Shown piece by piece: positions 1 to 64,000 of a DNA stretch of 64,000 nt. Source of the stretch: Actinokineospora baliensis (lineage in GTDB: Bacteria; Actinomycetota; Actinomycetes; Mycobacteriales; Pseudonocardiaceae); assembly GCF_016907695.1 (NCBI RefSeq), contig NZ_JAFBCK010000001.1, positions 4,514,001 to 4,578,000 of the forward strand, given 5' to 3'. The notes under the pieces are model-generated. The model was not told the origin of the DNA. It searched no databases and saw nothing but the letters and a program-made list of their open reading frames with translations. A program made the position numbers and the translations under genes. Each line of letters starts with the position of its first letter. Position 1 is the first letter of the stretch.

Positions 1-1
1 G

Positions 2-952
2 GTGGATCTTGAGGTGCGACACCTGCGTGTTCTCCTCGCCGTGGCCGACGAGGGCAGCATCACCCGCGCCGCCGCCGCGCTCGGCCTGTCCCAGCCCTCG
101 CTGACCGCCCAGGTTCGGCGGATCGAGCGCGCGGTCGGTGAGCCGGTCTTCGTCCGCGGCCACACCGGCGTGCAGACCACGCAGTTCGGCCGTGGCCTGC
201 TCAGCCGGGCCCGCGCCGTGTTGCGCGAAATGGACCACCTGCTGGTCAACTCCCTCCCCGCCGCGCGCCGCGAACTCGCCATCGGCGACGCCGGACTGCT
301 GCTGGCTGCGGTGGTGCCCCGCCTGGAACGCGACCTGGCCGCCGCGGGCTCGGGCCTGACCGTGCGCGTGCACATCGACCCCGCCGCGGCCGCGCTGGTC
401 GCGATGCTGCGCTCCGGCAGGCTCGACGCGGCGATCATCAGCGACGTCGTCGGTTTCGAGTTGCCCAAGACCGCCGCCGTGCACCGGGTGACCGTCGTGC
501 CGGTCGAACCCGTGTTCATCGCCCTGGCCGCCCACCACCGGCTCGCCGCCCACCCCACGGTCGACCTCACCGACCTCGCCGACGAGGCCTGGATCGTCAA
601 CCCCTACGACAACCCGGGGTGGATGGCCTCCGTCCGCGCCGCCTGCGCCCACCGCGGCTACCAACCCCGCATCGCCTACGAGAGCAGCCACATGGCGGGC
701 GCCCGCGCGTTCGTCGCCACCGGCACCTGCGTGGCCATCGCGGATCCGCTCTCGGTGGAGGACCTCGGCGTCGTCTTCCGGCCCCTGGCAGGCGACCCGA
801 TCCGCGGCCGGATCGATCTCGCCTGGGTCGACCAGTGCCCGGTCCCGGCCGACCTGCTGCGCCGGGTGGTGGCCGAGGAGTACCGGGCCTTGGCCGAGCG
901 CAACACCGGCTACCGCCGCTGGTGGGCCGAGCACGGACAGGTCTTCGTCTGA
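2..952 (+). CDS. LysR-family transcriptional regulator
   Basis: One-component DNA-binding regulator of the LysR family. The N-terminal winged helix-turn-helix occupies about residues 3-62, with the typical 'GSITRAAAALGLSQPSLTAQV' style pattern, followed by a linker helix and a periplasmic-binding-protein-like effector domain to the C-terminus. At 316 residues it is about the normal family length, so the GTG at base 2 is probably the true start, but the window edge leaves no room to see a ribosome binding site or an earlier start. The effector is unknown and the usual divergently transcribed target would lie outside the window to the left. It is followed 150 bases later by a sensor kinase gene, with no sign of coupling. 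Confidence 0.85.
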   Translation: MDLEVRHLRVLLAVADEGSITRAAAALGLSQPSLTAQVRRIERAVGEPVFVRGHTGVQTTQFGRGLLSRARAVLREMDHLLVNSLPAARRELAIGDAGLLLAAVVPRLERDLAAAGSGLTVRVHIDPAAAALVAMLRSGRLDAAIISDVVGFELPKTAAVHRVTVVPVEPVFIALAAHHRLAAHPTVDLTDLADEAWIVNPYDNPGWMASVRAACAHRGYQPRIAYESSHMAGARAFVATGTCVAIADPLSVEDLGVVFRPLAGDPIRGRIDLAWVDQCPVPADLLRRVVAEEYRALAERNTGYRRWWAEHGQVFV

Positions 953-1033
953 GCCGAGGCCACCTCGCCACCGACCCCGGACGGCCCGCGCGGGCCGCGG
1001 TGGGGCTAAGCGGGAATCAGACCAAGGGGCTGA

Positions 1034-2782
<1,749 letters not shown>

Positions 2783-2816
2783 TGTGGACTGTCCACACAG
2801 TACTTCCGGCCGCTTC

Positions 2817-3455
2817 TCAGCGCCCCCGGCGCAGTTCGGCGGCGAGTACGGCGGCCTGGGTGCGGCGCTGCATGTTGAGCTTGGCCAGCAGGTGCGAGAC
2901 GTAGTTCTTGACGGTCTTCTCGGCCAGGAACATGCGCTCGCCGATCTGCCGGTTGGTCAAGCCCTCGCCGATCAGCTCGAACACCGTCCGCTCCTGGTCG
3001 GTCAGCGTCGCGATCGGGTCGTCCTCGGTGCGCTCCCGCCGGATCCGGTCCAGCAGCGCCGCGGTGGTCCTCGGGTCCAGCAGCGACCCACCGGCGCCCA
3101 CGGTGCGGACCGCGGCGACCAGGTCGGTCCCCAGCACCTGCTTGAGCACGAACCCCGCCGCGCCCGCCAGGATCGCGTCGAACAGGGCCTCGTCGTCGGC
3201 GTAGGAGGTGAGCATCAGGCAGCGCAGGTCCGGCATGACCGACCGCAGTTCGCGGCACAGCTCCACCCCGGTCCCGTCCGGCAGCCGCACGTCGAGCACC
3301 GCCACATCCGGCTTGGCGTCCGGCACCAGCACCAACGCCTCACCCGCCGACGCCGCCTCCCCGACGACCTCGATGTCCGGGTAGTCCAGCAGCTCGGCCA
3401 CCCCGCGCCGCACGATCTCGTGGTCGTCGACGAGGAACACCCGGATTCCCATCAC
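2817..3455 (-). CDS. DevR/DosR-like NarL-family response regulator
   Basis: Two-component response regulator of 212 residues. The receiver domain (about residues 4-120) has the acidic pair Asp10-Asp11, phospho-acceptor Asp55 in [11 protein letters not shown], and the conserved Lys in FVLK. The C-terminal LuxR/NarL helix-turn-helix (about 147-205) contains [16 protein letters not shown], almost the recognition helix of mycobacterial DosR, which binds GGGACT-type palindromes. It faces the DevS-like kinase gene across 34 bases, in convergent orientation, so the two are likely cognate although not co-transcribed. The start could be the GTG at 3455 or the adjoining ATG; a GGGAGA stretch sits just upstream. 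A possible DosR-type box lies about 85 bases upstream, suggesting autoregulation. Confidence 0.9.
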
Positions 3456-4030
3456 GTCTCCCGCTCAGCTCGGACCGGTACCACCCCACTCTAGGTGCGC
3501 CCCGCCCGCCTGACCCAAGCCCAGCGGCACGTCCGGATGAGGACCAAAGTCCCGACGGGGACCACCTGGGCCGAGGCCGACGGCCCGGGTCTCACCGTCG
3601 TGTTGGTGGCCGCCCGGCCGGATAGGAAGGGGGGTACGCGTGGCTACCTTGCCGTTCGGTCACCCGGGCCTGGTGTTGTGGCGGTCGAGCGGCATCGGCT
3701 TACTGGCCTCGGTGTCACTCGGCGTGCGGTGAGCCCAGCCGGGCAAGGCCGAACCGCGCATTGCCCTCGCGCGGAGACACGCTAACCGCACGCCGTCGCT
3801 GGGCAGGCATGTCCCGGCGACCGTGAAGGCTTGCTCGCGTTGCGGGACTCCACCGACAGTTGCTGGCGGTCGTGTTCGAGGGCGGCCCGCTGGCGGTTTT
3901 GCCACGGTGGAGGATACGGCGGCCGACAAGGTTCGCGCGGATATGGCGATGCGGCGGGTCCGCTCGAAGCGCGCCGCGGGCAACAGCGTCGTTCTTGTCT
4001 CAGCCGGTCGGCGGGCGTGCACGCCCCGCC
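3456..4030. other. 575-base interval without a convincing gene
   Basis: Codon statistics look non-coding on both strands. It holds the DosR-like box described separately and one possible 30-codon reading frame, GTG at 3640 to TGA at 3732 (+ strand), preceded by AGGGGGG at a good distance. That frame would give a small hydrophobic peptide beginning MATLPFGHPG. I cannot tell whether it is translated. Confidence 0.35.
3538..3555. promoter_or_regulatory. possible DosR-type box
   Basis: TGAGGACCAAAGTCCCGA is an imperfect palindrome close to the mycobacterial DosR consensus (GGGAC...GTCCC half sites around a short AT-rich centre). The right half AGTCCCGA is perfect and the left half has one change. 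It lies between the response regulator gene and the possible 30-codon frame at 3640, and could serve either. Confidence 0.4.
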
Positions 4031-4031
4031 G

Positions 4032-4060
4032 ACCCCTCGACGACGTGGTCGTCGAGGGGT
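4032..4060 (-). terminator. hairpin terminator of the serine protease gene
   Basis: A perfect 13-base stem (ACCCCTCGACGAC with GTCGTCGAGGGGT) around the loop GTG lies 10 bases beyond the stop codon of the leftward protease gene. There is no clear T tract, as is usual in high-GC actinobacteria. Confidence 0.75.
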
Positions 4061-4070
4061 GGGCGAACCA

Positions 4071-4874
4071 CTAGCGGGGCAGGGTGCAGCCTGGGCGGGT
4101 GAGGACGAACTGGTTGCCGGGGCCGATGCAGGCCACGATGTCGTAGGTCTGCTGGGCGTAGCCGATCCCGGACCGGACGGTGACCTGGCCGGTTTGCGAG
4201 ACCTCACACGGGTTGTTCTGCGTGCACCGGCCGCCGCTCTCGTTGATCGTGTTGTTCACGCCGACGACCTTGCCCGAGGCGGTGTCGATGATCGGCGACC
4301 CCGAGGTGCCGCCGATGACGTTGCAGGGGCGGGTGTAGCGGATGGAGTCCTTCCAGGTCCAGCTGCCTTCCTTGAGCTGGTAGGCGAACCCGTCCACCGC
4401 GCAGGTGTAGATCCGCTTCCAGTAGCCGGAGACGACCTGGATGCCGGTGCCCTGCGCGGGCCTGGTGGCCGACAGGTCGAGCGCGCGGGAGCGGTACTGC
4501 TGCTGGATCTGCGCGTAGGTCGAGCTGAGCTGGTAGAACGCCGCGTCGGTGTTCTTCATCGTGGCGTAGGCGAGTTTGGTGGCCCGCAGCGTGCCCAGCG
4601 ATTGACCGGAACCGTTGAGCAGGGTGAACGAGCGGCTCGACGACTGGTTGACGATGACCTCGTTGGCGCCCATGAGCTTCACGCAGTGCCCGTTGGTCAG
4701 CACCAGCGCCGGGTCGCTGTCCACGGCGGCGGGTGGGCGGACCACCGAGCCAGAACAGTTGTCCAGCGCCACAATCCCGGTGAAGTCCGCGTACGCCGCC
4801 GCACCGGCCGGGGCGGCGAGCACGGCCGCCGCGGCCAGTGCGGTGGCGAGCACGCCGACCACTCGCTTGATCAT
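4071..4874 (-). CDS. secreted trypsin-like (S1) serine protease
   Basis: Exported serine protease of 267 residues. A Sec signal peptide (MIKRVVG, then an Ala-rich hydrophobic stretch to about residue 27) is followed directly by the protease fold with no large pro-region. The triad is visible as His63 in LTNGHC, Asp110 in KNTDAAF and Ser191 in GGTSGSP. Several Cys residues could form disulfides. The ATG at 4874 is chosen because AGGAA precedes it and it starts the signal peptide; an in-frame ATG farther upstream has neither. It stands alone, with a hairpin terminator just after its stop. The natural substrate is unknown; activation by signal-peptide cleavage alone is an inference from the missing propeptide. 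Confidence 0.88.
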   Translation of the reverse strand: MIKRVVGVLATALAAAAVLAAPAGAAAYADFTGIVALDNCSGSVVRPPAAVDSDPALVLTNGHCVKLMGANEVIVNQSSSRSFTLLNGSGQSLGTLRATKLAYATMKNTDAAFYQLSSTYAQIQQQYRSRALDLSATRPAQGTGIQVVSGYWKRIYTCAVDGFAYQLKEGSWTWKDSIRYTRPCNVIGGTSGSPIIDTASGKVVGVNNTINESGGRCTQNNPCEVSQTGQVTVRSGIGYAQQTYDIVACIGPGNQFVLTRPGCTLPR

Positions 4875-5085
4875 GGAAGTTCCTTCCGGTAGCAGGGTTG
4901 CCACCATGCAGGGTTGACGTCCCGGCGTTCACTCACCACCCCCGTTCGGGTGGCAACGCCGACCGGACAATCCAGATCCCCCAGTCTGAAGAGGAGGAAT
5001 CCGGCGCCGAACCCCTTCATTCGCAACGCGTTCACAGTGGGAACGCTGGGAATGCGTTGCCCGCCAACCCACCCCGCACACAGCC

Positions 5086-5116
5086 GCGGCCCCCTCCCGA
5101 TGTGGGAAGGGGCCGC
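5086..5116 (-). terminator. hairpin terminator of the metalloprotease gene
   Basis: A 13-base stem with a single C-A mismatch, GCGGCCCCCTCCC paired to GGGAAGGGGCCGC around the loop GATGT, lies 15 bases beyond the stop of the leftward metalloprotease gene. Confidence 0.7.
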
Positions 5117-5131
5117 TGCGGCGCTGTCTGC

Positions 5132-5905
5132 TTACTTGGTGGCGAGGGCCTTGAGGCCGGCGTAGTCACCGGCGCCGAGGAGGCGGCGGGAGGTGTCGCA
5201 GGGGGAGCTGGCCGGGGTCATGGTCTGGGTGGCGTTGTTGGTCTGGTCGACGTGGCCGAGGCCCGCGGTGTGGAGGCGCTCGTGGGTGAGGGTGGTCTCG
5301 AGGTCGTACTGCTGGCCGGTGCAGTTGGCGGGCTTGGTGGTGAACCAGGTGTAGGCGACGTTGTCGATGAGGGTGTCGGAGGCGATGACGACGCCCTTGG
5401 CGTTGTAGTAGGTGCAGGTGTAGGCGAGGACCTTGGCGGGGAGGGTGCCCCAGCCGGTGACGGACTTGTTGTCGTTGCCGGTGCAGGTGGCGGTGGCGGA
5501 GACCTGGGGCTTGAGGGTGGTGGTGCCGCCGTAGGTGTAGGTGGAGGTGGTCAGGTTGGTGAGGCCGCAGCGGTTGGTGCCCTTGGCGACGGTGTTGGTG
5601 GAGGTGGTGATGGCGCCGAGGGCGGTGGAGGCGATGTTGGCGGGGACACCGTCGCCGTTGTACAGCCAGTTGAGGGTGCCGACCTTCCAGGTCTTGAGGG
5701 CGTAGGTGGTGTCCTCGCAGGCCGAGGCGGCGGAGGCGGCAGCGGCGGTGGCGGTGACGGCGTCGCCCTCGTCGTAGGTGAAGGCCTCGGCGACGAGGAA
5801 CACCTGGTCGTCGGCGGTGGCGAGGGAGGTGACCGGCTGCGCGGCGATGATCACCGAGGCGGCGGCCAGTGCGGTGGCGGCGAGGGTGGTGATCGAGCGG
5901 CGCAT
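5132..5905 (-). CDS. secreted matrixin-like zinc metalloprotease
   Basis: Exported protein of 257 residues with a signal peptide (MRRSITTLAATALAAA, cleavage near residue 30). The metzincin zinc motif HExxHxxGxxH appears as HERLHTAGLGH with His208, His212 and His218 as zinc ligands and Glu209 as catalytic base; a Met-turn candidate follows at Met229 (TMTP). Seven or more Cys residues suggest disulfides. The region between signal and motif has Thr-rich low-complexity stretches. The start is the ATG of the signal peptide, with GGGAGACC just upstream. It resembles the small matrixin-like proteins of soil actinomycetes; the substrate is unknown. It shares no operon with the neighbouring serine protease but forms a small secreted-protease pair with it. 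Confidence 0.82.
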   Translation of the reverse strand: MRRSITTLAATALAAASVIIAAQPVTSLATADDQVFLVAEAFTYDEGDAVTATAAAASAASACEDTTYALKTWKVGTLNWLYNGDGVPANIASTALGAITTSTNTVAKGTNRCGLTNLTTSTYTYGGTTTLKPQVSATATCTGNDNKSVTGWGTLPAKVLAYTCTYYNAKGVVIASDTLIDNVAYTWFTTKPANCTGQQYDLETTLTHERLHTAGLGHVDQTNNATQTMTPASSPCDTSRRLLGAGDYAGLKALATK

Positions 5906-6165
5906 CGGGTCTCCCTGGTGGGTTCTGGCTGGTTGACACAAGATTCGGGGGCGGGGGGAGCGGGTCGGGTACCGCGACGGGTGCGTCTCGGGTGCACGGC
6001 TAATCCCGCACCGCCCGCTGCCGAACCCACCTGGTTCCGCGCGTCCGGCGACCCCCACACGAGGCCGCTGGTGGCGGTGGGCGGCGGAAAACGACCGGGT
6101 TCACCCACAAGCGGGCTGGGTACTGTTCACGGTGACCGAAATGTCGCTATCCGGAAGAGGTACCC

Positions 6166-6330
6166 GTGGCTCTCGACCCCACCGCCCGCCGCCCGCTGCG
6201 CCTGCTGGCCGTGGTGGGCGCGCTCGCGATGCTCCCGCTCCTGGCCGCCTGCGGTGACGACGACGATGACGACGATGACGACGACGGCATGCGCGCCCAG
6301 CCCCGCCCCGCCGCCGTCCAGACCTGGTAG
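6166..6330 (+). CDS. small lipoprotein with a poly-aspartate tract
   Basis: A 54-codon gene. GTG at 6166 is preceded by AAGAGG at a spacing of six bases. The product starts MALDPTARRPLR, has a hydrophobic stretch and the lipobox LLAAC with Cys29 as the lipidation site, then Gly and a run of ten Asp residues encoded by mixed GAC/GAT codons, then a short tail ending QTW. The export signal, lipobox and ribosome binding site together make it likely real despite its size. A polyacidic segment beside the membrane could bind calcium or other cations; this is only inference. It stands alone between the metalloprotease (opposite strand) and the desaturase. Confidence 0.65.
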   Translation: MALDPTARRPLRLLAVVGALAMLPLLAACGDDDDDDDDDDGMRAQPRPAAVQTW

Positions 6331-6780
6331 TACCGCCACTCGTACCCCCGCCGGTGCCCCCGGTGGGGGTACGACCGCGTCGGGCGTCTGAAGTGGACCG
6401 GATCCAGAATGCCCACCCCCGTGGACGACCGGACCGGGGACCGGTGTCGCCGCGCGCTAAGGAAGTTCCCCGACCGCCCGACCGCCGCCGCCTAAATGGT
6501 TTGACTCGGTCGTGCCGCCGTGGTCTTGGCCGCACCGGGTGGTATAGCCTCGCAGGGAGCCCCACCGCCGTCAGGGGGGTATCAGGATCGACGGGTGGGC
6601 CGCCAGGCCCGTGTCGCCGGTCCGCCCCCGACCCGCTCTCCCGCGCCGCGCCCGCTCCCCGTGGGTCGCGGTGTGCGCCCGCCGCGGTGGCGTGCCGCCG
6701 CGTGCCCCACCACACCCTGATCCAGCTGTCCGGTCCAGGTCAGCGGCGTGCCGCCCCTGCCAGAGAAAGTCACCTCAACC
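6331..6780. other. 450-base upstream region of the desaturase
   Basis: No gene with actinobacterial codon bias or a good ribosome binding site is seen on either strand. The stretch presumably carries the desaturase promoter; I see no unambiguous -35/-10 pair or operator. Confidence 0.4.
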
Positions 6781-7833
6781 ATGAGCGCTTCCCCCCTGTC
6801 CGACGCGCACGCCGCGCCACCGCGGCGCGGCAGCGACTTCGCCGAGTTGTCGCGCCGGATCAAGAGCGAGGGGCTGCTGGAGCGGCGGCACGGCTACTAC
6901 GTGGCCCGCATCGCCACCAACGCCGCGCTGCTCGGCGCGGGTGTCGCCGCGTTCCTGCTGCTGGGCGACTCCTGGTGGCAGGTGCTGACCGCGGTGCTGC
7001 TCGCGGGGGTGTTCACCCAGTTCGCCTTCATCGGCCACGACGCCGGGCACCGCCAGATCTTCGGCTCCCGCCGGGGCAACGACGTCCTGGGCTACGTCCA
7101 CGGCGCCATCACCGGGATCAGCTTCCAGTGGTGGGTCGGCAAGCACAACCGCCACCACGCCAACCCCAACCACGAGGACGACGACCCCGACGTCGACATC
7201 CTGGTACTGGCCTTCAGCGACCGGCAGGCGCTGACCAAGAACGGCCTGGCGCTGTGGGTCACCAAGTACCAGGCGTTCCTGTTCTTCCCGCTGCTGCTGC
7301 TCGAGGCGATCATGCTGCGCGCGGCCAGCGTGCAGGCGGTGCTGCGCCGGGAGATCAAGCCGTTCCGGCTCGAGGGCGTGCTGCTGGCGGTGCACATCGC
7401 GGTGTACCTGAGCGCGGTGTTCCTGGTGCTCTCGCCGCTCAAGGCCGTGGTGTTCATCCTGGTCCACCAGGGCCTGATGGGGGTCTACCTCGGTTGTTCC
7501 TTCGCCCCCAACCACAAGGGCATGCCGATGCTGACCGACGAGGACTCGGTCGACTTCCTGCGCAAGCAGGTCCTCACCTCGCGCGACATCCTCGGCGGCC
7601 GCTGGGTCGACTACCTGTTCGGCGGGTTGAACTACCAGGTCGAGCACCACCTGTTCCCCAACATGCCGCGCTCGAACCTGCGCCGCGCCCAGCCCCTGGT
7701 CGAGGAGTACTGCGTGCGCAACGGCATCACCTACACGCACTGCGGGATCCTCGCCTCGTACAAGCAGGTCCTGCGGCACCTGCACTCGGTCGGCGCCCCC
7801 CTGCGCGCTCCCCGCGAGCTGGTCGCGGGCTGA
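6781..7833 (+). CDS. membrane fatty acid (acyl-lipid/acyl-CoA) desaturase
   Basis: Di-iron membrane desaturase of 350 residues. The three histidine boxes are GHDAGH, HNRHH and QVEHH, the last typical of front-end/delta-6-like and mycobacterial DesA3-like desaturases. Four or more hydrophobic segments flank them. It introduces a cis double bond in membrane acyl chains using electrons from an external ferredoxin or reductase; no cytochrome b5 domain is fused. The ATG at 6781 is chosen since the in-frame sequence before it lacks family resemblance. An electron-transfer partner is not adjacent. It converges with the double TetR gene over a shared hairpin; desaturases are often controlled by TetR proteins, but the orientation here does not point to it. 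Confidence 0.9.
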   Translation: MSASPLSDAHAAPPRRGSDFAELSRRIKSEGLLERRHGYYVARIATNAALLGAGVAAFLLLGDSWWQVLTAVLLAGVFTQFAFIGHDAGHRQIFGSRRGNDVLGYVHGAITGISFQWWVGKHNRHHANPNHEDDDPDVDILVLAFSDRQALTKNGLALWVTKYQAFLFFPLLLLEAIMLRAASVQAVLRREIKPFRLEGVLLAVHIAVYLSAVFLVLSPLKAVVFILVHQGLMGVYLGCSFAPNHKGMPMLTDEDSVDFLRKQVLTSRDILGGRWVDYLFGGLNYQVEHHLFPNMPRSNLRRAQPLVEEYCVRNGITYTHCGILASYKQVLRHLHSVGAPLRAPRELVAG

Positions 7834-7840
7834 GACCACC

Positions 7841-7872
7841 GCGACCGGTATCCACATCGGACTACCGGTCGC
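7841..7872. terminator. shared hairpin between convergent genes
   Basis: GCGACCGGTA and TACCGGTCGC form a perfect 10-base stem with a 12-base loop, just beyond the desaturase stop and overlapping the stop codon of the convergent TetR gene. It can act on both transcripts. Confidence 0.5.
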
Positions 7873-9103
7873 GCAGCAACCCCGCCACCAGCGCCGTCAG
7901 CCCCGCGTCGGCCTGGTGGTCGGCGGTGCTCGCGCGCAGGACCTCGGCGATGACGGGGGAGTCCGCGCTGGCCATGAGCCTGGTCGCGAAGGAGCCCGGG
8001 GTGTCGGTGGTGAGGGCGGCGCCGAACACGTGGGTCCACAGGGTGCGGGCGGCGGCGGCGATCTCCCCGTCCGGCATCCCCGCGGCCCGGAAGGCCGTGA
8101 ACACCCGGCTCAGCAGCGGGAGGATCAGCGGCCCGGCGAGCCCGTCCACGGCCAGCGCGGTCACCGCCCAGCGGTCGCCGCGCAGTGCGGTGTGGACCGC
8201 CATCGCCAGGGCGACCAGGTCCTCGCGGGGATCGTCGACCGGCTCGGGCACGACGATGGTCTCGGCGAGCGCGTCGAGCATCGCCACCACCAGCCCGTCG
8301 CGGTCGCCGAAGCCCGACCGCACCCCCGCGACCGACGCCCCGACCGCCTCGGCGACCGAGCGCACGGTCACCGCGGCCAGGCCGTCCCGTCTGGCCAGTG
8401 CGCCCGCGGCGGCGACCACCTCGGACCGGTCCGGTGTGGAGCCCCCGGGGTCGCTCGCCCGCTCGACCCTGGTCGCCATGCCGTCGAACAGCAGGTCCAG
8501 CTTGTGGTCGAGCCAGCCGCGGCCGTGCAGGGCCTGTTCGTCCGAGGCCTCCACGAGCAGGTCCCGCCAGGACTCCAGGTAGATCTCGCGCAGGCTGCGC
8601 TGCCCCCGCGCGGTCTGGAAGGTCCGGTCGAGTCCGCGCATGGCGATCTCGGTGGCGATGGTCAGGTCCGCGACCAGGTCCACCGCGACCGAAGCGTGCA
8701 GCCGGTCGAAGCCGTCCGCCCGCAGCCTGGCGACGTAGCCGGTGGCCAGTGCGGTGACCCTGGCGGGCAGGCCGGGCGCCAGTTGGATCGACTCGGCCAT
8801 GCCGGGGTGCTTGAGCAGGAACTCCCACAGCGCGTCGGCGAAGGCCCGCAGCAGCTCCCGCCACCGCAAGCCCGCGGTCGGCCAGTCGAACTCGCGGACG
8901 GCCAGGTCGATCACGGCGAGCACCAGGTCGTCGCGGTCGTGGACGTAGCGGTAGAGCGTCGAGTGGCTCACCCCGAGCCTGCGCGCCACGGTCGGCATCG
9001 ACAGCGTGAGCAGGCCCTCCGCCAGCGCCGCGCGCGCGACGTCGTCCCTGGTCAGCGACGCGGGTGGGCCGGGTTTGCGGCCCACCCGCTTGGCGGTGCT
9101 CAT
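7862..9103 (-). CDS. double TetR-family regulator (two TetR units in one chain)
   Basis: At 413 residues this is twice the usual TetR length. A first TetR unit has its helix-turn-helix at about residues 18-60 (LGVSHSTLYRYV) and a TetR_C-type ligand domain to about 215. A second, more diverged unit begins near residue 226, with helix-turn-helix at about 232-272 (VGASVAGVRSGFGDRDGLV) and its own ligand domain. TetR proteins act as dimers, so this may be a single-chain pseudo-dimer that binds a non-palindromic site. The ATG at 9103 is followed by a basic N-terminus (MSTAKRVGRKPG). The ABC transporter genes lie 17 bases upstream on the same strand, so it probably belongs to that transcription unit and may regulate it. 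Confidence 0.85.
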   Translation of the reverse strand: MSTAKRVGRKPGPPASLTRDDVARAALAEGLLTLSMPTVARRLGVSHSTLYRYVHDRDDLVLAVIDLAVREFDWPTAGLRWRELLRAFADALWEFLLKHPGMAESIQLAPGLPARVTALATGYVARLRADGFDRLHASVAVDLVADLTIATEIAMRGLDRTFQTARGQRSLREIYLESWRDLLVEASDEQALHGRGWLDHKLDLLFDGMATRVERASDPGGSTPDRSEVVAAAGALARRDGLAAVTVRSVAEAVGASVAGVRSGFGDRDGLVVAMLDALAETIVVPEPVDDPREDLVALAMAVHTALRGDRWAVTALAVDGLAGPLILPLLSRVFTAFRAAGMPDGEIAAAARTLWTHVFGAALTTDTPGSFATRLMASADSPVIAEVLRASTADHQADAGLTALVAGLLRDR

Positions 9104-9120
9104 GGCAGCACGGTAGCGGG

Positions 9121-10869
9121 CTAGCCCGCGGCCAACCGCCACCCCGCCGCCCGGTCCCGCTCGCGCCAGAACGCGGCGTACCTGCCGTCGACGCCGATCA
9201 GCTCCTCGTGCGTGCCCACCTGCACCACCGCGCCCTCGTCGAGCACCACGATCTGGTCGGCGGCCACCACCGTGGGCAGCCGGTGCGCGATCACCAGCAC
9301 CGTGGACCGCTCGGTGAGCGCGTGCATCGCGGCGCGGACGTAGCGCTCGTTCTCGCTGTCGAGCGCGGCGGTGGCCTCGTCGAACAGCACGATCGGGGCG
9401 TTCTTGACCAGGGCCCTGGCGATCGACACCCGCTGCCGCTCGCCGCCGGAGAGCGCCATGCCGCCCTCGCCGACCCTGGTGTCCCAGCCGTTCGGGAGCC
9501 GGGCCACGATCTCGTCCACCCCGGCCAGCGCTCCGGCGGCGTGCACCTCGGCCTCGGTCGCCTCGGGCCGACCGGCCCGGATGTTGCCCGCCAGCGTGTC
9601 GTCGAACAGGTAGACGTCCTGGAACACCAGCGCCACCTGGGCCATCAGGTCCTCGGTCCGCTGGTCGCGCACGTCGGTCCCGCCGACCCGCACGGTGCCG
9701 GTGTCGACGTCCCAGAACCTCGCGATCAGCCTGGTCACCGTGGTCTTGCCGGACCCGGACGCGCCGACCAGCGCGGTCATCGTCCTGGGCGCGACGGTGA
9801 ACGAGACGCCCCGCAGCACCGGCCGGTCCGGGCCGTAGCCGAAGTGGACGTGGTCGAGCTGGACCTCGCCGGGTCGCGCCTGGGCGGTGGTCTCGGCGGG
9901 TTCGGGCAGCGGCCGCTCCTCGAGCACGGCGGTGATCCGGCGGACGTCGTTGTGCGCCATCCGCACCGCCCCCGAGAGCTCCGACAGCTCGGCGAGCGGG
10001 CCGGTGAACCGCGCCGCCAACGCGAGAACCGCGACCAGCGCGACCGGGTCGACCGAACCGCCCAGCGCCAGCAGCACACCGACGACGATCAGCACGGTGA
10101 ACGCGAACTGGGTGGCGATGCCACCGCCGAGGATGCCGGGCACGGCCATCCACAACGCGCGTTTGCCCACCCGGTGCTGCTCGGTGATCGAGTCCTCCAG
10201 CGGGGTGTGCCCCTCGGTGCCGCGGCCGAACGCGCGCAGCGTGCGCTGGTGGCGGGCGAACTCGACGACCCGGTTGGCCGCGGCCACCGCCGCGGTGTCC
10301 GACAGCTCGTCACCCCGGCCGACCAGCCGCGCGCACCAGGCGAACACCCAGGCCAGCAGGGGTGCGCTGATCAGCATCGCCAGGGCGAGCCGCCAGTCGA
10401 AGAAGAAGGTGACCACCGCGATCGCCGCGGGCGTCACCGCACCGGCGACCAGCGGGGTCAGCAGGTGGGCGAACAGGCCGCCGACCATCACCGTGCCGCT
10501 GGTGACGATCCGCGAGAGCCTGCCGACCTTCTCCCCGGTGAACCACCCGACCGGCAGCGACCCGACGTGGTCGCCGACCCGCTCGTGCAGGGTGGTCAGC
10601 GCGACGATCGCCACCGCGAAACCCTTCATGGCCTGCACGTAGTTCGCCGCGCACGTCGCCACGACGACCACGGCCATCACCGCCAGCCACCGCACAGCGC
10701 CGCCGAGGTCACCGGCGAGCAGGTCGCGCAGCACCGGCACCAGCATCGCGGCCGCGACGCCCTGCAAGACCCCGAACGCGGTCGCCCACGTGAGGTAGGC
10801 GCGCAGGGCGCCGCGGTGTTCGGGTCCCAGGATCGTGGCGAGGTCGCGCACCAGCGGGCGCAGGTTCAT
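9121..10869 (-). CDS. ABC half-transporter, IrtB-like siderophore importer subunit
   Basis: 582-residue fused permease/ATPase. Six transmembrane helices in the first ~330 residues are followed by a nucleotide-binding domain: Walker A GASGSGKTT near residue 370, signature LSGGERQRVSIARAL near 473, Walker B IVLFDEATAALD and the switch His in VIAHRL. Its start overlaps the stop of the partner gene by four bases (ATGA), so the two are translated together and most likely form a heterodimer. With a siderophore-interacting flavoprotein gene divergent to the pair and an iron box in between, the best guess is an importer of ferric siderophore of the mycobacterial IrtAB type, which uses an exporter fold for import. 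Export of a peptide siderophore is the main alternative. Confidence 0.85.
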   Translation of the reverse strand: MNLRPLVRDLATILGPEHRGALRAYLTWATAFGVLQGVAAAMLVPVLRDLLAGDLGGAVRWLAVMAVVVVATCAANYVQAMKGFAVAIVALTTLHERVGDHVGSLPVGWFTGEKVGRLSRIVTSGTVMVGGLFAHLLTPLVAGAVTPAAIAVVTFFFDWRLALAMLISAPLLAWVFAWCARLVGRGDELSDTAAVAAANRVVEFARHQRTLRAFGRGTEGHTPLEDSITEQHRVGKRALWMAVPGILGGGIATQFAFTVLIVVGVLLALGGSVDPVALVAVLALAARFTGPLAELSELSGAVRMAHNDVRRITAVLEERPLPEPAETTAQARPGEVQLDHVHFGYGPDRPVLRGVSFTVAPRTMTALVGASGSGKTTVTRLIARFWDVDTGTVRVGGTDVRDQRTEDLMAQVALVFQDVYLFDDTLAGNIRAGRPEATEAEVHAAGALAGVDEIVARLPNGWDTRVGEGGMALSGGERQRVSIARALVKNAPIVLFDEATAALDSENERYVRAAMHALTERSTVLVIAHRLPTVVAADQIVVLDEGAVVQVGTHEELIGVDGRYAAFWRERDRAAGWRLAAG

Positions 10870-12662
10870 CGGTTGTCCCCTTCCTGGTTGGCCCACAGCC
10901 GGGCGTAGGTGCCGCCGAGGGCGAGCAGTTCGTCGTGCGTGCCCCGCTCGGTCAGGGATCCGCCGTCGAGCACGGCGATCTGGTCGACCGAGGTCACCGT
11001 GGACAGCCGGTGGGCGATCACCAGCAGCGTCCGGCCCCTGGCCAGTTCGGACAGCGCGTCCTGCACGGCGGCCTCGGACTCGGGGTCGGCGTGCGCGGTT
11101 GCCTCGTCGAGGACGAGCACCGGGGTGTCGGCCAGCAGCGCCCGCGCGATCGCCACCCGCTGCGCCTCGCCCCCGGAGAGTTGGGCGTCCACGGTGGCGT
11201 AGCCGTCGGGCAGGGCCGTGATCCGGTCGTGGATCTTGGCGGCGGTGGCCGCGGCGACGACCTCCTCGTCGGTCGCGCCGGGTCGGCCGAGGCGGATGTT
11301 GTCGGCGACGCTGCCGTGCACCAGCGCGATGTCCTGCAGCACGAACCCGACCCACCGGTACAGCTCGTCCGGGGCGATGTCGCGCACGTCGACCCCACCC
11401 AGGCGGACCGCGCCGCCGGTGACGTCGAAGAACCGGGGGAGCAGCGTCGCCAGGGTCGACTTGCCCGCGCCGGACGGTCCGACCAGCGCGGTCACCGTCC
11501 CCGGTCGCAGCCGCAGCGACACCTCGCGCAGCACGTCGTTGCTGCCGTCGTAGCTGTAGGACACCCGGTCGAACTCGACGTCGTGGTCGGTGGGTCGGCT
11601 CGGGTTCTGGGTGACTGGCAGTTCAGGGGTGCTGAACAGCTCGTTCACCCGGGCCGCCGCTGCCGCCGCCGCGCGCCGGTGCTCGGCGCCGAACCCCAGT
11701 GCGGTCACCGTCGTCGGGATCACCAGGGCGACCAGCACCCCGGTCATCGCCTCCACCGGCGTCACCCACCCCGAGTCGACGAACCAGACGACGCCGAACA
11801 GGCTGACCAGGCCCACCACCGGGGCCGACACCAGCATCGCGCTCAACGCCTCGACCTTGAGCAGCGGTCGGACCCAGTCGGCGTAGAACCGCCTGAACTC
11901 GCCCGCCGCGGTGGCGTAGGTGTCGTGCGCGCGCTTGGCCCGGCCGAACGTCTTCACCACCGCGATCCCGGTGATGAACTCGACCACCGCCGAGCTGATC
12001 CGCACCATCGCCTCGTTGAGCCGGGCCGCCTTCTCCTTGTAGCCGCGCATCATCCAGGCGTACGCGGCGGCGTAGAGGGGCAGCGTGGCGACGGCGAGCA
12101 GGGCCAGTCGCCAGTCCAACCACAGCAGGTAGCCGAGCCCGCCCAGGGGCAGCACGAGCGCGGCGGTCATCTCGACGGAGTGGTGCGCGACCAGGTGGTG
12201 CAGGTCGGCGATGTCGTTCTGCGCGGCCTTGCGCACCGCACCGGACGAGTTCTCGGTGAACCAGCCCAGCGGCACCCGCCCCAACTTCGCGGTGATCCGG
12301 CGCCGCAGCGCAGCCTGCAGGTCGACGTCGGCGAGGTGGGTGATCGTCAGCGCGACGCCCATCAGCAGCCCGCGCGCCCCGAGCCCGACGACCACCAGCC
12401 AGGCCACGGTGATCACCGCGCCCCGGTCGGGTGGACCGCCGGTGAGCAGCAAGGACCCGAGCTCCGCCAAAGCCGCGAACGGCACCAGGGAGGCCAGCGC
12501 GCCGAGTGCGGCCAGGGCCATCGCCAGCCGGGTTCGGCCCGCCACCGGTCGCAGGAGTTCCTTGAGCGCGGCCTGGTTCTGTTTCGCCTGGTCAGCGGGA
12601 GGTTCGGTCGGGGTTGTCGCCGGTGTGGCGCGGCTGTCGGGTTCGACCACGGTCGCGGTCAT
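10866..12662 (-). CDS. ABC half-transporter, IrtA-like siderophore importer subunit
   Basis: 598-residue partner of the downstream half-transporter. It has a polar N-terminus (about 35 residues), six transmembrane helices, and an ATPase domain with Walker A GPSGAGKST near residue 394, signature LSGGEAQRVAIARAL near 494, Walker B VLVLDEATAHAD and HRLS. Unlike mycobacterial IrtA, it lacks the fused N-terminal FAD-binding siderophore-interaction domain; that function is supplied by the separate divergent gene 101 bases away. The start at 12662 is preceded by GGAGGAG. An iron box and an inverted repeat lie in the divergent promoter, so expression is likely induced by iron shortage. Confidence 0.87.
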   Translation of the reverse strand: MTATVVEPDSRATPATTPTEPPADQAKQNQAALKELLRPVAGRTRLAMALAALGALASLVPFAALAELGSLLLTGGPPDRGAVITVAWLVVVGLGARGLLMGVALTITHLADVDLQAALRRRITAKLGRVPLGWFTENSSGAVRKAAQNDIADLHHLVAHHSVEMTAALVLPLGGLGYLLWLDWRLALLAVATLPLYAAAYAWMMRGYKEKAARLNEAMVRISSAVVEFITGIAVVKTFGRAKRAHDTYATAAGEFRRFYADWVRPLLKVEALSAMLVSAPVVGLVSLFGVVWFVDSGWVTPVEAMTGVLVALVIPTTVTALGFGAEHRRAAAAAAARVNELFSTPELPVTQNPSRPTDHDVEFDRVSYSYDGSNDVLREVSLRLRPGTVTALVGPSGAGKSTLATLLPRFFDVTGGAVRLGGVDVRDIAPDELYRWVGFVLQDIALVHGSVADNIRLGRPGATDEEVVAAATAAKIHDRITALPDGYATVDAQLSGGEAQRVAIARALLADTPVLVLDEATAHADPESEAAVQDALSELARGRTLLVIAHRLSTVTSVDQIAVLDGGSLTERGTHDELLALGGTYARLWANQEGDNR

Positions 12663-12699
12663 GGGCTCCTCCTTCTCCGGAGTCGACGGCGCCGAGTCT

Positions 12700-12714
12700 A
12701 AGACAGGTTGTCTT
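12700..12714. promoter_or_regulatory. perfect inverted repeat in the divergent promoter
   Basis: AAGACA-GGT-TGTCTT is a perfect six-base inverted repeat with a three-base spacer. It sits two bases before the iron box between the transporter and flavoprotein genes. It could be the operator of a second regulator, for example the double TetR protein of the same unit, or part of a longer iron-regulator site. Confidence 0.45.
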
Positions 12715-12716
12715 GG

Positions 12717-12735
12717 TTAGGTAAGGCATGCCAAA
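12717..12735. promoter_or_regulatory. DtxR/IdeR-type iron box
   Basis: TTAGGTAAGGCATGCCAAA matches the actinobacterial DtxR/IdeR consensus TTAGGTTAGGCTAACCTAA at 14 of 19 positions. Its place between two divergent siderophore-uptake units supports the call. Confidence 0.65.
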
Positions 12736-12763
12736 GTAACGATGGGCGGACGAGGAGGACGGA

Positions 12764-13555
12764 ATGGCACGCACCAACATCAGGACCACCCGGGTCAAGC
12801 CGGACCAGGTCGACCTGCTGACCCTGCGCGTGCTGCGCAGCGAGCGGATCTCGCCGCACTTCATCCGGGTCACCTTCGGCGGCGACGACCTGGCCCGGTT
12901 CCGGTACATGGGCTTCGACCAGTGGTTCCGCCTGTTCATCCCGGTCTCGGACCGCTCACTGGCCAAGGCCCCGCGCAAGTTCGACACGCTGGCCTACGCC
13001 CGCTACCTGACCATCGCCAAAGTCGACCGCCCCGTCCTGCGCAACTACACCGTCCGCGCCTACCGCCCAGAAGGCCCCGAACTCGACGTCGACTTCGTCG
13101 TCCACGGCACCGGCCCAGCCGCGACCTGGGCCCAAACCTGCGCTCCCGGTGACGCCGTCGGCATCCTCGACGAAGGCATCGGCTTCAACCCGGCCCCGTC
13201 GATCACCCGCTTCCTGCTGGTAGCAGACGAAAGCGGCCTCCCCGCGGTCGCGGGCATCCTGGCCTCCCTGCCGCCAGAAGCCACCGGCCACGCCGTGATC
13301 GAACTGCCGTCAATCGAGGATCAACAGCAGCTGACAGCCCCCTCCGGCATAGAGATCACCTGGGTAGTGCGTGACTCCGATGCCATCCCCGGCCAAGCAG
13401 CCTTGGCCACGAGCCGCCCTCTACCGATCCAGGGCGCCTACGGCTGGGTCGTCGGTGAACAGTCCCTGGCCAGCGGCCTCCGCAAACACTGGGTCGAGGC
13501 AGGCCTGCCCAAACAAGACCTGATGTTCTGCGGCTACTGGCGCCACCGCCCCTGA
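12764..13555 (+). CDS. siderophore-interacting protein (ViuB-like ferric-siderophore reductase)
   Basis: 263-residue flavoprotein of the SIP/ViuB family, which releases iron from imported siderophores by NAD(P)H-dependent reduction. The FAD-binding domain is seen in RNYTVRAYRPE (about residues 89-99) and the central GILDEG region; the C-terminal NAD(P)H domain ends with the family-typical GYWRHRP. The ATG is preceded by GAGGAGG. Divergent from the IrtA/IrtB-like pair across an iron box, it completes a compact iron-uptake module: import by the ABC pair, cytoplasmic reduction by this protein. The siderophore itself is not encoded nearby, so it may be made elsewhere or scavenged. Confidence 0.9.
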   Translation: MARTNIRTTRVKPDQVDLLTLRVLRSERISPHFIRVTFGGDDLARFRYMGFDQWFRLFIPVSDRSLAKAPRKFDTLAYARYLTIAKVDRPVLRNYTVRAYRPEGPELDVDFVVHGTGPAATWAQTCAPGDAVGILDEGIGFNPAPSITRFLLVADESGLPAVAGILASLPPEATGHAVIELPSIEDQQQLTAPSGIEITWVVRDSDAIPGQAALATSRPLPIQGAYGWVVGEQSLASGLRKHWVEAGLPKQDLMFCGYWRHRP

Positions 13556-13559
13556 CCGG

Positions 13560-13900
13560 CGGACACGTTCTCGACTCTCGGCCACCTGCTTACGGGCTGG
13601 CATCGTGCTCACCCGCCGACTCCGCTGCCGAGAGTCGGCGGAGTCGGCATCCTGATCCAGGTGGCCCGCGCCCTCCGACCGGCATCGCCCGCCCTCCCGG
13701 CGGAGGTGGCGGGCTCTGCTTCACGATGCGCTGTGGCCATTGCCAGCGCCGCTCCTACCCAGTAGGGCGAGTGCTCTTCCTCGTGGCGGCGGTCTATCGC
13801 CCGGTGCGCTGTGGCTACTGGCCGCACGCCGCCTGCCCGGACCTCCTCACGGGCGCGCATTGGCCGCCCCAGGCGGCGGCAGCGAGCCCGATCGGCCGGT
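13560..13900. repeat. decayed copies of the AEC permease 5' region
   Basis: This stretch has no convincing gene but repeatedly resembles the start of the permease gene at 14850. Examples are CTCTCGGCCACCTGCT at 13574, and GGAGGTGGCGGGCTCTGC near 13701, matching GGAGGCGGCGGGCTACTTC of the gene. Short blocks of the type CTGTGGCCATTGCCAGCGCC recur here and again near 14667 and 14817. It looks like old tandem duplications that have drifted. Confidence 0.5.
13615..13648 (+). terminator. possible terminator of the siderophore-interacting protein gene
   Basis: GCCGACTCCGC and GCGGAGTCGGC form a perfect 11-base stem with a 12-base loop, 60 bases beyond the stop codon. It also falls inside the decayed repeat region, so its origin may be incidental. 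Confidence 0.45.
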
Positions 13901-13918
13901 CCGTGGTGGTGCCGGTGG

Positions 13919-14060
13919 GCTCGATGGGGCGGACCTGTTTTGCGCGGGGCCCCTGCGCCGCCCGTGGCAGGACCGCAAAGCTGGGGCCGAAAAGCATGGC
14001 CCTGCAGCGCACAACGCTACGGACGCCGCACCCCACGCAAACAGGTCCGCCCCATCGAGC
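13919..14060. repeat. palindromic hairpin element, copy 1
   Basis: A 142-base element bounded by inverted repeats of about 25 bases that start GCTCGATGGGGCGGACCTG and end CAGGTCCGCCCCATCGAGC. Inside are smaller palindromes (GGGGCCCC; GGGGCC-GAAAAGCAT-GGCCC). Compared with copies 2 and 3, a C-G pair replaces a T-A pair in the outer stem, a compensatory change. Confidence 0.8.
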
Positions 14061-14132
14061 AGTGGGGTGGAGGACTTCCTGGGAGCGGTGGTTGGCTGGC
14101 GGGGCTAGCTCGGAGCCGTCGTCGTGCGGTGG

Positions 14133-14277
14133 GCTCGATGGGGCGAACTTGTTTTGCGCGGGGCCCCTGCGCCAGTCGTGGCAGGACCGCAAAGCTGGGG
14201 CCGAAGAGCATGGCCCTGTCCGCGCAGAACGCTACGACTGCCGCTCCCCCACGCAAAACAAGTCCGCCCCATCGAGC
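14133..14277. repeat. palindromic hairpin element, copy 2
   Basis: A 145-base element like copy 1. Its outer arms (GCTCGATGGGGCGAACTTG at the left, CAAGTCCGCCCCATCGAGC at the right, each running on through TTTTGCG/CGCAAAA) pair over 26 bases with one A-C mismatch. It starts 214 bases after copy 1, separated by a related GC-rich spacer. Confidence 0.8.
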
Positions 14278-14371
14278 CTTTGGGTGGGCGGCTTCCTGGG
14301 GGCGGTGGCCGGGCTGGCGGGGTTGGCTCGGTGGGTTGGGTTGGCGGGGCTGGGTCGTGGTGGTGCGGTGG

Positions 14372-14517
14372 GCTCGATGGGGCGAACTTGTTTTGCGCGG
14401 GGCCCCTGCACCAGCCGTCGCAGGACCGCAAAAGCCGGGGCCGAAAAGCATGGCCCTGCAGCGAGGCAAGGCTACGACTGCCGCTCCCCCACGCAAAACA
14501 AGTCCGCCCCATCGAGC
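14372..14517. repeat. palindromic hairpin element, copy 3
   Basis: A 146-base element with the same outer arms as copy 2 and slightly diverged interior. It starts 239 bases after copy 2; the spacers between copies are also related (TTCCTGGG...GCGGTGG and GGCTGGCGGGG motifs), so element plus spacer forms a tandem unit. Confidence 0.8.
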
Positions 14518-14549
14518 AGTTGGCACCTCGGCTTCCGAGTGTCCAGTGG

Positions 14550-14849
14550 CTGGCTGGAGCGCTCTTGGCCCTCGGCACTCCGATCCGGGCGGCCTTCAAG
14601 CCCGCATCGTGTTCGCCCAACGAACACTCCGCTCACCGGTGCGGCAGCTGCCACCGCTAGACATCTCTGGCCACTGCCAGCGCCTCTCCCGCCGGTAGCG
14701 TGCGCTCCGGCTCTCGGCCAACTGCTCCCGGTGGTTCCGCCGTCGAGACCGGCATCGCGTTCGCCCGCCGCAGACTCCTCCGCCGAGGCGCGGGGTCTCG
14801 ACCGCCTGATGCTCTGTGGCCTCTGGCAGCACCGGTAGCGTGCGCCCTA
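14550..14849. repeat. two degenerate tandem copies of the permease gene 5' end
   Basis: Two units of about 150 bases, beginning near 14550 and 14700, resemble the first ~100 bases of the gene that begins at 14850. The second matches CGGCTCTCGG, CTGCTCCCGGTGGT, ACCGGCATC and TTCGCCCGCCGCA in order; the first is more diverged. Each ends with a block like GGCCACTGCCAGC...CCGGTAG-CGTGCGC. Period, order and phase fit tandem triplication of the 5' end with decay of the two upstream copies. Confidence 0.7.
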
Positions 14850-15770
14850 GTGGACGCGCTCTCGGCTCTCGGCAAGCTGCTCCCGGTGGTCCTGGCCTTC
14901 GGGACCGGCATCCTCTTCGCCCGCCGCAAACTCCTCCCGACGGAGGCGGCGGGCTACTTCACCGACTTCGCGTTCCTGTTCGCGATCCCCTGCTACCTGT
15001 TCGGCAAGATCTTCCTCAGCGACCTGGGGCACCTGTTCAACGTCCGCGCGATCTCCGCCTACGCGGCCAGCGCCGCCCTCTGCGTCGTCCTCATCGGACT
15101 GTCTGCCGGTGGCAGTGCGAAGGTCCGGGCACTACGCGTCATGGCGGCGGTCCAGGTGAACACCGCGTACTTCGCTGTTCCCGTGTTCATCATGCTCTTC
15201 GGCGACGCCGCGCCGATCTTCCCTATCCTGCTGCTGCAAGTCTGCCTACTATCGACGGTCATCCTGACCACACTGGAGTTCGGCGGCCCCGGCAGCACGC
15301 CACGCAAGCTGGGCCGCGCGATCTGGGCCTCGCTCAACACCCCGGTCGTCCTCGCCTGCAACCTGGCGATCGTCCTGAACCTGCTCGCCGTCCCGATCCC
15401 CGGTCCAGTCCTGTCCGCCCTGTCCTTCGTCGGCGACGCGGCCGCGCCCGTGGCCCTCTTCGCCCTGGGTCTCTACCTCGGCAGCGCGGGCCTATCGATT
15501 CGCGGCACCACCCGCACCGAGCTCGCCCTCATCACCTTCAAGTGCGTCGCTTTCCCCCTCATCACCCTCGTCATCAGTCACTACCTCTTCAACGTCACCG
15601 GCGACTGGCTCAAGTACCTGGTCCTCATCGCCGCCATGCCGTCCCCGCAGAACCTCTTCGTCTTCGCCCACCGCTACAACACCGACGTCGACCTGGCCGC
15701 GTCGATCGTCGTCAAGAGCTCCCTGCTGGCGCTACTGCTGTTGCCGGCCTGGGTCCAGTGGGCCTCTTAG
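14850..15770 (+). CDS. auxin efflux carrier (AEC) family permease
   Basis: 306-residue inner membrane permease of the AEC/BART family, about 10 transmembrane helices, with a charged loop near residues 150-160 between two five-helix halves. Bacterial members move small carboxylates such as malate, malonate or other organic anions. The GTG at 14850 gives family length and a typical N-terminus ([20 protein letters not shown]); no clear ribosome binding site precedes it, perhaps because the 5' flank is made of tandem copies of the gene start. Its stop overlaps the stop of the convergent SelO gene by two bases. The true substrate is unknown. Confidence 0.85.
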
Positions 15771-17182
15771 GTCCCGCAGAACGTCTGGTACTCGCCGAAG
15801 TCCTGGGGCGCGGGGGAGGCGTAGTGGGCGTGCGCCGGGTCTTCGACGTACGGGTGGGTCACGACGCTGAGCAGCTCGGTGAAGGGGGCCAGGTCACCGG
15901 CGGTCGCGGCTGCCAGTGCTTCCTCGACGAGGTGGTTGCGGGGGATATAGAGCGGGTTGACGGCATCCATGACATCGGCGTCCGGGCCAAGAGGCAGCCA
16001 ACGAGCCAGCCAGGCGTCGATGCCGGCCAGGTCCAGGACGACCTCGCGGGCAGGTTCCGTGTTGCCGCGCGCGGCAGCAGACAGGTGACGGTAGAACGAG
16101 GTGTAGTCGACGTGGTTCTTGTGCAGCAGCGCCAAGAGGTCATCGATCAGCGCGGGCGCCTCTGGGACGTCCGGGATGCCTAGCTTCGCGCGCATGCCCT
16201 TAAGCCAGTGACCGTTATAAGAGGAACGAAACCCGCCTAGAGACTCGAGCGCCAGCTCTATGGCCTTGTCCTGATCGGCGTCGAACAGAGGGAGCATCCC
16301 CTCAGCCAACCGCGCCAGATTCCACTCGGCGATGGGCGGCTGGTTGCCGAACGCATAACGCCCACCGTGGTCGATCGAGCTATAGACCGTGCCAGGATCG
16401 AAGGCCTCCATGAACGCGCAAGGCCCGTAGTCGATGGTCTCCCCAGAGATCGTCATGTTGTCGGTGTTCATGACCCCGTGCACGAACCCCACCAGCATCC
16501 ACCGCGCCACCAACGAAGCCTGCGCCTCGATCACCGCCTCGAACAGCCCCCGATACCCCTCCACCCCCGGGTAGTGCCGCTCGATCGCATGATCCGCCAA
16601 CCGCCGCAACAAATCGACGTCGTCAGTCGCCCTCGCGTACTGGAAACTCCCCACCCGCAGGTGACTCGCGGCCACCCGAGCCAACACCGCCCCTGGCAGC
16701 AGGCTCTCCCTCACCACCGCCCGCCCAGTCCCCACAACCCCCAACGCCCGCGTCGTCGGGATCCCCAACGCGTGCATCGCCTCGCTGACCAGGTACTCCC
16801 GCAACATCGGCCCGACCGCCGCGAACCCATCCCCACCCCGCGAGAACGTCGTCCGCCCAGACCCCTTCAGGTGCAGATCCCGCACCCCGCCGTCCGCGTG
16901 GACAAGTTCCCCGAGCAGCAAGGCCCGCCCGTCCCCCAACCGAGGCGAGTAATGCCCGAACTGATGCCCGGCGTACGCCTGAGCCACCGGACGCACACCC
17001 GCGTGGTCACCCACCAGCAGCCGCACCCCCTCCGGCCCCCGCAGCCACGCCGGGTCCAGCCCCAGTTCCCCAGCCAGCACCTCGTTGAGCACCAGCAGCC
17101 GAGGCTCCTGCACGGGCTCCGCCTGCCAGGACAGCGCCATCTCGGGCAGCGCACGGGCGAAGTGATCACTCAGCAGAGGCAT
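15767..17182 (-). CDS. SelO-family protein adenylyltransferase (YdiU/UPF0061)
   Basis: 471-residue SelO pseudokinase, which transfers AMP from ATP to hydroxyl groups of proteins and is tied to redox stress. The family core is clear: [16 protein letters not shown] with the ATP-contacting Lys and Arg near residue 105, HGVMNTDNM in the active-site region and the metal-binding DYGPCAFME. The ATG at 17182 begins [15 protein letters not shown], the expected N-terminus. It is shorter than E. coli YdiU (478) by only a few residues. The last residues FCGT resemble the C-terminal Cys of the family (selenocysteine in eukaryotes, usually Cys in bacteria). It stands alone and converges on the permease gene. 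Confidence 0.93.
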
Positions 17183-17244
17183 GCTCACCCCACCACGGTA
17201 CGTCCCCGCCACCTCTCTCTCGCCAGCCAGGATCCGCGACCACC

Positions 17245-18165
17245 TCACTCCGCCCCTTCGACCTGTGGGCCACACCGATCAGTGGCCGCGCAACGCAGCG
17301 CGTCCACCAGTTCGCCGTGGTCGGAGTTCCGCCGGACTGCGGCTGCGATCCGGCGCTTCGGTGTGTGGGACGCGATCGCCTGGATCCGAACGCTCTCGGG
17401 CAGGACGGGGGGAAGACCGAGTTCTGGGACGACGGTGACGCCGAGCCCCGCTGCCACGATCCCCACCGCGGCCGCGAAATCGGTCGCGTGGTGTTTGACG
17501 CGCGGTTGAAACCCGGCCACCGCGCAGGCACTGGCCACGACCTCGCGGCACGACGTGTTGTGCCGCGACAGCACCCAGCTCTCAGCGGCCAGGTCCTCGA
17601 GGCGAATCGGAGCGGTTCCGGCGAGCGGGTGGCCGGTGGGCAGCACCGCGCAGTAGTTCTCGACGACGAGCGGCAGCAGGTCGATCCTCTGGTCGGCGAG
17701 CCCGGGGTGGTTGGACGTGATCATGACGACCGCCAGGTCCACATCGTGGTCGAGCAGCCGGGTCAGCGACTCGTCCGTCTCGGCTTCCTCGATCTCGACG
17801 TGCCAGCCGGGCAGTCGTACGCCGAGCCGGGCCACGGCCTCGGCGACGAAGCCGGCGATCGCGGTCGGGAAAGCGGAGATCTTGAGGTGGCGAATCTGGC
17901 GCTGCTGGAAGTGCCGCAGGTCCGTGTGCGCCAGCTCGATCTGCTCCAGGATCGTTTCCGCGTGGTTGAGCAGGACTTTCCCCGCCTCGGTCAGCACCAC
18001 CCGTCTGCCGTTCCGTTCGAGGATGGCGCAACCGGCGCTCCTGGCCAGCGATGCCAACTGCTGGGACACCGCGGAGGGGGTGAGGTGCAGTGCGGCCGCC
18101 GTGTCGATCACGGTTCCATGATCACCCAGTGCGCGGAGTGTTCGGAGGTGCCGGGGGTCGATCAT
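17245..18165 (-). CDS. LysR-family transcriptional regulator
   Basis: 306-residue LysR regulator: helix-turn-helix at about residues 3-60 ([20 protein letters not shown]) and the effector-binding domain from about 90. It is divergent from an EamA permease gene across 73 bases, the classic arrangement in which the LysR protein controls the neighbouring exporter. The intergenic region has a short AT-rich stretch (GCTAGACTACACAATGG) that could include promoter or binding elements. Confidence 0.88.
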
Positions 18166-18238
18166 GCAGCACTCCTGAACGGATCTGTGAAGAAGATGTT
18201 GCTAGACTACACAATGGTCGGCGAGCTTTTCTGAACGC

Positions 18239-19192
18239 GTGACCCGAGCCAGCGCACTTTCCTTCCGCCACCTCGTCTTCGCTGCTTTTGTCGTCGTGGT
18301 CTGGGGCGTCAACTTCACCGTCATCGAGATCGCGCTGGAGGGTTTCCCGCCGATCCTCTTCGCGGCGCTGCGATTCGCGCTGGTGGCCCTCTGCTGCCTG
18401 GTCGTGCCCCGGCCGAAGGTCGCCTGGCGGTACCTCGTGCTGGTGGGGCTGTTCACGGGCACCGGCCAGTACGCCCTGCTCTTCCTCGGCATGGCCGCCG
18501 GGATGCCCCCGGGGATCTCGTCGTTGGTGTTGCAGGCCCAAGTGCTGCTCACGCTGCTCGTCGCGGCCACCGCGCTGCGGGAACGGCCGACGAGACGGCA
18601 ACTCCTCGGTGTGTCGATCGCGGTCGTCGGGCTCGTCGTCGTCGGGTTCAACCGGGGTGGCACCGTGCCGCTGGTCGCACTCCTGCTGGTACTCGCCGCC
18701 GCCACGAGTTGGGCGATCGGCAACGTCTGCACCCGGGCAGCCCGACCCGACGACGGATTCCGCCTCACCATCTGGTCGTGCCTCGTCCCGCCCGTCCCGC
18801 TGTTCCTGCTGTCGATCGCGACCGAGGACGCTGACCGGGGCATCGCGGCGATCGCCGACGCGGACACCACCACCTGGTTGGCCCTCGGGTATGTCGTCGT
18901 GTTCGCCACCATCCTGGCGCTCGGCGTCTGGTCGACGCTGCTCGGCAACTACCCGGCGCACAAGGTCGTGCCGTTCGCGCTGCTGATCCCGGTCATCGGC
19001 ATCCCCACCGGCTGGCTGGTCGAGGGCGACGTGGTCACCCTGCCCATGCTGGCGGGCGCGCTGGTTGTGCTCGCGGGTCTGTACTTCGTGACCACCCGGG
19101 CTCGGGTCGACAGGGCAGCCGCACGCAACCGGTGCCTGACGTCATCGGGGGAAGTTGGCGACCAGGAAGTCCCGGAGCACGGCCACCCGTGA
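18239..19192 (+). CDS. EamA/DMT-family metabolite exporter
   Basis: 317-residue permease with ten hydrophobic segments in two EamA repeats (about residues 10-140 and 150-295), like the amino-acid/cysteine-metabolite exporters of the drug/metabolite transporter superfamily. GTG at 18239 gives the expected N-terminus before the first helix; no strong ribosome binding site is seen, so leaderless or weak initiation is possible. The 3' end overlaps the convergent LysR gene by 51 bases, and the last ~25 residues are polar and probably unconstrained. Divergence from a LysR gene suggests inducible export of its effector. Substrate unknown. Confidence 0.87.
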   Translation: MTRASALSFRHLVFAAFVVVVWGVNFTVIEIALEGFPPILFAALRFALVALCCLVVPRPKVAWRYLVLVGLFTGTGQYALLFLGMAAGMPPGISSLVLQAQVLLTLLVAATALRERPTRRQLLGVSIAVVGLVVVGFNRGGTVPLVALLLVLAAATSWAIGNVCTRAARPDDGFRLTIWSCLVPPVPLFLLSIATEDADRGIAAIADADTTTWLALGYVVVFATILALGVWSTLLGNYPAHKVVPFALLIPVIGIPTGWLVEGDVVTLPMLAGALVVLAGLYFVTTRARVDRAAARNRCLTSSGEVGDQEVPEHGHP

Positions 19193-20011
19193 GGGCAGGT
19201 GTCGGTTCGACGGCACGACCAGGTGCAGCGGTTGCCCCTCGGCGTGGTGGTCGGGAAGTACCGGCGTCAGCAGGCCTGTCCGCACCGACGGGGCCACCGC
19301 TGGTTCGGGGAGCAACGCGATCCCCGCCCCGGCCACCGCCGCCCGGCGTACGAACGACAGGTCGTCGGCCGCCAGTTGACCCACCACGTCCACGGTGACC
19401 TCCCCGCGCGGTCCGTGTAGCACCCACTGCTCCACGTCACCGAACCGCACGCACTGGTGCGCCGCCAGATCCGCGGTCCGCTGCGGGATCCCCTTGCGCG
19501 CCAAGTAGACCGGTGAGGCGAACAACCGGAATCGCGTGTCCTGCAAGCGAGTCGAACCGCGACCGCCCGCGCCTGCGCGCAGCGCCAAGTCGAAGCCGCC
19601 CTCCACCAAGTCCGCCGACGCCGACAGTGTCGCCTCCACTCGGACCTCCGGGTACCGGGCCAGGAACGCCGCCACTAGCTCCGGCAACACCTCCGCCCCC
19701 ACGTCCGGCCGGGCGACCAACCGCACCACGCCGCGCGGTGCCTCTCTGCTGTCCGACGCCGCGCCCGCCGCTGAGTCCAATTCGGCCAAGGCCACCGACA
19801 CGCGAGCGTGGTAGGCGCGTCCGGCCTCGGTCAGCGCGAGCGAGCGCGTGGTGCGGTGCAGCAGCCGCACCCCCAGGCGGTTCTCCAGTCGCGCCACGCG
19901 GCGGCTCACCGATGACTTCGGCATCCACAGCACCCGCGCCGCCGCGGAGAAGCTCCCCGTCGCCACCACCTGCACGAACACCGCCACATCGCCCAGCTCG
20001 TCCATGGCCAC
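19142..20011 (-). CDS. LysR-family transcriptional regulator (AaeR/DmlR-like)
   Basis: 289-residue LysR regulator. The helix-turn-helix (about residues 10-60) reads VVATGSFSAAARVLWMPKSSVSRRVARLE, followed by HRTTRSLALTEAG, a signature of the subgroup often called CrgA/DmlR-like. The second ATG (20005) is as likely a start as the first. It is divergent from the small membrane protein and the NmrA-like reductase genes across about 77 bases and probably controls them: reductases of this type beside CrgA-like regulators often respond to electrophiles or quinones. The C-terminal codons overlap the EamA gene on the other strand. Confidence 0.88.
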   Translation of the reverse strand: MAMDELGDVAVFVQVVATGSFSAAARVLWMPKSSVSRRVARLENRLGVRLLHRTTRSLALTEAGRAYHARVSVALAELDSAAGAASDSREAPRGVVRLVARPDVGAEVLPELVAAFLARYPEVRVEATLSASADLVEGGFDLALRAGAGGRGSTRLQDTRFRLFASPVYLARKGIPQRTADLAAHQCVRFGDVEQWVLHGPRGEVTVDVVGQLAADDLSFVRRAAVAGAGIALLPEPAVAPSVRTGLLTPVLPDHHAEGQPLHLVVPSNRHLPSRVAVLRDFLVANFPR

Positions 20012-20088
20012 ATTGTTCCATGAGCGGAACAGTCCGTTGAGGATTCGCTCACTAGTGCACCCGAGACAACGCTTCTACCGTCGTAGAC

Positions 20089-20490
20089 GTGACACGGAAC
20101 AACCGCACGAGCGCACCCGTGCCCCGAACAGCGCACCTGTCCACCATCGCGGCGAACGTCATCCCGGCCTACGTCATGCCCGCCGCCATGAGCTACCTCA
20201 GCGCCCTCGCACTCGACGACGCACGGCTGGCGGCGGCGTCGGTCACCACGATCGCCGTCCCGTCCGCGCTGGCCGCGCTCGCGGTCACCTTCGCCCCGCG
20301 CGGCAGGCACCGGCTGGTGCGGGTGCTGCTCGCCGCTGTGTTCTGCGCGGCATTGGCGTTCATCGCGAGTTTCACCCTGGTCCACACCGGACTGGCCGCA
20401 CCCACCCTGTTCCTCGACGCCGTGCCCTCCGCCGTGCTCGGCGGCGTCATCACGGCCGCACGCACCCCCACACGGAAGAAGGAATCATGA
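20089..20490 (+). CDS. small four-helix membrane protein (DUF6069-like)
   Basis: 133-residue protein with a polar N-terminus and four hydrophobic helices (about residues 18-45, 48-68, 77-100, 105-125), resembling small actinobacterial membrane proteins of the DUF6069 type. GTG start. Its stop overlaps the ATG of the next gene (ATGA), so the two are co-translated. Function unknown; it sits in a LysR-controlled pair with an NAD(P)-binding reductase. Confidence 0.75.
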   Translation: MTRNNRTSAPVPRTAHLSTIAANVIPAYVMPAAMSYLSALALDDARLAAASVTTIAVPSALAALAVTFAPRGRHRLVRVLLAAVFCAALAFIASFTLVHTGLAAPTLFLDAVPSAVLGGVITAARTPTRKKES

Positions 20491-21320
20491 TCCTCGTCAT
20501 CGGCGGCACCGGCACCACCGGCCGTGCCGTTTTGCACACCCTGCACGCCCACGGCGTACCGACCCGGGCCTTGGTCCGCACCCCGCGCGACCTCCCACCC
20601 GGCGTCCAGCAGATTGTTGGCGACGCGGCGGACCCCGGTCCGTTGCGCGCCGCGCTGACCGGTGTGGCGAGCGTGTTCCTGGCCATGGGCAACGGGCCGC
20701 ACCAGGAGGCGATTGAGTCGGGCGTGGTGACCGAGGCCGCCCGCGCGGGCGTTGGCCACCTGGTCAAACTATCCGCGCCCGGTCCCGCCGACTCGCCGGT
20801 CGCCATCGCCCGTCTGCACCACCGGGTCGAAGACGCGGTACGCGCGTCGGGGATCGCGCACACGTTCCTGCGGCCCTACGCGTTCTTCCAGAACCTGCTC
20901 TTCCACGCCGACCGCATCCGCGCCACCGGCTGGTTCCCCGCCACGACCGCCGACACCCCCCTCAACATGGTCGACGCCCGCGACGTAGCCGACGTGGCCG
21001 TAGCCGCCCTGACCCGAAAGATCACCGGAACCCACCTGCTCACCGGTCCAGAAGCCATCTCCTACCCCGAAATCGCCACCCGCCTCACCGCCCTAGGCCG
21101 CCCAACCCGCTGCGCCACGGTCACGGCAGAACAACTACGCACCGACCTACACGGCGCCCCAACCTGGCTCGTCGACCACGTCCTGGAGATCCAGCACATG
21201 GCCACCACCCACCCAGAACACCCCAACGACACCGTGGCCCACCTACTAGCCCGCCCCCCACGCCACCTGGACGACTTCCTGCACGAACACGCCACCGCCT
21301 TCGGCGCCGCTCGCGGCTGA
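20487..21320 (+). CDS. NmrA-like NAD(P)-binding oxidoreductase
   Basis: 277-residue atypical short-chain dehydrogenase of the NmrA/quinone-reductase group. The N-terminal Rossmann motif is GGTGTTG at residues 6-12, followed by an Arg (RALVRTP) that favours NADP(H). The substrate region contains LRPYAFFQNLL and MVDARDVADVAV, both family hallmarks. The start at 20487 is fixed by the ATGA overlap with the preceding gene and GAAGAAGG upstream. Probable role: reduction of quinones or similar electrophiles, or NADPH sensing. Control by the divergent LysR protein is likely. Confidence 0.88.
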   Translation: MILVIGGTGTTGRAVLHTLHAHGVPTRALVRTPRDLPPGVQQIVGDAADPGPLRAALTGVASVFLAMGNGPHQEAIESGVVTEAARAGVGHLVKLSAPGPADSPVAIARLHHRVEDAVRASGIAHTFLRPYAFFQNLLFHADRIRATGWFPATTADTPLNMVDARDVADVAVAALTRKITGTHLLTGPEAISYPEIATRLTALGRPTRCATVTAEQLRTDLHGAPTWLVDHVLEIQHMATTHPEHPNDTVAHLLARPPRHLDDFLHEHATAFGAARG

Positions 21321-21484
21321 CCAGACGGATCCAACGCTAGGTATTGTCAATAGGCGACTCGTGGGCCAACGGTCTCGCCCGTACGGTCGTGTGTACCTCC
21401 CGTGGGCAGTTGCTAACCTGTGCGAGCTGGCATTCCGGGCGGCGACAGCCGCTAATGTTTCTCCGAATCGTGGAGTGGCAAACT

Positions 21485-22084
21485 ATGAGTTTGTTGTTCG
21501 GGAGAATTGTGTCCGCGATCGGTCTCGCGGCTGTTGTTGTCGGCGGGGTTGCGCTACCCGGATCGGCGGCCCAAGGGAAACCCTCGGCGTCGACCATCGC
21601 GGGCAAGGGGTCCCTGGGGATGTCGGTCGAGCAGCGGGTGGCCGCGAAGAAGGCCGCGATGGCTGAGGCGACCCGCTCAGTCTCAGCGTTGTCCAGTTTC
21701 ACAGCGACATATCGGAGCGTGGGCAGTGGTTATGTGATGTGCCTCGATGTCGGTTCCTATGCCACCGGCAGCCCGATGGTCATCGCCCCATGCCACTACA
21801 GGACAAGCCAGCGGTACTTCTACTGGGACGTCGACGGTTCACTGACCGCGACCGGGGACTATTCCAAGTGCCTGGACGTCCAGACCTACAACGACGGGCA
21901 AAGCGTATTCCTCCACCCCTGCCACGGCGGAGCCAGTCAATCGTGGTCGATCGGCACGAACCGCATCTACAACGTCGGCAGTTCGTACAGCAAATGCCTC
22001 GACCTGGGCTCGTACGCGAACGGCTCACCTGTGGTCCTCTACCGCTGTTACGAGGCCAACAGCCAAAAGTGGTCAGCCGCCTGA
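21485..22084 (+). CDS. secreted ricin-type beta-trefoil lectin
   Basis: 199-residue exported protein. The signal peptide (MSLLFGRIVSAIGLAAVVVGGVAL, cleaved near an AQG site around residue 30) is followed by a ~45-residue charged linker and a single ricin-type domain with three repeats, each with a paired Cys pattern (CLDV/CLDVQ/CLDLG) and QxW-like ends (SQRYF, SQSWS, SQKWS). Such domains bind galactose, xylan or other sugars. No catalytic domain is fused. The ATG at 21485 is taken because it starts the signal peptide. The gene uses more A/T-ending codons than its neighbours, hinting at transfer. A strong hairpin follows the stop. Confidence 0.85.
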   Translation: MSLLFGRIVSAIGLAAVVVGGVALPGSAAQGKPSASTIAGKGSLGMSVEQRVAAKKAAMAEATRSVSALSSFTATYRSVGSGYVMCLDVGSYATGSPMVIAPCHYRTSQRYFYWDVDGSLTATGDYSKCLDVQTYNDGQSVFLHPCHGGASQSWSIGTNRIYNVGSSYSKCLDLGSYANGSPVVLYRCYEANSQKWSAA

Positions 22085-22086
22085 TC

Positions 22087-22122
22087 ACCGCCCCCTGGGC
22101 GCCGAGGCGCCCAGGAGGCGGT
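22087..22122. terminator. strong bidirectional hairpin terminator
   Basis: ACCGCC-C-CCTGGGCGCC pairs with GGCGCCCAGG-A-GGCGGT around a GA centre, 16 pairs with one C-A mismatch. It starts three bases after the lectin stop and faces the end of the convergent STAND NTPase gene. Confidence 0.8.
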
Positions 22123-22161
22123 CGTTCGCGCGAGCACGGTCTTGACCTAGCGCAGGGGCGC

Positions 22162-24303
22162 TCAACGCTCGGCGGACTTGGCCGATGCTGGATTGATCAC
22201 GGTTTGAGCGAGCGTGTCCACGATGGCCTCGAGGTACTCGGCTATCCGAGTGACGTCGTCCTCCCGTTGCTGGGCGCGATATATGTCCAGTGCGTGGCGC
22301 CAAACCGTTCTTGCTTGGTCGAACTGACCGAGTGCTGCGTGTGGGTGCCCGAGTCCATCAAGGGTGTTGGCGATCCGGTGGGCGTTGCCCACCTGCGAAC
22401 GCAGCTCCAGCGACCGTCGGTAGTAGCGCACCGCCGCGAGATGGTGACCGCTCTGGTGTTCGATATAGCCGAGGCTGTCGAGAGCCGCCGCTTCGCCATT
22501 CGGGTTGCCCTGTCCGCGGAGCAGGTCGAGGGCAGCCTTGCAGTGTGTCCGCGCGCTGTCGAGATCGGACAGAAGGGCGGCGTGCCAACCCATCGTGTTG
22601 AGTGCGGCGGCCTGCCACACGGCGTTACCGACAACGCGGAAGAGCTTCAAGGCGTGGCTGGCGTGGGCCAATGCCTGTTCATCGGCCCCCAACGTTCCCC
22701 ATACCCAGGCGAGACCCTGGTGTGCGCGGGCTCGTTGAGTCGGATCGGTGTCCGCCGCGGCGTGGGCGAGAGCTTCGTGCAGGTGCCAGAACGCCTCGGT
22801 GTGCTTTCCCACCTCGCCGCAGGCGATGCCGCAGTAGCGGTGCGCCATCACCAGAGCCGGTTCTGGCAGGTGAGGTGCCGCGTCGATGGCAGATCTCCAG
22901 GCCGAAACCCGGCGGTCCCGGTGGCCGCGACGGAAGTGGAAGGTGTCCATGCTCCACGCCAGCCACCAGACCGTGTGGTGATCAGCACGGGCGATCGCGA
23001 GCCGTTGTACAGCAAGGAGACACACGTGCTCGGCGTCGAACCAGGCCCAAGCCGCCGCTGGTTTGGACAACAGCACAGGGCGGATGTCAGCGGTGGGTGG
23101 AAGCGGTCGTACAGGATCGTGGTGGGGGTTGAGGAGTTGGTCACCGGTATGGGCGCTGTAGGTGTAGTAGTCGAAGACTCGACGGATCGCCCGGTCCCGC
23201 ACTTCTGCTGGAAGACTGTCGGCGGCAGTTGTGCCGTAAGCGCGGACGAGATCGTGCATGGTGTGACGACCGCTTGGCAGGCGGTGTAACAAGGAGACTT
23301 CGGCCAGGGCCTCCAACGCACGGCGGCTCTCAAGCACCGGCATGCCAAACAGGTGAGCAGCGGCCTCCAGGCCTATGTCCGGCCCAGGAGCGGCGGCGAG
23401 CAACGCGAACACAGTGCGTTGCTGAGTGGACAGGTGGCGCAGGGACCACGACAGCACTGTGGGGAGGCTGGCTCTCGGCTCCTCGGAGTCCAATGCCTCC
23501 AGCCCCAGTTCGCGGAGCTCAGCGACTGTACCGGCAAGAGGTACCCGGAGTTTCGCGACGACGAGCCCCAGCGCTAGGGGAAGGCCGCGACACAACCGAA
23601 TCACCTCGTTGACGGCTTCCGCGTCAGCCATTGGCACTGGATCGATGGCGGAGCTCATGAAGGCATGTGATTCAGCCTCCGACAGCGCGCCTAGGTGTAT
23701 CGATCGCGCACTGTGGCGGATGCTCAGACCTCGTAGCCGATCACGGCTGGTGATCACCACTGCACAACCTGGTCCACCAGGCAACAAGGGGAGCACTTGA
23801 TCAGTGCTGGCCGCGTTGTCCAGCACGACAAGCATTCGCTTGTCTGCGAGCAGACTCCGGTACAACGCCGCCCGCTGAACCATGTCGTCGGGCAGACGTT
23901 CTCTCGCCACTCCAAGGGCATCGAGGAATCCGCCGAGTGCGTCCATCGCGCGAACGGGCTGCTCGACCTGGCTGAAGCCGTGCAGGTCGACGAAGAGTTG
24001 TCCATCGGGAAACCGGCGCTGAACCCGATGCGCCCAAACCAACGCCAACGACGTCTTCCCCATGCCTCCGGAGCCGCTGACGATCGCCACAGGCATCGCC
24101 CGTCCGAGCAGATGACGATCGAGGTTGGCGGCCTCCTCCGCGCGACCCACGAAGGTCGTCGGTGCCGCGGGCAGTTGACGAGGGATCGGCCGCGCCGCGC
24201 CGATGACCATGACGGTACCCGCCTGGATGATCGAGCCGTGCACGACGGTCGAGTCCACGGAGTTGTGAGTTCCTTGCGACGACATCAGCAGCATCCTCTC
24301 CAC
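22162..24303 (-). CDS. NB-ARC/TPR STAND NTPase (AfsR-like without DNA-binding domain)
   Basis: 713-residue signal-transduction ATPase. A short N-terminus has a HNSVDSTVVHGSIIQAG motif shared by many actinobacterial NB-ARC proteins. The NB-ARC domain (about residues 50-340) has Walker A GSGGMGKTS (77-85), Walker B MLVVLDNA, and the sensor region TSRDRLRGL and GLPLALGL. A winged-helix stretch follows (HDLVRAYG), and about seven TPR units fill residues 430-700. It has no SARP or other DNA-binding domain, so it probably acts through protein partners recruited by the TPRs. The start could also be the ATG six codons downstream. Codon use is less GC-biased than the flanks. Target unknown. Confidence 0.82.
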   Translation of the reverse strand: MERMLLMSSQGTHNSVDSTVVHGSIIQAGTVMVIGAARPIPRQLPAAPTTFVGRAEEAANLDRHLLGRAMPVAIVSGSGGMGKTSLALVWAHRVQRRFPDGQLFVDLHGFSQVEQPVRAMDALGGFLDALGVARERLPDDMVQRAALYRSLLADKRMLVVLDNAASTDQVLPLLPGGPGCAVVITSRDRLRGLSIRHSARSIHLGALSEAESHAFMSSAIDPVPMADAEAVNEVIRLCRGLPLALGLVVAKLRVPLAGTVAELRELGLEALDSEEPRASLPTVLSWSLRHLSTQQRTVFALLAAAPGPDIGLEAAAHLFGMPVLESRRALEALAEVSLLHRLPSGRHTMHDLVRAYGTTAADSLPAEVRDRAIRRVFDYYTYSAHTGDQLLNPHHDPVRPLPPTADIRPVLLSKPAAAWAWFDAEHVCLLAVQRLAIARADHHTVWWLAWSMDTFHFRRGHRDRRVSAWRSAIDAAPHLPEPALVMAHRYCGIACGEVGKHTEAFWHLHEALAHAAADTDPTQRARAHQGLAWVWGTLGADEQALAHASHALKLFRVVGNAVWQAAALNTMGWHAALLSDLDSARTHCKAALDLLRGQGNPNGEAAALDSLGYIEHQSGHHLAAVRYYRRSLELRSQVGNAHRIANTLDGLGHPHAALGQFDQARTVWRHALDIYRAQQREDDVTRIAEYLEAIVDTLAQTVINPASAKSAER

Positions 24304-24495
24304 CGAGGTGGGGAGGATGCTGCACCGAACGCGCTGTCGCGGACACCACCGATTCGACCAAGGTCGAAGCGATGTCGTGACTCTGCGAAATGGTCAGGTA
24401 CGGCCATCGTGGGGTGAGATGTCCCGCAGCGAGTTCGACGCGCAGTTTGGGTGCGGACGTGCTGAGTTGGGGGGAGCGGACTTGGAGGAGAGAGC

Positions 24496-24843
24496 ATGGC
24501 GGTGCGTCGGGTTGTTCCGGACTTGACCAGCACGTCCCTAGAGGCGGCTACTCGCTTCTACACAGCTGTCCTGGGCATGGAAGTGGTCATGGACCACGGG
24601 TGGATCGTCACGCTCGCACAACCCGGGCGTCCCGAGGTGCAGCTCAGCCTGATGACCCACGACGCCACCGCGGGGGTGGTGCCGGTGGCGTCCATAGAGG
24701 TCGATGACGTCGAGGGGGCCTATAGGGCGGCGCGGGAGAGCGGGGCTGAGATCGTGCACGAGTTGACCACGGAGCCCTGGGGTGTTCGGCGGTTCTTCGT
24801 GAAGGACCCCGATGGCAATGTGGTCAACATCCTGGGGCACTAG
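24496..24843 (+). CDS. VOC-superfamily (glyoxalase/bleomycin-resistance-like) protein
   Basis: 115-residue single VOC module pair of beta-alpha-beta-beta-beta units. The start is certain: GGAGGAG lies five bases before the ATG. Conserved features are the N-terminal TSLEAATRFYTAVLGM and the C-terminal FFVKDPDGNVVNIL, where the metal-binding or substrate-binding Glu/His positions usually lie. Members include dioxygenases, glyoxalases and drug-binding resistance proteins; the function here cannot be assigned. The stop overlaps the stop of the convergent glutaminase gene. Confidence 0.85.
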   Translation: MAVRRVVPDLTSTSLEAATRFYTAVLGMEVVMDHGWIVTLAQPGRPEVQLSLMTHDATAGVVPVASIEVDDVEGAYRAARESGAEIVHELTTEPWGVRRFFVKDPDGNVVNILGH

Positions 24844-25745
24844 AAGATTGACCACCCCGTGATGCTCGTGAAGGACGACAGGGCCAACGCCCCGGCGACC
24901 GAGTTCCCATGCGCGTCAAGAGCAGGCCCCCAAGCGCACAGCACCCCCCGGCCCGGGATCACCGCGAGGATCCCGCCCCCGATCCCGCTCTTAGCCGGGA
25001 GTCCCACCGCGTACGCGAAGTCGCCAGCCGCGTCATAGGTGCCGCATGTCAGCAGGGTGGCGTTGAGGCGCGTGGTGTCGGCGGCCGACAGTAGGCGGGA
25101 GCCGTTGGCGCGGGTGCCGCCTCGGGCCAAGAAGAGGGCGGCGGTGGCCAGCTGCCCGCAGGTGGCGGCTATGGCGCAGTGCCACGTGTAGTGCGCCAGG
25201 ACGTCCTCTACCGGGTGGTGGAGGTTGCCGTGGTCGGCGATGAGGTGGGCTATGGCGCTGTTGCGGTGGTTGTGGGCTTGTTCGTCGGCTGCGACTACGG
25301 CGTCGAAGTAGGGGCCGCCGCCGGACTCTGTGTGCAGTAGGTCCAAGACGGCGGCCTTGGCGTTGCCGGTGATGCCTAGTAGCCGGTCGGTGACGACTAG
25401 TGCGCCTGCGTTGACGAACGGGTTGCGGGGGATGCCGCAGTCGCCGTCGAGTTCGGAGAGGGAGTTGAACCGGTGCACTGACGGCTGCCGGTGGACCCTG
25501 GACCACAACGCCTCGCCGTCGTGCGCGAGTACCAGGGCGAGGCTGAACACCTTCGACACGCTCTGCAGCGAGAACGCCAGGTCCCAGTCGCCGACGCCCT
25601 CCAGTTCGCCGTCCACGCCCGCGAACGCCAGCCCGAACCGGTGCGGGTCCACCCTGGCCAGGGCCGGGATCGCCGAGGTGACCACCCCGGTCGTGATCCG
25701 GCCGACGTCGTCGTGCACCTGCGCCAGCACGTCACTCAATTCCAC
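24840..25745 (-). CDS. glutaminase (serine-dependent beta-lactamase fold)
   Basis: 301-residue glutaminase hydrolysing L-glutamine to glutamate and ammonia in the cytoplasm. The catalytic Ser-x-x-Lys motif is in LQSVSKVF (about residues 61-68), and NPFVNAGALV, the Tyr/Asn-containing DEQAHNHRNSAIA and the Gly-rich SGIGGGILAVIPGRG follow in family order. The GTG at 25745 gives MELSDVLAQVHDD; there is no strong ribosome binding site. Length matches bacterial GlsA (~305). It ends in a tail-to-tail overlap with the VOC gene. It lies 50 bases downstream of, and in the same direction as, the LAL regulator gene. Confidence 0.92.
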   Translation of the reverse strand: MELSDVLAQVHDDVGRITTGVVTSAIPALARVDPHRFGLAFAGVDGELEGVGDWDLAFSLQSVSKVFSLALVLAHDGEALWSRVHRQPSVHRFNSLSELDGDCGIPRNPFVNAGALVVTDRLLGITGNAKAAVLDLLHTESGGGPYFDAVVAADEQAHNHRNSAIAHLIADHGNLHHPVEDVLAHYTWHCAIAATCGQLATAALFLARGGTRANGSRLLSAADTTRLNATLLTCGTYDAAGDFAYAVGLPAKSGIGGGILAVIPGRGVLCAWGPALDAHGNSVAGALALSSFTSITGWSIF

Positions 25746-25795
25746 GACACAGAGCGTGGCCGAGCCGGGGTCTCTCGACCAATAAGGGAAACCCC

Positions 25796-28330
25796 TTACC
25801 GCCGGGCCAGCCGCGCCACCAGTTGGGCCCGCGAGTGCACCCCCAGCTTCCGGTACACCCTGGTCAGCGTCGCCTCGACGGTCTTCACGCTCACGCTCAG
25901 CGCCGACGCGGCCTGCTGGTTGGTTGCCCCGGCGTTCACCAGCTCGGCCAGCCGCGCCTCGGTGCGGGTCAGGTCGCCGTCCGCGGGGTCCAGGTGCCGC
26001 AGCCGCTGGGCCGCCAGCGCCGACCAGGGCACGGCGTCGAGCCGGTCGAACAGCTCGGCCGCCTCCGCCAGGACCGACCGCGCCGATCCGCGCCGCCGCG
26101 CCCGCCGCTGCACCGACGCCAGCGCGAGCAGGGTCCGCCCGGCCTCCATCAGCAACCCCAGCGCGGTGAACCGCCCGGCCACCGACCGCAACTGCGCCGC
26201 CGACCCCGCCGCGATCCCGGCGGACCGGTCGAGCATCGCCACCACCCCGTCGCGCCCCAGCTCCACCGCCCGTTCCCGGGTCGTGACCAGCAGCGGTTCG
26301 GCGGCCGGGTCGCCCACCGCGATCAACGCTTCGGCCAGGTCGGCGTGCCAACGCAGGATCGACGGGTCGCCGACCTGCTGTTCCTGCTCAAGTTCTCGCA
26401 CTCGGGACAGCACGCTCACCGCCTCGTCCGAGGCCGCCGTCACCAGCCGGACAACCCCGAGCGCGTGTAGGCACCGCGAGAGGTAGATCCGGTCCTGCTC
26501 CTGTTCGGAAGCAACGGCACCGCGCCGCGCGTAGGCCACCGCCCGTTCGAATGTTCCACCCGCGGTCTCCGCCACTGCGGCCGTGTACCAGGCAGGGCCG
26601 GGGGACAGGCCCGCGGACGCGGTCAGCTCAAGTGCCCGTCGCGCGTAAGAGAGCGCGTGACCACAACGACCGGCGCGGCCCTCGACCTCCGCCAACGACC
26701 GGAAGACGTCCACTACGTCGTCGACCGCGCCCGCGCGCTGCGCTGCGGGCAGCAGCACTAAGAGCCGCGAACGCGCTGCCGTCAACCTGTCGTCGAACAC
26801 CGCGTGCCGCACAGCCAGGTACTCCGGGGTGTCGTGCACGTCGATCCCCGCGCCGCTCAAAGCCAGCGCCTCCTCGAGCGCCGACGAGTCCGGCAAACCG
26901 AGCACCCGCTCCATCCGGGCGCGCACCGTCAACGCCCGCGCGCGCACCGCCATGTCGTGCACGGTCAGGTCCGCCGCTTCCCGGGCCAGCTCGCGTGCGG
27001 TGACCGGGTCGCCTGCGGAGATGTTGGCGCGCACCGCCTCCCACAGCCGCACGACAGCGACCAGGTCCGGGTCGTCACCAGCGTCGGCCAACGCCGCCGC
27101 GAGTTGGTCGTCCACATCGGTCATCGCCTGACCAGCCGAATCGGCCAGGGCCAGCCGCACGCGCAGCCGCTGCCGGGGGTCGGTGCTGCGGTCGAGTACC
27201 AGCCGCGCCGCGTTCCAGGCGCGTTCGGCGAGACCGGAGTGGCCCGCGTCCACCGCCGCGTCGCCCGCCCGCCTGATCAGAGTGTCCTCGTCGGTCGGTG
27301 GTGTCCGCTGCGCCGCGAGCAGGCTCAATTCGGCCGCCAACCTGCGGTTCCCCTGGTCGCGCACCACCGCGGCGGCCCGCTCCAGTTCGTCGGCGAGATC
27401 CGGGTCCGGCTCGGCGGCGGCCAACGCCCGGTGCCGCGTCCGCTGCACGGGGTCGTCCACCGCGCCCGCGAGGTCCCGGTGCAGGTCGAGCCGCTGCGCG
27501 TACGGGATGTCGGCGGTCAGGGTCGCCGCCACGGCCCCGGCCGGGAACGACACCCCGTCGAGTTCGTCCACCACGACCAGGTCGTCGACCTCGGCCAGGT
27601 CCACGCCACCCGCTCGGTGCAGCACCGCGAGCGTGGGGCGCTCCGCCAGCGCCGCCAGCCGCGCCGTCCGCAGCACCGCAGGGTCCAACTCGGCCAGCCG
27701 GGCACCGATCGTCCGCCGGACCGCATCCGGCAGCGGAACCGCCGCGACTGGCTCCCGGCCTGCCAGCGCCGCCCCGAACTCCAGCGCCAAACCGGGATTG
27801 CCGCCGCTGAGCGCGTGCACCCGCCCCGCCCAGCGGTACCGGAACCCGTTGTGCGCCAACAGTTCGGCGACATCGTCCGGACTCAACGGCGGCAGTGGCC
27901 CGCGATCGGCCTCCGCGCCGAGGACAGCCACCCCCCGCGCCGGCCGCCGGTTCGCGCGCTCGGCGACAACAACCCGCAACCCCGGCGCGTGCCGGATGGC
28001 GAACCCGATCAACTCGGCACTCACCGGATCCAGCCACTGCGCGTTGTCCACGACCAACAGCCCCGCCAGCGCCCGCACGGTCTCCACCGCCAGCGCCCGC
28101 CCGCTCAGCCCGTCACCGGTGGGCAAGCACGGCAGTCCCGCCGCCGCCCGCAGCTCGGCCAACCCCGCCCCCGGCACCTCCGCGTCGGCGGGCTGCGGCG
28201 CGATCACCAAGGCCGCGTCGGCGCGCTCGGCGAGGGCCGTGGCCAGGGCGGACTTACCGATCCCGGCCGGACCGTAGAGCAACAACCGGGCGCGGTCGTG
28301 GTCCGCGACGCGGACACCGACGAGAGGCAT
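25796..28330 (-). CDS. LAL-type LuxR regulator (ATPase/TPR-like/helix-turn-helix)
   Basis: 844-residue large ATP-binding LuxR regulator. Walker A GPAGIGKSA lies at about residues 20-28 and Walker B LLVVDNAQWLD near 90; a long alpha-helical, TPR/MalT-like middle follows; the C-terminal LuxR helix-turn-helix (about 785-840) reads TNQQAASALSVSVKTVEATLTRVYRKLGV. The N-terminus before Walker A is shorter than in most LALs, but ATG 28330 is the best start I see; an upstream start cannot be excluded since the frame stays open. It is divergent from the large secreted protease gene across 133 bases and may control it. LAL regulators often switch on secreted enzymes or antibiotic clusters. Confidence 0.85.
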   Translation of the reverse strand: MPLVGVRVADHDRARLLLYGPAGIGKSALATALAERADAALVIAPQPADAEVPGAGLAELRAAAGLPCLPTGDGLSGRALAVETVRALAGLLVVDNAQWLDPVSAELIGFAIRHAPGLRVVVAERANRRPARGVAVLGAEADRGPLPPLSPDDVAELLAHNGFRYRWAGRVHALSGGNPGLALEFGAALAGREPVAAVPLPDAVRRTIGARLAELDPAVLRTARLAALAERPTLAVLHRAGGVDLAEVDDLVVVDELDGVSFPAGAVAATLTADIPYAQRLDLHRDLAGAVDDPVQRTRHRALAAAEPDPDLADELERAAAVVRDQGNRRLAAELSLLAAQRTPPTDEDTLIRRAGDAAVDAGHSGLAERAWNAARLVLDRSTDPRQRLRVRLALADSAGQAMTDVDDQLAAALADAGDDPDLVAVVRLWEAVRANISAGDPVTARELAREAADLTVHDMAVRARALTVRARMERVLGLPDSSALEEALALSGAGIDVHDTPEYLAVRHAVFDDRLTAARSRLLVLLPAAQRAGAVDDVVDVFRSLAEVEGRAGRCGHALSYARRALELTASAGLSPGPAWYTAAVAETAGGTFERAVAYARRGAVASEQEQDRIYLSRCLHALGVVRLVTAASDEAVSVLSRVRELEQEQQVGDPSILRWHADLAEALIAVGDPAAEPLLVTTRERAVELGRDGVVAMLDRSAGIAAGSAAQLRSVAGRFTALGLLMEAGRTLLALASVQRRARRRGSARSVLAEAAELFDRLDAVPWSALAAQRLRHLDPADGDLTRTEARLAELVNAGATNQQAASALSVSVKTVEATLTRVYRKLGVHSRAQLVARLARR

Positions 28331-28463
28331 TCGCCCATCTTGAGACGTTGGCCATCCCCTGACCAGCGCCAATTCGATGAACGAGGGGTTTCCCGCATTT
28401 CGGGCGGTCCGGGCCATCCCTAGCTTCGATCGCACCCTGCTATCGACTCCTACGGAGTGACAC

Positions 28464-30224
28464 ATGCGATTGCGAACAGCCCTGTGGTTGGCGTGCGCGC
28501 TGACCCTGTCCGTGAGCGCCGGGTACGCCTCCGGCGCGGGCGCGGCCCCCGACGACCCGGTGGTGGACGCGCTCAGCCGCGACCTCGGCATCAGCCGGAC
28601 CGAGGCGCAAGACCGGCTCGCCGACCAGGCCCAGGCCCAGCGCGTCGTGGCGGCCCTGCCCCGCACCGGCACCGCGGGCCTGTGGCTCGACGGCGGCTTG
28701 AAGGTCGCCGTCACCGACGAGGCCACCGCGGCCGCCGTGCGCGACCTCGGCGCACAACCGGTCATGGTCAGCCGCGATCAGGCGACCCTCGACCGGCTGG
28801 TCAAGACCGTCGCCGACCACGCGTTCCCCGGCGTGACCTCCTGGGGCGTCGACCCGCGCGCCAACGACGTCGTCGTCCGCATCGACCGCACGCGCACGTC
28901 CCGCGCGTTCCCGGCCATCGACGGCGTCCGCGTCGTGGAGACCACCTCGTCGCCGGTCCAGCAGAGCGGCACGGTCCAGCCCGGCAACCCGTGGTGGCCC
29001 GGCAGCGAGTCCAACTGCTCCGTGGGCTTCCCGGCCACGGATTCCTCCGGTGGCAAGCACTTCCTGACCGCCGGGCACTGCACCAACGACGCCAACCAGG
29101 CCGCCTACGGGCAGAGCGGCAGCCAGAACCGCATCGGCACCTCCAACGTCGGCGGCTCGCGGTCGGTCAACGCCCGCGAGGGCGACATGGGCGTCGTCGC
29201 GGTCACCGAGTCGGGCTGGTCGCTGTCGGCCTCGGTGAACACCTGGGGCGGCAGCGCGGTGACCGTCTCCGGTTCGGTGGAACCGCTGGTCGGGCAGGCG
29301 GTGTGCCACTCGGGGAACACGTCGAAGTGGCAGTGCGGCGAGGTGACCGCGGTCAACCAGACGATCAGCTACGGCAGCGTGGTCGTCGAGGGGTTGGCCA
29401 CCACCACCGCGTGCTCGCTGGGCGGCGACTCCGGCGGCGCCTGGCTGGCCGGGGACAAGGCCGTCGGCCTGCACTCGGGTGGCGCGTCCTCCTGCAGCCC
29501 GGGTGGCGCGCGCGACCAGTCGATCTTCCAGCCGGTCACCGAGGCGCTGCGGAAGTGGAACCTCACCCTCGTCACCAGCGGCGGGGGAGGCGACACCCAG
29601 GCGCCGACCGCGCCCGCCAACCCGCGCGCGACCGGCACCACCTCCAGCAGCGTGACCCTGGCCTGGGACGCCGCCACGGACAACGTCGGCGTCACCGGCT
29701 ACACCGTCTACAACGGCACTACGGTCGCGGCGACCGTCGCAGCGACGACGGCGACGGTCAATGGCCTGTCGCCCGACACCGCCTACACGTTCACCGTCAA
29801 AGCCAACGACGCCGCGGGCAACGCTTCGCCTGCCAGTGCTGCCGTGCAAGCCCGCACCCAGCCCGGCAACCCGGGCGGCGGCCGCACGTTCCGCAGCGAC
29901 ACCGACTTCCAGATCCGCGACTACCAGACCGTCATCAGCCCTCTTAGCGTGACCCTGTCCGGTAAGGCAGCCACCACCGTGAAGGTAAGCGTGGCCGCCA
30001 CACACACCTGCCAACAGGACCTCAACGTCACCCTGGTCGGCCCCTCCGGCACCTGGTACACGCTGCAGCGCTATGGCGGCTACCCGTGCACAGCGTTCCC
30101 CAACCCCAAGACCTTCACGGTCACCAACGTCAACGAGAACGCCACCGGCAAGTGGACTCTGCGCATCGGCGACAACGGGCCCGGCGACACCGGGTTGCTC
30201 GACGCATGGACGGTCACCCTGTAA
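28464..30224 (+). CDS. secreted streptogrisin-like serine protease with FnIII and P domains
   Basis: 586-residue modular exoprotease. Signal peptide (1-28); alpha-lytic-type pro-region (about 29-170), which assists folding and is then removed; S1E chymotrypsin-like domain (about 175-375) with His205 (LTAGHC), Asp241 (EGDMGV) and Ser323 (GGDSGG); a Gly linker; a fibronectin type III domain (about 385-465); and a C-terminal proprotein-convertase P-like domain (about 478-586) with DFQIRDY and HTCQQDLNVTLVGPSGT. The P domain normally stabilises subtilisin-type enzymes, so its union with a streptogrisin domain is notable but recurs in actinomycetes. The ATG has GGAG upstream. A hairpin terminator follows. 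Likely a nutrient-scavenging enzyme. Confidence 0.92.
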   Translation: MRLRTALWLACALTLSVSAGYASGAGAAPDDPVVDALSRDLGISRTEAQDRLADQAQAQRVVAALPRTGTAGLWLDGGLKVAVTDEATAAAVRDLGAQPVMVSRDQATLDRLVKTVADHAFPGVTSWGVDPRANDVVVRIDRTRTSRAFPAIDGVRVVETTSSPVQQSGTVQPGNPWWPGSESNCSVGFPATDSSGGKHFLTAGHCTNDANQAAYGQSGSQNRIGTSNVGGSRSVNAREGDMGVVAVTESGWSLSASVNTWGGSAVTVSGSVEPLVGQAVCHSGNTSKWQCGEVTAVNQTISYGSVVVEGLATTTACSLGGDSGGAWLAGDKAVGLHSGGASSCSPGGARDQSIFQPVTEALRKWNLTLVTSGGGGDTQAPTAPANPRATGTTSSSVTLAWDAATDNVGVTGYTVYNGTTVAATVAATTATVNGLSPDTAYTFTVKANDAAGNASPASAAVQARTQPGNPGGGRTFRSDTDFQIRDYQTVISPLSVTLSGKAATTVKVSVAATHTCQQDLNVTLVGPSGTWYTLQRYGGYPCTAFPNPKTFTVTNVNENATGKWTLRIGDNGPGDTGLLDAWTVTL

Positions 30225-30240
30225 CCACACGGTGACCACC

Positions 30241-30272
30241 GGGCACCAGCCGCTCCACGGCGGCTGGTGCCC
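30241..30272 (+). terminator. hairpin terminator of the modular protease gene
   Basis: GGGCACCAGCCGC and GCGGCTGGTGCCC form a perfect 13-base stem around a six-base loop (TCCACG), 16 bases after the stop codon. Confidence 0.85.
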
Positions 30273-30385
30273 TCGCGCGTCCACACCGGTCACGAATCGA
30301 GAAGCGCCCTCCCGCGGCCCGACCTAGTGTTGCTCCCGTGTCCAACCGCGACACCCCAACACCCAACGATTCCCGGGAGATCCGC

Positions 30386-30730
30386 ATGTCCAACCTCGGC
30401 GCCAAGACCATCCTGCACCCGGTCACCGACCTGGCCGCCGCCAAGGCCGTGTACACCGCTCTGCTGGGCACCGAGCCCCAGGCCGACGCGCCCTACTACG
30501 TCGGGTTCGAGCACGAGGGCCAGCACATCGGCCTGGTGCCCGGCGGTGCCGCCCAGGGCATGACCGGCCCGGTCACCCACTGGCACGTGACCGACATCGA
30601 GGCCAAGATCGCCGAGCTCGTCGCCGCGGGCGCCACCGTCGCCCAGGCCCCCAGGCAGGTCGGCGGCACCCGGCTGGTCGCCACCGTCACCGACCCCGAC
30701 GGCAACGTCCTCGGCCTCATCCAGGACTGA
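30386..30730 (+). CDS. VOC-superfamily protein
   Basis: 114-residue glyoxalase/dioxygenase-fold protein. ATG 30386 is chosen since GGGAGA sits at the proper distance; an earlier in-frame GTG adds 16 polar residues. The sequence runs [20 protein letters not shown] at the N-terminus and [15 protein letters not shown] at the C-terminus, the usual two halves of the VOC fold. Function unassigned. It ends about 100 bases before the UvrA-like gene on the same strand. Confidence 0.85.
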
Positions 30731-30831
30731 TGATCCGCGCGACGCGTGTCGTGCCCATCCGGTAGACAGTGACCGAAGTGCCGAACAGACCACCCACCCG
30801 GGCCGCGGCCGGGCCGACCGATGGAGAGACG

Positions 30832-33222
<2,391 letters not shown>

Positions 33223-33252
33223 TCCCACCAGCAGGTGCTCACGGGGTGGCCA

Positions 33253-33615
33253 TCAGTAGCACAACTCGTACTGGTTGGGTTTCGCGAGGTTGGCCCTGGG
33301 CACGAATCCGGCGTACTTCTTGGACGCGGTGGTGACGTAGACCAGGTCCCAGTAGGGGATGCCGCCCACGGGTGAGCCTTCGACGTAGCAGTAGTCGAGC
33401 AGGACGTCTTCCGGGAAGACGTTCTCGGCGCGGTTGCACTGCGCGGACGGGCATTGGAACACCCAGGTGGGTGCGTACTTGACGTTGTTGAACATGACGC
33501 CTGCGGCACGCGCGGTGTCCGGCTTGTCGAGCGCGTCCGCCGGGGTGCTCAGCGCCATGGCGATCCCCGCCGCCGCCATGACCGCGAGCGCGGGCAGGAG
33601 CTTGTGCTTGATCAT
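33253..33615 (-). CDS. small secreted protein of unknown function
   Basis: 120-residue exported protein: signal peptide MIKHKLLPALAVMAAAGIAMAL cleaved near ALA about residue 29, then a ~90-residue mature part with four Cys (FQCPSAQCN, DYCYVEG, ELCY) likely to make two disulfides. The pattern of short strands (TWVFQC, VLLDYCYVEG, LVYVTT, YAGFVP) suggests a small beta-barrel, possibly SH3-like, as seen in secreted actinobacterial peptides; this is inference. GAGG lies upstream of the ATG. No enzyme motif is seen. Confidence 0.75.
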   Translation of the reverse strand: MIKHKLLPALAVMAAAGIAMALSTPADALDKPDTARAAGVMFNNVKYAPTWVFQCPSAQCNRAENVFPEDVLLDYCYVEGSPVGGIPYWDLVYVTTASKKYAGFVPRANLAKPNQYELCY

Positions 33616-33736
33616 CTCGACCTCCGTCGTCGTGGTGACGGGAACCGACGCTAGTACGGGGCCGAAGGCGGGGTCTTGGACGAATGTCCGGTCGGGTTGT
33701 TGACCTTGTCGTCGGGCGGGGAGGACCGTCGGGGGC

Positions 33737-34567
33737 GTGGAGGACTTCTGGCGAACCCAGGTGCCACACCGGTTCCTCGCCCCCTGGGTCAGCTTCTACC
33801 TCGCCTGCCAACGGACAGCCGACGAGCCACGCACCGGGTTGGTCGCCGCGTTGAACTCGGTCATCGTGGTGATCGACCTCGACACCGGATCCCGGCTGCA
33901 GGTCACCGGCCTGTCCGACCGTCCGACCAGCTACCGGCGCCCCGCGTGGGAGCACGCGGTCATCGTTGAACTCACCCCGCCAGGCGCCCGAGCGCTGTTC
34001 GGCATCGCGCCCCGAGAACTGGCCAACACCACCACCGCGCTCGACGACCTGCTCGGCCCACGCGCGCGCCACCTGGCCGAGGAGTTGGCACTGGCACCGG
34101 ACTGGGACCACCGGTTCCGCGTCCTGGACCACCGCCTCACCCAGTGGATCGACCCGGCCCCCGCCAAACACCTCGACAACGGCTGGCGGCACCTCACCGT
34201 CGCGGACACGCCGATCAGGGTCGACGCACTGGCCCGCGAGGTGGGCTTGAGCAGACAGCACCTGAGCACCAGCTTCCACCGGGACATCGGCCTACCGCCC
34301 AAGTCCGTCGCCAGAGTCGCCCGCTCCCACCGAGCCGTCCGACTGATGACCGGCAGCACACCGCCACCCCTGACCACCATCGCCGCGCACTGCGGCTACG
34401 CCGACCAAGCCCATCTCAACCGCGACTTCCGCCAACTGGTCGGCTGCACCCCCACCGAACTGGTCCGCCACGGCAGCAACCGAACCGACTTCTTCCTCGG
34501 CAGCCTGATCAGCCTGCGCCCAACCCCCCGCACCGGCACCCGCCTCGAATCAGGCAGACCCCTCTAG
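33737..34567 (+). CDS. AraC-family transcriptional regulator
   Basis: 276-residue regulator with an N-terminal cupin-like sensor part (about residues 1-145) and a C-terminal AraC double helix-turn-helix (about 155-255), including VDALAREVGLSRQHLSTSFHRDIGLPPKS and IAAHCGYADQAHLNRDFRQLVGCTP. GTG start with GGGGGCGTG just upstream. Neighbours are a small secreted protein (divergent) and a repeat tract, so no target is obvious. Confidence 0.87.
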   Translation: MEDFWRTQVPHRFLAPWVSFYLACQRTADEPRTGLVAALNSVIVVIDLDTGSRLQVTGLSDRPTSYRRPAWEHAVIVELTPPGARALFGIAPRELANTTTALDDLLGPRARHLAEELALAPDWDHRFRVLDHRLTQWIDPAPAKHLDNGWRHLTVADTPIRVDALAREVGLSRQHLSTSFHRDIGLPPKSVARVARSHRAVRLMTGSTPPPLTTIAAHCGYADQAHLNRDFRQLVGCTPTELVRHGSNRTDFFLGSLISLRPTPRTGTRLESGRPL

Positions 34568-34682
34568 AAGACACCTCGACACACCCTTGGCCATCGACAT
34601 CACATCCGGCTGCGGCGCCGTGCCTACGGGCGACCAGGTTCCCGCCGAAGCGACTCAGCCGCAGATCAACCGGGCGACTGAG

Positions 34683-35370
34683 TCGTCGCGCACGCTGACC
34701 ACCACCCCGTCGCCCATGCGTTCCAGCGGCACCCAGGCGCTCGCAGTCGACGTTCGCCAACGCCTCGTGCGTCAGGTGAGGTCGGCAGTGGCGCACACGC
34801 CCACCAAGGCCAGCGTGGCGGCGCCTGCGGCCGCAGCCGTGATCGATTGGGCCACCTCGTCGTCGCGCACGCTGACCACCACCCCGCCGCCCATGCGTTC
34901 CAGCGGCACCCAGGCGCCCTCAGTCGACGTTCGCCATCGCTTCGCGCATCAGGTGAGGTCGGCAGTGGCGCACACGCCCACCAAGGCCAGCGTGGCGGCG
35001 CCTGCGGCCGCAGCCGTGATCGATTGGGCCCACCTCGTCGTCGCGCACGCTGACCACCACGCCGTCGCCCATGCGTTCCAGCGGCACCCAGGCGCCCTCA
35101 GTCGACGTTCGCCAACGCCTCGCGCATCAGGTGAGTTCGGTAGCGGCGCACAGTCCTGCCAAGGCCAGCACCCGCAGCCGCAGACGTGATCGATTGGGCC
35201 CACCTCGTCGTCGCGCACGCTGATCACACCCTCGTCGCCCTCGGGCTTCGAGCAGCATCCGCGTCCGCGTGCCGGTCGACGTTCGCCAACGCTTCTCGCA
35301 CCGGGTAAGCGAGTTCGGCAGCGGGCGCACACGCCCACCAAGGCCAACACCCGCAGCCTCAGCCGTAGGG
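34683..35370. repeat. four tandem ~177-base direct repeats
   Basis: Units start at about 34683, 34860, 35038 and 35208 with TCGTCGCGCACGCTGA. Units 1-3 are nearly identical over their whole length (for example CCATGCGTTCCAGCGGCACC and GTGATCGATTGGGCC); unit 4 is diverged in the middle. On the minus strand one frame of each unit contains GDGVVVSVRDDE or a relative (GDEGVISVRDDE in unit 4), so the unit may derive from coding sequence, but stops interrupt it. The tract fills the space between the ends of the AraC and pentapeptide genes; no intact gene lies in it. Confidence 0.8.
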
Positions 35371-35439
35371 CAGCCCATCCGTTCTCCAGCGGGCTGGCAG
35401 CGCGACGACGTGCGGTCCTGGCCGGGGATTGGCGGAGCG

Positions 35440-36684
35440 TCAATCCGGGGTGTTCAGGTACGGGGCCAGTGCGGGTGGGGTGCCGCGGTCGAAGGTGGTG
35501 TTGTGGAAGTCCGCGGTGGTGAAAGTGGTGTCGGCGAAGTCGGCGTTGGCGGTGAAGGTGGATGTGGTGAAGTCGGCCGTGGTGAAGGTGGCGGCTCTGA
35601 AGTCGGCGTAGCCGGTAAAGGTGGCGGCGGCGAAGGTGACGTCTTCGGTGAACTCCGCCTGTTCGAAGTCGACGCCGTCGGTGAAGGTGGTGGAGCCGAA
35701 GTTGGTGGGGCCGGTGAACCTCGCCTGGTCGAAGTTGGCGCCGTCGGTGAAGGTGGACCACTCGAAGTCGGCGGCGGCGAACGTCGCCTGTTCGAAGTTG
35801 GCGTGGTCGGTGAAGGTCGCCCATTCGAAGTCGGTTTCGCGGTGGAAGGTGGCCAGCGCGAACGTGACCCCGCCGGTGAAGGTGGTGCCGCTGAGGTCGG
35901 CGGGGCCGGTGAACGTCGCGGCCGAGAAGTCGGCGTAGCCGGTGAAGGTGGCGGACTTGAAGACCGCCGAGCGGGCCGCACACCGGTGCAGGCTGAACCC
36001 GATGAGGGTCGCGGCGGTGAGGTCCAGGTCGATGCCGCGCCAGAAGCCGGGGTTGTCGGGGCAAAGGTGCGCGGTGAGCAGCCGCTGCGCGGTCAGTCGG
36101 AACTCGCGCTCCTGCAGCCGCTCCCTATAGGCCTCCGCCGTGGTGCCTTCCGGCAGGTCGTCCTCGTCGGGCAGGTCCGCGGGCATGCGCAGGCACGAAC
36201 ACAGCACGTTGATGATCGTCTGCCGCTGGCCCGGGTTGTCCTGCGCCAGCCGCTCCAGCGCGTACAAACCGCCCAAGCGCACCGGTGCCTGCGCCGCCCC
36301 CAGCAACTCGACCGCCTTCGTGTACAGGTCGGTGATCCGCCGCGCCGCCGCGTCCTCCCTGGTGTCGGCGGCGACCCGCTCCTGCAGCGCGAGCGCCTGC
36401 TCGGTCGCAGCCTGCTCGCGGTCGCGCTGCCGCAATGCGATCTCGGTGCTGCGCTGTCTTCGCGCGGCCAGCAGCAGCGCCGCCGCGCCGCCGGTGCCGA
36501 CCACGATCGAGCCCGCGGTGCGGATCGCGTCGAGCCGAATCCGGTTCACCTCTGTGTCGCGGCCCGCGTTGCCCAGCACCAGCCACGCCGTCACCCCGGC
36601 CCCGACCCCCAGGATCAGCGCCGCCCACACGATGATCGCCTTCACCGACAGGACGGTGTAGCTGTCCGCTTCCCGGCTCGTCAC
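35440..36684 (-). CDS. membrane-anchored pentapeptide-repeat protein
   Basis: 414-residue protein. Two transmembrane helices near the N-terminus (about residues 15-38 and 55-75) are followed by a charged, probably coiled-coil region (about 76-170), and from about residue 225 to the end by some 35 pentapeptide units of the A(D/N)F-x-x-(A/T)TF type, which fold as a right-handed quadrilateral beta-helix. GTG 36684 overlaps the stop of the preceding gene by four bases (GTGA), so the two are translationally coupled. The beta-helix should lie in the cytoplasm and may mediate protein contacts; DNA-gyrase-mimic function (as in MfpA/Qnr) is possible but unsupported, as those lack membrane anchors. Confidence 0.85.
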   Translation of the reverse strand: MTSREADSYTVLSVKAIIVWAALILGVGAGVTAWLVLGNAGRDTEVNRIRLDAIRTAGSIVVGTGGAAALLLAARRQRSTEIALRQRDREQAATEQALALQERVAADTREDAAARRITDLYTKAVELLGAAQAPVRLGGLYALERLAQDNPGQRQTIINVLCSCLRMPADLPDEDDLPEGTTAEAYRERLQEREFRLTAQRLLTAHLCPDNPGFWRGIDLDLTAATLIGFSLHRCAARSAVFKSATFTGYADFSAATFTGPADLSGTTFTGGVTFALATFHRETDFEWATFTDHANFEQATFAAADFEWSTFTDGANFDQARFTGPTNFGSTTFTDGVDFEQAEFTEDVTFAAATFTGYADFRAATFTTADFTTSTFTANADFADTTFTTADFHNTTFDRGTPPALAPYLNTPD

Positions 36685-37676
36685 CACCCCAGGGTGCCGC
36701 CGGTGCCCTGTCCCAGCGACTCCACGGTGAGCCGCGGCGCCAACGCGCGCAGGAAATCGGCGGCGTCGAAGATCTTCCCGGCCGACGCCACCCCGGTCGC
36801 CCGAGTCCGCCCGGACAGGATCCGCTCGACCGCCTCCACCGCGAGCGGCGCGCTGATCGCGTAGATGTCCTGACCGGACGCCACGACGCGCCGGTCGACC
36901 CCGCCGGAGCGCACCAGCACGTCGACCACGAACGTCTGGTCCGGCCGCTCGGAGATCACCCCGCCCGCCAGGTCCCGCGCCGCCTCGACCGCCATGTACG
37001 TGCGGACCTCGGGAACCGCCAGGTGGCTGGGGACGGTGACCACGTCGGCCATGGTGAACTCGCCGATCACCTCGCGCGGCCCCGACGGGAATGGCCACTC
37101 CAGCGTCGGCAGGCTGTCGTCGTGGTACTCGAGCGCGCCGCCGGTGAACCGCACCCGCCGCCCGCCGCGCCGCGCGCTCGACACCGCGCCCGCCGCGACG
37201 GTGCCCTCGGTGGGGTGCCAACTGCTCAACCCATAGGCGACGTGCACCTCGTCTGCGGCCGCCGAGTCGCCCAGCGCGGCCGTGACCAGCAGGTCGCCGA
37301 GCCCGCCGAAGAACGCCATCGCGGGGACCACCACCGTGTCCGAGAACCGGGCGAAGGTGTCCACGTTGGCCTCGACCTCGGCCGCCACGTCCACGTACGG
37401 GATGCCCGCGCGCCCGGCCGCCTCGATGACCGGCGCAGCGGTCACTGCGAACGGCCCAGCGCAGTTGATCACGGCGGCGACCCCGCGCAACGCCCGGTCG
37501 AGAGCCGCCGGATCGTCGACCGACGCCTGCCGGGTGTCCAGGTCGGGGTGGGCGGCGGCCAGCTTGTCCGCGTCACGGCCGGACGGCACCGGGTTGTGGC
37601 CACGTTCCCGCAGCTCAGCGACCACGAACCGCCCCGTGTGCCCGTACCCGCCGTACACCGCGATCTCCTCGCCCAT
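36681..37676 (-). CDS. saccharopine dehydrogenase-like NADP-binding oxidoreductase
   Basis: 331-residue protein of the saccharopine dehydrogenase/trans-acting enoyl reductase group. The N-terminal Rossmann fold is shown by VYGGYGHTGRFV (about residues 6-17) and a later VINCAGPF, typical of the family. The rest resembles the reductase-like part of uncharacterised actinobacterial members. ATG 37676 is chosen for the GGAGAG before it, although the spacing is short; an in-frame GTG four codons upstream is possible. It is coupled to the pentapeptide gene by a four-base overlap and divergent from a GlxA-type regulator. Substrate unknown. Confidence 0.85.
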   Translation of the reverse strand: MGEEIAVYGGYGHTGRFVVAELRERGHNPVPSGRDADKLAAAHPDLDTRQASVDDPAALDRALRGVAAVINCAGPFAVTAAPVIEAAGRAGIPYVDVAAEVEANVDTFARFSDTVVVPAMAFFGGLGDLLVTAALGDSAAADEVHVAYGLSSWHPTEGTVAAGAVSSARRGGRRVRFTGGALEYHDDSLPTLEWPFPSGPREVIGEFTMADVVTVPSHLAVPEVRTYMAVEAARDLAGGVISERPDQTFVVDVLVRSGGVDRRVVASGQDIYAISAPLAVEAVERILSGRTRATGVASAGKIFDAADFLRALAPRLTVESLGQGTGGTLGW

Positions 37677-37777
37677 CGACTCTCCCACCCGTGCCGGAAC
37701 CAGTGCCCGACCATCGTGCGGGTGACCTCCACGCCGTCACCAGCGTCCGGAACGCCATGATGCGTACACTTTCGGAC

Positions 37778-38689
37778 ATGCCCACCGTCGCCCTCGCCGC
37801 CACCGACGGCATGCTGCACTTCGAGCTGGCGCTGGCGCACGAGGTGTTCACCGCGACCAGCTACGACCTGGTCATCTGCGGCACCGGCCCGGTCCGCCTC
37901 GGCCGGTTCGACCTGCGGCCTGACCACGGACTCGACCACCTCGCCCGCGCCGACACCGTCATCGTCCCCGGCTGGTCCGACGTCGACGTGACCCCGCCGG
38001 ACGACCTCGTCGACGCCGTCCGCGCCGCCCACGAAGCGGGCGCCCGCGTCGCGTCGCTGTGCACCGGCGCGTTCGTACTCGCCGCCGCGGGCCTGCTGGA
38101 CGGTCGCCGCGCGACGACCCACTGGGCCCACACCGACGACCTCGCCGCCCGCTACCCCCTGGTCGAGGTCACCCCGGACGTGCTCTACGTCGACAACGGC
38201 AGCGTCCTCACCTCAGCGGGCAAAGCCGCCGCGATGGACCTATGCCTCCACCTAATCCGCACCGACCACGGCGCCGCCGTCGCCAACACCATCGCCCGCC
38301 GCCTGGTCGTACCCCCACACCGCGCGGGCGGCCAAGCCCAGTTCGTCACCACGCCGGTACCGGTGAAGGACGCCCCACTCACGGCACTGCTCCCGTGGGT
38401 CTCGCAACGCCTGGACCAGCCGCTCACCGTGGAAGACCTCGCCCGGCAGGCGAACATGAGCTCCCGCACCCTCACCCGCCACTTCCGCTCATCCATCGGC
38501 ACTACGCCGTTGCAATGGCTACTCACCCAACGCATCCGCCGCGCCCAAGAACTCCTCGAAAGCACCGACACCAACATCGACGCAATAGCAGCAGCCACCG
38601 GCATGGGCACCGCCACCACCCTGCGCCGCCACTTCCACCGCACCCTCGGCGTCCCACCTGACGCCTATAGGCGCACCTTCCGGGGCTAG
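37778..38689 (+). CDS. GlxA-family regulator (DJ-1/PfpI domain plus AraC helix-turn-helix)
   Basis: About 303-residue regulator. An N-terminal DJ-1/PfpI-like domain (about residues 1-170) has the nucleophile-elbow region ASLCTGAFVLAAAGLL with Cys, then THWAHTDDLAARYP; a C-terminal AraC-type double helix-turn-helix (about 205-300) has TVEDLARQANMSSRTLTRHFRSSIG and IAAATGMGTATTLRRHF. Starts at 37757, 37760 and 37778 are all possible; the last gives the family N-terminus MPTVALAATDG. It is divergent from the saccharopine dehydrogenase-like gene, its likely target. The last 66 coding bases and the stop are exactly duplicated 304 bases downstream. Confidence 0.88.
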   Translation: MPTVALAATDGMLHFELALAHEVFTATSYDLVICGTGPVRLGRFDLRPDHGLDHLARADTVIVPGWSDVDVTPPDDLVDAVRAAHEAGARVASLCTGAFVLAAAGLLDGRRATTHWAHTDDLAARYPLVEVTPDVLYVDNGSVLTSAGKAAAMDLCLHLIRTDHGAAVANTIARRLVVPPHRAGGQAQFVTTPVPVKDAPLTALLPWVSQRLDQPLTVEDLARQANMSSRTLTRHFRSSIGTTPLQWLLTQRIRRAQELLESTDTNIDAIAAATGMGTATTLRRHFHRTLGVPPDAYRRTFRG

Positions 38690-38691
38690 CA
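38624..38691 (+). repeat. 68-base perfect direct repeat, copy within gene 3' end
   Basis: The segment from CGCCGCCACTTCCACC to GGGGCTAGCA, comprising the last codons and stop of the GlxA-type regulator, recurs without a single change at 38928-38995. Confidence 0.9.
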
Positions 38692-38927
38692 ACCACCGAA
38701 GATCGGTGCGGCCAACTTCAAGGGGCGACTGAACAGCAGAAGTTCCAGTGCGTCGCCTTCCCCAGTAGGCCCCGCCCGCTGCAGAGTGTCCGGCGGACCG
38801 TCAACGGCAACTACCTGCCATCCTTCGACGGCATCACCCACACCCCGATCTTCGGGTGTGGAGGTGGGCGCAGGGGCGCTCGGTAGTGTCCGTGCTGTCG
38901 TGCTGGCCAGTGGGCCGAGCAACGTTT
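38692..38927. other. 236-base segment between the 68-base repeats
   Basis: No certain gene. On the minus strand, one frame gives a protein-like tail (EGWQVVAVDGPPDTLQ then ALELLLFSRPLKLAAP) ending at a stop near 38686, which could be the remnant of a gene end; on the plus strand nothing is convincing. The segment may have been inserted together with the repeat. Confidence 0.4.
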
Positions 38928-38995
38928 CGCCGCCACTTCCACCGCACCCTCGGCGTCCCACCTGACGCCTATAGGCGCACCTTCCGGGGCTAGCA
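38928..38995 (+). repeat. 68-base perfect direct repeat, displaced copy
   Basis: Exact copy of the 3' end of the GlxA-type regulator gene, 304 bases from the original, lying just before the end of the convergent M20 peptidase gene. Perfect identity in third-codon positions means a recent duplication. Confidence 0.9.
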
Positions 38996-39033
38996 GACAC
39001 CGCCCGATGCGGTGGTTGGAGAGGCCGCCTGAG

Positions 39034-40122
39034 CTACCGCACACCGGACAGGAAGTCGACCAGCGCCCGGTAGTACGGCTCAACCGTCGTCAGGTCGGCG
39101 TACTCATCCGGCCCGTGCTGGCCGTCGCCGCCGATGCCAAAGATCACCGCGTCGATGCCGTGCTGGTGGTAGAAGCGCGAGTCGGCCGCGCCGTGTTTGC
39201 GCAGAAAGTCACCGGAGTAGCCCTGGGCTCGCGCGGCACGCTGCAATGCCGCCACGTCCGCCCCCTCCGGGTCGGCGTGGTGCGGTGGCTCGACCCGGTC
39301 GACCTCAACGACGACATCAGCCGGGCACAGCGACGTCAAATACGCGGCGACCTCGTCCGGCGTGCGGCCCGCGAAGTCCCCGTCCTCCGCCGTGTACCGG
39401 ATGTCCAGCCACGCCGTCGCGTCCGCGGGCACCTGGTTCACCGCGGTGCCCCCCGTCTCCACCCTGGCCACGTTCACCGTCGTACGCCACACCTCCTCCG
39501 CCGCCACCGGATACACCGCCAACACGCCGTCAATCGCACGCATCAATTTGAGTACCGCGTTGTCGCCCAACCACGGGTACGCGCTGTGCGCGGCCCGCCC
39601 CGAAGCCCGCACCCGAGCCGTGAGCAGCCCCTTCGACTCGACCACCAGACGCAGTCCGCTGTACTCGCCGATCACCACGAAATCCGCCGACACCCCCTGC
39701 GCCAGTTGGAAAGCGGTCCCGTCGTACCCGCCGACCTCCTCGTCGGTGACCAACTGCAGGCCAACCGGAACCTCCGCAGGCGCGTCCCGAAATGCCATCG
39801 CCTGCGCCAAAGCCGACAGCTTCATGTCCTGCGCACCGCGAGCGAACAACCGGTCACCGTCGCGCCGTGGTTGGAACTGCTCCGGCGTACCGGGAACCAC
39901 GTCCAGGTGTCCGTTGAGCAGCACCCGAAACTGCGGCCGCCGCGCACCCCGGTACACCAACGCGCTGGGTTTCCCGTTGGACACGAACCGCTCCACCGTG
40001 AACCCCGGCCCGACCACCCCCAACGTGAACTCCAGCGCGCGCTCCAGTTCCGCACCCCGATCGGCCGTGGACGGGATGGCCAACAACTCCTCGCCCAGCG
40101 CCAGGAACTCGCGAATATCCAT
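39034..40122 (-). CDS. M20-family metallopeptidase (ArgE/DapE-like deacylase)
   Basis: 362-residue zinc amidohydrolase of the M20 family. The zinc and catalytic signature NGHLDVVPG (about residues 70-78), RGAQDMK with bridging Asp, DEEVGG with the general base Glu and IGEYSG are in order, and a C-terminal HHADPEG...FYHQHG region provides the last ligand. Members remove acyl groups from amino acids or cleave dipeptides. ATG 40122 gives MDIREFLALGEELLAIPS, the usual start. No operon partner; it is divergent from a secreted beta-propeller protein gene across 138 bases. Substrate not predictable. Confidence 0.88.
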   Translation of the reverse strand: MDIREFLALGEELLAIPSTADRGAELERALEFTLGVVGPGFTVERFVSNGKPSALVYRGARRPQFRVLLNGHLDVVPGTPEQFQPRRDGDRLFARGAQDMKLSALAQAMAFRDAPAEVPVGLQLVTDEEVGGYDGTAFQLAQGVSADFVVIGEYSGLRLVVESKGLLTARVRASGRAAHSAYPWLGDNAVLKLMRAIDGVLAVYPVAAEEVWRTTVNVARVETGGTAVNQVPADATAWLDIRYTAEDGDFAGRTPDEVAAYLTSLCPADVVVEVDRVEPPHHADPEGADVAALQRAARAQGYSGDFLRKHGAADSRFYHQHGIDAVIFGIGGDGQHGPDEYADLTTVEPYYRALVDFLSGVR

Positions 40123-40260
40123 ACCCGCATCCTGCCCGCTCACGGCTCCGACCGAAATAGAGTCCACTGTGGACATAGCTCGCACTTTCACCTGACAGGG
40201 GGATCGCGGCCGCCGCGAAGCCGCCCCTAGCATCCCGACGGTCGATCCCGGGAGGCATCG

Positions 40261-41391
40261 TTGCACCGCACCAGCCGCTCCATCGCCGCCGCGCTCGTGG
40301 TGGCCGCGCTGCTCACCCCTGTCCCGGCGTCGGCCGCGTACCCGATCACCGAGTACGGCCCCGTGCCGTCCTCGATCCCGGTCGGCGGCGTGTGCGAGGT
40401 CGAGTTCGACCACACCGGCGCGCTCTGGGTCGAGCAGTACCTCAGCAGCCAGGTCGCCCGGTTCGACCCGGCGACCGGCGCGTTCACCAACTTCAGCACC
40501 CCCATGCCGCTGTCGGTGCCCGGCGGGATGGACCTCGACCTGGCAGGTGACCTGTGGATGCCGCAGGTCACCGGCAACAGCCTGCTGCGCGTCGACACCG
40601 CGACCGGCGCCATGACCGAGTTCCCGCTGCCCTGGGCGAACGCGCTCAACCTCCAGCCGCTCGGCATCCCGCTGCACAGCGGCCTCGGCCTGGCCAACGA
40701 CATCGCGCTCGGCCCCGACGGCGCCCTGTGGTTCACCCTCGGCGGCCTCAACTCGATCGGCCGCTACGACCCGGCCACCGGCGCGTGGGCCCGCTTCCCC
40801 GTACCGGGGGAGATCCTCGGCCAGGTCGGCGCCCTGTTCGGCATCATCAAACCCGGCCCTGGCCGCACCGTCGTGTTCGACCTGCCGCAGCTGAACAAGG
40901 TCGCGACCCTCGACGTCGACACGCACCGCTTCACCCAGTACACGATGCCCACCCCGCTGTCGTTCCCGGTCGGCGTGCGCACCGCCGCCGACGGCACGAT
41001 CTGGGTCGCCGAGGCCGTCGGCATGAAGATCGCCCGCATCAACCCCGGCACCGGCCAGATCACCGAGTACCCGCTGCTGGGCGTCAACGGCCTGCTCACC
41101 AGCCTCCTCGGTGGCCTGGGTGTAGGCAGCATCGGCAACCCGCTGCCCACGCCCGGCCCGATCGCCGAGGCCAGTGACGGCAACATCTACTTCGCGGTCA
41201 GCTTCCCGGTGCCGATCGGTTTCGGCAACCAGATCGCCCGGTTCAACCCGGTGACCCACGAGGTTCGGATGTGGAGCACCCCGTCGTCGGCGTCCTACCC
41301 GTGCGACATCAACGTCCACCAGCCCGGCGCCGTGTGGTTCGGCCTGCTGACCAGCAACAAGATCGGCAAGCTCGACCTCGCCGCGACCTGA
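40261..41391 (+). CDS. secreted virginiamycin B lyase-like beta-propeller protein
   Basis: 376-residue exported protein. TTG start with GGGAGG six bases upstream; signal peptide MHRTSRSIAAALVVAALLTPVPASA cleaved after about residue 25. The mature part has repeating blades of the type ALWVEQY, DLWMPQV, ALWFTLG, TIWVAEA and NIYFAVS preceded by Gly/Asp turns, matching the streptogramin lyase (Vgb) seven-bladed propeller. Vgb opens cyclic streptogramin B antibiotics in the cytoplasm; being secreted, this protein is more likely a propeller with another role, and the Vgb active-site His pair is not obvious. It is not linked to the beta-lactam region 15 kb away. Confidence 0.8.
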   Translation: MHRTSRSIAAALVVAALLTPVPASAAYPITEYGPVPSSIPVGGVCEVEFDHTGALWVEQYLSSQVARFDPATGAFTNFSTPMPLSVPGGMDLDLAGDLWMPQVTGNSLLRVDTATGAMTEFPLPWANALNLQPLGIPLHSGLGLANDIALGPDGALWFTLGGLNSIGRYDPATGAWARFPVPGEILGQVGALFGIIKPGPGRTVVFDLPQLNKVATLDVDTHRFTQYTMPTPLSFPVGVRTAADGTIWVAEAVGMKIARINPGTGQITEYPLLGVNGLLTSLLGGLGVGSIGNPLPTPGPIAEASDGNIYFAVSFPVPIGFGNQIARFNPVTHEVRMWSTPSSASYPCDINVHQPGAVWFGLLTSNKIGKLDLAAT

Positions 41392-41445
41392 GCCCGGCGT
41401 GTCGGTCCGGGGTCGACCCGGCACCCGGTGGCACACTCGCTCGCG

Positions 41446-44400
41446 ATGTACACCCCCTCCGACCTCGCCGACCTGCTCGACTGCGAGCACCGCAGCATCC
41501 TGAGCCAGGCCAGCGCGGCGGGGGTGCCGGGCGCGCCGCAGCCGGGGCCCGGGCCAGACCGGCTGACCGTCAAGTACGGCAAGGAGCACGAACAGGCCAC
41601 GCTGACCCGCCTGCGCGGGGAGCAGCACGCGGTCATCGAGATCGACTCGCGGGACCCGGTCACCGCCGCCGCCGAGACCGCCGAAGCGCTGCGCTCCAGC
41701 GCCCCGGTCGTCTACCAGGCGGTGTTCCACGAAGACGGGCCCGACGGGATGACCGGCCGCGCCGACTTCCTGTTGCGCGGGCCCGACGGCCGGTACGAGG
41801 TGTACGACACGAAGCTCGCCCGGCACGCGCGCCCATCGGCGGTGATCCAGGTCGTTGCCTACGCCGATGCACTGACCAGGGCCGGGTGGCCCGCGGGGCC
41901 GGACACGCACCTGTTGCTCGGCGACGGCAGCCGTGCGTCCTTCCGGGTGGACGAGTTCCTCCCGTTGCTGCGCAGGCTGCGTGGCAGGCTCCTCGACCGC
42001 GCGCCGCAGCTGCCCGACCGGCTGTGGGGCGACGAACGGCCCGCGTGCTCAGGTTGCCCCTATGCCGAGCATTGTGCTTCCGGTCGTGCTGCCGACCGCG
42101 ATCTTGCGCTCGTCGCAGGCATCCGTGCGGATCAACGCCGGAAATTGCTCGACGGCGGGCTCGGCACCATCGACGCACTCGCCGCCGCAGGACCTGACGA
42201 CCGCCCCGCAACGTTGTCCCTCGCGTCCTACACGGCCCTGCGCGCGCAGGCGGCGATTCAGGTCCGCCAGGACGCCACCGGTGAGGTCGCGTTCGAGCTC
42301 GTGGACGAAGACGCGCTCGCGACGCTCCCGCCACCCAGTGCGGGCGACGTCTTCTTCGACATGGAGGGCGACCCGTACGCCTTCGGCGGCAGCGGCCTGG
42401 AGTACCTGTTCGGCGCCGTCGCCGACGGCCGATTCACGCCGTTCTGGGCCCACACGCGAGCCGCGGAACGCAGCGCTTTCGAGAAGTTCGTCGACTTCGC
42501 CACCGCTCGACTCGCAGAGCACCCGGACGCGCACATCTACCACTACGCGCCGTATGAGTCCGCAGCTCTCAAGCGGTTGGCCGCACTGCACGGCACCCGC
42601 GAAGAAGCGGTCGACACTCTGCTGCGCCGCGAATCGCTGGTCGACCTCTTCGCTGTGGTGCGCAAGGCTTTGCGGGTGTCGCAGCGGTCGTACTCGATCA
42701 AGGCGCTCGAACCGCTCTACATGCCCGACGCGCGCGAGGGCGAGGTCAAGACGGCGGCGTCGAGCATCGAGGCGTACGAGGACTACCTGACGCTCACCGG
42801 TGCGGGGGAGGCCGAGCGCGCGGCCGAAGTGCTGCAAGGGATCGCGGACTACAACGAGTACGACTGCGTATCCACCCAGCGGCTTTTCGAGTTCCTGCAC
42901 GAAGTCCGTGTGCGGGAAGGCATCGAGACGCGGGAACCCGAGGTCAAGTCCGAACTGGACATCGGCCTCGACGACGTCAAGGCGGCGGAACGGGCCGAGA
43001 AGGCCGAGATGCTCGCCAAGCTCGTCGACACGCTGATCGAGGGGCTGCCGGACGACCCTGCTGAGTTCACCGCCGACGAGCGCGCACGCGCTTTGCTGGC
43101 GGCCTCGGTCGGCTACTACCGGCGGGAGAGCAACCCGGCCTGGTGGGAGTTCTTCCGCCAGCTCGCCGCGCCGCTGCACGACCTGGAGGCCGACTCCGCC
43201 TGCACGGTGCCGGTGCGGGTGGCGGCGGGGGAGTGGGAAGCCCCGAAACGCCGCAACGGCAAGGCAAAGCGTGTCCTCCAGGTGACCTGCGACCCGGACC
43301 GGCCGCACCCGTTCACCGTCGGCGACCAGGTGCGGCTGCGGTACGGCGGGGCCAAGGGAGACGGCGTGGTCACCCAGGCGTCCACTGATCACGTGGTTGT
43401 GCTGGAAAGCCGCGCTGTGGACGAGACTGATTCTGTTGTGCCGCAGGCGTTGCTGCCTGGCGAACCGGTGCGAGCGGCTCCGAAGGATGAAGCGGTCCTG
43501 GAACTCGCACAACAGGTCGCGGGCCTGCTTCCTTTGCTGCCAGCACATCCCGGCATCGACTTGTTGCTCCGCACCCCGCCCAGGTTGCGTGGTGGTCGCG
43601 CCCTTCCGGAACCCGGTGACGATCTGGTCCGCACGGTGATCGAGACCGTCGATGCGTTGGACGGATCGACGCTCGCCGTGCAAGGACCACCCGGCGCGGG
43701 CAAGACGTACCTGGCGGGCAGGCTGATCGCGCACCTGGTGAAGTCCGGTCGCACTGTTGGTGTCACGTCCACCAGCCACAAGGCCGTGGAGAACGTGCTC
43801 TCCGCTGCCTTGTCCGCAGCTCCAGGACTTCCGGTTGCCAAACGACCCCGCGGCAAGACCCCCGCGCCAGACGCCGCCTGGGAACAGCCGAAGGACTTCG
43901 CCGCGTTGGCTCGGTGGCGCGAAGAGAACAACATGGGCCACCTGGTCGGCGGCACCGCCTGGAACTTCGCCAACAAGACCCTGCGCGCAGAACCCTTCGA
44001 CGTCCTGATCGTCGACGAGGCAGGCCAATTCGCCCTCGCCGACGCCCTCGCGGTCTCCACCTGCGCCCGCAACCTCATACTCCTCGGCGACCCGCGCCAG
44101 CTACCCCAAGTCGTCCAAGGAACCCACCCCGCCGGTGCCGACGCCTCAGCCCTGGGCCACCTCCTCGGCGAGGCCGACATCATCCCACCAGACCTCGGCT
44201 TCTTCCTCGACCAAACCCGCCGCATGCACCCCAATGTTTGTGCCCCAGTCTCCCGCCTCTCCTACGCGGGCCGACTGCACTCACATCCCAGCGCCGCCAA
44301 CCGATCCATCGACGGCATCACGGCGGGCTTGCACGTGCTTGAGGTCCCGCACAAGGGAAACACCACCCGGTCCACAGAGGAAGCCGCCGCCCTAGCGGAC

Positions 44401-44817
44401 CTCGTCACCACCCTCCACGGCCGCCCCTTCCACGACAAAGACGGCACCCGCCCCCTCACCGACGACGACATCCTCGTAGTGGCCCCCTACAACCTTCAGG
44501 CCCGAGTCGTCACCCGCGCCCTGGAAGCCACCGGCCACCCCAACATCCGCGTCGGCACCGTAGACCGCTTCCAAGGCCAAGAAGCCCCCGTCGTCATAGC
44601 CACCATGACGTCATCCTCGGCCGCCGACCTCCCCCGAGGCCTGGACTTCCTCCTGTCCCGCAACAGGCTGAACGTGGCCCTCTCCCGAGCCCAAACCCTG
44701 GCAGTCTTGATCTGCTCCCCACACCTAGTGGAGGCGGACATCCGCACCACCCAACAAATGCGCCTACTCTCCGGCATGATCGGCCTCCTCGACGACGCCA
44801 CCCCCTGGCCCACCTGA
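41446..44817 (+). CDS. TM0106-type RecB-like nuclease fused to SF1 helicase
   Basis: 1123-residue multidomain protein. N-terminal RecB-like PD-(D/E)xK nuclease (about residues 10-220), with GRADFLL, YEVYDTKLARHARPS and a C-terminal cysteine cluster (CSGCPYAEHC) suggesting an iron-sulfur cluster; a DEDD RNase H-like module (about 300-480) starting VFFDMEGDPY; and an SF1 UPF1-like helicase (about 660-1115) with GPPGAGKTY, IVDEAGQFALADA, LLGDPRQLPQV, VDRFQGQEAPVVIAT and LNVALSRAQ. ATG 41446 is preferred; an upstream GTG adds six residues. Likely a DNA/RNA processing machine in repair or defence. The 3' end overlaps the convergent NB-ARC gene by 54 bases. Confidence 0.9.
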   Translation: MYTPSDLADLLDCEHRSILSQASAAGVPGAPQPGPGPDRLTVKYGKEHEQATLTRLRGEQHAVIEIDSRDPVTAAAETAEALRSSAPVVYQAVFHEDGPDGMTGRADFLLRGPDGRYEVYDTKLARHARPSAVIQVVAYADALTRAGWPAGPDTHLLLGDGSRASFRVDEFLPLLRRLRGRLLDRAPQLPDRLWGDERPACSGCPYAEHCASGRAADRDLALVAGIRADQRRKLLDGGLGTIDALAAAGPDDRPATLSLASYTALRAQAAIQVRQDATGEVAFELVDEDALATLPPPSAGDVFFDMEGDPYAFGGSGLEYLFGAVADGRFTPFWAHTRAAERSAFEKFVDFATARLAEHPDAHIYHYAPYESAALKRLAALHGTREEAVDTLLRRESLVDLFAVVRKALRVSQRSYSIKALEPLYMPDAREGEVKTAASSIEAYEDYLTLTGAGEAERAAEVLQGIADYNEYDCVSTQRLFEFLHEVRVREGIETREPEVKSELDIGLDDVKAAERAEKAEMLAKLVDTLIEGLPDDPAEFTADERARALLAASVGYYRRESNPAWWEFFRQLAAPLHDLEADSACTVPVRVAAGEWEAPKRRNGKAKRVLQVTCDPDRPHPFTVGDQVRLRYGGAKGDGVVTQASTDHVVVLESRAVDETDSVVPQALLPGEPVRAAPKDEAVLELAQQVAGLLPLLPAHPGIDLLLRTPPRLRGGRALPEPGDDLVRTVIETVDALDGSTLAVQGPPGAGKTYLAGRLIAHLVKSGRTVGVTSTSHKAVENVLSAALSAAPGLPVAKRPRGKTPAPDAAWEQPKDFAALARWREENNMGHLVGGTAWNFANKTLRAEPFDVLIVDEAGQFALADALAVSTCARNLILLGDPRQLPQVVQGTHPAGADASALGHLLGEADIIPPDLGFFLDQTRRMHPNVCAPVSRLSYAGRLHSHPSAANRSIDGITAGLHVLEVPHKGNTTRSTEEAAALADLVTTLHGRPFHDKDGTRPLTDDDILVVAPYNLQARVVTRALEATGHPNIRVGTVDRFQGQEAPVVIATMTSSSAADLPRGLDFLLSRNRLNVALSRAQTLAVLICSPHLVEADIRTTQQMRLLSGMIGLLDDATPWPT

Positions 44818-46899
44818 GGAAGCAGTCAGACTCTGGTGCCGCCTTTGCCAGTAGACGAGACTTTGACGGGTGCCGAGCGTGGCGGGGTGATCGGGTCCGA
44901 GGATGCGGAGCCGGTGGGCGAGTAGCTTGGTAAGTGCCTGTATCGCGCCGCGTACATCTCCCAATCGGCCTTGCCAGTAGGCGAGGTTGGCGCGGGCGAT
45001 GAGTGTGTTGGGGTGGTCGGGTCCGAGGACGCGGAGTCGGTCGGCGAGTAGTTCGGCGTAGGCCTGCATTGCCCCGACTACGTCTCCTGCTTGGCCCTGT
45101 CGGCTGGCGAGGTTGGCTCGGCAGATGAGGGTCTCGGGATGATCGGGTCCGAGGACGCGGAGTTGGTCGGCGAGCAAGTCGGTGTAGTCGGACACAGTTG
45201 TCGAGGTATCGCCTGTCTGCGCTGTCCAGTAGATGAGGTTGCTGCGAATGACGAGAGTGGCGACGTGGTCGGGTCCGTAGATGCGCTGCGCGTCGGCAAG
45301 CAATGCACTGAAGTCGGCCACGGCTCCGTCGAAGTCGCTTGCTTCTCCCTTTACTCCCGCCAGGTTGGCCCGGGTGGTGAGGATGCTCGCCTCTCCCAGG
45401 CCTCGGGCCTGTTCCTTGTCGGCGATCAGCAGGGTGTATTGCCGCACAGATTCCGCCACATCTCCAGCTTCGGCTTGCCAGAGGGCAAGGTTGGCTCGGG
45501 CGTCAAAGGCATCACTGTGCTCGGATCCAAGGTGGTGATGGATCCTGGACAACAGGTCTCGGTGGTAGGCGACTGCGGTGTGAACTTGGCCCGCCCTGCC
45601 GAGGCTTGAGCCCGCCCGAAACAGGACAGAGTGAGTGCCAGTGTCATCCAGCAAGCCTTCGCCGTATTCCGCGAGAGTGGCTGTGTTAGCCCTCAGCCTC
45701 GCGCCCAGGGCGGAGTCGCGTTCGATCGTCGGCCAACTGTCCACTAGTGCGTCAGCGGCTACCTGCGTGAGCACCGGGATTCGATCTTCTAGCACCTGGT
45801 CTCTGGTGGCGCGCTGGATCAAGGCATGTACACGGGCATTGGTTCCAGCGACCTCGGTGTCGACGGTGATGAGGTTAAGTCGGGCCAAGCATCCGAGGGC
45901 CCTCGATGCGGTCTCCGCGTTCACCTCCTGCCCGCTTCCAGTGGACAAGTATTTCAAGACAGGGTCCGCGGTCAGCACGGACAACGGGATGCCGTTGGGG
46001 TCGAGCAGGGACATCACCGCCAGCATCGGTCTTGCCAATCCCGCCGGTGGCAACTGGTCCGCCGCATCGATCGAGATCGACCAGGTGGTGGCGGTCCGGG
46101 CACCCGGACCCGACCAGTCCTCCGGGAACATCTCCGCCAGCGTCGCCCGCTTGGTGCGCCACTTCTCCACGTATCCCAAACACGTCATCCCCGGCGTCAT
46201 CGCCAAGTGCGCCGCCGCCTGGCTCAGGGCTAGCGGCAGGTGCCCCAACAACGCGGCCAACTCCGAAACCCCAGGCACGTCACCAAGCACACCACGCAGG
46301 TACTCCGCCGACTCGGCCTCGGTGAACACGTCCAACGGCACCAACCGCTGAGTCGCAGTCTGCAGCGCCCACCGCTCGTTGCGCCGCGTCGTCACCACCA
46401 GTCGCCCGTGCGCCCCCGTGGACGGCCACAGCCCCTGCACGTCCGCCGGATCCGCCACGTCGTCGAACACCAGCAGCCACGTCCGGGTCGTGCTCGCGCA
46501 CCAGTCGAGGAACTTCCGAGCGCCCTGCTCCGCGTCCTCGATCACCGACTCCGTGACCACCGCCGCCAACTCCGCCAACCCGCTGACCAGGCTCGACCGC
46601 GACGTGGCCGTCACCCAGCCCACCAGGTCCGCCGACGTCCGGCTCGCGTACTCCGCCGCCGTCTGGGTCTTGCCCACCCCGCCCATCCCCGACAGCACCA
46701 CCCCGCCGGAGACCAACCCCGCCAACTCCGGCACCGACCGCGGCTGGAACCCGTCCACCACCACCGGCACCTTCCCCGACCGGTAGGGCAGCCCACCCAC
46801 CGGCCGGACTACCCCACCGACCGTCACCGGCCCGTGCACCGTGTGGATCTGCGCCGCGGCCCCCGACACATCCCCGTCCAGGCGGTTCAGCTCACCCAT
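44764..46899 (-). CDS. NB-ARC/TPR STAND NTPase, paralogue 1
   Basis: 711-residue STAND ATPase. The N-terminal stretch HTVHGPVTVGGVVRP precedes an NB-ARC domain with Walker A GMGGVGKTQ (about residues 72-80), Walker B WLLVFDDVADP and TTRRNERWAL; a winged-helix region; then TPRs of the kinesin-light-chain type, in which LRVLGPDHPxTLIxRANLAYWQG recurs about every 42 residues. It is closely similar to the gene at 47424 (for example SGGVVLSG, AAEYASR, DLVGWVTA), so they arose by duplication. ATG 46899 is a reasonable start, though the frame stays open for another 318 bases through a repeat tract. Partners of the TPRs are unknown. Confidence 0.83.
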   Translation of the reverse strand: MGELNRLDGDVSGAAAQIHTVHGPVTVGGVVRPVGGLPYRSGKVPVVVDGFQPRSVPELAGLVSGGVVLSGMGGVGKTQTAAEYASRTSADLVGWVTATSRSSLVSGLAELAAVVTESVIEDAEQGARKFLDWCASTTRTWLLVFDDVADPADVQGLWPSTGAHGRLVVTTRRNERWALQTATQRLVPLDVFTEAESAEYLRGVLGDVPGVSELAALLGHLPLALSQAAAHLAMTPGMTCLGYVEKWRTKRATLAEMFPEDWSGPGARTATTWSISIDAADQLPPAGLARPMLAVMSLLDPNGIPLSVLTADPVLKYLSTGSGQEVNAETASRALGCLARLNLITVDTEVAGTNARVHALIQRATRDQVLEDRIPVLTQVAADALVDSWPTIERDSALGARLRANTATLAEYGEGLLDDTGTHSVLFRAGSSLGRAGQVHTAVAYHRDLLSRIHHHLGSEHSDAFDARANLALWQAEAGDVAESVRQYTLLIADKEQARGLGEASILTTRANLAGVKGEASDFDGAVADFSALLADAQRIYGPDHVATLVIRSNLIYWTAQTGDTSTTVSDYTDLLADQLRVLGPDHPETLICRANLASRQGQAGDVVGAMQAYAELLADRLRVLGPDHPNTLIARANLAYWQGRLGDVRGAIQALTKLLAHRLRILGPDHPATLGTRQSLVYWQRRHQSLTASSGGPGGGVVEEADHAGE

Positions 46900-47010
46900 G
46901 CCCCCATCATCGACCATCCCCTCGTACGCGATACCAAAGACAGCCCCAGCGGTAGCGAGCGCACCGCGCATGCCGCCAATCGCATCGATACCGCTAGTTC
47001 GGAAAGCGGT

Positions 47011-47232
47011 CCGCTCGGTTGAACGTGTTGGCCGCGCCGACCTGTGGTCAGCGGGTAGCCGAGCAACGCTGCGACAGCCTGTGTCGTCCGATTGCATCGA
47101 GACCTCGGCTCGCGGGGTGTGGCCGCTCGGTGAACGTGTTGGCCGCGCCGGTCTGTGGTCAGCGGGTAGCCGAGCAACGCCGCGACTGCGTGTGCAGTCC
47201 GATCGCATCGAGGCCACCGCTCGCGGGGTGGC
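47011..47232. repeat. two tandem ~111-base direct repeats
   Basis: Units start at about 47011 (CCGCTCGGTTGAACGTGTTG) and 47123 (CCGCTCGGTGAACGTGTTG) and share CTGTGGTCAGCGGGTAGCCG and GCTCGCGGGGTG. They occupy the 524-base gap between the two NB-ARC genes. On the minus strand they are in frame with the gene at 46899 (SVARLPADHR-like repeats), but the composition suggests non-coding DNA. The remainder of the gap (46900-47010 and 47233-47423) shows no gene. Confidence 0.7.
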
Positions 47233-47423
47233 CGGAGCGAGGTGCCGGACGCCATCGGTCGGGCCAGCCCGTTTGCGCCAGGTGGCGATTGGTCCGTGTC
47301 GGGAGGGTTGCGGGGCGGTCTGGCGCCGGTGCGCGGGCCCGAACGGCGAGCGAGCCCGCGTGGCGAGTCAGGTCGCGGCCAAGCCAGGCACTCACCGAAC
47401 GGGCTGGCGGGTTCCCCAGGTGC

Positions 47424-49382
47424 TCAGTGGTCACCAAGCCCGGCTCGTTCGCGCCAGATGGCGAGCTTCGTCCGCGTGGCCATGGTCGCCGGGTGGTCTG
47501 GTCCCAGCACCCGGATCCGGTCAGCGAGCAACTCCGCCAGGGCATGCGCTGCCCCGACGGCGTCGCCCGCTTCGCCGCGGTGGCGGGCCAGGTTGCTGCG
47601 GGTGGCCAGGGTGTGAGGGTGGTCCGGCCCCAACACCCGGAGTCGGTCGGCGAGCAACTCGGCGAAGTCCTCTGCGACTCCGGTGTGCCCGGCCTCGCCG
47701 CGCCAGTAGGTGAGGTTGTTGCGGGTGGTGAGGGTGTCCGGGTGGTCCGGGCCGAGTACGCGGGTCCGATCGGCGAGCAGGCTGGTCAGGTCACGCACGG
47801 CGGCCGCGGGGTCGCCGCCGAGTCCTCGCTGGCGGGCCAGGTTGCTGCGGGTGATCAGGGTGTCGGGGTGGTCCGGGCCCAGGATCCGCGTCCGGTCGGC
47901 CAGCAGCTGCACGAACGCCTCGGTGGCCTGGGCCCGTTTGCCCGCCTTGTCCAGTTGCCGCGCGAGGTTGCTGCGGCTGGTGAGCGTGTCCGGGTGGTCG
48001 GGACCCAGCACCCGCAGCCGGTCCGCGTACAGCTTGACGACGGTGTCGTACGACCCGGTGAGGTCGCCCGCTTGGCGTTGCCAGTAGCCGATGCTGTTGC
48101 GGGTCTTGAACGTGTCGGGGTGATCAGGCCCGAGGTGGTGCTCGGCGGCCGCGAGCAAGGTGCGGAAATAGGCGACGCCAGCCCGCACCTGGCCAGCTTC
48201 GCCGAGGCTGCGACCCGCGCGCAACAGCAGGTCAGGACGCCCGGACCGCCACAGGTGGTCGCCACCGAACGCGGTCAGCGCGGCAGTGTTGGCCCGCAGC
48301 ATCGCCGCGTGTTCGGTGTCGCGCTCGATGTCCGGCCAGTTCGCGAGGATCGCGTCGGCGACCACTCGGGTCAGCAGCGCCAGTCGCTCGGTGGGCAGGT
48401 GCTCGCGGCTGACCTGTTGCACCAGCGCGTGCACCCGGGCGACCGGCCCCAGGGACTCGGTGTCGACGGTGATCAGGTTGAGGCGGCGGAGTGCGCCGAG
48501 GGCGCGGGTCGCGCCGTCCACGTCGATGGGTTCGCCGCTGCCGGTGGACAGGTAGGTCAGGATCGGCTGGGCTGTCAGCACGGGCAGCGGGATGCCGTTG
48601 GGGTCCAGCAGCGACATCACCGACAACATCGGGCGGGCCAGATCGCACAGGGTGTCGGCCGCGTCGACGGAGACCGCCCAGGTCTTGGCCACGGTCTCGG
48701 AGCCGTCATCCGGGAACATCTCCCGCAGTGCGGCCCCTCGCCACTTGGCGATGTAGGACTCGCAGGTCATGCCAGGGGTCATCTCCAAGTACGCCGCGGC
48801 CTGGCCAAGTGCGAGGGGGAGTTGACCGAGGAGCTCCGCCAGGTCGTCCACCCCCGGGGCGTCCCCGAGCACGCCCCGCAGGTACGCCGCCGACTGGGTT
48901 TCGGTGAACACCTCCACCGGCACCATCCGCCGGGTGGCGGTTTGCAGCGCCCACCGCTCGTTGCGGCGGGTCGTCACCACCAGTCGCCCGTGGGCACCTG
49001 TGTTCGGCCAGAGGTCCTTCACATCCGCCGGGTCCGCCAGGTCGTCGAACACCACCAGCCACGTGTGGTCGGTGCTCGCGCACCAGTCCAGGAATCGCCG
49101 CGCCCCCCGTTCGGCGTCGTCCGCCACCGACCCGGTGACCACCGTCCCCAGCTCCGCCAAGCCGCTGACCAGGCTCGACCGCGAAGCGGCCGTCACCCAG
49201 CCCACCAGGTCCGCCGACGCCCGGCTCGCGTACTCAGCCGCCGTCTGGGTCTTGCCGACGCCGCCCAGGCCGGACAGCACCACCCCGCCGGAGACCAGCC
49301 CTTCCAGTTCCGGGACCAGCCTCGGTTGGAACCCGTCCACCACGGCGGGCACGGCGCCCGACCGGAACGGCAGCCCGGTCAC
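47424..49382 (-). CDS. NB-ARC/TPR STAND NTPase, paralogue 2
   Basis: 652-residue paralogue of the gene at 44764. It starts about 35 residues later in the alignment, lacking the VHGPVTVGG segment. Walker A GLGGVGKTQ lies at about residues 33-41, Walker B WLVVFDDLADP follows, and the TPR region contains at least six ~42-residue units with RVLGPDHPDTLTTRSNLARQRG-like cores, more regular than in paralogue 1. The GTG start overlaps the stop of the homocysteine methyltransferase gene by four bases (GTGA), giving translational coupling to an unrelated metabolic gene, which may reflect chance fusion of transcription units after duplication. No DNA-binding domain. Confidence 0.83.
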   Translation of the reverse strand: MTGLPFRSGAVPAVVDGFQPRLVPELEGLVSGGVVLSGLGGVGKTQTAAEYASRASADLVGWVTAASRSSLVSGLAELGTVVTGSVADDAERGARRFLDWCASTDHTWLVVFDDLADPADVKDLWPNTGAHGRLVVTTRRNERWALQTATRRMVPVEVFTETQSAAYLRGVLGDAPGVDDLAELLGQLPLALGQAAAYLEMTPGMTCESYIAKWRGAALREMFPDDGSETVAKTWAVSVDAADTLCDLARPMLSVMSLLDPNGIPLPVLTAQPILTYLSTGSGEPIDVDGATRALGALRRLNLITVDTESLGPVARVHALVQQVSREHLPTERLALLTRVVADAILANWPDIERDTEHAAMLRANTAALTAFGGDHLWRSGRPDLLLRAGRSLGEAGQVRAGVAYFRTLLAAAEHHLGPDHPDTFKTRNSIGYWQRQAGDLTGSYDTVVKLYADRLRVLGPDHPDTLTSRSNLARQLDKAGKRAQATEAFVQLLADRTRILGPDHPDTLITRSNLARQRGLGGDPAAAVRDLTSLLADRTRVLGPDHPDTLTTRNNLTYWRGEAGHTGVAEDFAELLADRLRVLGPDHPHTLATRSNLARHRGEAGDAVGAAHALAELLADRIRVLGPDHPATMATRTKLAIWRERAGLGDH

Positions 49383-50245
49383 GACCCCACCGCTCTGGCC
49401 AGATCGGCGATGTCGGCGGGGGTGACCCGGCAGCAGCCGCCGACCACCTGGGCGCCCGCGGCCACCCACTCCGCCGCCAGGTCCACGGAGAACCGGGACG
49501 GGCCGCTCCAATCGCCGGTCCAGGATTCGCCGCTGTTGGGGTAGACGATGATGGGTTTGTCGGTGACGGAGCGGGCGACGGCGATCGCGGGGCCGATGTC
49601 GGTGGGGGAGCTGCAGTTCACGCCGACCGCCGCGACCGACGGGCTCGCCGCGGCGGCGTCGAAGGCTTCGGCCAGGGGTTGACCGGCGCGGGTGCGGTCG
49701 CCGTCGATCGTGTAGGCGACCCACGCGGGCACGTCGACCTCGGTCAACGCCACGGCCAAGGCCTGCGCCTCGACCATGTCCGGCACCGTCTCGCACGCCA
49801 GGATGTCCGGTCGAGCGCTCGCGAGCACCTCCAGCCGCGGCCGATGCCAGTCGGCCAGGGCCGACACCGACATCCCGTACCGGCCCCGGTACTCCGACCC
49901 GTCGGCCAGGAAAGCCCCGTACGGCCCGACCGACGCCGCGACCCACTGTGACAGTGAGGTGCGCGCGGCGATCGCCACCTCGACCCCGAGCCGCATCAAC
50001 CGCTCAGCGCCCGCCCGGTCGATGCCACGAGCCGCGAACCCCTCGAAAGACGCCTGGTAGGTCGCCGTGGTCGCGATGGACGCCCCAGCCTGGAAGAACG
50101 CCAGGTGAGCGGCCGTCAGCACACCGGGCTCATCCACCAACATCCGCGCCGACCACAACGCGTCCGACATGTCATGGCCCCAGGCGCGCAGTTCGGACGC
50201 CAGGCCGCCGTCGAGGATCACGGGGGAACCGGTCAGGAAGTCCAC
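49379..50245 (-). CDS. mmuM: homocysteine S-methyltransferase (MmuM-like)
   Basis: 288-residue zinc-dependent homocysteine S-methyltransferase, which transfers a methyl group from S-methylmethionine (or S-adenosylmethionine) to homocysteine to give methionine. The start ILDGGLASEL, the first zinc ligand in GVNCSSP and the paired ligands in GGCCRVTP near the C-terminus are all present. The GTG at 50245 gives MDFLTGSPVILDGGL. Length is a little below E. coli MmuM (310). It is coupled to the NB-ARC gene by a four-base overlap. No S-methylmethionine permease is adjacent. Confidence 0.92.
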   Translation of the reverse strand: MDFLTGSPVILDGGLASELRAWGHDMSDALWSARMLVDEPGVLTAAHLAFFQAGASIATTATYQASFEGFAARGIDRAGAERLMRLGVEVAIAARTSLSQWVAASVGPYGAFLADGSEYRGRYGMSVSALADWHRPRLEVLASARPDILACETVPDMVEAQALAVALTEVDVPAWVAYTIDGDRTRAGQPLAEAFDAAAASPSVAAVGVNCSSPTDIGPAIAVARSVTDKPIIVYPNSGESWTGDWSGPSRFSVDLAAEWVAAGAQVVGGCCRVTPADIADLARAVGS

Positions 50246-50295
50246 CCACGCAAGACTACGTCCGTAGGCGGTGACAACCCGGATATTCTGGCCGG

Positions 50296-50706
50296 GTGAC
50301 CGTGGAGACACGACCGGACCAACGCCCGAGCTTGCTCCCTCTGCTGTGGGTGCTGCTGTTCTTCACCTGGCTGTTCGCTGTGCCCGCGCTGGCGCTGGAG
50401 TCGGCGCTGTCCGGGTGGTCGTTCATGGGGTCGCCCTCCGCCGCTGCTCTGGCCAAGAGTGACCGGCTGGCGATGTGGGCCGAGATCCTGGCCGTCGCGG
50501 TCCCGCTCGTGGGCGTCGTGCTGGCGTTGATCACCCGGCGCAACGCGCCGATGAGGGTCTTCGGCACGATCCTGTTCCTGAGCGTGGTCGTGATCGGCTG
50601 CGTATGGGTCGCCGAGTCCCGCCACAACCCGGCCCCCGCACCGACCCCCGTGTACCGGGGCTGCCAAGAACACAGCGGCGGCGACAACCGCTGCCCAGGC
50701 GGCTGA
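50296..50706 (+). CDS. small membrane protein of unknown function
   Basis: 136-residue protein with three hydrophobic helices (about residues 13-35, 58-80 and 87-108) and a Pro-rich tail containing two Cys (YRGCQEH, DNRCPGG). GTG start; divergent from the methyltransferase gene. No family recognised. A strong hairpin follows the stop. Confidence 0.6.
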   Translation: MTVETRPDQRPSLLPLLWVLLFFTWLFAVPALALESALSGWSFMGSPSAAALAKSDRLAMWAEILAVAVPLVGVVLALITRRNAPMRVFGTILFLSVVVIGCVWVAESRHNPAPAPTPVYRGCQEHSGGDNRCPGG

Positions 50707-50724
50707 TCCGGTGAACTGTTCATG

Positions 50725-50763
50725 GTGAGCATCCCGCTCCAATGACTGGAGCGGGATGCTCAC
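50725..50763. terminator. strong bidirectional hairpin terminator
   Basis: A perfect 17-base stem, GTGAGCATCCCGCTCCA paired to TGGAGCGGGATGCTCAC, with the loop ATGAC. It lies between the small membrane protein gene and the end of the convergent CdtB-like operon and can stop both. Confidence 0.9.
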
Positions 50764-50784
50764 GCTCAGCCTGACCGGCCCGTC

Positions 50785-51345
50785 TTACGGCGCGGCGATG
50801 GTGATGGCCTGTGACTTGGCATTCGCCGATGTCAGTGCGGTGACCTTGACCGCGTAGGGGGTCATGTCCGCTGGGGGCGCGGCGAAGGAGAGGTAGGACT
50901 GCCCGACCACAGGCAGTTTCACCGCCGGGCTGATGCTGGTCGTGCGCCCTTCGTCCCGGCTGGCGACCCTCCAGTGCTGCTCGGATTGCCCGGCGTCGCA
51001 GGTGTACTGGCGCAGGGTGATCGGTGAGGTGGAGGGGTTGAGGGGGACAACGGGCCGCAGGCACCTACCTGTCCCGACGTTGCGGATGAGGTAGCGGCGG
51101 CCGCCCCCGATCTCGACGAACATCCACGTGCTGAGGGTGGAGTTGTCGCAGGGCTGGGCCACGGCGTGTTTTCCCGCGTCGTTGGTGACGGCCATGCACA
51201 CGATCCGGTTGCTGCCGTACTGGTGCGAGCCGATGGTGAACGGACCCAGTTCCAGCGGCGGGGTGGCCTGGGCGGGCAGTGCGGCGATCAGGGACAGCGT
51301 GGTGGCAGCGGCCGCCAGCGTTCCGGCGAGGCGACGGCGGATCAT
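50785..51345 (-). CDS. secreted ricin-fold protein, CdtA/CdtC-like partner
   Basis: 186-residue exported protein: signal peptide (MIRRRLAGTLAAAATTLSLIAALPAQA, about residues 1-27) and a mature domain with ricin-type features: GTGRCLRP, QYTCDAGQSEQHWRV with a QxW-like motif, and paired Cys. Its ATG overlaps the stop of the CdtB-like gene (ATGA), so the two are made together. In Gram-negative cytolethal distending toxins, ricin-fold CdtA and CdtC carry the nuclease CdtB to the target cell. By operon logic this protein may play the same role; the similarity to CdtA/C is only at the level of fold and context. A lectin that simply binds cell walls is the alternative. Confidence 0.65.
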   Translation of the reverse strand: MIRRRLAGTLAAAATTLSLIAALPAQATPPLELGPFTIGSHQYGSNRIVCMAVTNDAGKHAVAQPCDNSTLSTWMFVEIGGGRRYLIRNVGTGRCLRPVVPLNPSTSPITLRQYTCDAGQSEQHWRVASRDEGRTTSISPAVKLPVVGQSYLSFAAPPADMTPYAVKVTALTSANAKSQAITIAAP

Positions 51346-52232
51346 GGGGTCGTTCCTCCGCTGGGGGTGAACCGGACAGGGCGGTGGTCGGAGGTGTACT
51401 GGGGCTGCGCCGCCGCCGGTGCGATGACGGCGGCGGTGAACGTCCTGGTGGCGTTCGCGTCGGACCAGAGCAGGTAGTCGACGATGCGAGTGCTGTCAGT
51501 CTTGGTGGGCACACTCGGAGCCACGAGGTGTTCGCCGCCCGCGAGCAGCGCGGCTGTGTACCGGGGTTCGATGTTGAAGTCCCCGGCGAGCACCCAACGC
51601 TTGTTCGGCGTGTGCGACCGCAGTTTCTTGAGCAGGGCGCCGACGTTGATTCCACTGGGTTCCGCGTCGGCGTGGAGTGTGTAGAGGACGAGCCCGTCGG
51701 CCAAGGTCAGCTTGAGCAGTCCCCGGTCGCCGTCGTGGTAGGTGTCGCCCTTGATCGGGGGGATGTAGTCCCATGCGCGGACCGTGACCTTGGCCGGGTC
51801 GACGACGAACGCGAGGTTGTTCTTGCGGTTGGACGGAGGTGTGCCCTGGTGGCGGTCCTCGGACTCGACGAAGTACACGGTGCGGGTCTTGTTGGAGAAC
51901 GTCCAGGCGCATTTCCAGGCGAGGCGCAGGCTTTTCACAAGCGACGTGCACGCCCACCCGGGCTTGCTCTTGAACTGGTTGACAGAGCCTGCTTCTTGCA
52001 GCGCGACCACGTCGTACGCAGCGGCGAGGTTTGGCACGCCGCGGGCGTTGTCGCGTACCAGCCATTTCCACTCGGTGGTCGAGTTCGAGTTCGACCCCTG
52101 CATGTTCCACGACGCGAATGTGTAGTGGTGCACGGGGACAGGTGCCACGGGTTGGGCATGCGCGGTACCAGTGCTCAGCGAGCCGAAGGCGGTCAACGTC
52201 GCCAGCGCGACCGCCAGCATCCGTCTTGTCAT
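51342..52232 (-). CDS. secreted CdtB-like DNase I-fold nuclease
   Basis: 296-residue exported endonuclease/exonuclease/phosphatase-fold protein resembling the active subunit of cytolethal distending toxin. Signal peptide to about residue 26. The CdtB pattern is visible in order: FASWNMQGSN (39-48) followed by a Trp-Lys-Trp region, VVALQEAGS with Glu80, YTLHADAE with catalytic His187, LAGDFNIEP with Asp218 and Asn220, VDYLL, and TSDHRPV with Asp282-His283. All expected DNase I catalytic residues are present. ATG 52232 has AGGGAAG upstream. It is coupled to a ricin-fold gene. A plain extracellular nuclease is the alternative, but the WNMQGSN and LQEAGS blocks favour the CdtB branch. Confidence 0.75.
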   Translation of the reverse strand: MTRRMLAVALATLTAFGSLSTGTAHAQPVAPVPVHHYTFASWNMQGSNSNSTTEWKWLVRDNARGVPNLAAAYDVVALQEAGSVNQFKSKPGWACTSLVKSLRLAWKCAWTFSNKTRTVYFVESEDRHQGTPPSNRKNNLAFVVDPAKVTVRAWDYIPPIKGDTYHDGDRGLLKLTLADGLVLYTLHADAEPSGINVGALLKKLRSHTPNKRWVLAGDFNIEPRYTAALLAGGEHLVAPSVPTKTDSTRIVDYLLWSDANATRTFTAAVIAPAAAQPQYTSDHRPVRFTPSGGTTP

Positions 52233-52441
52233 AAGGACTTCCCTGTTCCACATCGAGTGGCGCCGCAACGGGCGAGATCGTCCGACAAGCTCGCACCGCT
52301 GGACCGCGGCGGTCAACGGGTGCCCACCACGACCACACGACCGATGGCGATCTCTCACCCCTCCGGGTTGCCGCCACTGCACCCACCAGATGAGCAGCGG
52401 CGGCTTTCCGCACGGCGGAGGAGAGGAGGTCGTAACCGGGC

Positions 52442-53542
52442 TCAGTACACGCCCTCCACGCGCCTGCCTTCGGTGAACTCGGGGCTGTACGGGTCGCCGA
52501 TCCAGGGCCAGGGGAACAGGTCAGCGGCCTTGCCGTAGGGCTCGACGCGGCGGGCTCGGTCGCGTTCGAGGAAGCCGGGCAGGAGTTGGTCGTCGGTGAG
52601 GCGCCAGACGCGGACTCGGCCTTCTTCGCCGTAGGCGACGGGGGTTGCGGCGTCGTCGACGAGGTCGAGGGTGACCCAGGGGGAGCTGGGGATGTAGACG
52701 AGGCCGTGTTCGTCCTCGGGTTCGAACGGCTTCTGCCAGCTGATGCTGGTGGTCGACGACCCGTACATGCCCAGGATCGGGACGTCGGGGAAGACGTCTT
52801 CGCGCAGGAGTCGGTGGGACAGCACCGGCATCGTGGTGCCCGCGTGCACGACACCGCGGACATCCTTGAGCAGCTTGGGATCCACGTACTCGGGCAGCAT
52901 CTCCAGTAGCCGCGCGGTGCCGTAGAGCACGCCGATCCGCTGGGACTCCAGTACCGCGTTGACCTGGTCCCAGATGTGGCGCACGTACCGCTCGTACGCG
53001 GCTGCCATGCCCTCCTCGCCGAAGATCTTGACGATGCGCGGGTCGAGGTCGATCGAGAAGCACATGCCGCCGCGCGATTCCGCCCAGTCGACCACGAGCC
53101 TGCCGATGGTGTGCGGGCCCATTGGCGAGATGTAGAGCCAGTTGACGCCGCGGGGGATGCCGTGGGTGTCCATGGCGTAGTGGGAGAAGTCGCTGACGTG
53201 CTTCCAGTACTTGCCGCCCCAGGTGCCGTGCTTGGGCAGTCCGGTGGTGCCGCCGGTTTGTGCCGCCCAGAGGAAGTCGTTGTCGCGCACGACATCGGCC
53301 GGGATGAAGTCCTCTACCGGGCGCCGCCTGCTCGCCTCCTCGAAGATCTCCTGGTCCGCTTCGTCGCGGAAGGCCAGCAGTTCCTGTGCGGCCGCCCAGC
53401 TGTCCACTGTGGAGTATCCATTGGTGCCGAGCCTGCGGTCGCGTTCCAGCCAGAACGGGGAACCGGTCTCCGGGTGCAGGTGCCTGCGCACGACCGCGCG
53501 CACGTGCTCGTCGGACACCGGGGTCAGTGGTGGGGTCACCAT
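52442..53542 (-). CDS. LuxE/GriD-like acyl-adenylating enzyme
   Basis: 366-residue AMP-forming enzyme of the LuxE/phenylacetate-CoA ligase-like group. The ATP-binding loop is TGGTTGLPK (residues 96-104), MYGSSTTSIS (259-268) is the adenine/acyl-pocket motif, and the C-terminal part has RVRVWRLTDDQLLPGFLERDR with the conserved hinge Asp. Together with the upstream LuxC-like gene, which it overlaps by seven bases, it probably forms a carboxylic acid reductase as in GriC/GriD of grixazone synthesis or LuxC/LuxE of bioluminescence: this subunit activates the acid and passes it to the reductase. GAAGGAG precedes the ATG. Located beside the Car genes, it may make an aldehyde precursor. Confidence 0.82.
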   Translation of the reverse strand: MVTPPLTPVSDEHVRAVVRRHLHPETGSPFWLERDRRLGTNGYSTVDSWAAAQELLAFRDEADQEIFEEASRRRPVEDFIPADVVRDNDFLWAAQTGGTTGLPKHGTWGGKYWKHVSDFSHYAMDTHGIPRGVNWLYISPMGPHTIGRLVVDWAESRGGMCFSIDLDPRIVKIFGEEGMAAAYERYVRHIWDQVNAVLESQRIGVLYGTARLLEMLPEYVDPKLLKDVRGVVHAGTTMPVLSHRLLREDVFPDVPILGMYGSSTTSISWQKPFEPEDEHGLVYIPSSPWVTLDLVDDAATPVAYGEEGRVRVWRLTDDQLLPGFLERDRARRVEPYGKAADLFPWPWIGDPYSPEFTEGRRVEGVY

Positions 53543-54963
53543 GCGGGGTCTCCTTCTCGGTGGGGGAGCACGGGCTTCTTCTGGAAGAGGAAGTCGGCGA
53601 GGTAACCCTCCTGCGGGTCGCGTGGGTCGTACCCGCGGTCGAACCCCTCGCCGTGGAACACCTTGGAGATCGACGGTTCCGCGACCAACTCCCGCAGCAA
53701 CTCGGGGTCGTCGCCGGGCAGCGACACGATGAGCGACTCGCGGCACGTGTCTGCCAACTCGGCGCGCGGCACCTCGGTCACCGTGACGAACGGAAATGGC
53801 AACTCCATGCGCACCAACGGCGAATCCGACCGCACCCGCAACACTGTGGGCCGCAGGAACCGGGTCCCGTCCAACTCCACCCGAAGCGGCACCCCGGTCA
53901 CCCGCGCCGTGACGTCCTCCGCGCCCGCCGCGATCTCCCGCTCGATCATGCGGGCAACGGCGTCCCAATCGGCGGGGTCGGTGAACGCGGGCACGTTCGC
54001 GGCCGGATCGGCCAGCGGTAGCACGGGGAACTCGGCGAACTCGGCCGCCAACCGCTCCGCGGCCTGCTCTGCCGACCACGAGACCGCGATCGAGCTGACG
54101 TTGGTGCACAGCCTGCCGCAGCCCTGGAACGCCAACCGGGTGAGCCGGGTCCACGCGTCGTCACCGGGATCGGTTGGTAGAACCGCCTTGCTGCGACCGA
54201 AGTGGTAGAGCTTCAGCCGTGTCGGATCGAGCCCCGGCGGGTAGTTCTCGCCCGGCCACACCACCTGATCGGCCAACCGGTGGAACGTCTCGGCGTTGTC
54301 ATGGCTGATGGACACGGCACCGTCGGGCAACCCGGCCTCGTACAGCGCCTCGACGAAGATCGCCGCCACGAACGGGTCGTGCCTGCTGGTGCTCACCAAC
54401 GCCGCCCGCCTGCTCGCGAGCACCTGCAACCACTCGATCGCGATGGTCGGGAAGTTCGCGGGCACCCGCACCATGGCCGTGCGGCCAGCGGGTAGCCACG
54501 ACCAATTGTGTCCACTGTGGCCAGTGCGGTATGGCCCGGTCGTCCCGTCGGGCGACTGCGCCGCCATGATCTCGTCGAGGTACCGCATCTGGCCCACCAC
54601 GGCCAAGATCCCTCGACTCGCCCGCCGCACGGGCAAGGCGCACGTCGATGCCAGGGCCGCCAGCTGTGAGTCGAGCGCCCCGGATTCGACGTGCTTCTCG
54701 ACGATGTCGGCGGCTCGGCGGAACAACCCGAACCACTCATCGTCCGGAATGGACAGCAGGTCGACGGCCTTGGCCCGCGCGACCATCTGCTGCTGGGCCA
54801 GACGGCTCGCGTGGTCCACAGTGGCCGCGAGCTCGCCCCGGCACCCGAGGAGTTCGACCGGGCGGCCGGACCAGATCGGTTCAGCTCCCGCCCACGAGGG
54901 TACGGCTGGTAGTTGGTCCGTGGCGGTGGCCAGCGGAAGCGACACGAGATTCTCCCTGGTCAT
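53536..54963 (-). CDS. LuxC/GriC-like acyl reductase (aldehyde dehydrogenase fold)
   Basis: 475-residue NADPH-dependent acyl reductase of the LuxC family (aldehyde dehydrogenase superfamily). The catalytic Cys is most likely Cys286 in GCGRLCTNVSS, the position that accepts the acyl group before reduction to the aldehyde. Other family features are PANFPTIAIEW and LKLYHFGRSKAVLP, near the NADPH site. Its 3' end overlaps the LuxE-like gene (ATGGTGA), so the two are co-translated. The chain is of normal LuxC length (~480). It starts an operon divergent in sense from the Car-type genes, 230 bases from the NRDE gene. The acid substrate is unknown. Confidence 0.83.
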   Translation of the reverse strand: MTRENLVSLPLATATDQLPAVPSWAGAEPIWSGRPVELLGCRGELAATVDHASRLAQQQMVARAKAVDLLSIPDDEWFGLFRRAADIVEKHVESGALDSQLAALASTCALPVRRASRGILAVVGQMRYLDEIMAAQSPDGTTGPYRTGHSGHNWSWLPAGRTAMVRVPANFPTIAIEWLQVLASRRAALVSTSRHDPFVAAIFVEALYEAGLPDGAVSISHDNAETFHRLADQVVWPGENYPPGLDPTRLKLYHFGRSKAVLPTDPGDDAWTRLTRLAFQGCGRLCTNVSSIAVSWSAEQAAERLAAEFAEFPVLPLADPAANVPAFTDPADWDAVARMIEREIAAGAEDVTARVTGVPLRVELDGTRFLRPTVLRVRSDSPLVRMELPFPFVTVTEVPRAELADTCRESLIVSLPGDDPELLRELVAEPSISKVFHGEGFDRGYDPRDPQEGYLADFLFQKKPVLPHREGDPAW

Positions 54964-55040
54964 GGTTGGACAAGGTGCTCACGCGGTGCTGTCGTGATGG
55001 GCCGAGAACAGTTCAGTCCCGGAGAGGCTCGGCTTCGCTA

Positions 55041-55126
55041 CGGCGGTGTTCACGCGGCGCCTAGTTCCGCTTCACGCGATGCCGCCGCGTAGTCGTGAGT
55101 CGGTCCGTGGTGGCACGGAGACGGCC
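55041..55126. repeat. degenerate copy of the NRDE gene 3' end
   Basis: This stretch resembles the real gene end at about 55233-55322: both contain GGTGTTCACGCGG, then GCCGCC, GTCGT, GGTC(G/A)G and CCGTGGTGG in the same order. On the minus strand the copy still reads HHGPTHDYAAASREA against HHGLTYDFMAAPREG in the gene, then meets a stop. A further fragment (GTGCTCACGCGGTGC) lies near 54972. Confidence 0.6.
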
Positions 55127-55192
55127 TTCCAGTTCGATGTGCCGACTGGCCGCGTGTTCTCGCTGGTCGGGATCTGGCGTGCCCGGTGTCGG

Positions 55193-55897
55193 TCAACCAG
55201 CAGTGCGTTCCTGTTCTCCCTGGTCGAGGGCGGGCGCGGTGTTCACGCGGTGCCAAGATCCCCCTTCTCGCGGTGCCGCCATGAAGTCGTAGGTCAGGCC
55301 GTGGTGGTCAAGGGAGACCGCCGCTGCCGAGGTTGTGCCGTAGGGCCTGCCCGATTCGATCCGGTCGATCAGCAGCGCGTCCTGCTTGGCGGGAAACGGT
55401 TCTGGCCCGTCGAGCAGCGTCGGCCACTGCGCATCGGACAGCCCCGCGAGCCGGGGGTGGAAACGGCGGACTCGGGAGTGGGTGAGGTCGTTGAGGCCGC
55501 CGTAGGTCAGGACGTGGTCGCCTTGCTGCACGACGCGGGCCGTCAGGGCGCGGCCATCCCAGCTGGTCAGCCGCACCCGGCCGGGTTCGGCGTGCAGGAG
55601 GTGGAAACCCGGCATCCCCGCGGCGTACGGTTCGCCGCCGCTGAGTGCACGCGGGACGAGCCAGCCCCTACTGGGCGCGTTCGGCGCCGTACCGGGGCCG
55701 TTGACCAGGACCGAAACCGCGGGCCGGTCGGTGCGCACAGCGAGCCAGGTACCGCCGGAGACCAGGTCGAGGCCGCCGAGCAGGTCCTGGTCCGGCCAGT
55801 GCCGTCCCGGTGGTGCCCACGGCCGGTCGAGGAACTCGTCGCGTGCCGCGGCGAGCAGGACCACCGGGTCCCGGACACGCAAGAACACGGTGCACAT
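55193..55897 (-). CDS. NRDE/TANGO2-family protein
   Basis: 234-residue protein of the NRDE (TANGO2) family, named for an Asn-Arg-Asp-Glu motif, here AARDEFLDRP. It begins MCTVFL, with Cys2 exposed after Met removal, as in N-terminal-nucleophile hydrolases to which this family is structurally related; NGPG, GTWLAV and YGTTSAAAV are further family landmarks. The ATG at 55897 is chosen for that MCT start. It lies between the reductase operon and the rightward biosynthetic operon and may share the divergent promoter region with the latter. Role in the pathway is unknown; an acyl hydrolase or editing function is conceivable. A decayed copy of its 3' end follows the gene. Confidence 0.82.
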   Translation of the reverse strand: MCTVFLRVRDPVVLLAAARDEFLDRPWAPPGRHWPDQDLLGGLDLVSGGTWLAVRTDRPAVSVLVNGPGTAPNAPSRGWLVPRALSGGEPYAAGMPGFHLLHAEPGRVRLTSWDGRALTARVVQQGDHVLTYGGLNDLTHSRVRRFHPRLAGLSDAQWPTLLDGPEPFPAKQDALLIDRIESGRPYGTTSAAAVSLDHHGLTYDFMAAPREGGSWHRVNTAPALDQGEQERTAG

Positions 55898-56101
55898 CGC
55901 CTCGCCCCCAGTCGGCCAGCCGCACTCGCTCCGCACTCGACCTTGGATGGTTATCCATAAGCTGTCCAGTGGGTGTGACTGCCACCACAGCGATTCGTTG
56001 TTGCGAGCGGCAGGTGGGCGAAGTTTCTTGCGAGCTGACAGGTGAACCGCCACGCTGAGCACTGCGTACCGATCGGTCCTGCCAGTATCATCATCTACTG
56101 C

Positions 56102-56119
56102 GATGCATGACTATGCATC
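56102..56119. promoter_or_regulatory. palindromic operator candidate of the Car operon
   Basis: GATGCATGACTATGCATC is a perfect seven-base inverted repeat with a four-base spacer, inside an AT-richer stretch that also has CATCATC on both sides. It lies 77 bases before the OAT2-like start, in the divergent region upstream of the biosynthetic operon, and would suit a GntR- or TetR-type regulator. No regulator gene is seen within the visible part of the cluster. Confidence 0.5.
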
Positions 56120-56195
56120 ATCATCCGACCGGCCCAGGCCGGTCAACGGCTGCGGTGCCGAGGTTCCCGACGCGCCGGAGAGAGGACGCGACGCC

Positions 56196-57350
56196 ATGTC
56201 AGCAGGTGGCCCACGGGGCTTCCGCGGTCGGACCGCGGCGCTGGGGATCAAGGACGAGGCCGACGACTTCGCCGTCGTCGTGTCCGAGGTGCCCGCTGCG
56301 GTTTCGGCCGTGTTCACCCGGTCGAGGTTCGCCGGGCCCAGCGTCGTGCTCAGCCGCGAAACGGCCGCGACGACCACCGCGAGCGGCGTCGTGGTCATCG
56401 CCCGCAACGCCAACGTGGCCACCGGCGCCGAGGGCCTGGCCAACGCGCGCGAGGTGCGCGCCACCGTCGCCGCGGCGGCCGGGATCGAGCCGGAGCAGCT
56501 GCTCATCGCCTCCACCGGCGTCATCGGACGGCAGTACCCGATGGACCGGGTGCGCTCCGGGTTGGCCGAGCTGGACTGGTCGCTGCCCGAGGCCGACCTG
56601 GACAAGGCCGCCCGCGCGATCATGACCACCGACACCGTCGCCAAGCACGTGGTCGCCGAGTGCGGCCCGGCCAGCATCGCCGCCATCGCCAAGGGCGTCG
56701 GCATGATCGAGCCGAACATGGCGACCCTGCTGACGTTCTTCTTCACCGACGCCGAACTCGACCAGCCGGTGCTCGACCGGGTGTTCCGCCGCGTGGTCGA
56801 CCGGACCTTCAACGCGCTCAGCGTCGACACCGACACCTCGACCAGCGACAGCGCCGCGATCCTGGCCAACGGCCTGGCCGGTCCGGTCGACGAGGCCGAG
56901 TTCGAGGCGGCGCTGCACGAGGTGGCGACCAAGCTGGTCCGGATGATCGCCGCCGACGGCGAGGGCGCGAGCAAGCTGATCGAGGTGCGCGTGCTCGGCG
57001 CCCGCGACGACGCGCAGGCCAAGCGGGTCGGCAAGGCCGTGGTGAACTCGCCGCTGGTCAAGACCGCCGTGCACGGCGCGGACCCCAACTGGGGCCGGGT
57101 CGCGATGGCGATCGGCAAGTGCGAGGACGAGCTCGACATCGAGCCCGCGAAGGTCGTGATCCGCTTCGGCGACGTCGAGACCTACCCGGCGCCCGCCACC
57201 GACGAGGTGCTGGCCGCGGCGTCGACGCACCTCAAGGGCGACGAGGTGGTGATCACCATCGACCTGGGCATCGCGTCGGGGGCGTTCACCGTCTTCGGCT
57301 GCGACCTGACCGACGGCTACATCCGGATCAACGCCGACTACACGACCTGA
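56196..57350 (+). CDS. OAT2/ArgJ-like ornithine acetyltransferase
   Basis: 384-residue N-terminal-nucleophile acetyltransferase that cleaves itself before a Thr. The autoproteolysis site is KGVGMIEPNMATLLTF with Thr177 as nucleophile. It shares long blocks with OAT2 (orf6) of the Streptomyces clavuligerus clavulanic acid cluster as I recall it: AVSAVFTRSRFAGPSVVL, STGVIGRQYPM, IMTTDTVAKHV, DTDTSTSDSA and NSPLVKTAVHG. OAT2 moves acetyl groups between N-acetylornithine/N-acetylglutamate and other acceptors. ATG 56196 has GAGAGG upstream. First gene of the rightward operon; it could supply ornithine or glutamate-derived precursor or modify an intermediate. A housekeeping argJ is less likely because no arg genes are near. 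Confidence 0.9.
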   Translation: MSAGGPRGFRGRTAALGIKDEADDFAVVVSEVPAAVSAVFTRSRFAGPSVVLSRETAATTTASGVVVIARNANVATGAEGLANAREVRATVAAAAGIEPEQLLIASTGVIGRQYPMDRVRSGLAELDWSLPEADLDKAARAIMTTDTVAKHVVAECGPASIAAIAKGVGMIEPNMATLLTFFFTDAELDQPVLDRVFRRVVDRTFNALSVDTDTSTSDSAAILANGLAGPVDEAEFEAALHEVATKLVRMIAADGEGASKLIEVRVLGARDDAQAKRVGKAVVNSPLVKTAVHGADPNWGRVAMAIGKCEDELDIEPAKVVIRFGDVETYPAPATDEVLAAASTHLKGDEVVITIDLGIASGAFTVFGCDLTDGYIRINADYTT

Positions 57351-57394
57351 CGCGGTACTCCAGACGACGGCACGGCGGGGATCAGGGGGAACTC

Positions 57395-58480
57395 ATGCCG
57401 AACGGCGACAGCACGCTCTCGTGGTGCGACAGCACCGCCGACATACCGGTGGCCGAGTGGGACGGGCTCGCCGGTCCGGACGAGTTGTTCCTGTCCCACC
57501 GCTGGTTGCGGGTGGTCGAGGAGACGGCGGCGACGCCGATGCGGTACCTGTGCGCGCGGCGCGGCGGCCAACCGGTCGCCGCGCTGGCCACGGCCATGGC
57601 CACCGCCGATGTGCCATGGGTGAGCGGCCGGGTGGACCACGTGCTCACCGAGTGCGCCGAAGCCGGATCCAGCGGTGCCGCAGCGTTCCTACACGCGGTG
57701 GGTGGGGCGGATGCGCTGCTGCCCAACGTCCATTGTGGAGGGCGGCACATCGGCCGCAACCGGGTGCTGCACACCGGTGATCGAGGTGACGTCGCCACGC
57801 TGGTCGAGGCGGCCGAGAAGCTGGCTGCTGACAACGGATCTGCATCTGTCTCGTTCTCCTACGTCGACGAGCGCGACACTGTGCTCACAGGGGTACTGCG
57901 TGATCGCGGCTACTTCTCGTTCGCCGCGGGTAGCTACCACTGGCTCGATGTGGACCCGGGCGGGTTCGGCCCGTACCTGGCCGCGTTGCCGCGCAAGCGC
58001 CGGTTCAGCGTCCACAGTGAACGCCGCAAGGTGAGCGAAGCGGGGTTGACGATCACGCACGAGCGCGTCACCCCGGAGATCGTCGGCAGGCTCGCTGAGC
58101 TGGACGTGCTGCTGCTGGCCAAGTACGGCCTGACGTGGCCGGTCGAGCGTTCGGCCGAGGCCATCGGCACCTCAGCCGCACGATTCGCCGACGACGCCTC
58201 GGTGCTGCTGTGCCGGGCGGACGGTGAGATCCGCGGGTTCGCGTTGATGCTGCGCCAAGGCAACCACTGGTACGCCAGGCAGTGCGGCTTCGACTACGAC
58301 TTCCTCGGCAAACTCCCCGTGTACTACGAGCTGCTCTACTACTCCGCCGTGGAACGTGCTGCCGAGATCGGCGTGACGACGATCCAGTACGGGCTCGGTA
58401 GCGACACCGCCAAGCGTTCCCGGGGCTGCCAGTGGAGCGAACTCACAGCCCACGTACTGCCGCTGAGGCGGTGCGCGTGA
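57395..58480 (+). CDS. FemAB/GNAT-type acyltransferase
   Basis: 361-residue protein with a duplicated GNAT-like architecture of the Acetyltransf_6/peptidoglycan-bridge (FemAB-like) kind: an N-terminal half to about residue 190 ending in LAALPRKRRFSVHSERRKV, and a C-terminal half (about 200-355) with IRGFALMLRQGNHWYARQCGFDY and YYELLYYSAVERA. Such enzymes acylate amines with acyl-CoA or aminoacyl-tRNA donors. ATG 57395 has AGGGGGA upstream. Its stop overlaps the ATP-grasp start, and together the two may attach an acyl or aminoacyl group to a pathway intermediate. The clavulanic acid cluster also has an acetyltransferase-type and an ATP-grasp gene, but I cannot claim orthology. Confidence 0.75.
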   Translation: MPNGDSTLSWCDSTADIPVAEWDGLAGPDELFLSHRWLRVVEETAATPMRYLCARRGGQPVAALATAMATADVPWVSGRVDHVLTECAEAGSSGAAAFLHAVGGADALLPNVHCGGRHIGRNRVLHTGDRGDVATLVEAAEKLAADNGSASVSFSYVDERDTVLTGVLRDRGYFSFAAGSYHWLDVDPGGFGPYLAALPRKRRFSVHSERRKVSEAGLTITHERVTPEIVGRLAELDVLLLAKYGLTWPVERSAEAIGTSAARFADDASVLLCRADGEIRGFALMLRQGNHWYARQCGFDYDFLGKLPVYYELLYYSAVERAAEIGVTTIQYGLGSDTAKRSRGCQWSELTAHVLPLRRCA

Positions 58481-59724
58481 ACCTCGACGGCGTTTTCGTG
58501 GTGGTGGAGACCCAGCTGTCCCGGTTCGGGCTCAGTCCACTGGTCGCGGCTCGTGACCTGGGTATGCGGACCGCTTTCCTGGCAAGGGATCCCGCGCGCT
58601 ACGCCGGGCACAGCGGGACCACCACACCCGCCGACCTGGCCGACCATGTGATCGAAGTGGACACACGTACGGCGGCCCCGGTCGTCGCGGCGGTTCGTGG
58701 CCTCGGTGCGGTGCGCGGCATCTGCACCGTAACCGACTACAGCGTCGCCGTCGTCGCCGAGGTCGCCCGCGAACTCGACCTGCCCGGCCTGGCACCCGAG
58801 GCGGCGCACAGCGCACGCGACAAACTGCGCACCCGACGCGCGTGCGCGGCAGCCGGGGTACCCGCGCCACGGTTCGCCTGGGCGGACGACGAGGAATCCG
58901 CCGTCGCCGCCGCCAACGACTTCGGCTACCCCTGCGTCGTCAAGCCCGCGACCGAGGCAGGCAGCATCGGCGTGCGGCTGTGCCGCGACGCGGACGAGGT
59001 GAAGGCGCACCTGCGGGGGCTGACCGCCGACGAGCACGACTTCCGCGGGCAGGCCAAGCCAGTCGGGGCGCTGGTGGAGGAGTACCTGGTCGGCTACGAG
59101 GTGAGCGTGGAGTCCCTGCTCGTCGACGGGCACCGGCACACCCTGGGCGTGGTCGACAAAGTCCTCGGCGCGCACCCGCACTTCGTCGAACTCGGCGAGA
59201 GTTTTCCCTCCGCACTGCCAGAATCCGTGCGCCGCGAGGTGACCGAGGTGGCGACCGCGGCGCTGCAGGCCATCGGGCATGACTTCGGCGCCGCCCACGT
59301 CGAGGTCAAGGTGACCCCGGCCGGGGCGCGGCTGGTCGAGATCAACGCCCGCCCAGGTGGCGGGGTGATCACCCGGCTGGTCGCCGAAGCCACCGGGATC
59401 GACGTGCCGCACCAGTTGGTCCGGATGCACGCGGGCTTGTCTGCCGACCTCACCCGCACCCGCGACCTCGCAGCCGCCTCGCGCTACCTCACCTCCGCCG
59501 TGGCCGGCACCGTGCGGGCAGTGCACGGCGTCGACCTGGCCCGCAGGGTCGGTGCACGGGTCGAGGTGGCGCTGGAAGTCGGCGCTGGCGACGAGGTCCG
59601 GTTGCCCACCAGCAACGTGGACTGGATCGGCCACGTCGTGGCGGTCGGCGCCAACGCGACCGAGGCGTCACGGACCGCAGACGCTGCCGCGAACCAGGTC
59701 CAGGTAGAGGTTGTGCGGTCGTGA
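58477..59724 (+). CDS. ATP-grasp carboxylate-amine ligase
   Basis: 415-residue ATP-grasp ligase that activates a carboxylate as acyl phosphate and joins it to an amine. The pre-ATP-grasp part spans residues 1-115, the ATP lid glycine-rich region is YPCVVKPATEAGSIGV (151-166), EEYLVGYEVSVES (201-213) follows, and the metal-binding VEINARPGG lies at 287-295. GTG 58477 overlaps the stop of the preceding gene (GTGA); a GTG two codons upstream is also possible. Length and motifs fit biosynthetic amino-acid ligases. N-glycyl-clavaminate synthetase of the clavulanic acid pathway is an ATP-grasp enzyme in a comparable setting; whether this gene performs a like step on a carbapenam is unknown. Confidence 0.85.
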   Translation: MNLDGVFVVVETQLSRFGLSPLVAARDLGMRTAFLARDPARYAGHSGTTTPADLADHVIEVDTRTAAPVVAAVRGLGAVRGICTVTDYSVAVVAEVARELDLPGLAPEAAHSARDKLRTRRACAAAGVPAPRFAWADDEESAVAAANDFGYPCVVKPATEAGSIGVRLCRDADEVKAHLRGLTADEHDFRGQAKPVGALVEEYLVGYEVSVESLLVDGHRHTLGVVDKVLGAHPHFVELGESFPSALPESVRREVTEVATAALQAIGHDFGAAHVEVKVTPAGARLVEINARPGGGVITRLVAEATGIDVPHQLVRMHAGLSADLTRTRDLAAASRYLTSAVAGTVRAVHGVDLARRVGARVEVALEVGAGDEVRLPTSNVDWIGHVVAVGANATEASRTADAAANQVQVEVVRS

Positions 59725-60944
59725 CCGACTCGGATACCTTGCCGCGTCGAGGGTTTCTCCCGCGCGGCCGCGGGGTGACCGCCTTCGGCCTGGCCAACCT
59801 GGTGAGCGCGTTGGGAACCGGCGTGTTCTACCCGTACACGCTGCTGTTCTTCCCCGCGCTGCTCGGCCTTCCGCTGACCCAAGTCGGCCTGGTATTGACC
59901 GCGGCCGCGCTGGTCGCACTGCCCGGCATGTTCTGGGTCGGTCGGCTCATCGACCGGGTCGGACCGCGGTCGGTGCTCATCGCGGCCGCCCTGCTGCGCG
60001 CGGTCGGCTTCACCGGATACGTCACGATCCGCCACGTGGTCGCATTCGCGCTGTTCAGCGTGCTCATCGCGTTGTGCAACCGGGCAGAACAGGCGGCGTC
60101 GCCCGCGTTGGCGGTCGCGCTGGCCGCAGAGGGTGAACGCAACCGCTGGCTCGCGTTGTCCCGCACGGTCTTCAACGCTGGCATCGGTGGGGGAGCGCTG
60201 CTGGGTAGTGCGCTCATCGGCGGCGGCTCGGCGGGACTCGTCTGGCTGGGCATGGCCAATGCGGCGGGGTACCTGTTGGCGGGCTTGGTGTTGTGGCCGT
60301 TGCGACCGCCGCCCGTTCCCGCGCCTGACCGGGCCCGCGTGACCCGGAGACCGTGGCGCGACGGACCGTTCCTCGCTGTCGTGGCGGCCAACTCGGCGTC
60401 GTGGCTGATCGCGTTGGCGGTGGAGACCGGCCTGTCGGCGTACCTGGTCGGCGTGCTCGGCAAACCCGCATGGCTGGTGGGCGTGTTGTTCGCCATCAAC
60501 ACCGGTCTGCTGATCGTGCTGCAGTTGCCGCTCACCTCGGCGTTGGAGCGCCGCGGCGACATCCCGATCCTCGTCGCGGGCACGCTGGTCAGCGCGGTGT
60601 TCCTGGTGCTGGTGGCCATGGCGGGCGGATTCGGTACGACCACGCTCGTCGTGGCGCTGGTGTTGGGCATGGTGGTGTACACCCTCGGCGAACTCGCCAC
60701 CACGCACGCGCGGTACGCGCTGCTCACCGACCTGCCACCGCCCGCCCAACTGGGCTCCTACCTGGCTTTCAGTCAGGTCGCGGCGGGGATCACCGGCGCT
60801 CTGGTGCCGGTGCTGGTCGCCGCGCTGCTCGACTCGGCGCCCGCTGGGCTGTGGTGGCTGTTGGCCGGGCTCTCCGCGCTGACCGCAGCCGGGGTGCTGG
60901 CCGCGCGCCCGCTGCTGCTGGCCCGCACGAGAGGGGACCTGTGA
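59721..60944 (+). CDS. MFS transporter, probable product exporter
   Basis: 407-residue major facilitator permease with 12 hydrophobic helices. The loop after helix 2 has WVGRLIDRVGPRSVL, the family's G-x-x-x-D-R-x-G-x-R signature. GTG 59721 overlaps the ATP-grasp stop (GTGA), embedding it in the operon. MFS genes inside antibiotic clusters usually export the product and give self-resistance; that is the likely role here. No CarF/CarG-type resistance proteins, beta-lactamase or altered penicillin-binding protein is visible in the window, so this may be the only self-protection gene seen so far. Confidence 0.87.
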   Translation: MTDSDTLPRRGFLPRGRGVTAFGLANLVSALGTGVFYPYTLLFFPALLGLPLTQVGLVLTAAALVALPGMFWVGRLIDRVGPRSVLIAAALLRAVGFTGYVTIRHVVAFALFSVLIALCNRAEQAASPALAVALAAEGERNRWLALSRTVFNAGIGGGALLGSALIGGGSAGLVWLGMANAAGYLLAGLVLWPLRPPPVPAPDRARVTRRPWRDGPFLAVVAANSASWLIALAVETGLSAYLVGVLGKPAWLVGVLFAINTGLLIVLQLPLTSALERRGDIPILVAGTLVSAVFLVLVAMAGGFGTTTLVVALVLGMVVYTLGELATTHARYALLTDLPPPAQLGSYLAFSQVAAGITGALVPVLVAALLDSAPAGLWWLLAGLSALTAAGVLAARPLLLARTRGDL

Positions 60945-61007
60945 CCGCCGTGGCGGTCGGTACCGGAGATCGGTGAACGCGTTCGACAACCTGGGAGGCG
61001 GATCGCG

Positions 61008-61805
61008 ATGACCCATGACTACTCGGTGTTCGACTTCGGCGTGACCCTGGCGGACGGGGTGGCGCTGGTGGAGTTCGACGACGCGCACCGGCACAACCCG
61101 TGGTCGATGCCGAGGATGGACGGCCTCACCCGGTTGCTGACCGAGTTCGGCCGCGATGACCGGGTGCGCTCGGTGGTGCTGTTCAGCGGGGTCGGCCGCT
61201 CGTTCGGCGTGGGCGGCAGCTTCCACGAGACCGCCACCTTCACCGGCGGCGACGAGGTCGACGCGTGGATCGACCAGGTGACCGACCTCTACATCGCGGC
61301 GCTGCGGCTGGACCGACCGCTGATCGCCGCGATCGACGGGTACGCCATCGGCATCGGCCTGCAGATCGCGCTGACCGCCGACTACCGGATCGGCAGCTCG
61401 CGGTGCGTGCTCAAGATGCCGGAGTTCGAACTCGGCATCGCCTGCACGTTCGGCGGCTACATGCTCGAGCGGGTCGTGGGCCGCGCCGTGATGCAGAAGA
61501 TGGTGATGACGTGCGCGGAGTGGGATGCCAGGCGCTCGGAACGCGATGACCTGCTGCACGAGGTGGTCGCGCCGGAAGCGTTGCGCGAGGCCGCTGTGCG
61601 CCACGCCGAGCACGCCGCCGGGTTCACCGCGGCGGGCTTCCGCAAGACGAAACCCCACTTGAACGGGGACTTCATCGAAGGGCTTGAGCGGACACGGATC
61701 GCGGGCAAGGCGGCTCACCGTGCGGCATTCGCGGCGGGGGACGCGCAGCGGAAGATGAACCGCGTCATCGGCGCGGGCGCGGAGCCCGCCGGGGTCGGCC
61801 GATGA
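61008..61805 (+). CDS. carB: CarB-like carboxymethylproline synthase (crotonase fold)
   Basis: 265-residue crotonase-superfamily enzyme. CarB joins malonyl-CoA to L-pyrroline-5-carboxylate (glutamate semialdehyde) and releases (2S,5S)-carboxymethylproline. Against remembered Pectobacterium CarB, the following blocks agree: VFENS-type start aside, RSFGVGGSFHE, EVDAWIDQVTDLY, AAIDGYAIGIGLQIAL with the oxyanion-hole backbone and Gln119 (Gln111), KMPEFELGI with Glu139 (Glu131), and AAHRAAFAAGDAQ with the conserved His (His229). Offsets are a constant eight residues over the core. GGGAGG precedes the ATG. It directly precedes the CarA-like gene with an ATGA overlap. ThnE-like is the alternative name. 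Confidence 0.9.
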   Translation: MTHDYSVFDFGVTLADGVALVEFDDAHRHNPWSMPRMDGLTRLLTEFGRDDRVRSVVLFSGVGRSFGVGGSFHETATFTGGDEVDAWIDQVTDLYIAALRLDRPLIAAIDGYAIGIGLQIALTADYRIGSSRCVLKMPEFELGIACTFGGYMLERVVGRAVMQKMVMTCAEWDARRSERDDLLHEVVAPEALREAAVRHAEHAAGFTAAGFRKTKPHLNGDFIEGLERTRIAGKAAHRAAFAAGDAQRKMNRVIGAGAEPAGVGR

Positions 61806-63157
61806 CCGGCATGCCATGGCTCGTTGTCGCCAATCACCCAGTGCCCGGCTTCGAGGAGACGCTCGCCTTTGGCGGGGTTCGGGTGTACGCGTCCGGGTGC
61901 GCACCCGCTGGTACGACCTTCGCCGTGGAACCAGGTGGAACGGCGATCCACTTTGACGTGGACCGGGTGCGGGTGCAGGTGTCGGAGCGCAATACCACCC
62001 CTGTTTACTTCGCGCTTGACCAGACGACCGGCCGGTTCGTGCTCGGCACGGACCTGCCGACGACCGCGGCGGCGTCTGCGGCACTGACCGGTGAGTCCGC
62101 TGTTCTGCGCGCGGACCTCGGTGTCCATAGTGGATCCGATTCGGCTGTCGTCGGGGTGTCGCGGTTGACGCACCTGGCAGATCTGGATCTACGTCTGGAG
62201 TCCGGCACGTGGCGGTGCTCCCACACCCGGCGCGCTGACCCGGAGCAGCCCGCCATCCGCTTCCACGACGCGGCCGCCGCTGGCGAGGCCCAAGTGGACG
62301 CCCTGCGCTTGGCCATCGCCGACGCGCTCGCCACGGAAGCCGAAGGCGAGGCCGGTGTGCTGGTGTCCGGGGGAGTGGACTCCGGACTGGTCGCCGCGTT
62401 GGTCGCGCGGACCGGCACACCCGCGACCGCGTACACCATCGGCACCGAGTGGGGCGACGAGTACGACCACGCAGCCGAAGCGGCACAAGCGGTCGGGCTC
62501 GACTTGCGGCGCACCGCGTTGCGCGCCGAGGACATCGTCGAAGGGTTGCCCACCACGGTGCGCGCCTTCGGCCACTGCGAGCCGGAGACGATCGCGATCG
62601 GGGTCGCGCTCGCCGCGTTCTGCCGCGGTGGGTACGCCCGGGAACGGCTGCTGTTCACCGGATATGGCTCAGATCTGCTGAACTCGGGGATGGCGACCAC
62701 CGACGAGATCGACGGTGACATCGGCGCCAAGGTTCGCGCCGCGGTGGACCGCACTCGCTACTCGTCGGAGTTCACCCGGGCACTGGGCAGCGAGCGCGGC
62801 TATCTGCTGACCCATCCGTACTGGCACCCCGGAGTGCTCGACGTCGCGTTGGCCACCGACCCGGCCGTGAAGTCCTTCCGCGGCAGGGAGAAGGGCCACC
62901 TGAGGCTGGCGGCGCGGGCCCTACTGCCCGAGGATGTCGCGTGGCGGCGCAAAACCGCCATCCACCACGGCAACGGACTCGGCGCCAACCTCGCCCACCT
63001 CATCGACGCGCACATCGGGATCCCCGGCAGCGCACCACTGCTCTACCGCGCCCTGCTCACCGAGCAGATCGCCACCGCGGCGAACAACCCACTCGCTCCG
63101 CTGTTGGGCCACGACGCCTACCACCGCGCGGTCGCCACCGTGGCCCGCGGCCACTAG
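61802..63157 (+). CDS. carA: CarA-like carbapenam synthetase (beta-lactam synthetase family)
   Basis: 451-residue enzyme of the asparagine synthetase B-derived beta-lactam-forming family. It would adenylate carboxymethylproline and close the beta-lactam ring. The N-terminal half is a degenerate glutaminase-like domain without the catalytic Cys (it begins MTGMPWL). The synthetase half has the PP-loop VSGGVDSG, FTGYGSDLL with Tyr288, RYSSEF with Glu323 and AWRRKTAIHHG with Lys384. These match Tyr345, Glu380 and Lys443 of Pectobacterium CarA, with Tyr-to-Glu spacing of 35 in both. The chain is about 50 residues shorter than CarA, mostly in the N-terminal domain. The ATG overlaps the carB stop. 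A clavam-type Bls role is less likely given the CarB neighbour. Confidence 0.88.
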   Translation: MTGMPWLVVANHPVPGFEETLAFGGVRVYASGCAPAGTTFAVEPGGTAIHFDVDRVRVQVSERNTTPVYFALDQTTGRFVLGTDLPTTAAASAALTGESAVLRADLGVHSGSDSAVVGVSRLTHLADLDLRLESGTWRCSHTRRADPEQPAIRFHDAAAAGEAQVDALRLAIADALATEAEGEAGVLVSGGVDSGLVAALVARTGTPATAYTIGTEWGDEYDHAAEAAQAVGLDLRRTALRAEDIVEGLPTTVRAFGHCEPETIAIGVALAAFCRGGYARERLLFTGYGSDLLNSGMATTDEIDGDIGAKVRAAVDRTRYSSEFTRALGSERGYLLTHPYWHPGVLDVALATDPAVKSFRGREKGHLRLAARALLPEDVAWRRKTAIHHGNGLGANLAHLIDAHIGIPGSAPLLYRALLTEQIATAANNPLAPLLGHDAYHRAVATVARGH

Positions 63158-63191
63158 AGCAAGTCACCGACTACATCGAGGGCGGTACACC

Positions 63192-64000
63192 ATGACCAAC
63201 TTCTCCTCGCTGACCCCGTCCGGCTTCGGTGCCGTGCTGGACGAGGGCACCCCGGCCGACCCGAAGACCGTGCGTGACGTGGCGCTCGAAGCCGGTGTCA
63301 CTGTCGTGAAAGGACAGACGTTCACCGAAGACCTGTTCCGCGAGTTCGTCACCGGCCTCGGCGACACGGTCTCCTACGATGACGACGACGCCGCCGTCGG
63401 CTACGGGTTCACCGACATCCTGCACCTGGACGGCACCCGCGACGAGGGCAAGGTGATCACCGGCCGCGGCGGCCTCCCGCTGCACACCGACGGAGTCCTG
63501 CTGGGCACCCAGGTCGACCTGATCGTCCTGTTCGCCGCCGAGGTACGCGACCTGGCCGCCGACGGTGCCACCCTGGTGTGCGACCAGATCACCGCGTGGA
63601 CTGAATTGCCGGACGACCTGCGCGCGGTGCTCGACCGCGGCCACCTCGAGTACATCGCGACCGAACGCGGCTACTTCACCAGCGTCCCCGAGGGCTGGTA
63701 CCCGATCCCCACCTTCCGCAACTACGGCCGGGTCAAGTCGCTCAACCTGGCACTGCCGTTCCAGTCCGACGAGGCCCTGGCCAGCTGGGATGTGCGGGTA
63801 CCGAACACCTCAGCGGAGGAATCTGGGCAGTTCTTCACCAACCTGCGCACGCACCTGTCAGACCCCCGCTACCTCTACGAACACCGGTGGACGGCAGGCG
63901 ACCTGGTCGTGATCGACAACCAACGCACCCTGCACGGCAGGCGCGGCCTGGCCAACGCCTCGAGCCGCAAACTCCTACGCGGCCAGGTAACCCTCGCCGC
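63192..64000 (+). CDS. carC: CarC-like carbapenem synthase (Fe(II)/2-oxoglutarate oxygenase), 3' end cut
   Basis: The frame is open to the window edge; 269 of an expected ~273 residues are visible. CarC epimerises C5 of carbapenam and desaturates C2-C3 to give the carbapenem. The iron ligands are His98 and Asp100 in TGRGGLPLHTDG and His248 in DNQRTLHGRRG, matching His101, Asp103 and His251 of Pectobacterium CarC with a constant offset of three; Arg263 in LLRGQ fits the 2-oxoglutarate-binding Arg267. Shared blocks also include SGFGA near the start, QVDLIVLFAAE and ERGYF. ATG 63192 lies 34 bases after carA. TauD-like enzymes with other substrates are excluded by the block matches and by context. 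Confidence 0.9.
   Translation, partial: MTNFSSLTPSGFGAVLDEGTPADPKTVRDVALEAGVTVVKGQTFTEDLFREFVTGLGDTVSYDDDDAAVGYGFTDILHLDGTRDEGKVITGRGGLPLHTDGVLLGTQVDLIVLFAAEVRDLAADGATLVCDQITAWTELPDDLRAVLDRGHLEYIATERGYFTSVPEGWYPIPTFRNYGRVKSLNLALPFQSDEALASWDVRVPNTSAEESGQFFTNLRTHLSDPRYLYEHRWTAGDLVVIDNQRTLHGRRGLANASSRKLLRGQVTLA

What the first reader, a model, noticed from the sequence alone, without database searches (positions are those of the whole stretch)
56196..64000. A carbapenem-type operon with the complete CarB-CarA-CarC core in an actinomycete
Three consecutive genes encode homologues of the enzymes that are enough to make the simple carbapenem nucleus from pyrroline-5-carboxylate and malonyl-CoA. Seen: CarA Tyr288/Glu323/Lys384, CarB Gln119/Glu139 and CarC His98/Asp100/His248, each at spacing equal or nearly equal to the Pectobacterium enzymes. 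Known: actinomycete carbapenem clusters characterised so far (thienamycin, MM 4550) use ThnE and ThnM for the first two steps and other oxygenases later, whereas CarC belongs to the Gram-negative Car pathway. Inference: this operon makes a carbapenem through (5R)-carbapen-2-em-3-carboxylate, then tailors it. It may be an undescribed carbapenem family.
Basis: partly seen in the sequence, partly recalled or inferred. Interest (0 to 1): 0.95.

Follow-up and report, generated by a model that had tools for sequence, protein, structure and literature searches.

The report
Carbapenem-like cluster with altered final enzyme
An actinomycete genome carries a ten-gene block, found whole in two Streptomyces genomes, that is predicted to build the carbapenem antibiotic ring system and would likely finish it differently from the classical route, because its last core enzyme lacks the tyrosine proposed to flip the ring there.

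Summary
The block is larger: ten genes (52442-64034, ending 34 bases past the window), found whole in two Streptomyces genomes. The reading 'Car pathway through (5R)-carbapen-2-em-3-carboxylate' is only partly supported. The CarB-like enzyme is closest to ThnE (56%; CarB 40%). The CarA-like one keeps the Tyr-Glu-Lys set of beta-lactam synthetases but sits in its own clade. The CarC-like one is closest to CarC (38%), yet has Phe where CarC has Tyr165, the proposed hydrogen donor for C5 inversion: Phe in 95 of 97 proteins of its search set, Tyr in 67 of 72 of the Pantoea CarC set. No CarD-like gene was found; instead an ornithine acetyltransferase of clavulanate-cluster (OAT2) type is a regular partner (18 of 22 close loci). 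[quoted passage not shown] A FemX-fold transferase and an ATP-grasp ligase suggest amino-acid tailoring. Verdict: a new variant of carbapenem-type cluster; product structure and activity untested.

The parts
52442..53542 (-). AMP-forming acid-activating enzyme, EhpF-like
   Evidence: both PDB sequence hits are EhpF, 120 bits; 86-88% in two Streptomyces genomes; start ATG 53542
53536..54963 (-). aldehyde dehydrogenase-family reductase, probable partner of the EhpF-like enzyme
   Evidence: Pfam Aldedh 58 bits; 80% in L009 and L010
55193..55897 (-). NRDE/TANGO2-family protein starting Met-Cys (possible Ntn hydrolase)
   Evidence: Pfam TANGO2 52.6 bits; Met-Cys start here and in L009, L010, L012, not found in L011 and L013; also beside CarC in L011-L013
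55898..56195 (.). divergent intergenic region, probable promoter region for both arms
   Evidence: coordinates; no promoter scan run
56196..57350 (+). ArgJ of the OAT2 type (ornithine acetyltransferase)
   Evidence: 1vz6 OAT2 518 bits, 66% identity; own housekeeping ArgJ only 36%
57395..58480 (+). FemX-fold transferase, predicted aminoacyl-tRNA-dependent amide-forming enzyme
58477..59724 (+). ATP-grasp ligase, L-amino-acid-ligase type (exact start uncertain)
   Evidence: Pfam ATP-grasp_4 and LAL_C2; L-amino acid ligase BL00235 77 bits
59721..60944 (+). MFS transporter
   Evidence: Pfam MFS_1 97 bits
61008..61805 (+). CarB/ThnE-like carboxymethylproline synthase homologue
   Evidence: 5o34 298 bits, CarB 178 bits; G70, W87, Q119, E139, H237 kept
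61802..63157 (+). CarA/ThnM/Bls-like beta-lactam synthetase homologue
   Evidence: CarA 87, Bls 76 bits; Y288/E323/K384 kept; no N-terminal Cys
63192..64000 (+). CarC-like 2-oxoglutarate oxygenase; stop at 64034, 34 bases past the window
   Evidence: CarC 195 bits; iron triad kept; CarC Tyr165 = Phe and Tyr191 = Ala

Best explanation
The right end of the window carries a ten-gene block whose CarB-, CarA- and CarC-like enzymes are predicted to make a carbapenam ring from pyrroline-5-carboxylate and malonyl-CoA and then likely to oxidise it without the C5 inversion of the classical pathway. Shown: gene content, order, overlaps of reading frames, catalytic residues, conservation of the block in two other genomes. 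Inferred: the CarB-like enzyme joins malonyl-CoA to pyrroline-5-carboxylate giving carboxymethylproline; the CarA-like enzyme closes the beta-lactam; the CarC-like enzyme, a natural counterpart of the CarC Tyr165Phe variant, desaturates or hydroxylates the carbapenam; the OAT2-type ArgJ replaces CarD as the precursor-supply step by drawing on the acetylated arginine pathway (ornithine or glutamate semialdehyde); the FemX-fold transferase and the ATP-grasp ligase add amino acids; the EhpF-like/aldehyde dehydrogenase pair reduces a carboxylate; the MFS protein exports the product.
For: Solved-structure matches led by CarB/ThnE, CarA/Bls and CarC. CarA Tyr-Glu-Lys in 19 of 19 readable rows of the window and L009-L030. 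CarB Gly62 and His229 in every family row; His229 is not His in the two plain crotonases readable there. CarC: Asp103, His251 and Arg263 in 97 of 97 and His101 in 96 of 97 of the window CarC search set (own protein included), but Phe at 165 in 95 of 97, against Tyr in 67 of 72 of the Pantoea CarC set; residue 191 Ala/Thr/Ser in 97 of 97 against Tyr in 71 of 72. A review assigns C5 inversion to Tyr165 and reports that Tyr165Phe gives catalytic substrate oxidation (PMC6097109, passages). OAT2-type ArgJ in 18 of 22 close loci found by CarC alone (L024 and L025 are the same sequence), in 0 of 38 distant TauD loci. Neither Pantoea CarD nor the own genome's proline dehydrogenase finds a match in the 60 loci or the window plus 20 kb; as a control the latter finds CarD in the Pantoea operon at 3e-12. 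The genome has an argCJBDFRGH set with its own argJ. Ten-gene block in L009 and L010 with different flanks. FemX-like fold.
Against: No chemistry was tested. The window CarC keeps Tyr67 and Tyr164, so another residue might donate the hydrogen; L029, a locus with ArgJ, has Tyr aligned at 165, as do P0090 and P0093. W79, Q111 and E131 of CarB also occur in the plain crotonase 4kd6. CarA relatives in R. fascians and Acinetobacter lack both Tyr and Glu, and that of S. decoyicus lacks Tyr, so not all relatives need make a beta-lactam. ArgJ was not found in 4 of 22 loci (L011, a 6-kb contig; L020, L022, L027). The OAT role as precursor supply is inference. In the CarC tree the Pectobacterium/Pantoea group lies next to the window and Pseudomonas group rather than apart (long branches, root unsure).
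Confidence: 0.55

Rival explanations
1. It is a classical Car pathway: the product passes through (5R)-carbapen-2-em-3-carboxylate, with another residue doing the job of Tyr165, and is then tailored.
For: CarC is the best-matching solved structure by far; iron triad, Arg263 and, in the window, Tyr67 and Tyr164 are kept.
Against: Phe at 165 in 95 of 97 and never Tyr at 191 in 97 proteins of the search set; position 67 is His in 48 of those 97, so it is no general substitute; no CarD found.
Confidence: 0.17
2. The OAT2-type ArgJ is a self-resistance copy: a carbapenam is an N-alpha-acyl amino acid like N-acetylornithine, so the product would acylate the catalytic Thr of ArgJ and starve competitors of arginine, while the cluster copy resists. 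This concerns the role of ArgJ and can be true together with the best explanation.
For: Cluster ArgJ keeps the motif MATLLTF, at whose Thr the OAT2 beta chain begins in the solved structures, and is an extra, diverged copy; ArgG/ArgH also lie in several relatives; inhibition of ornithine acetyltransferase by a natural product, mangotoxin, is reported (PMC3927611, passages).
Against: No proline dehydrogenase was found in any of the 60 loci, which fits a supply role at least as well; no inhibition was tested.
Confidence: 0.25
3. The three enzymes are repurposed for a different cyclic imine or a non-beta-lactam product, as the att relatives may be.
For: CarA homologues of R. fascians and Acinetobacter lack the Tyr and Glu of the catalytic set; His389 replaces a Glu common to CarA, ThnM and Bls; CarC active site altered.
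Against: The window CarA has the full Tyr-Glu-Lys set and its CarB is 56% identical to 5o34, taken to be ThnE, a carboxymethylproline synthase.
Confidence: 0.2
4. Chance neighbours: an ordinary enoyl-CoA hydratase, an asparagine synthetase and a TauD dioxygenase of general metabolism.
For: Pfam and NCBIfam give only general names.
Against: Solved-structure matches, trees and conserved neighbourhood in actinomycetes and proteobacteria.
Confidence: 0.02

Closest known systems
car operon of Pectobacterium/Pantoea ((5R)-carbapen-2-em-3-carboxylate)
   Same: CarA-, CarB- and CarC-type enzymes with matching metal and ligase residues
   Different: no CarD-like gene found, no ferredoxin-like Pfam in the ten proteins; OAT2, ligases and NRDE protein instead; CarC Tyr165 and Tyr191 replaced; gene order B-A-C (A-B-C in Pantoea)
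thienamycin (thn) and MM 4550 clusters of Streptomyces
   Same: CarB homologue closest to ThnE (56%); ThnM is the nearest named synthetase by identity (35%)
   Different: has a CarC homologue, a close one of which the thienamycin cluster lacks (PMC6097109, passage); no radical SAM Pfam in the block
clavulanic acid cluster of S. clavuligerus
   Same: OAT2-type ArgJ (66%); a beta-lactam synthetase and a related 2OG oxygenase
   Different: no thiamine-diphosphate enzyme or amidinohydrolase Pfam in the block; CarB homologue present
att locus of Rhodococcus fascians pFiD188
   Same: CarB-CarA-CarC-AMP ligase-ArgJ homologues in one run
   Different: the att run has ArgG, ArgH, a formyltransferase, LysE and LysR genes; its CarA homologue lacks the Tyr and Glu; the window has EhpF/ALDH, FemX-fold, ATP-grasp, NRDE and MFS genes

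Membership tests
Car pathway to (5R)-carbapen-2-em-3-carboxylate | adjacent CarA, CarB and CarC homologues with iron-binding and ligase residues | tested here: met
Car pathway to (5R)-carbapen-2-em-3-carboxylate | CarC Tyr165, assigned as hydrogen donor in C5 inversion | tested here: not met
   Phe in the window and in 95 of 97 proteins of its search set, the window's own included
Car pathway to (5R)-carbapen-2-em-3-carboxylate | CarD proline dehydrogenase gene in the operon | tested here: not met
   two proline dehydrogenase queries find none in the window plus 20 kb nor in 60 loci; control found
Car pathway to (5R)-carbapen-2-em-3-carboxylate | production of the compound | not testable with these tools
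   needs enzyme assays or LC-MS
beta-lactam synthetase (CarA/ThnM/Bls) | Tyr-Glu pair and Lys at CarA 345/380/443 | tested here: met
   Y288/E323/K384; the own genome's two AsnB-type proteins have Glu and Arg at the first two
beta-lactam synthetase (CarA/ThnM/Bls) | no N-terminal catalytic Cys of glutamine amidotransferases | tested here: met
   starts MTGMPWLVV
carboxymethylproline synthase (CarB/ThnE) | oxyanion-hole Gly62, Glu131 and ThnE/CarB side of the tree | tested here: met
   grouped with CarB and ThnE apart from three other crotonases, support 94, not starred
thienamycin-type cluster | radical SAM gene such as ThnK | tested here: not met
   no such Pfam in the ten proteins
clavam cluster | thiamine-diphosphate synthase and amidinohydrolase next to the synthetase | tested here: not met
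   no such Pfam in the ten proteins; such genes are annotated in S. clavuligerus L079
OAT2 type of ornithine acetyltransferase | nearer to OAT2 of the clavulanate cluster than to housekeeping ArgJ | tested here: met
   66% against 36% identity; 518 bits against at most 138 for other solved ArgJ chains; tree with one housekeeping ArgJ as outgroup
FemX/aminoacyl-tRNA-dependent transferase | fold | tested here: met
FemX/aminoacyl-tRNA-dependent transferase | use of aminoacyl-tRNA | not testable with these tools
   needs an assay

The most novel reading that the evidence does not exclude
[quoted passage not shown] it acts on arginine metabolism rather than on cell walls and includes the long-unidentified att signal.
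Probability: 0.22. Interest if true: 0.9.

Novelty: new variant of a known kind. Interest (0 to 1): 0.72.

Why it matters
Carbapenems are important antibiotics, and the passages I read discuss two characterised routes, car and thn/MM 4550 (PMC6542682, PMC6097109, PMC12482188). This cluster type joins a ThnE-like first step, a CarC-like last step and the clavulanate-type OAT2, and offers a natural test of the Tyr165 model of CarC stereoinversion in an intact enzyme family. It also gives the unidentified product of the R. fascians att locus a concrete chemical starting point, and makes the role of OAT2 in beta-lactam clusters testable by comparison with CarD.

Tried and rejected
Considered and rejected: catabolic crotonase, AsnB and general TauD. 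Looked for CarD to the right of the window: none by two tblastn queries over 20 kb; the first query alone is weak, since it finds the own genome's proline dehydrogenase only at 2.8e-4, so the second was run with a control. Five genes to the right were Pfam-scanned: Imm7, pentapeptide, M20 peptidase and two without a match. PADLOC scan of the FemX-fold and NRDE proteins gave nothing. Samples: of 297 genomes drawn from the family, 2 matched CarC at 1e-25, the own genome and a decayed remnant; of 394 drawn from the class, 1 at 1e-30, the own genome.

Literature: all 10 paper searches used. Most lists were capped at 15-30 of hundreds or thousands of papers; the word actinomycete swamped the other term. 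Lists shown in full: 14 papers; 3; 0. No listed title or abstract start describes an actinomycete cluster with a CarC homologue and ArgJ; the library lacks most subscription papers, so print elsewhere is not excluded. Papers of which I saw passages only: PMC12482188, PMC6097109, PMC6542682, PMC12130866, PMC7002392, PMC4092121, PMC5550956, PMC7261884, PMC3927611, PMC8115136, PMC6423291. The original att paper (Maes 2001) and the Tyr165 paper were not read; they are cited through those passages. Recalled, from no call: that Tyr191 lies near the CarC active site; that the CarB- and CarA-like ORFs of S. cattleya pSCATT are ThnE and ThnM (the fetched stretch bears no annotation). Trees are the 'quick' kind, with long branches; the deep order of the CarA and CarC groups is unsure.

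Rows dropped: L025, whose stretch is identical to L024, from alignments and trees, though both count among the 22 loci; L012 CarA (the frame read gave only 109 residues) from the CarA tree and residue counts; it was left as it is.
Full report
What is there. They end a block of ten genes. On the minus strand: an EhpF-like acid-activating enzyme (52442-53542), an aldehyde dehydrogenase-family protein (53536-54963) and an NRDE/TANGO2 protein that starts Met-Cys (55193-55897). On the plus strand: ArgJ (56196), a FemAB/GNAT-like protein (57395), an ATP-grasp ligase, an MFS transporter, then CarB, CarA and CarC homologues; CarC ends at 64034, in locus L004. Reading frames overlap by 4 nt at ATP-grasp/MFS, CarB/CarA and, if GTG 58477 is the start, GNAT/ATP-grasp, which points to one transcript (inference).

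Is it a unit? The block is present in the same order in Streptomyces zagrosensis (L009) and Streptomyces sp. B-S-A8 (L010) at 59-88% protein identity; the genes beyond the EhpF-like gene differ in both. The block is rare: of 297 genomes drawn from its family, 2 matched CarC, the own one and a decayed remnant in the same genus that has in-frame stops and lacks the EhpF-like gene; of 394 drawn from its class, only the own one.

CarB homologue. Best solved structure is 5o34 at 298 bits, then CarB 2a7k at 178; the best ordinary crotonase has 86. 5o34 is 100% identical over 243 residues to an ORF of S. cattleya pSCATT, so I take it to be ThnE (that this ORF is ThnE is recalled). Identity is 56% to it and 40% to CarB. 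Gly62, Trp79, Gln111, Glu131 and His229 of CarB are kept; Met108 is Ile. Of these, Trp79, Gln111 and Glu131 also occur in the plain crotonase 4kd6, so they do not discriminate; Gln111 is Glu in L030 and Trp79 is Thr in L080.

CarA homologue. CarA and beta-lactam synthetase are the only two PDB matches at 0.001. The Tyr-Glu-Lys set is kept in 19 of 19 readable rows of the window and L009-L030, and in ThnM and both S. clavuligerus synthetases; R. fascians and Acinetobacter relatives lack Tyr and Glu, S. decoyicus lacks Tyr. There is no N-terminal Cys. In the tree these relatives, att type and S. decoyicus included, form one clade (99), ThnM next to it (91), CarA and Bls apart; long branches make the order unsure.

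CarC homologue. CarC is the best match at 195 bits; the next family has 37. The iron triad and the 2OG-binding Arg are kept. At CarC Tyr165 the window has Phe, at Tyr191 Ala. Over all 169 proteins returned by two searches: in the set of 97 for the window CarC, its own protein included, 95 have Phe at 165 (2 Tyr) and 97 have Ala, Thr or Ser at 191; in the set of 72 for Pantoea CarC, its own included, 67 have Tyr at 165 (2 Asn, 1 Phe, 1 Ala, 1 gap) and 71 Tyr at 191. L029, a locus with ArgJ, has Tyr aligned at 165. A review states that Tyr165 is the proposed hydrogen donor in C5 inversion and that Tyr165Phe gives catalytic substrate oxidation (PMC6097109, passages). The window enzyme is therefore predicted to oxidise rather than invert. 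Tyr67 and Tyr164 remain in the window, so this is a prediction to be tested.

The ArgJ partner. The cluster ArgJ is 66% identical to OAT2 of the clavulanate cluster and 36% to the other ArgJ of the same genome, which sits in a set that I read, with Pfam's domains, as argC, J, B, D, F, R, G, H. A scan of named genomes by CarC alone gave 60 loci; 22 (L009-L030, L024 and L025 identical) are close. Of these 22, ArgJ was found in 18, CarB in 19, CarA in 20; of the 38 distant TauD loci, none had any of them at the thresholds used. Two proline dehydrogenase queries, Pantoea CarD and the own genome's enzyme, find no match in the 60 loci nor in the window plus 20 kb; the second finds CarD in the Pantoea operon at 3e-12. 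The Pantoea operon has genes annotated proline dehydrogenase and 2Fe-2S protein behind CarC and no ArgJ match in the fetched stretch. I infer that OAT2 takes the place of CarD in precursor supply; a self-resistance role is the main alternative.

Relatives. Pseudomonas and Glaciimonas loci carry CarB-CarA-CarC-NRDE and, in two of the three contigs, ArgJ; P. fontis also has a GNAT and an adenylating enzyme. Streptomyces L014 has NRPS modules and a PLP decarboxylase, with related genes in several others by sequence clustering; Micromonospora L018 has an adenylating enzyme, ArgG, ArgH and a formyltransferase; ArgG and ArgH lie beside the core in L010 too. On pFiD188 of R. fascians the run LysR, LysE, argH, argG, formyltransferase, CarB, CarA, CarC, AMP ligase, argJ matches the ten-gene att locus of the papers, whose metabolite is called unidentified (PMC4092121) or an autoregulatory compound (PMC12130866); one paper doubts that att is needed for virulence (PMC7261884) (passages). 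No paper in the library holds att, Rhodococcus fascians and carbapenem together as whole words. The equation of this run with att rests on gene number, position and these descriptions.

Verdict. A real and coherent carbapenem-type cluster of a variant class.

Noticed in passing
L084 (same-genus genome G244) 7663-8301: Decayed remnant of a carC homologue with in-frame stops and no other block member found by tblastn in 16 kb: a sister species seems to have lost the cluster.
   Followed up: partly
L074 1881-12393 (R. fascians pFiD188): The run matching the att locus is a member of this family; its CarA homologue lacks the Tyr and Glu of the beta-lactam synthetase set, so its product may not be an ordinary beta-lactam.
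   Followed up: partly
L080 8614-13056 (Streptomyces decoyicus plasmid): TauD-CarA-CarB-adenylating enzyme run beside DAHP synthase, ketoacyl synthase III and NRPS-like genes: another, unlike, carbapenem-like cluster.
   Followed up: no
L010, L016, L018, L020, L026 (ArgG and ArgH); L016, L018, L026, L074 also a formyltransferase: Arginine-type synthase and lyase genes lie beside the core (Pfam for L010 and L018, sequence clustering for the rest, annotation for L074); with a formyltransferase they could turn an amine into a formamidine group.
   Followed up: no
L075 4442-11147 (Acinetobacter indicus pB18-1): Small five-gene version on a plasmid: ArgJ, CarB, CarA, CarC and an adenylating enzyme.
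   Followed up: no
P0083, P0179, P0192 (Kitasatospora herbaricolor): A CarC-like protein and two relatives of the FemX-fold protein have nearby gene numbers on one chromosome.
   Followed up: no
window 44764-49946: Two neighbouring large proteins of similar look; the one scanned (47424-49946) has TPR repeats by Pfam, and an NTPase of STAND type is a guess.
   Followed up: no
window 30769-33222: ABC-type protein with a weak, below-cut-off UvrA DNA-binding match; possibly a UvrA paralogue.
   Followed up: no
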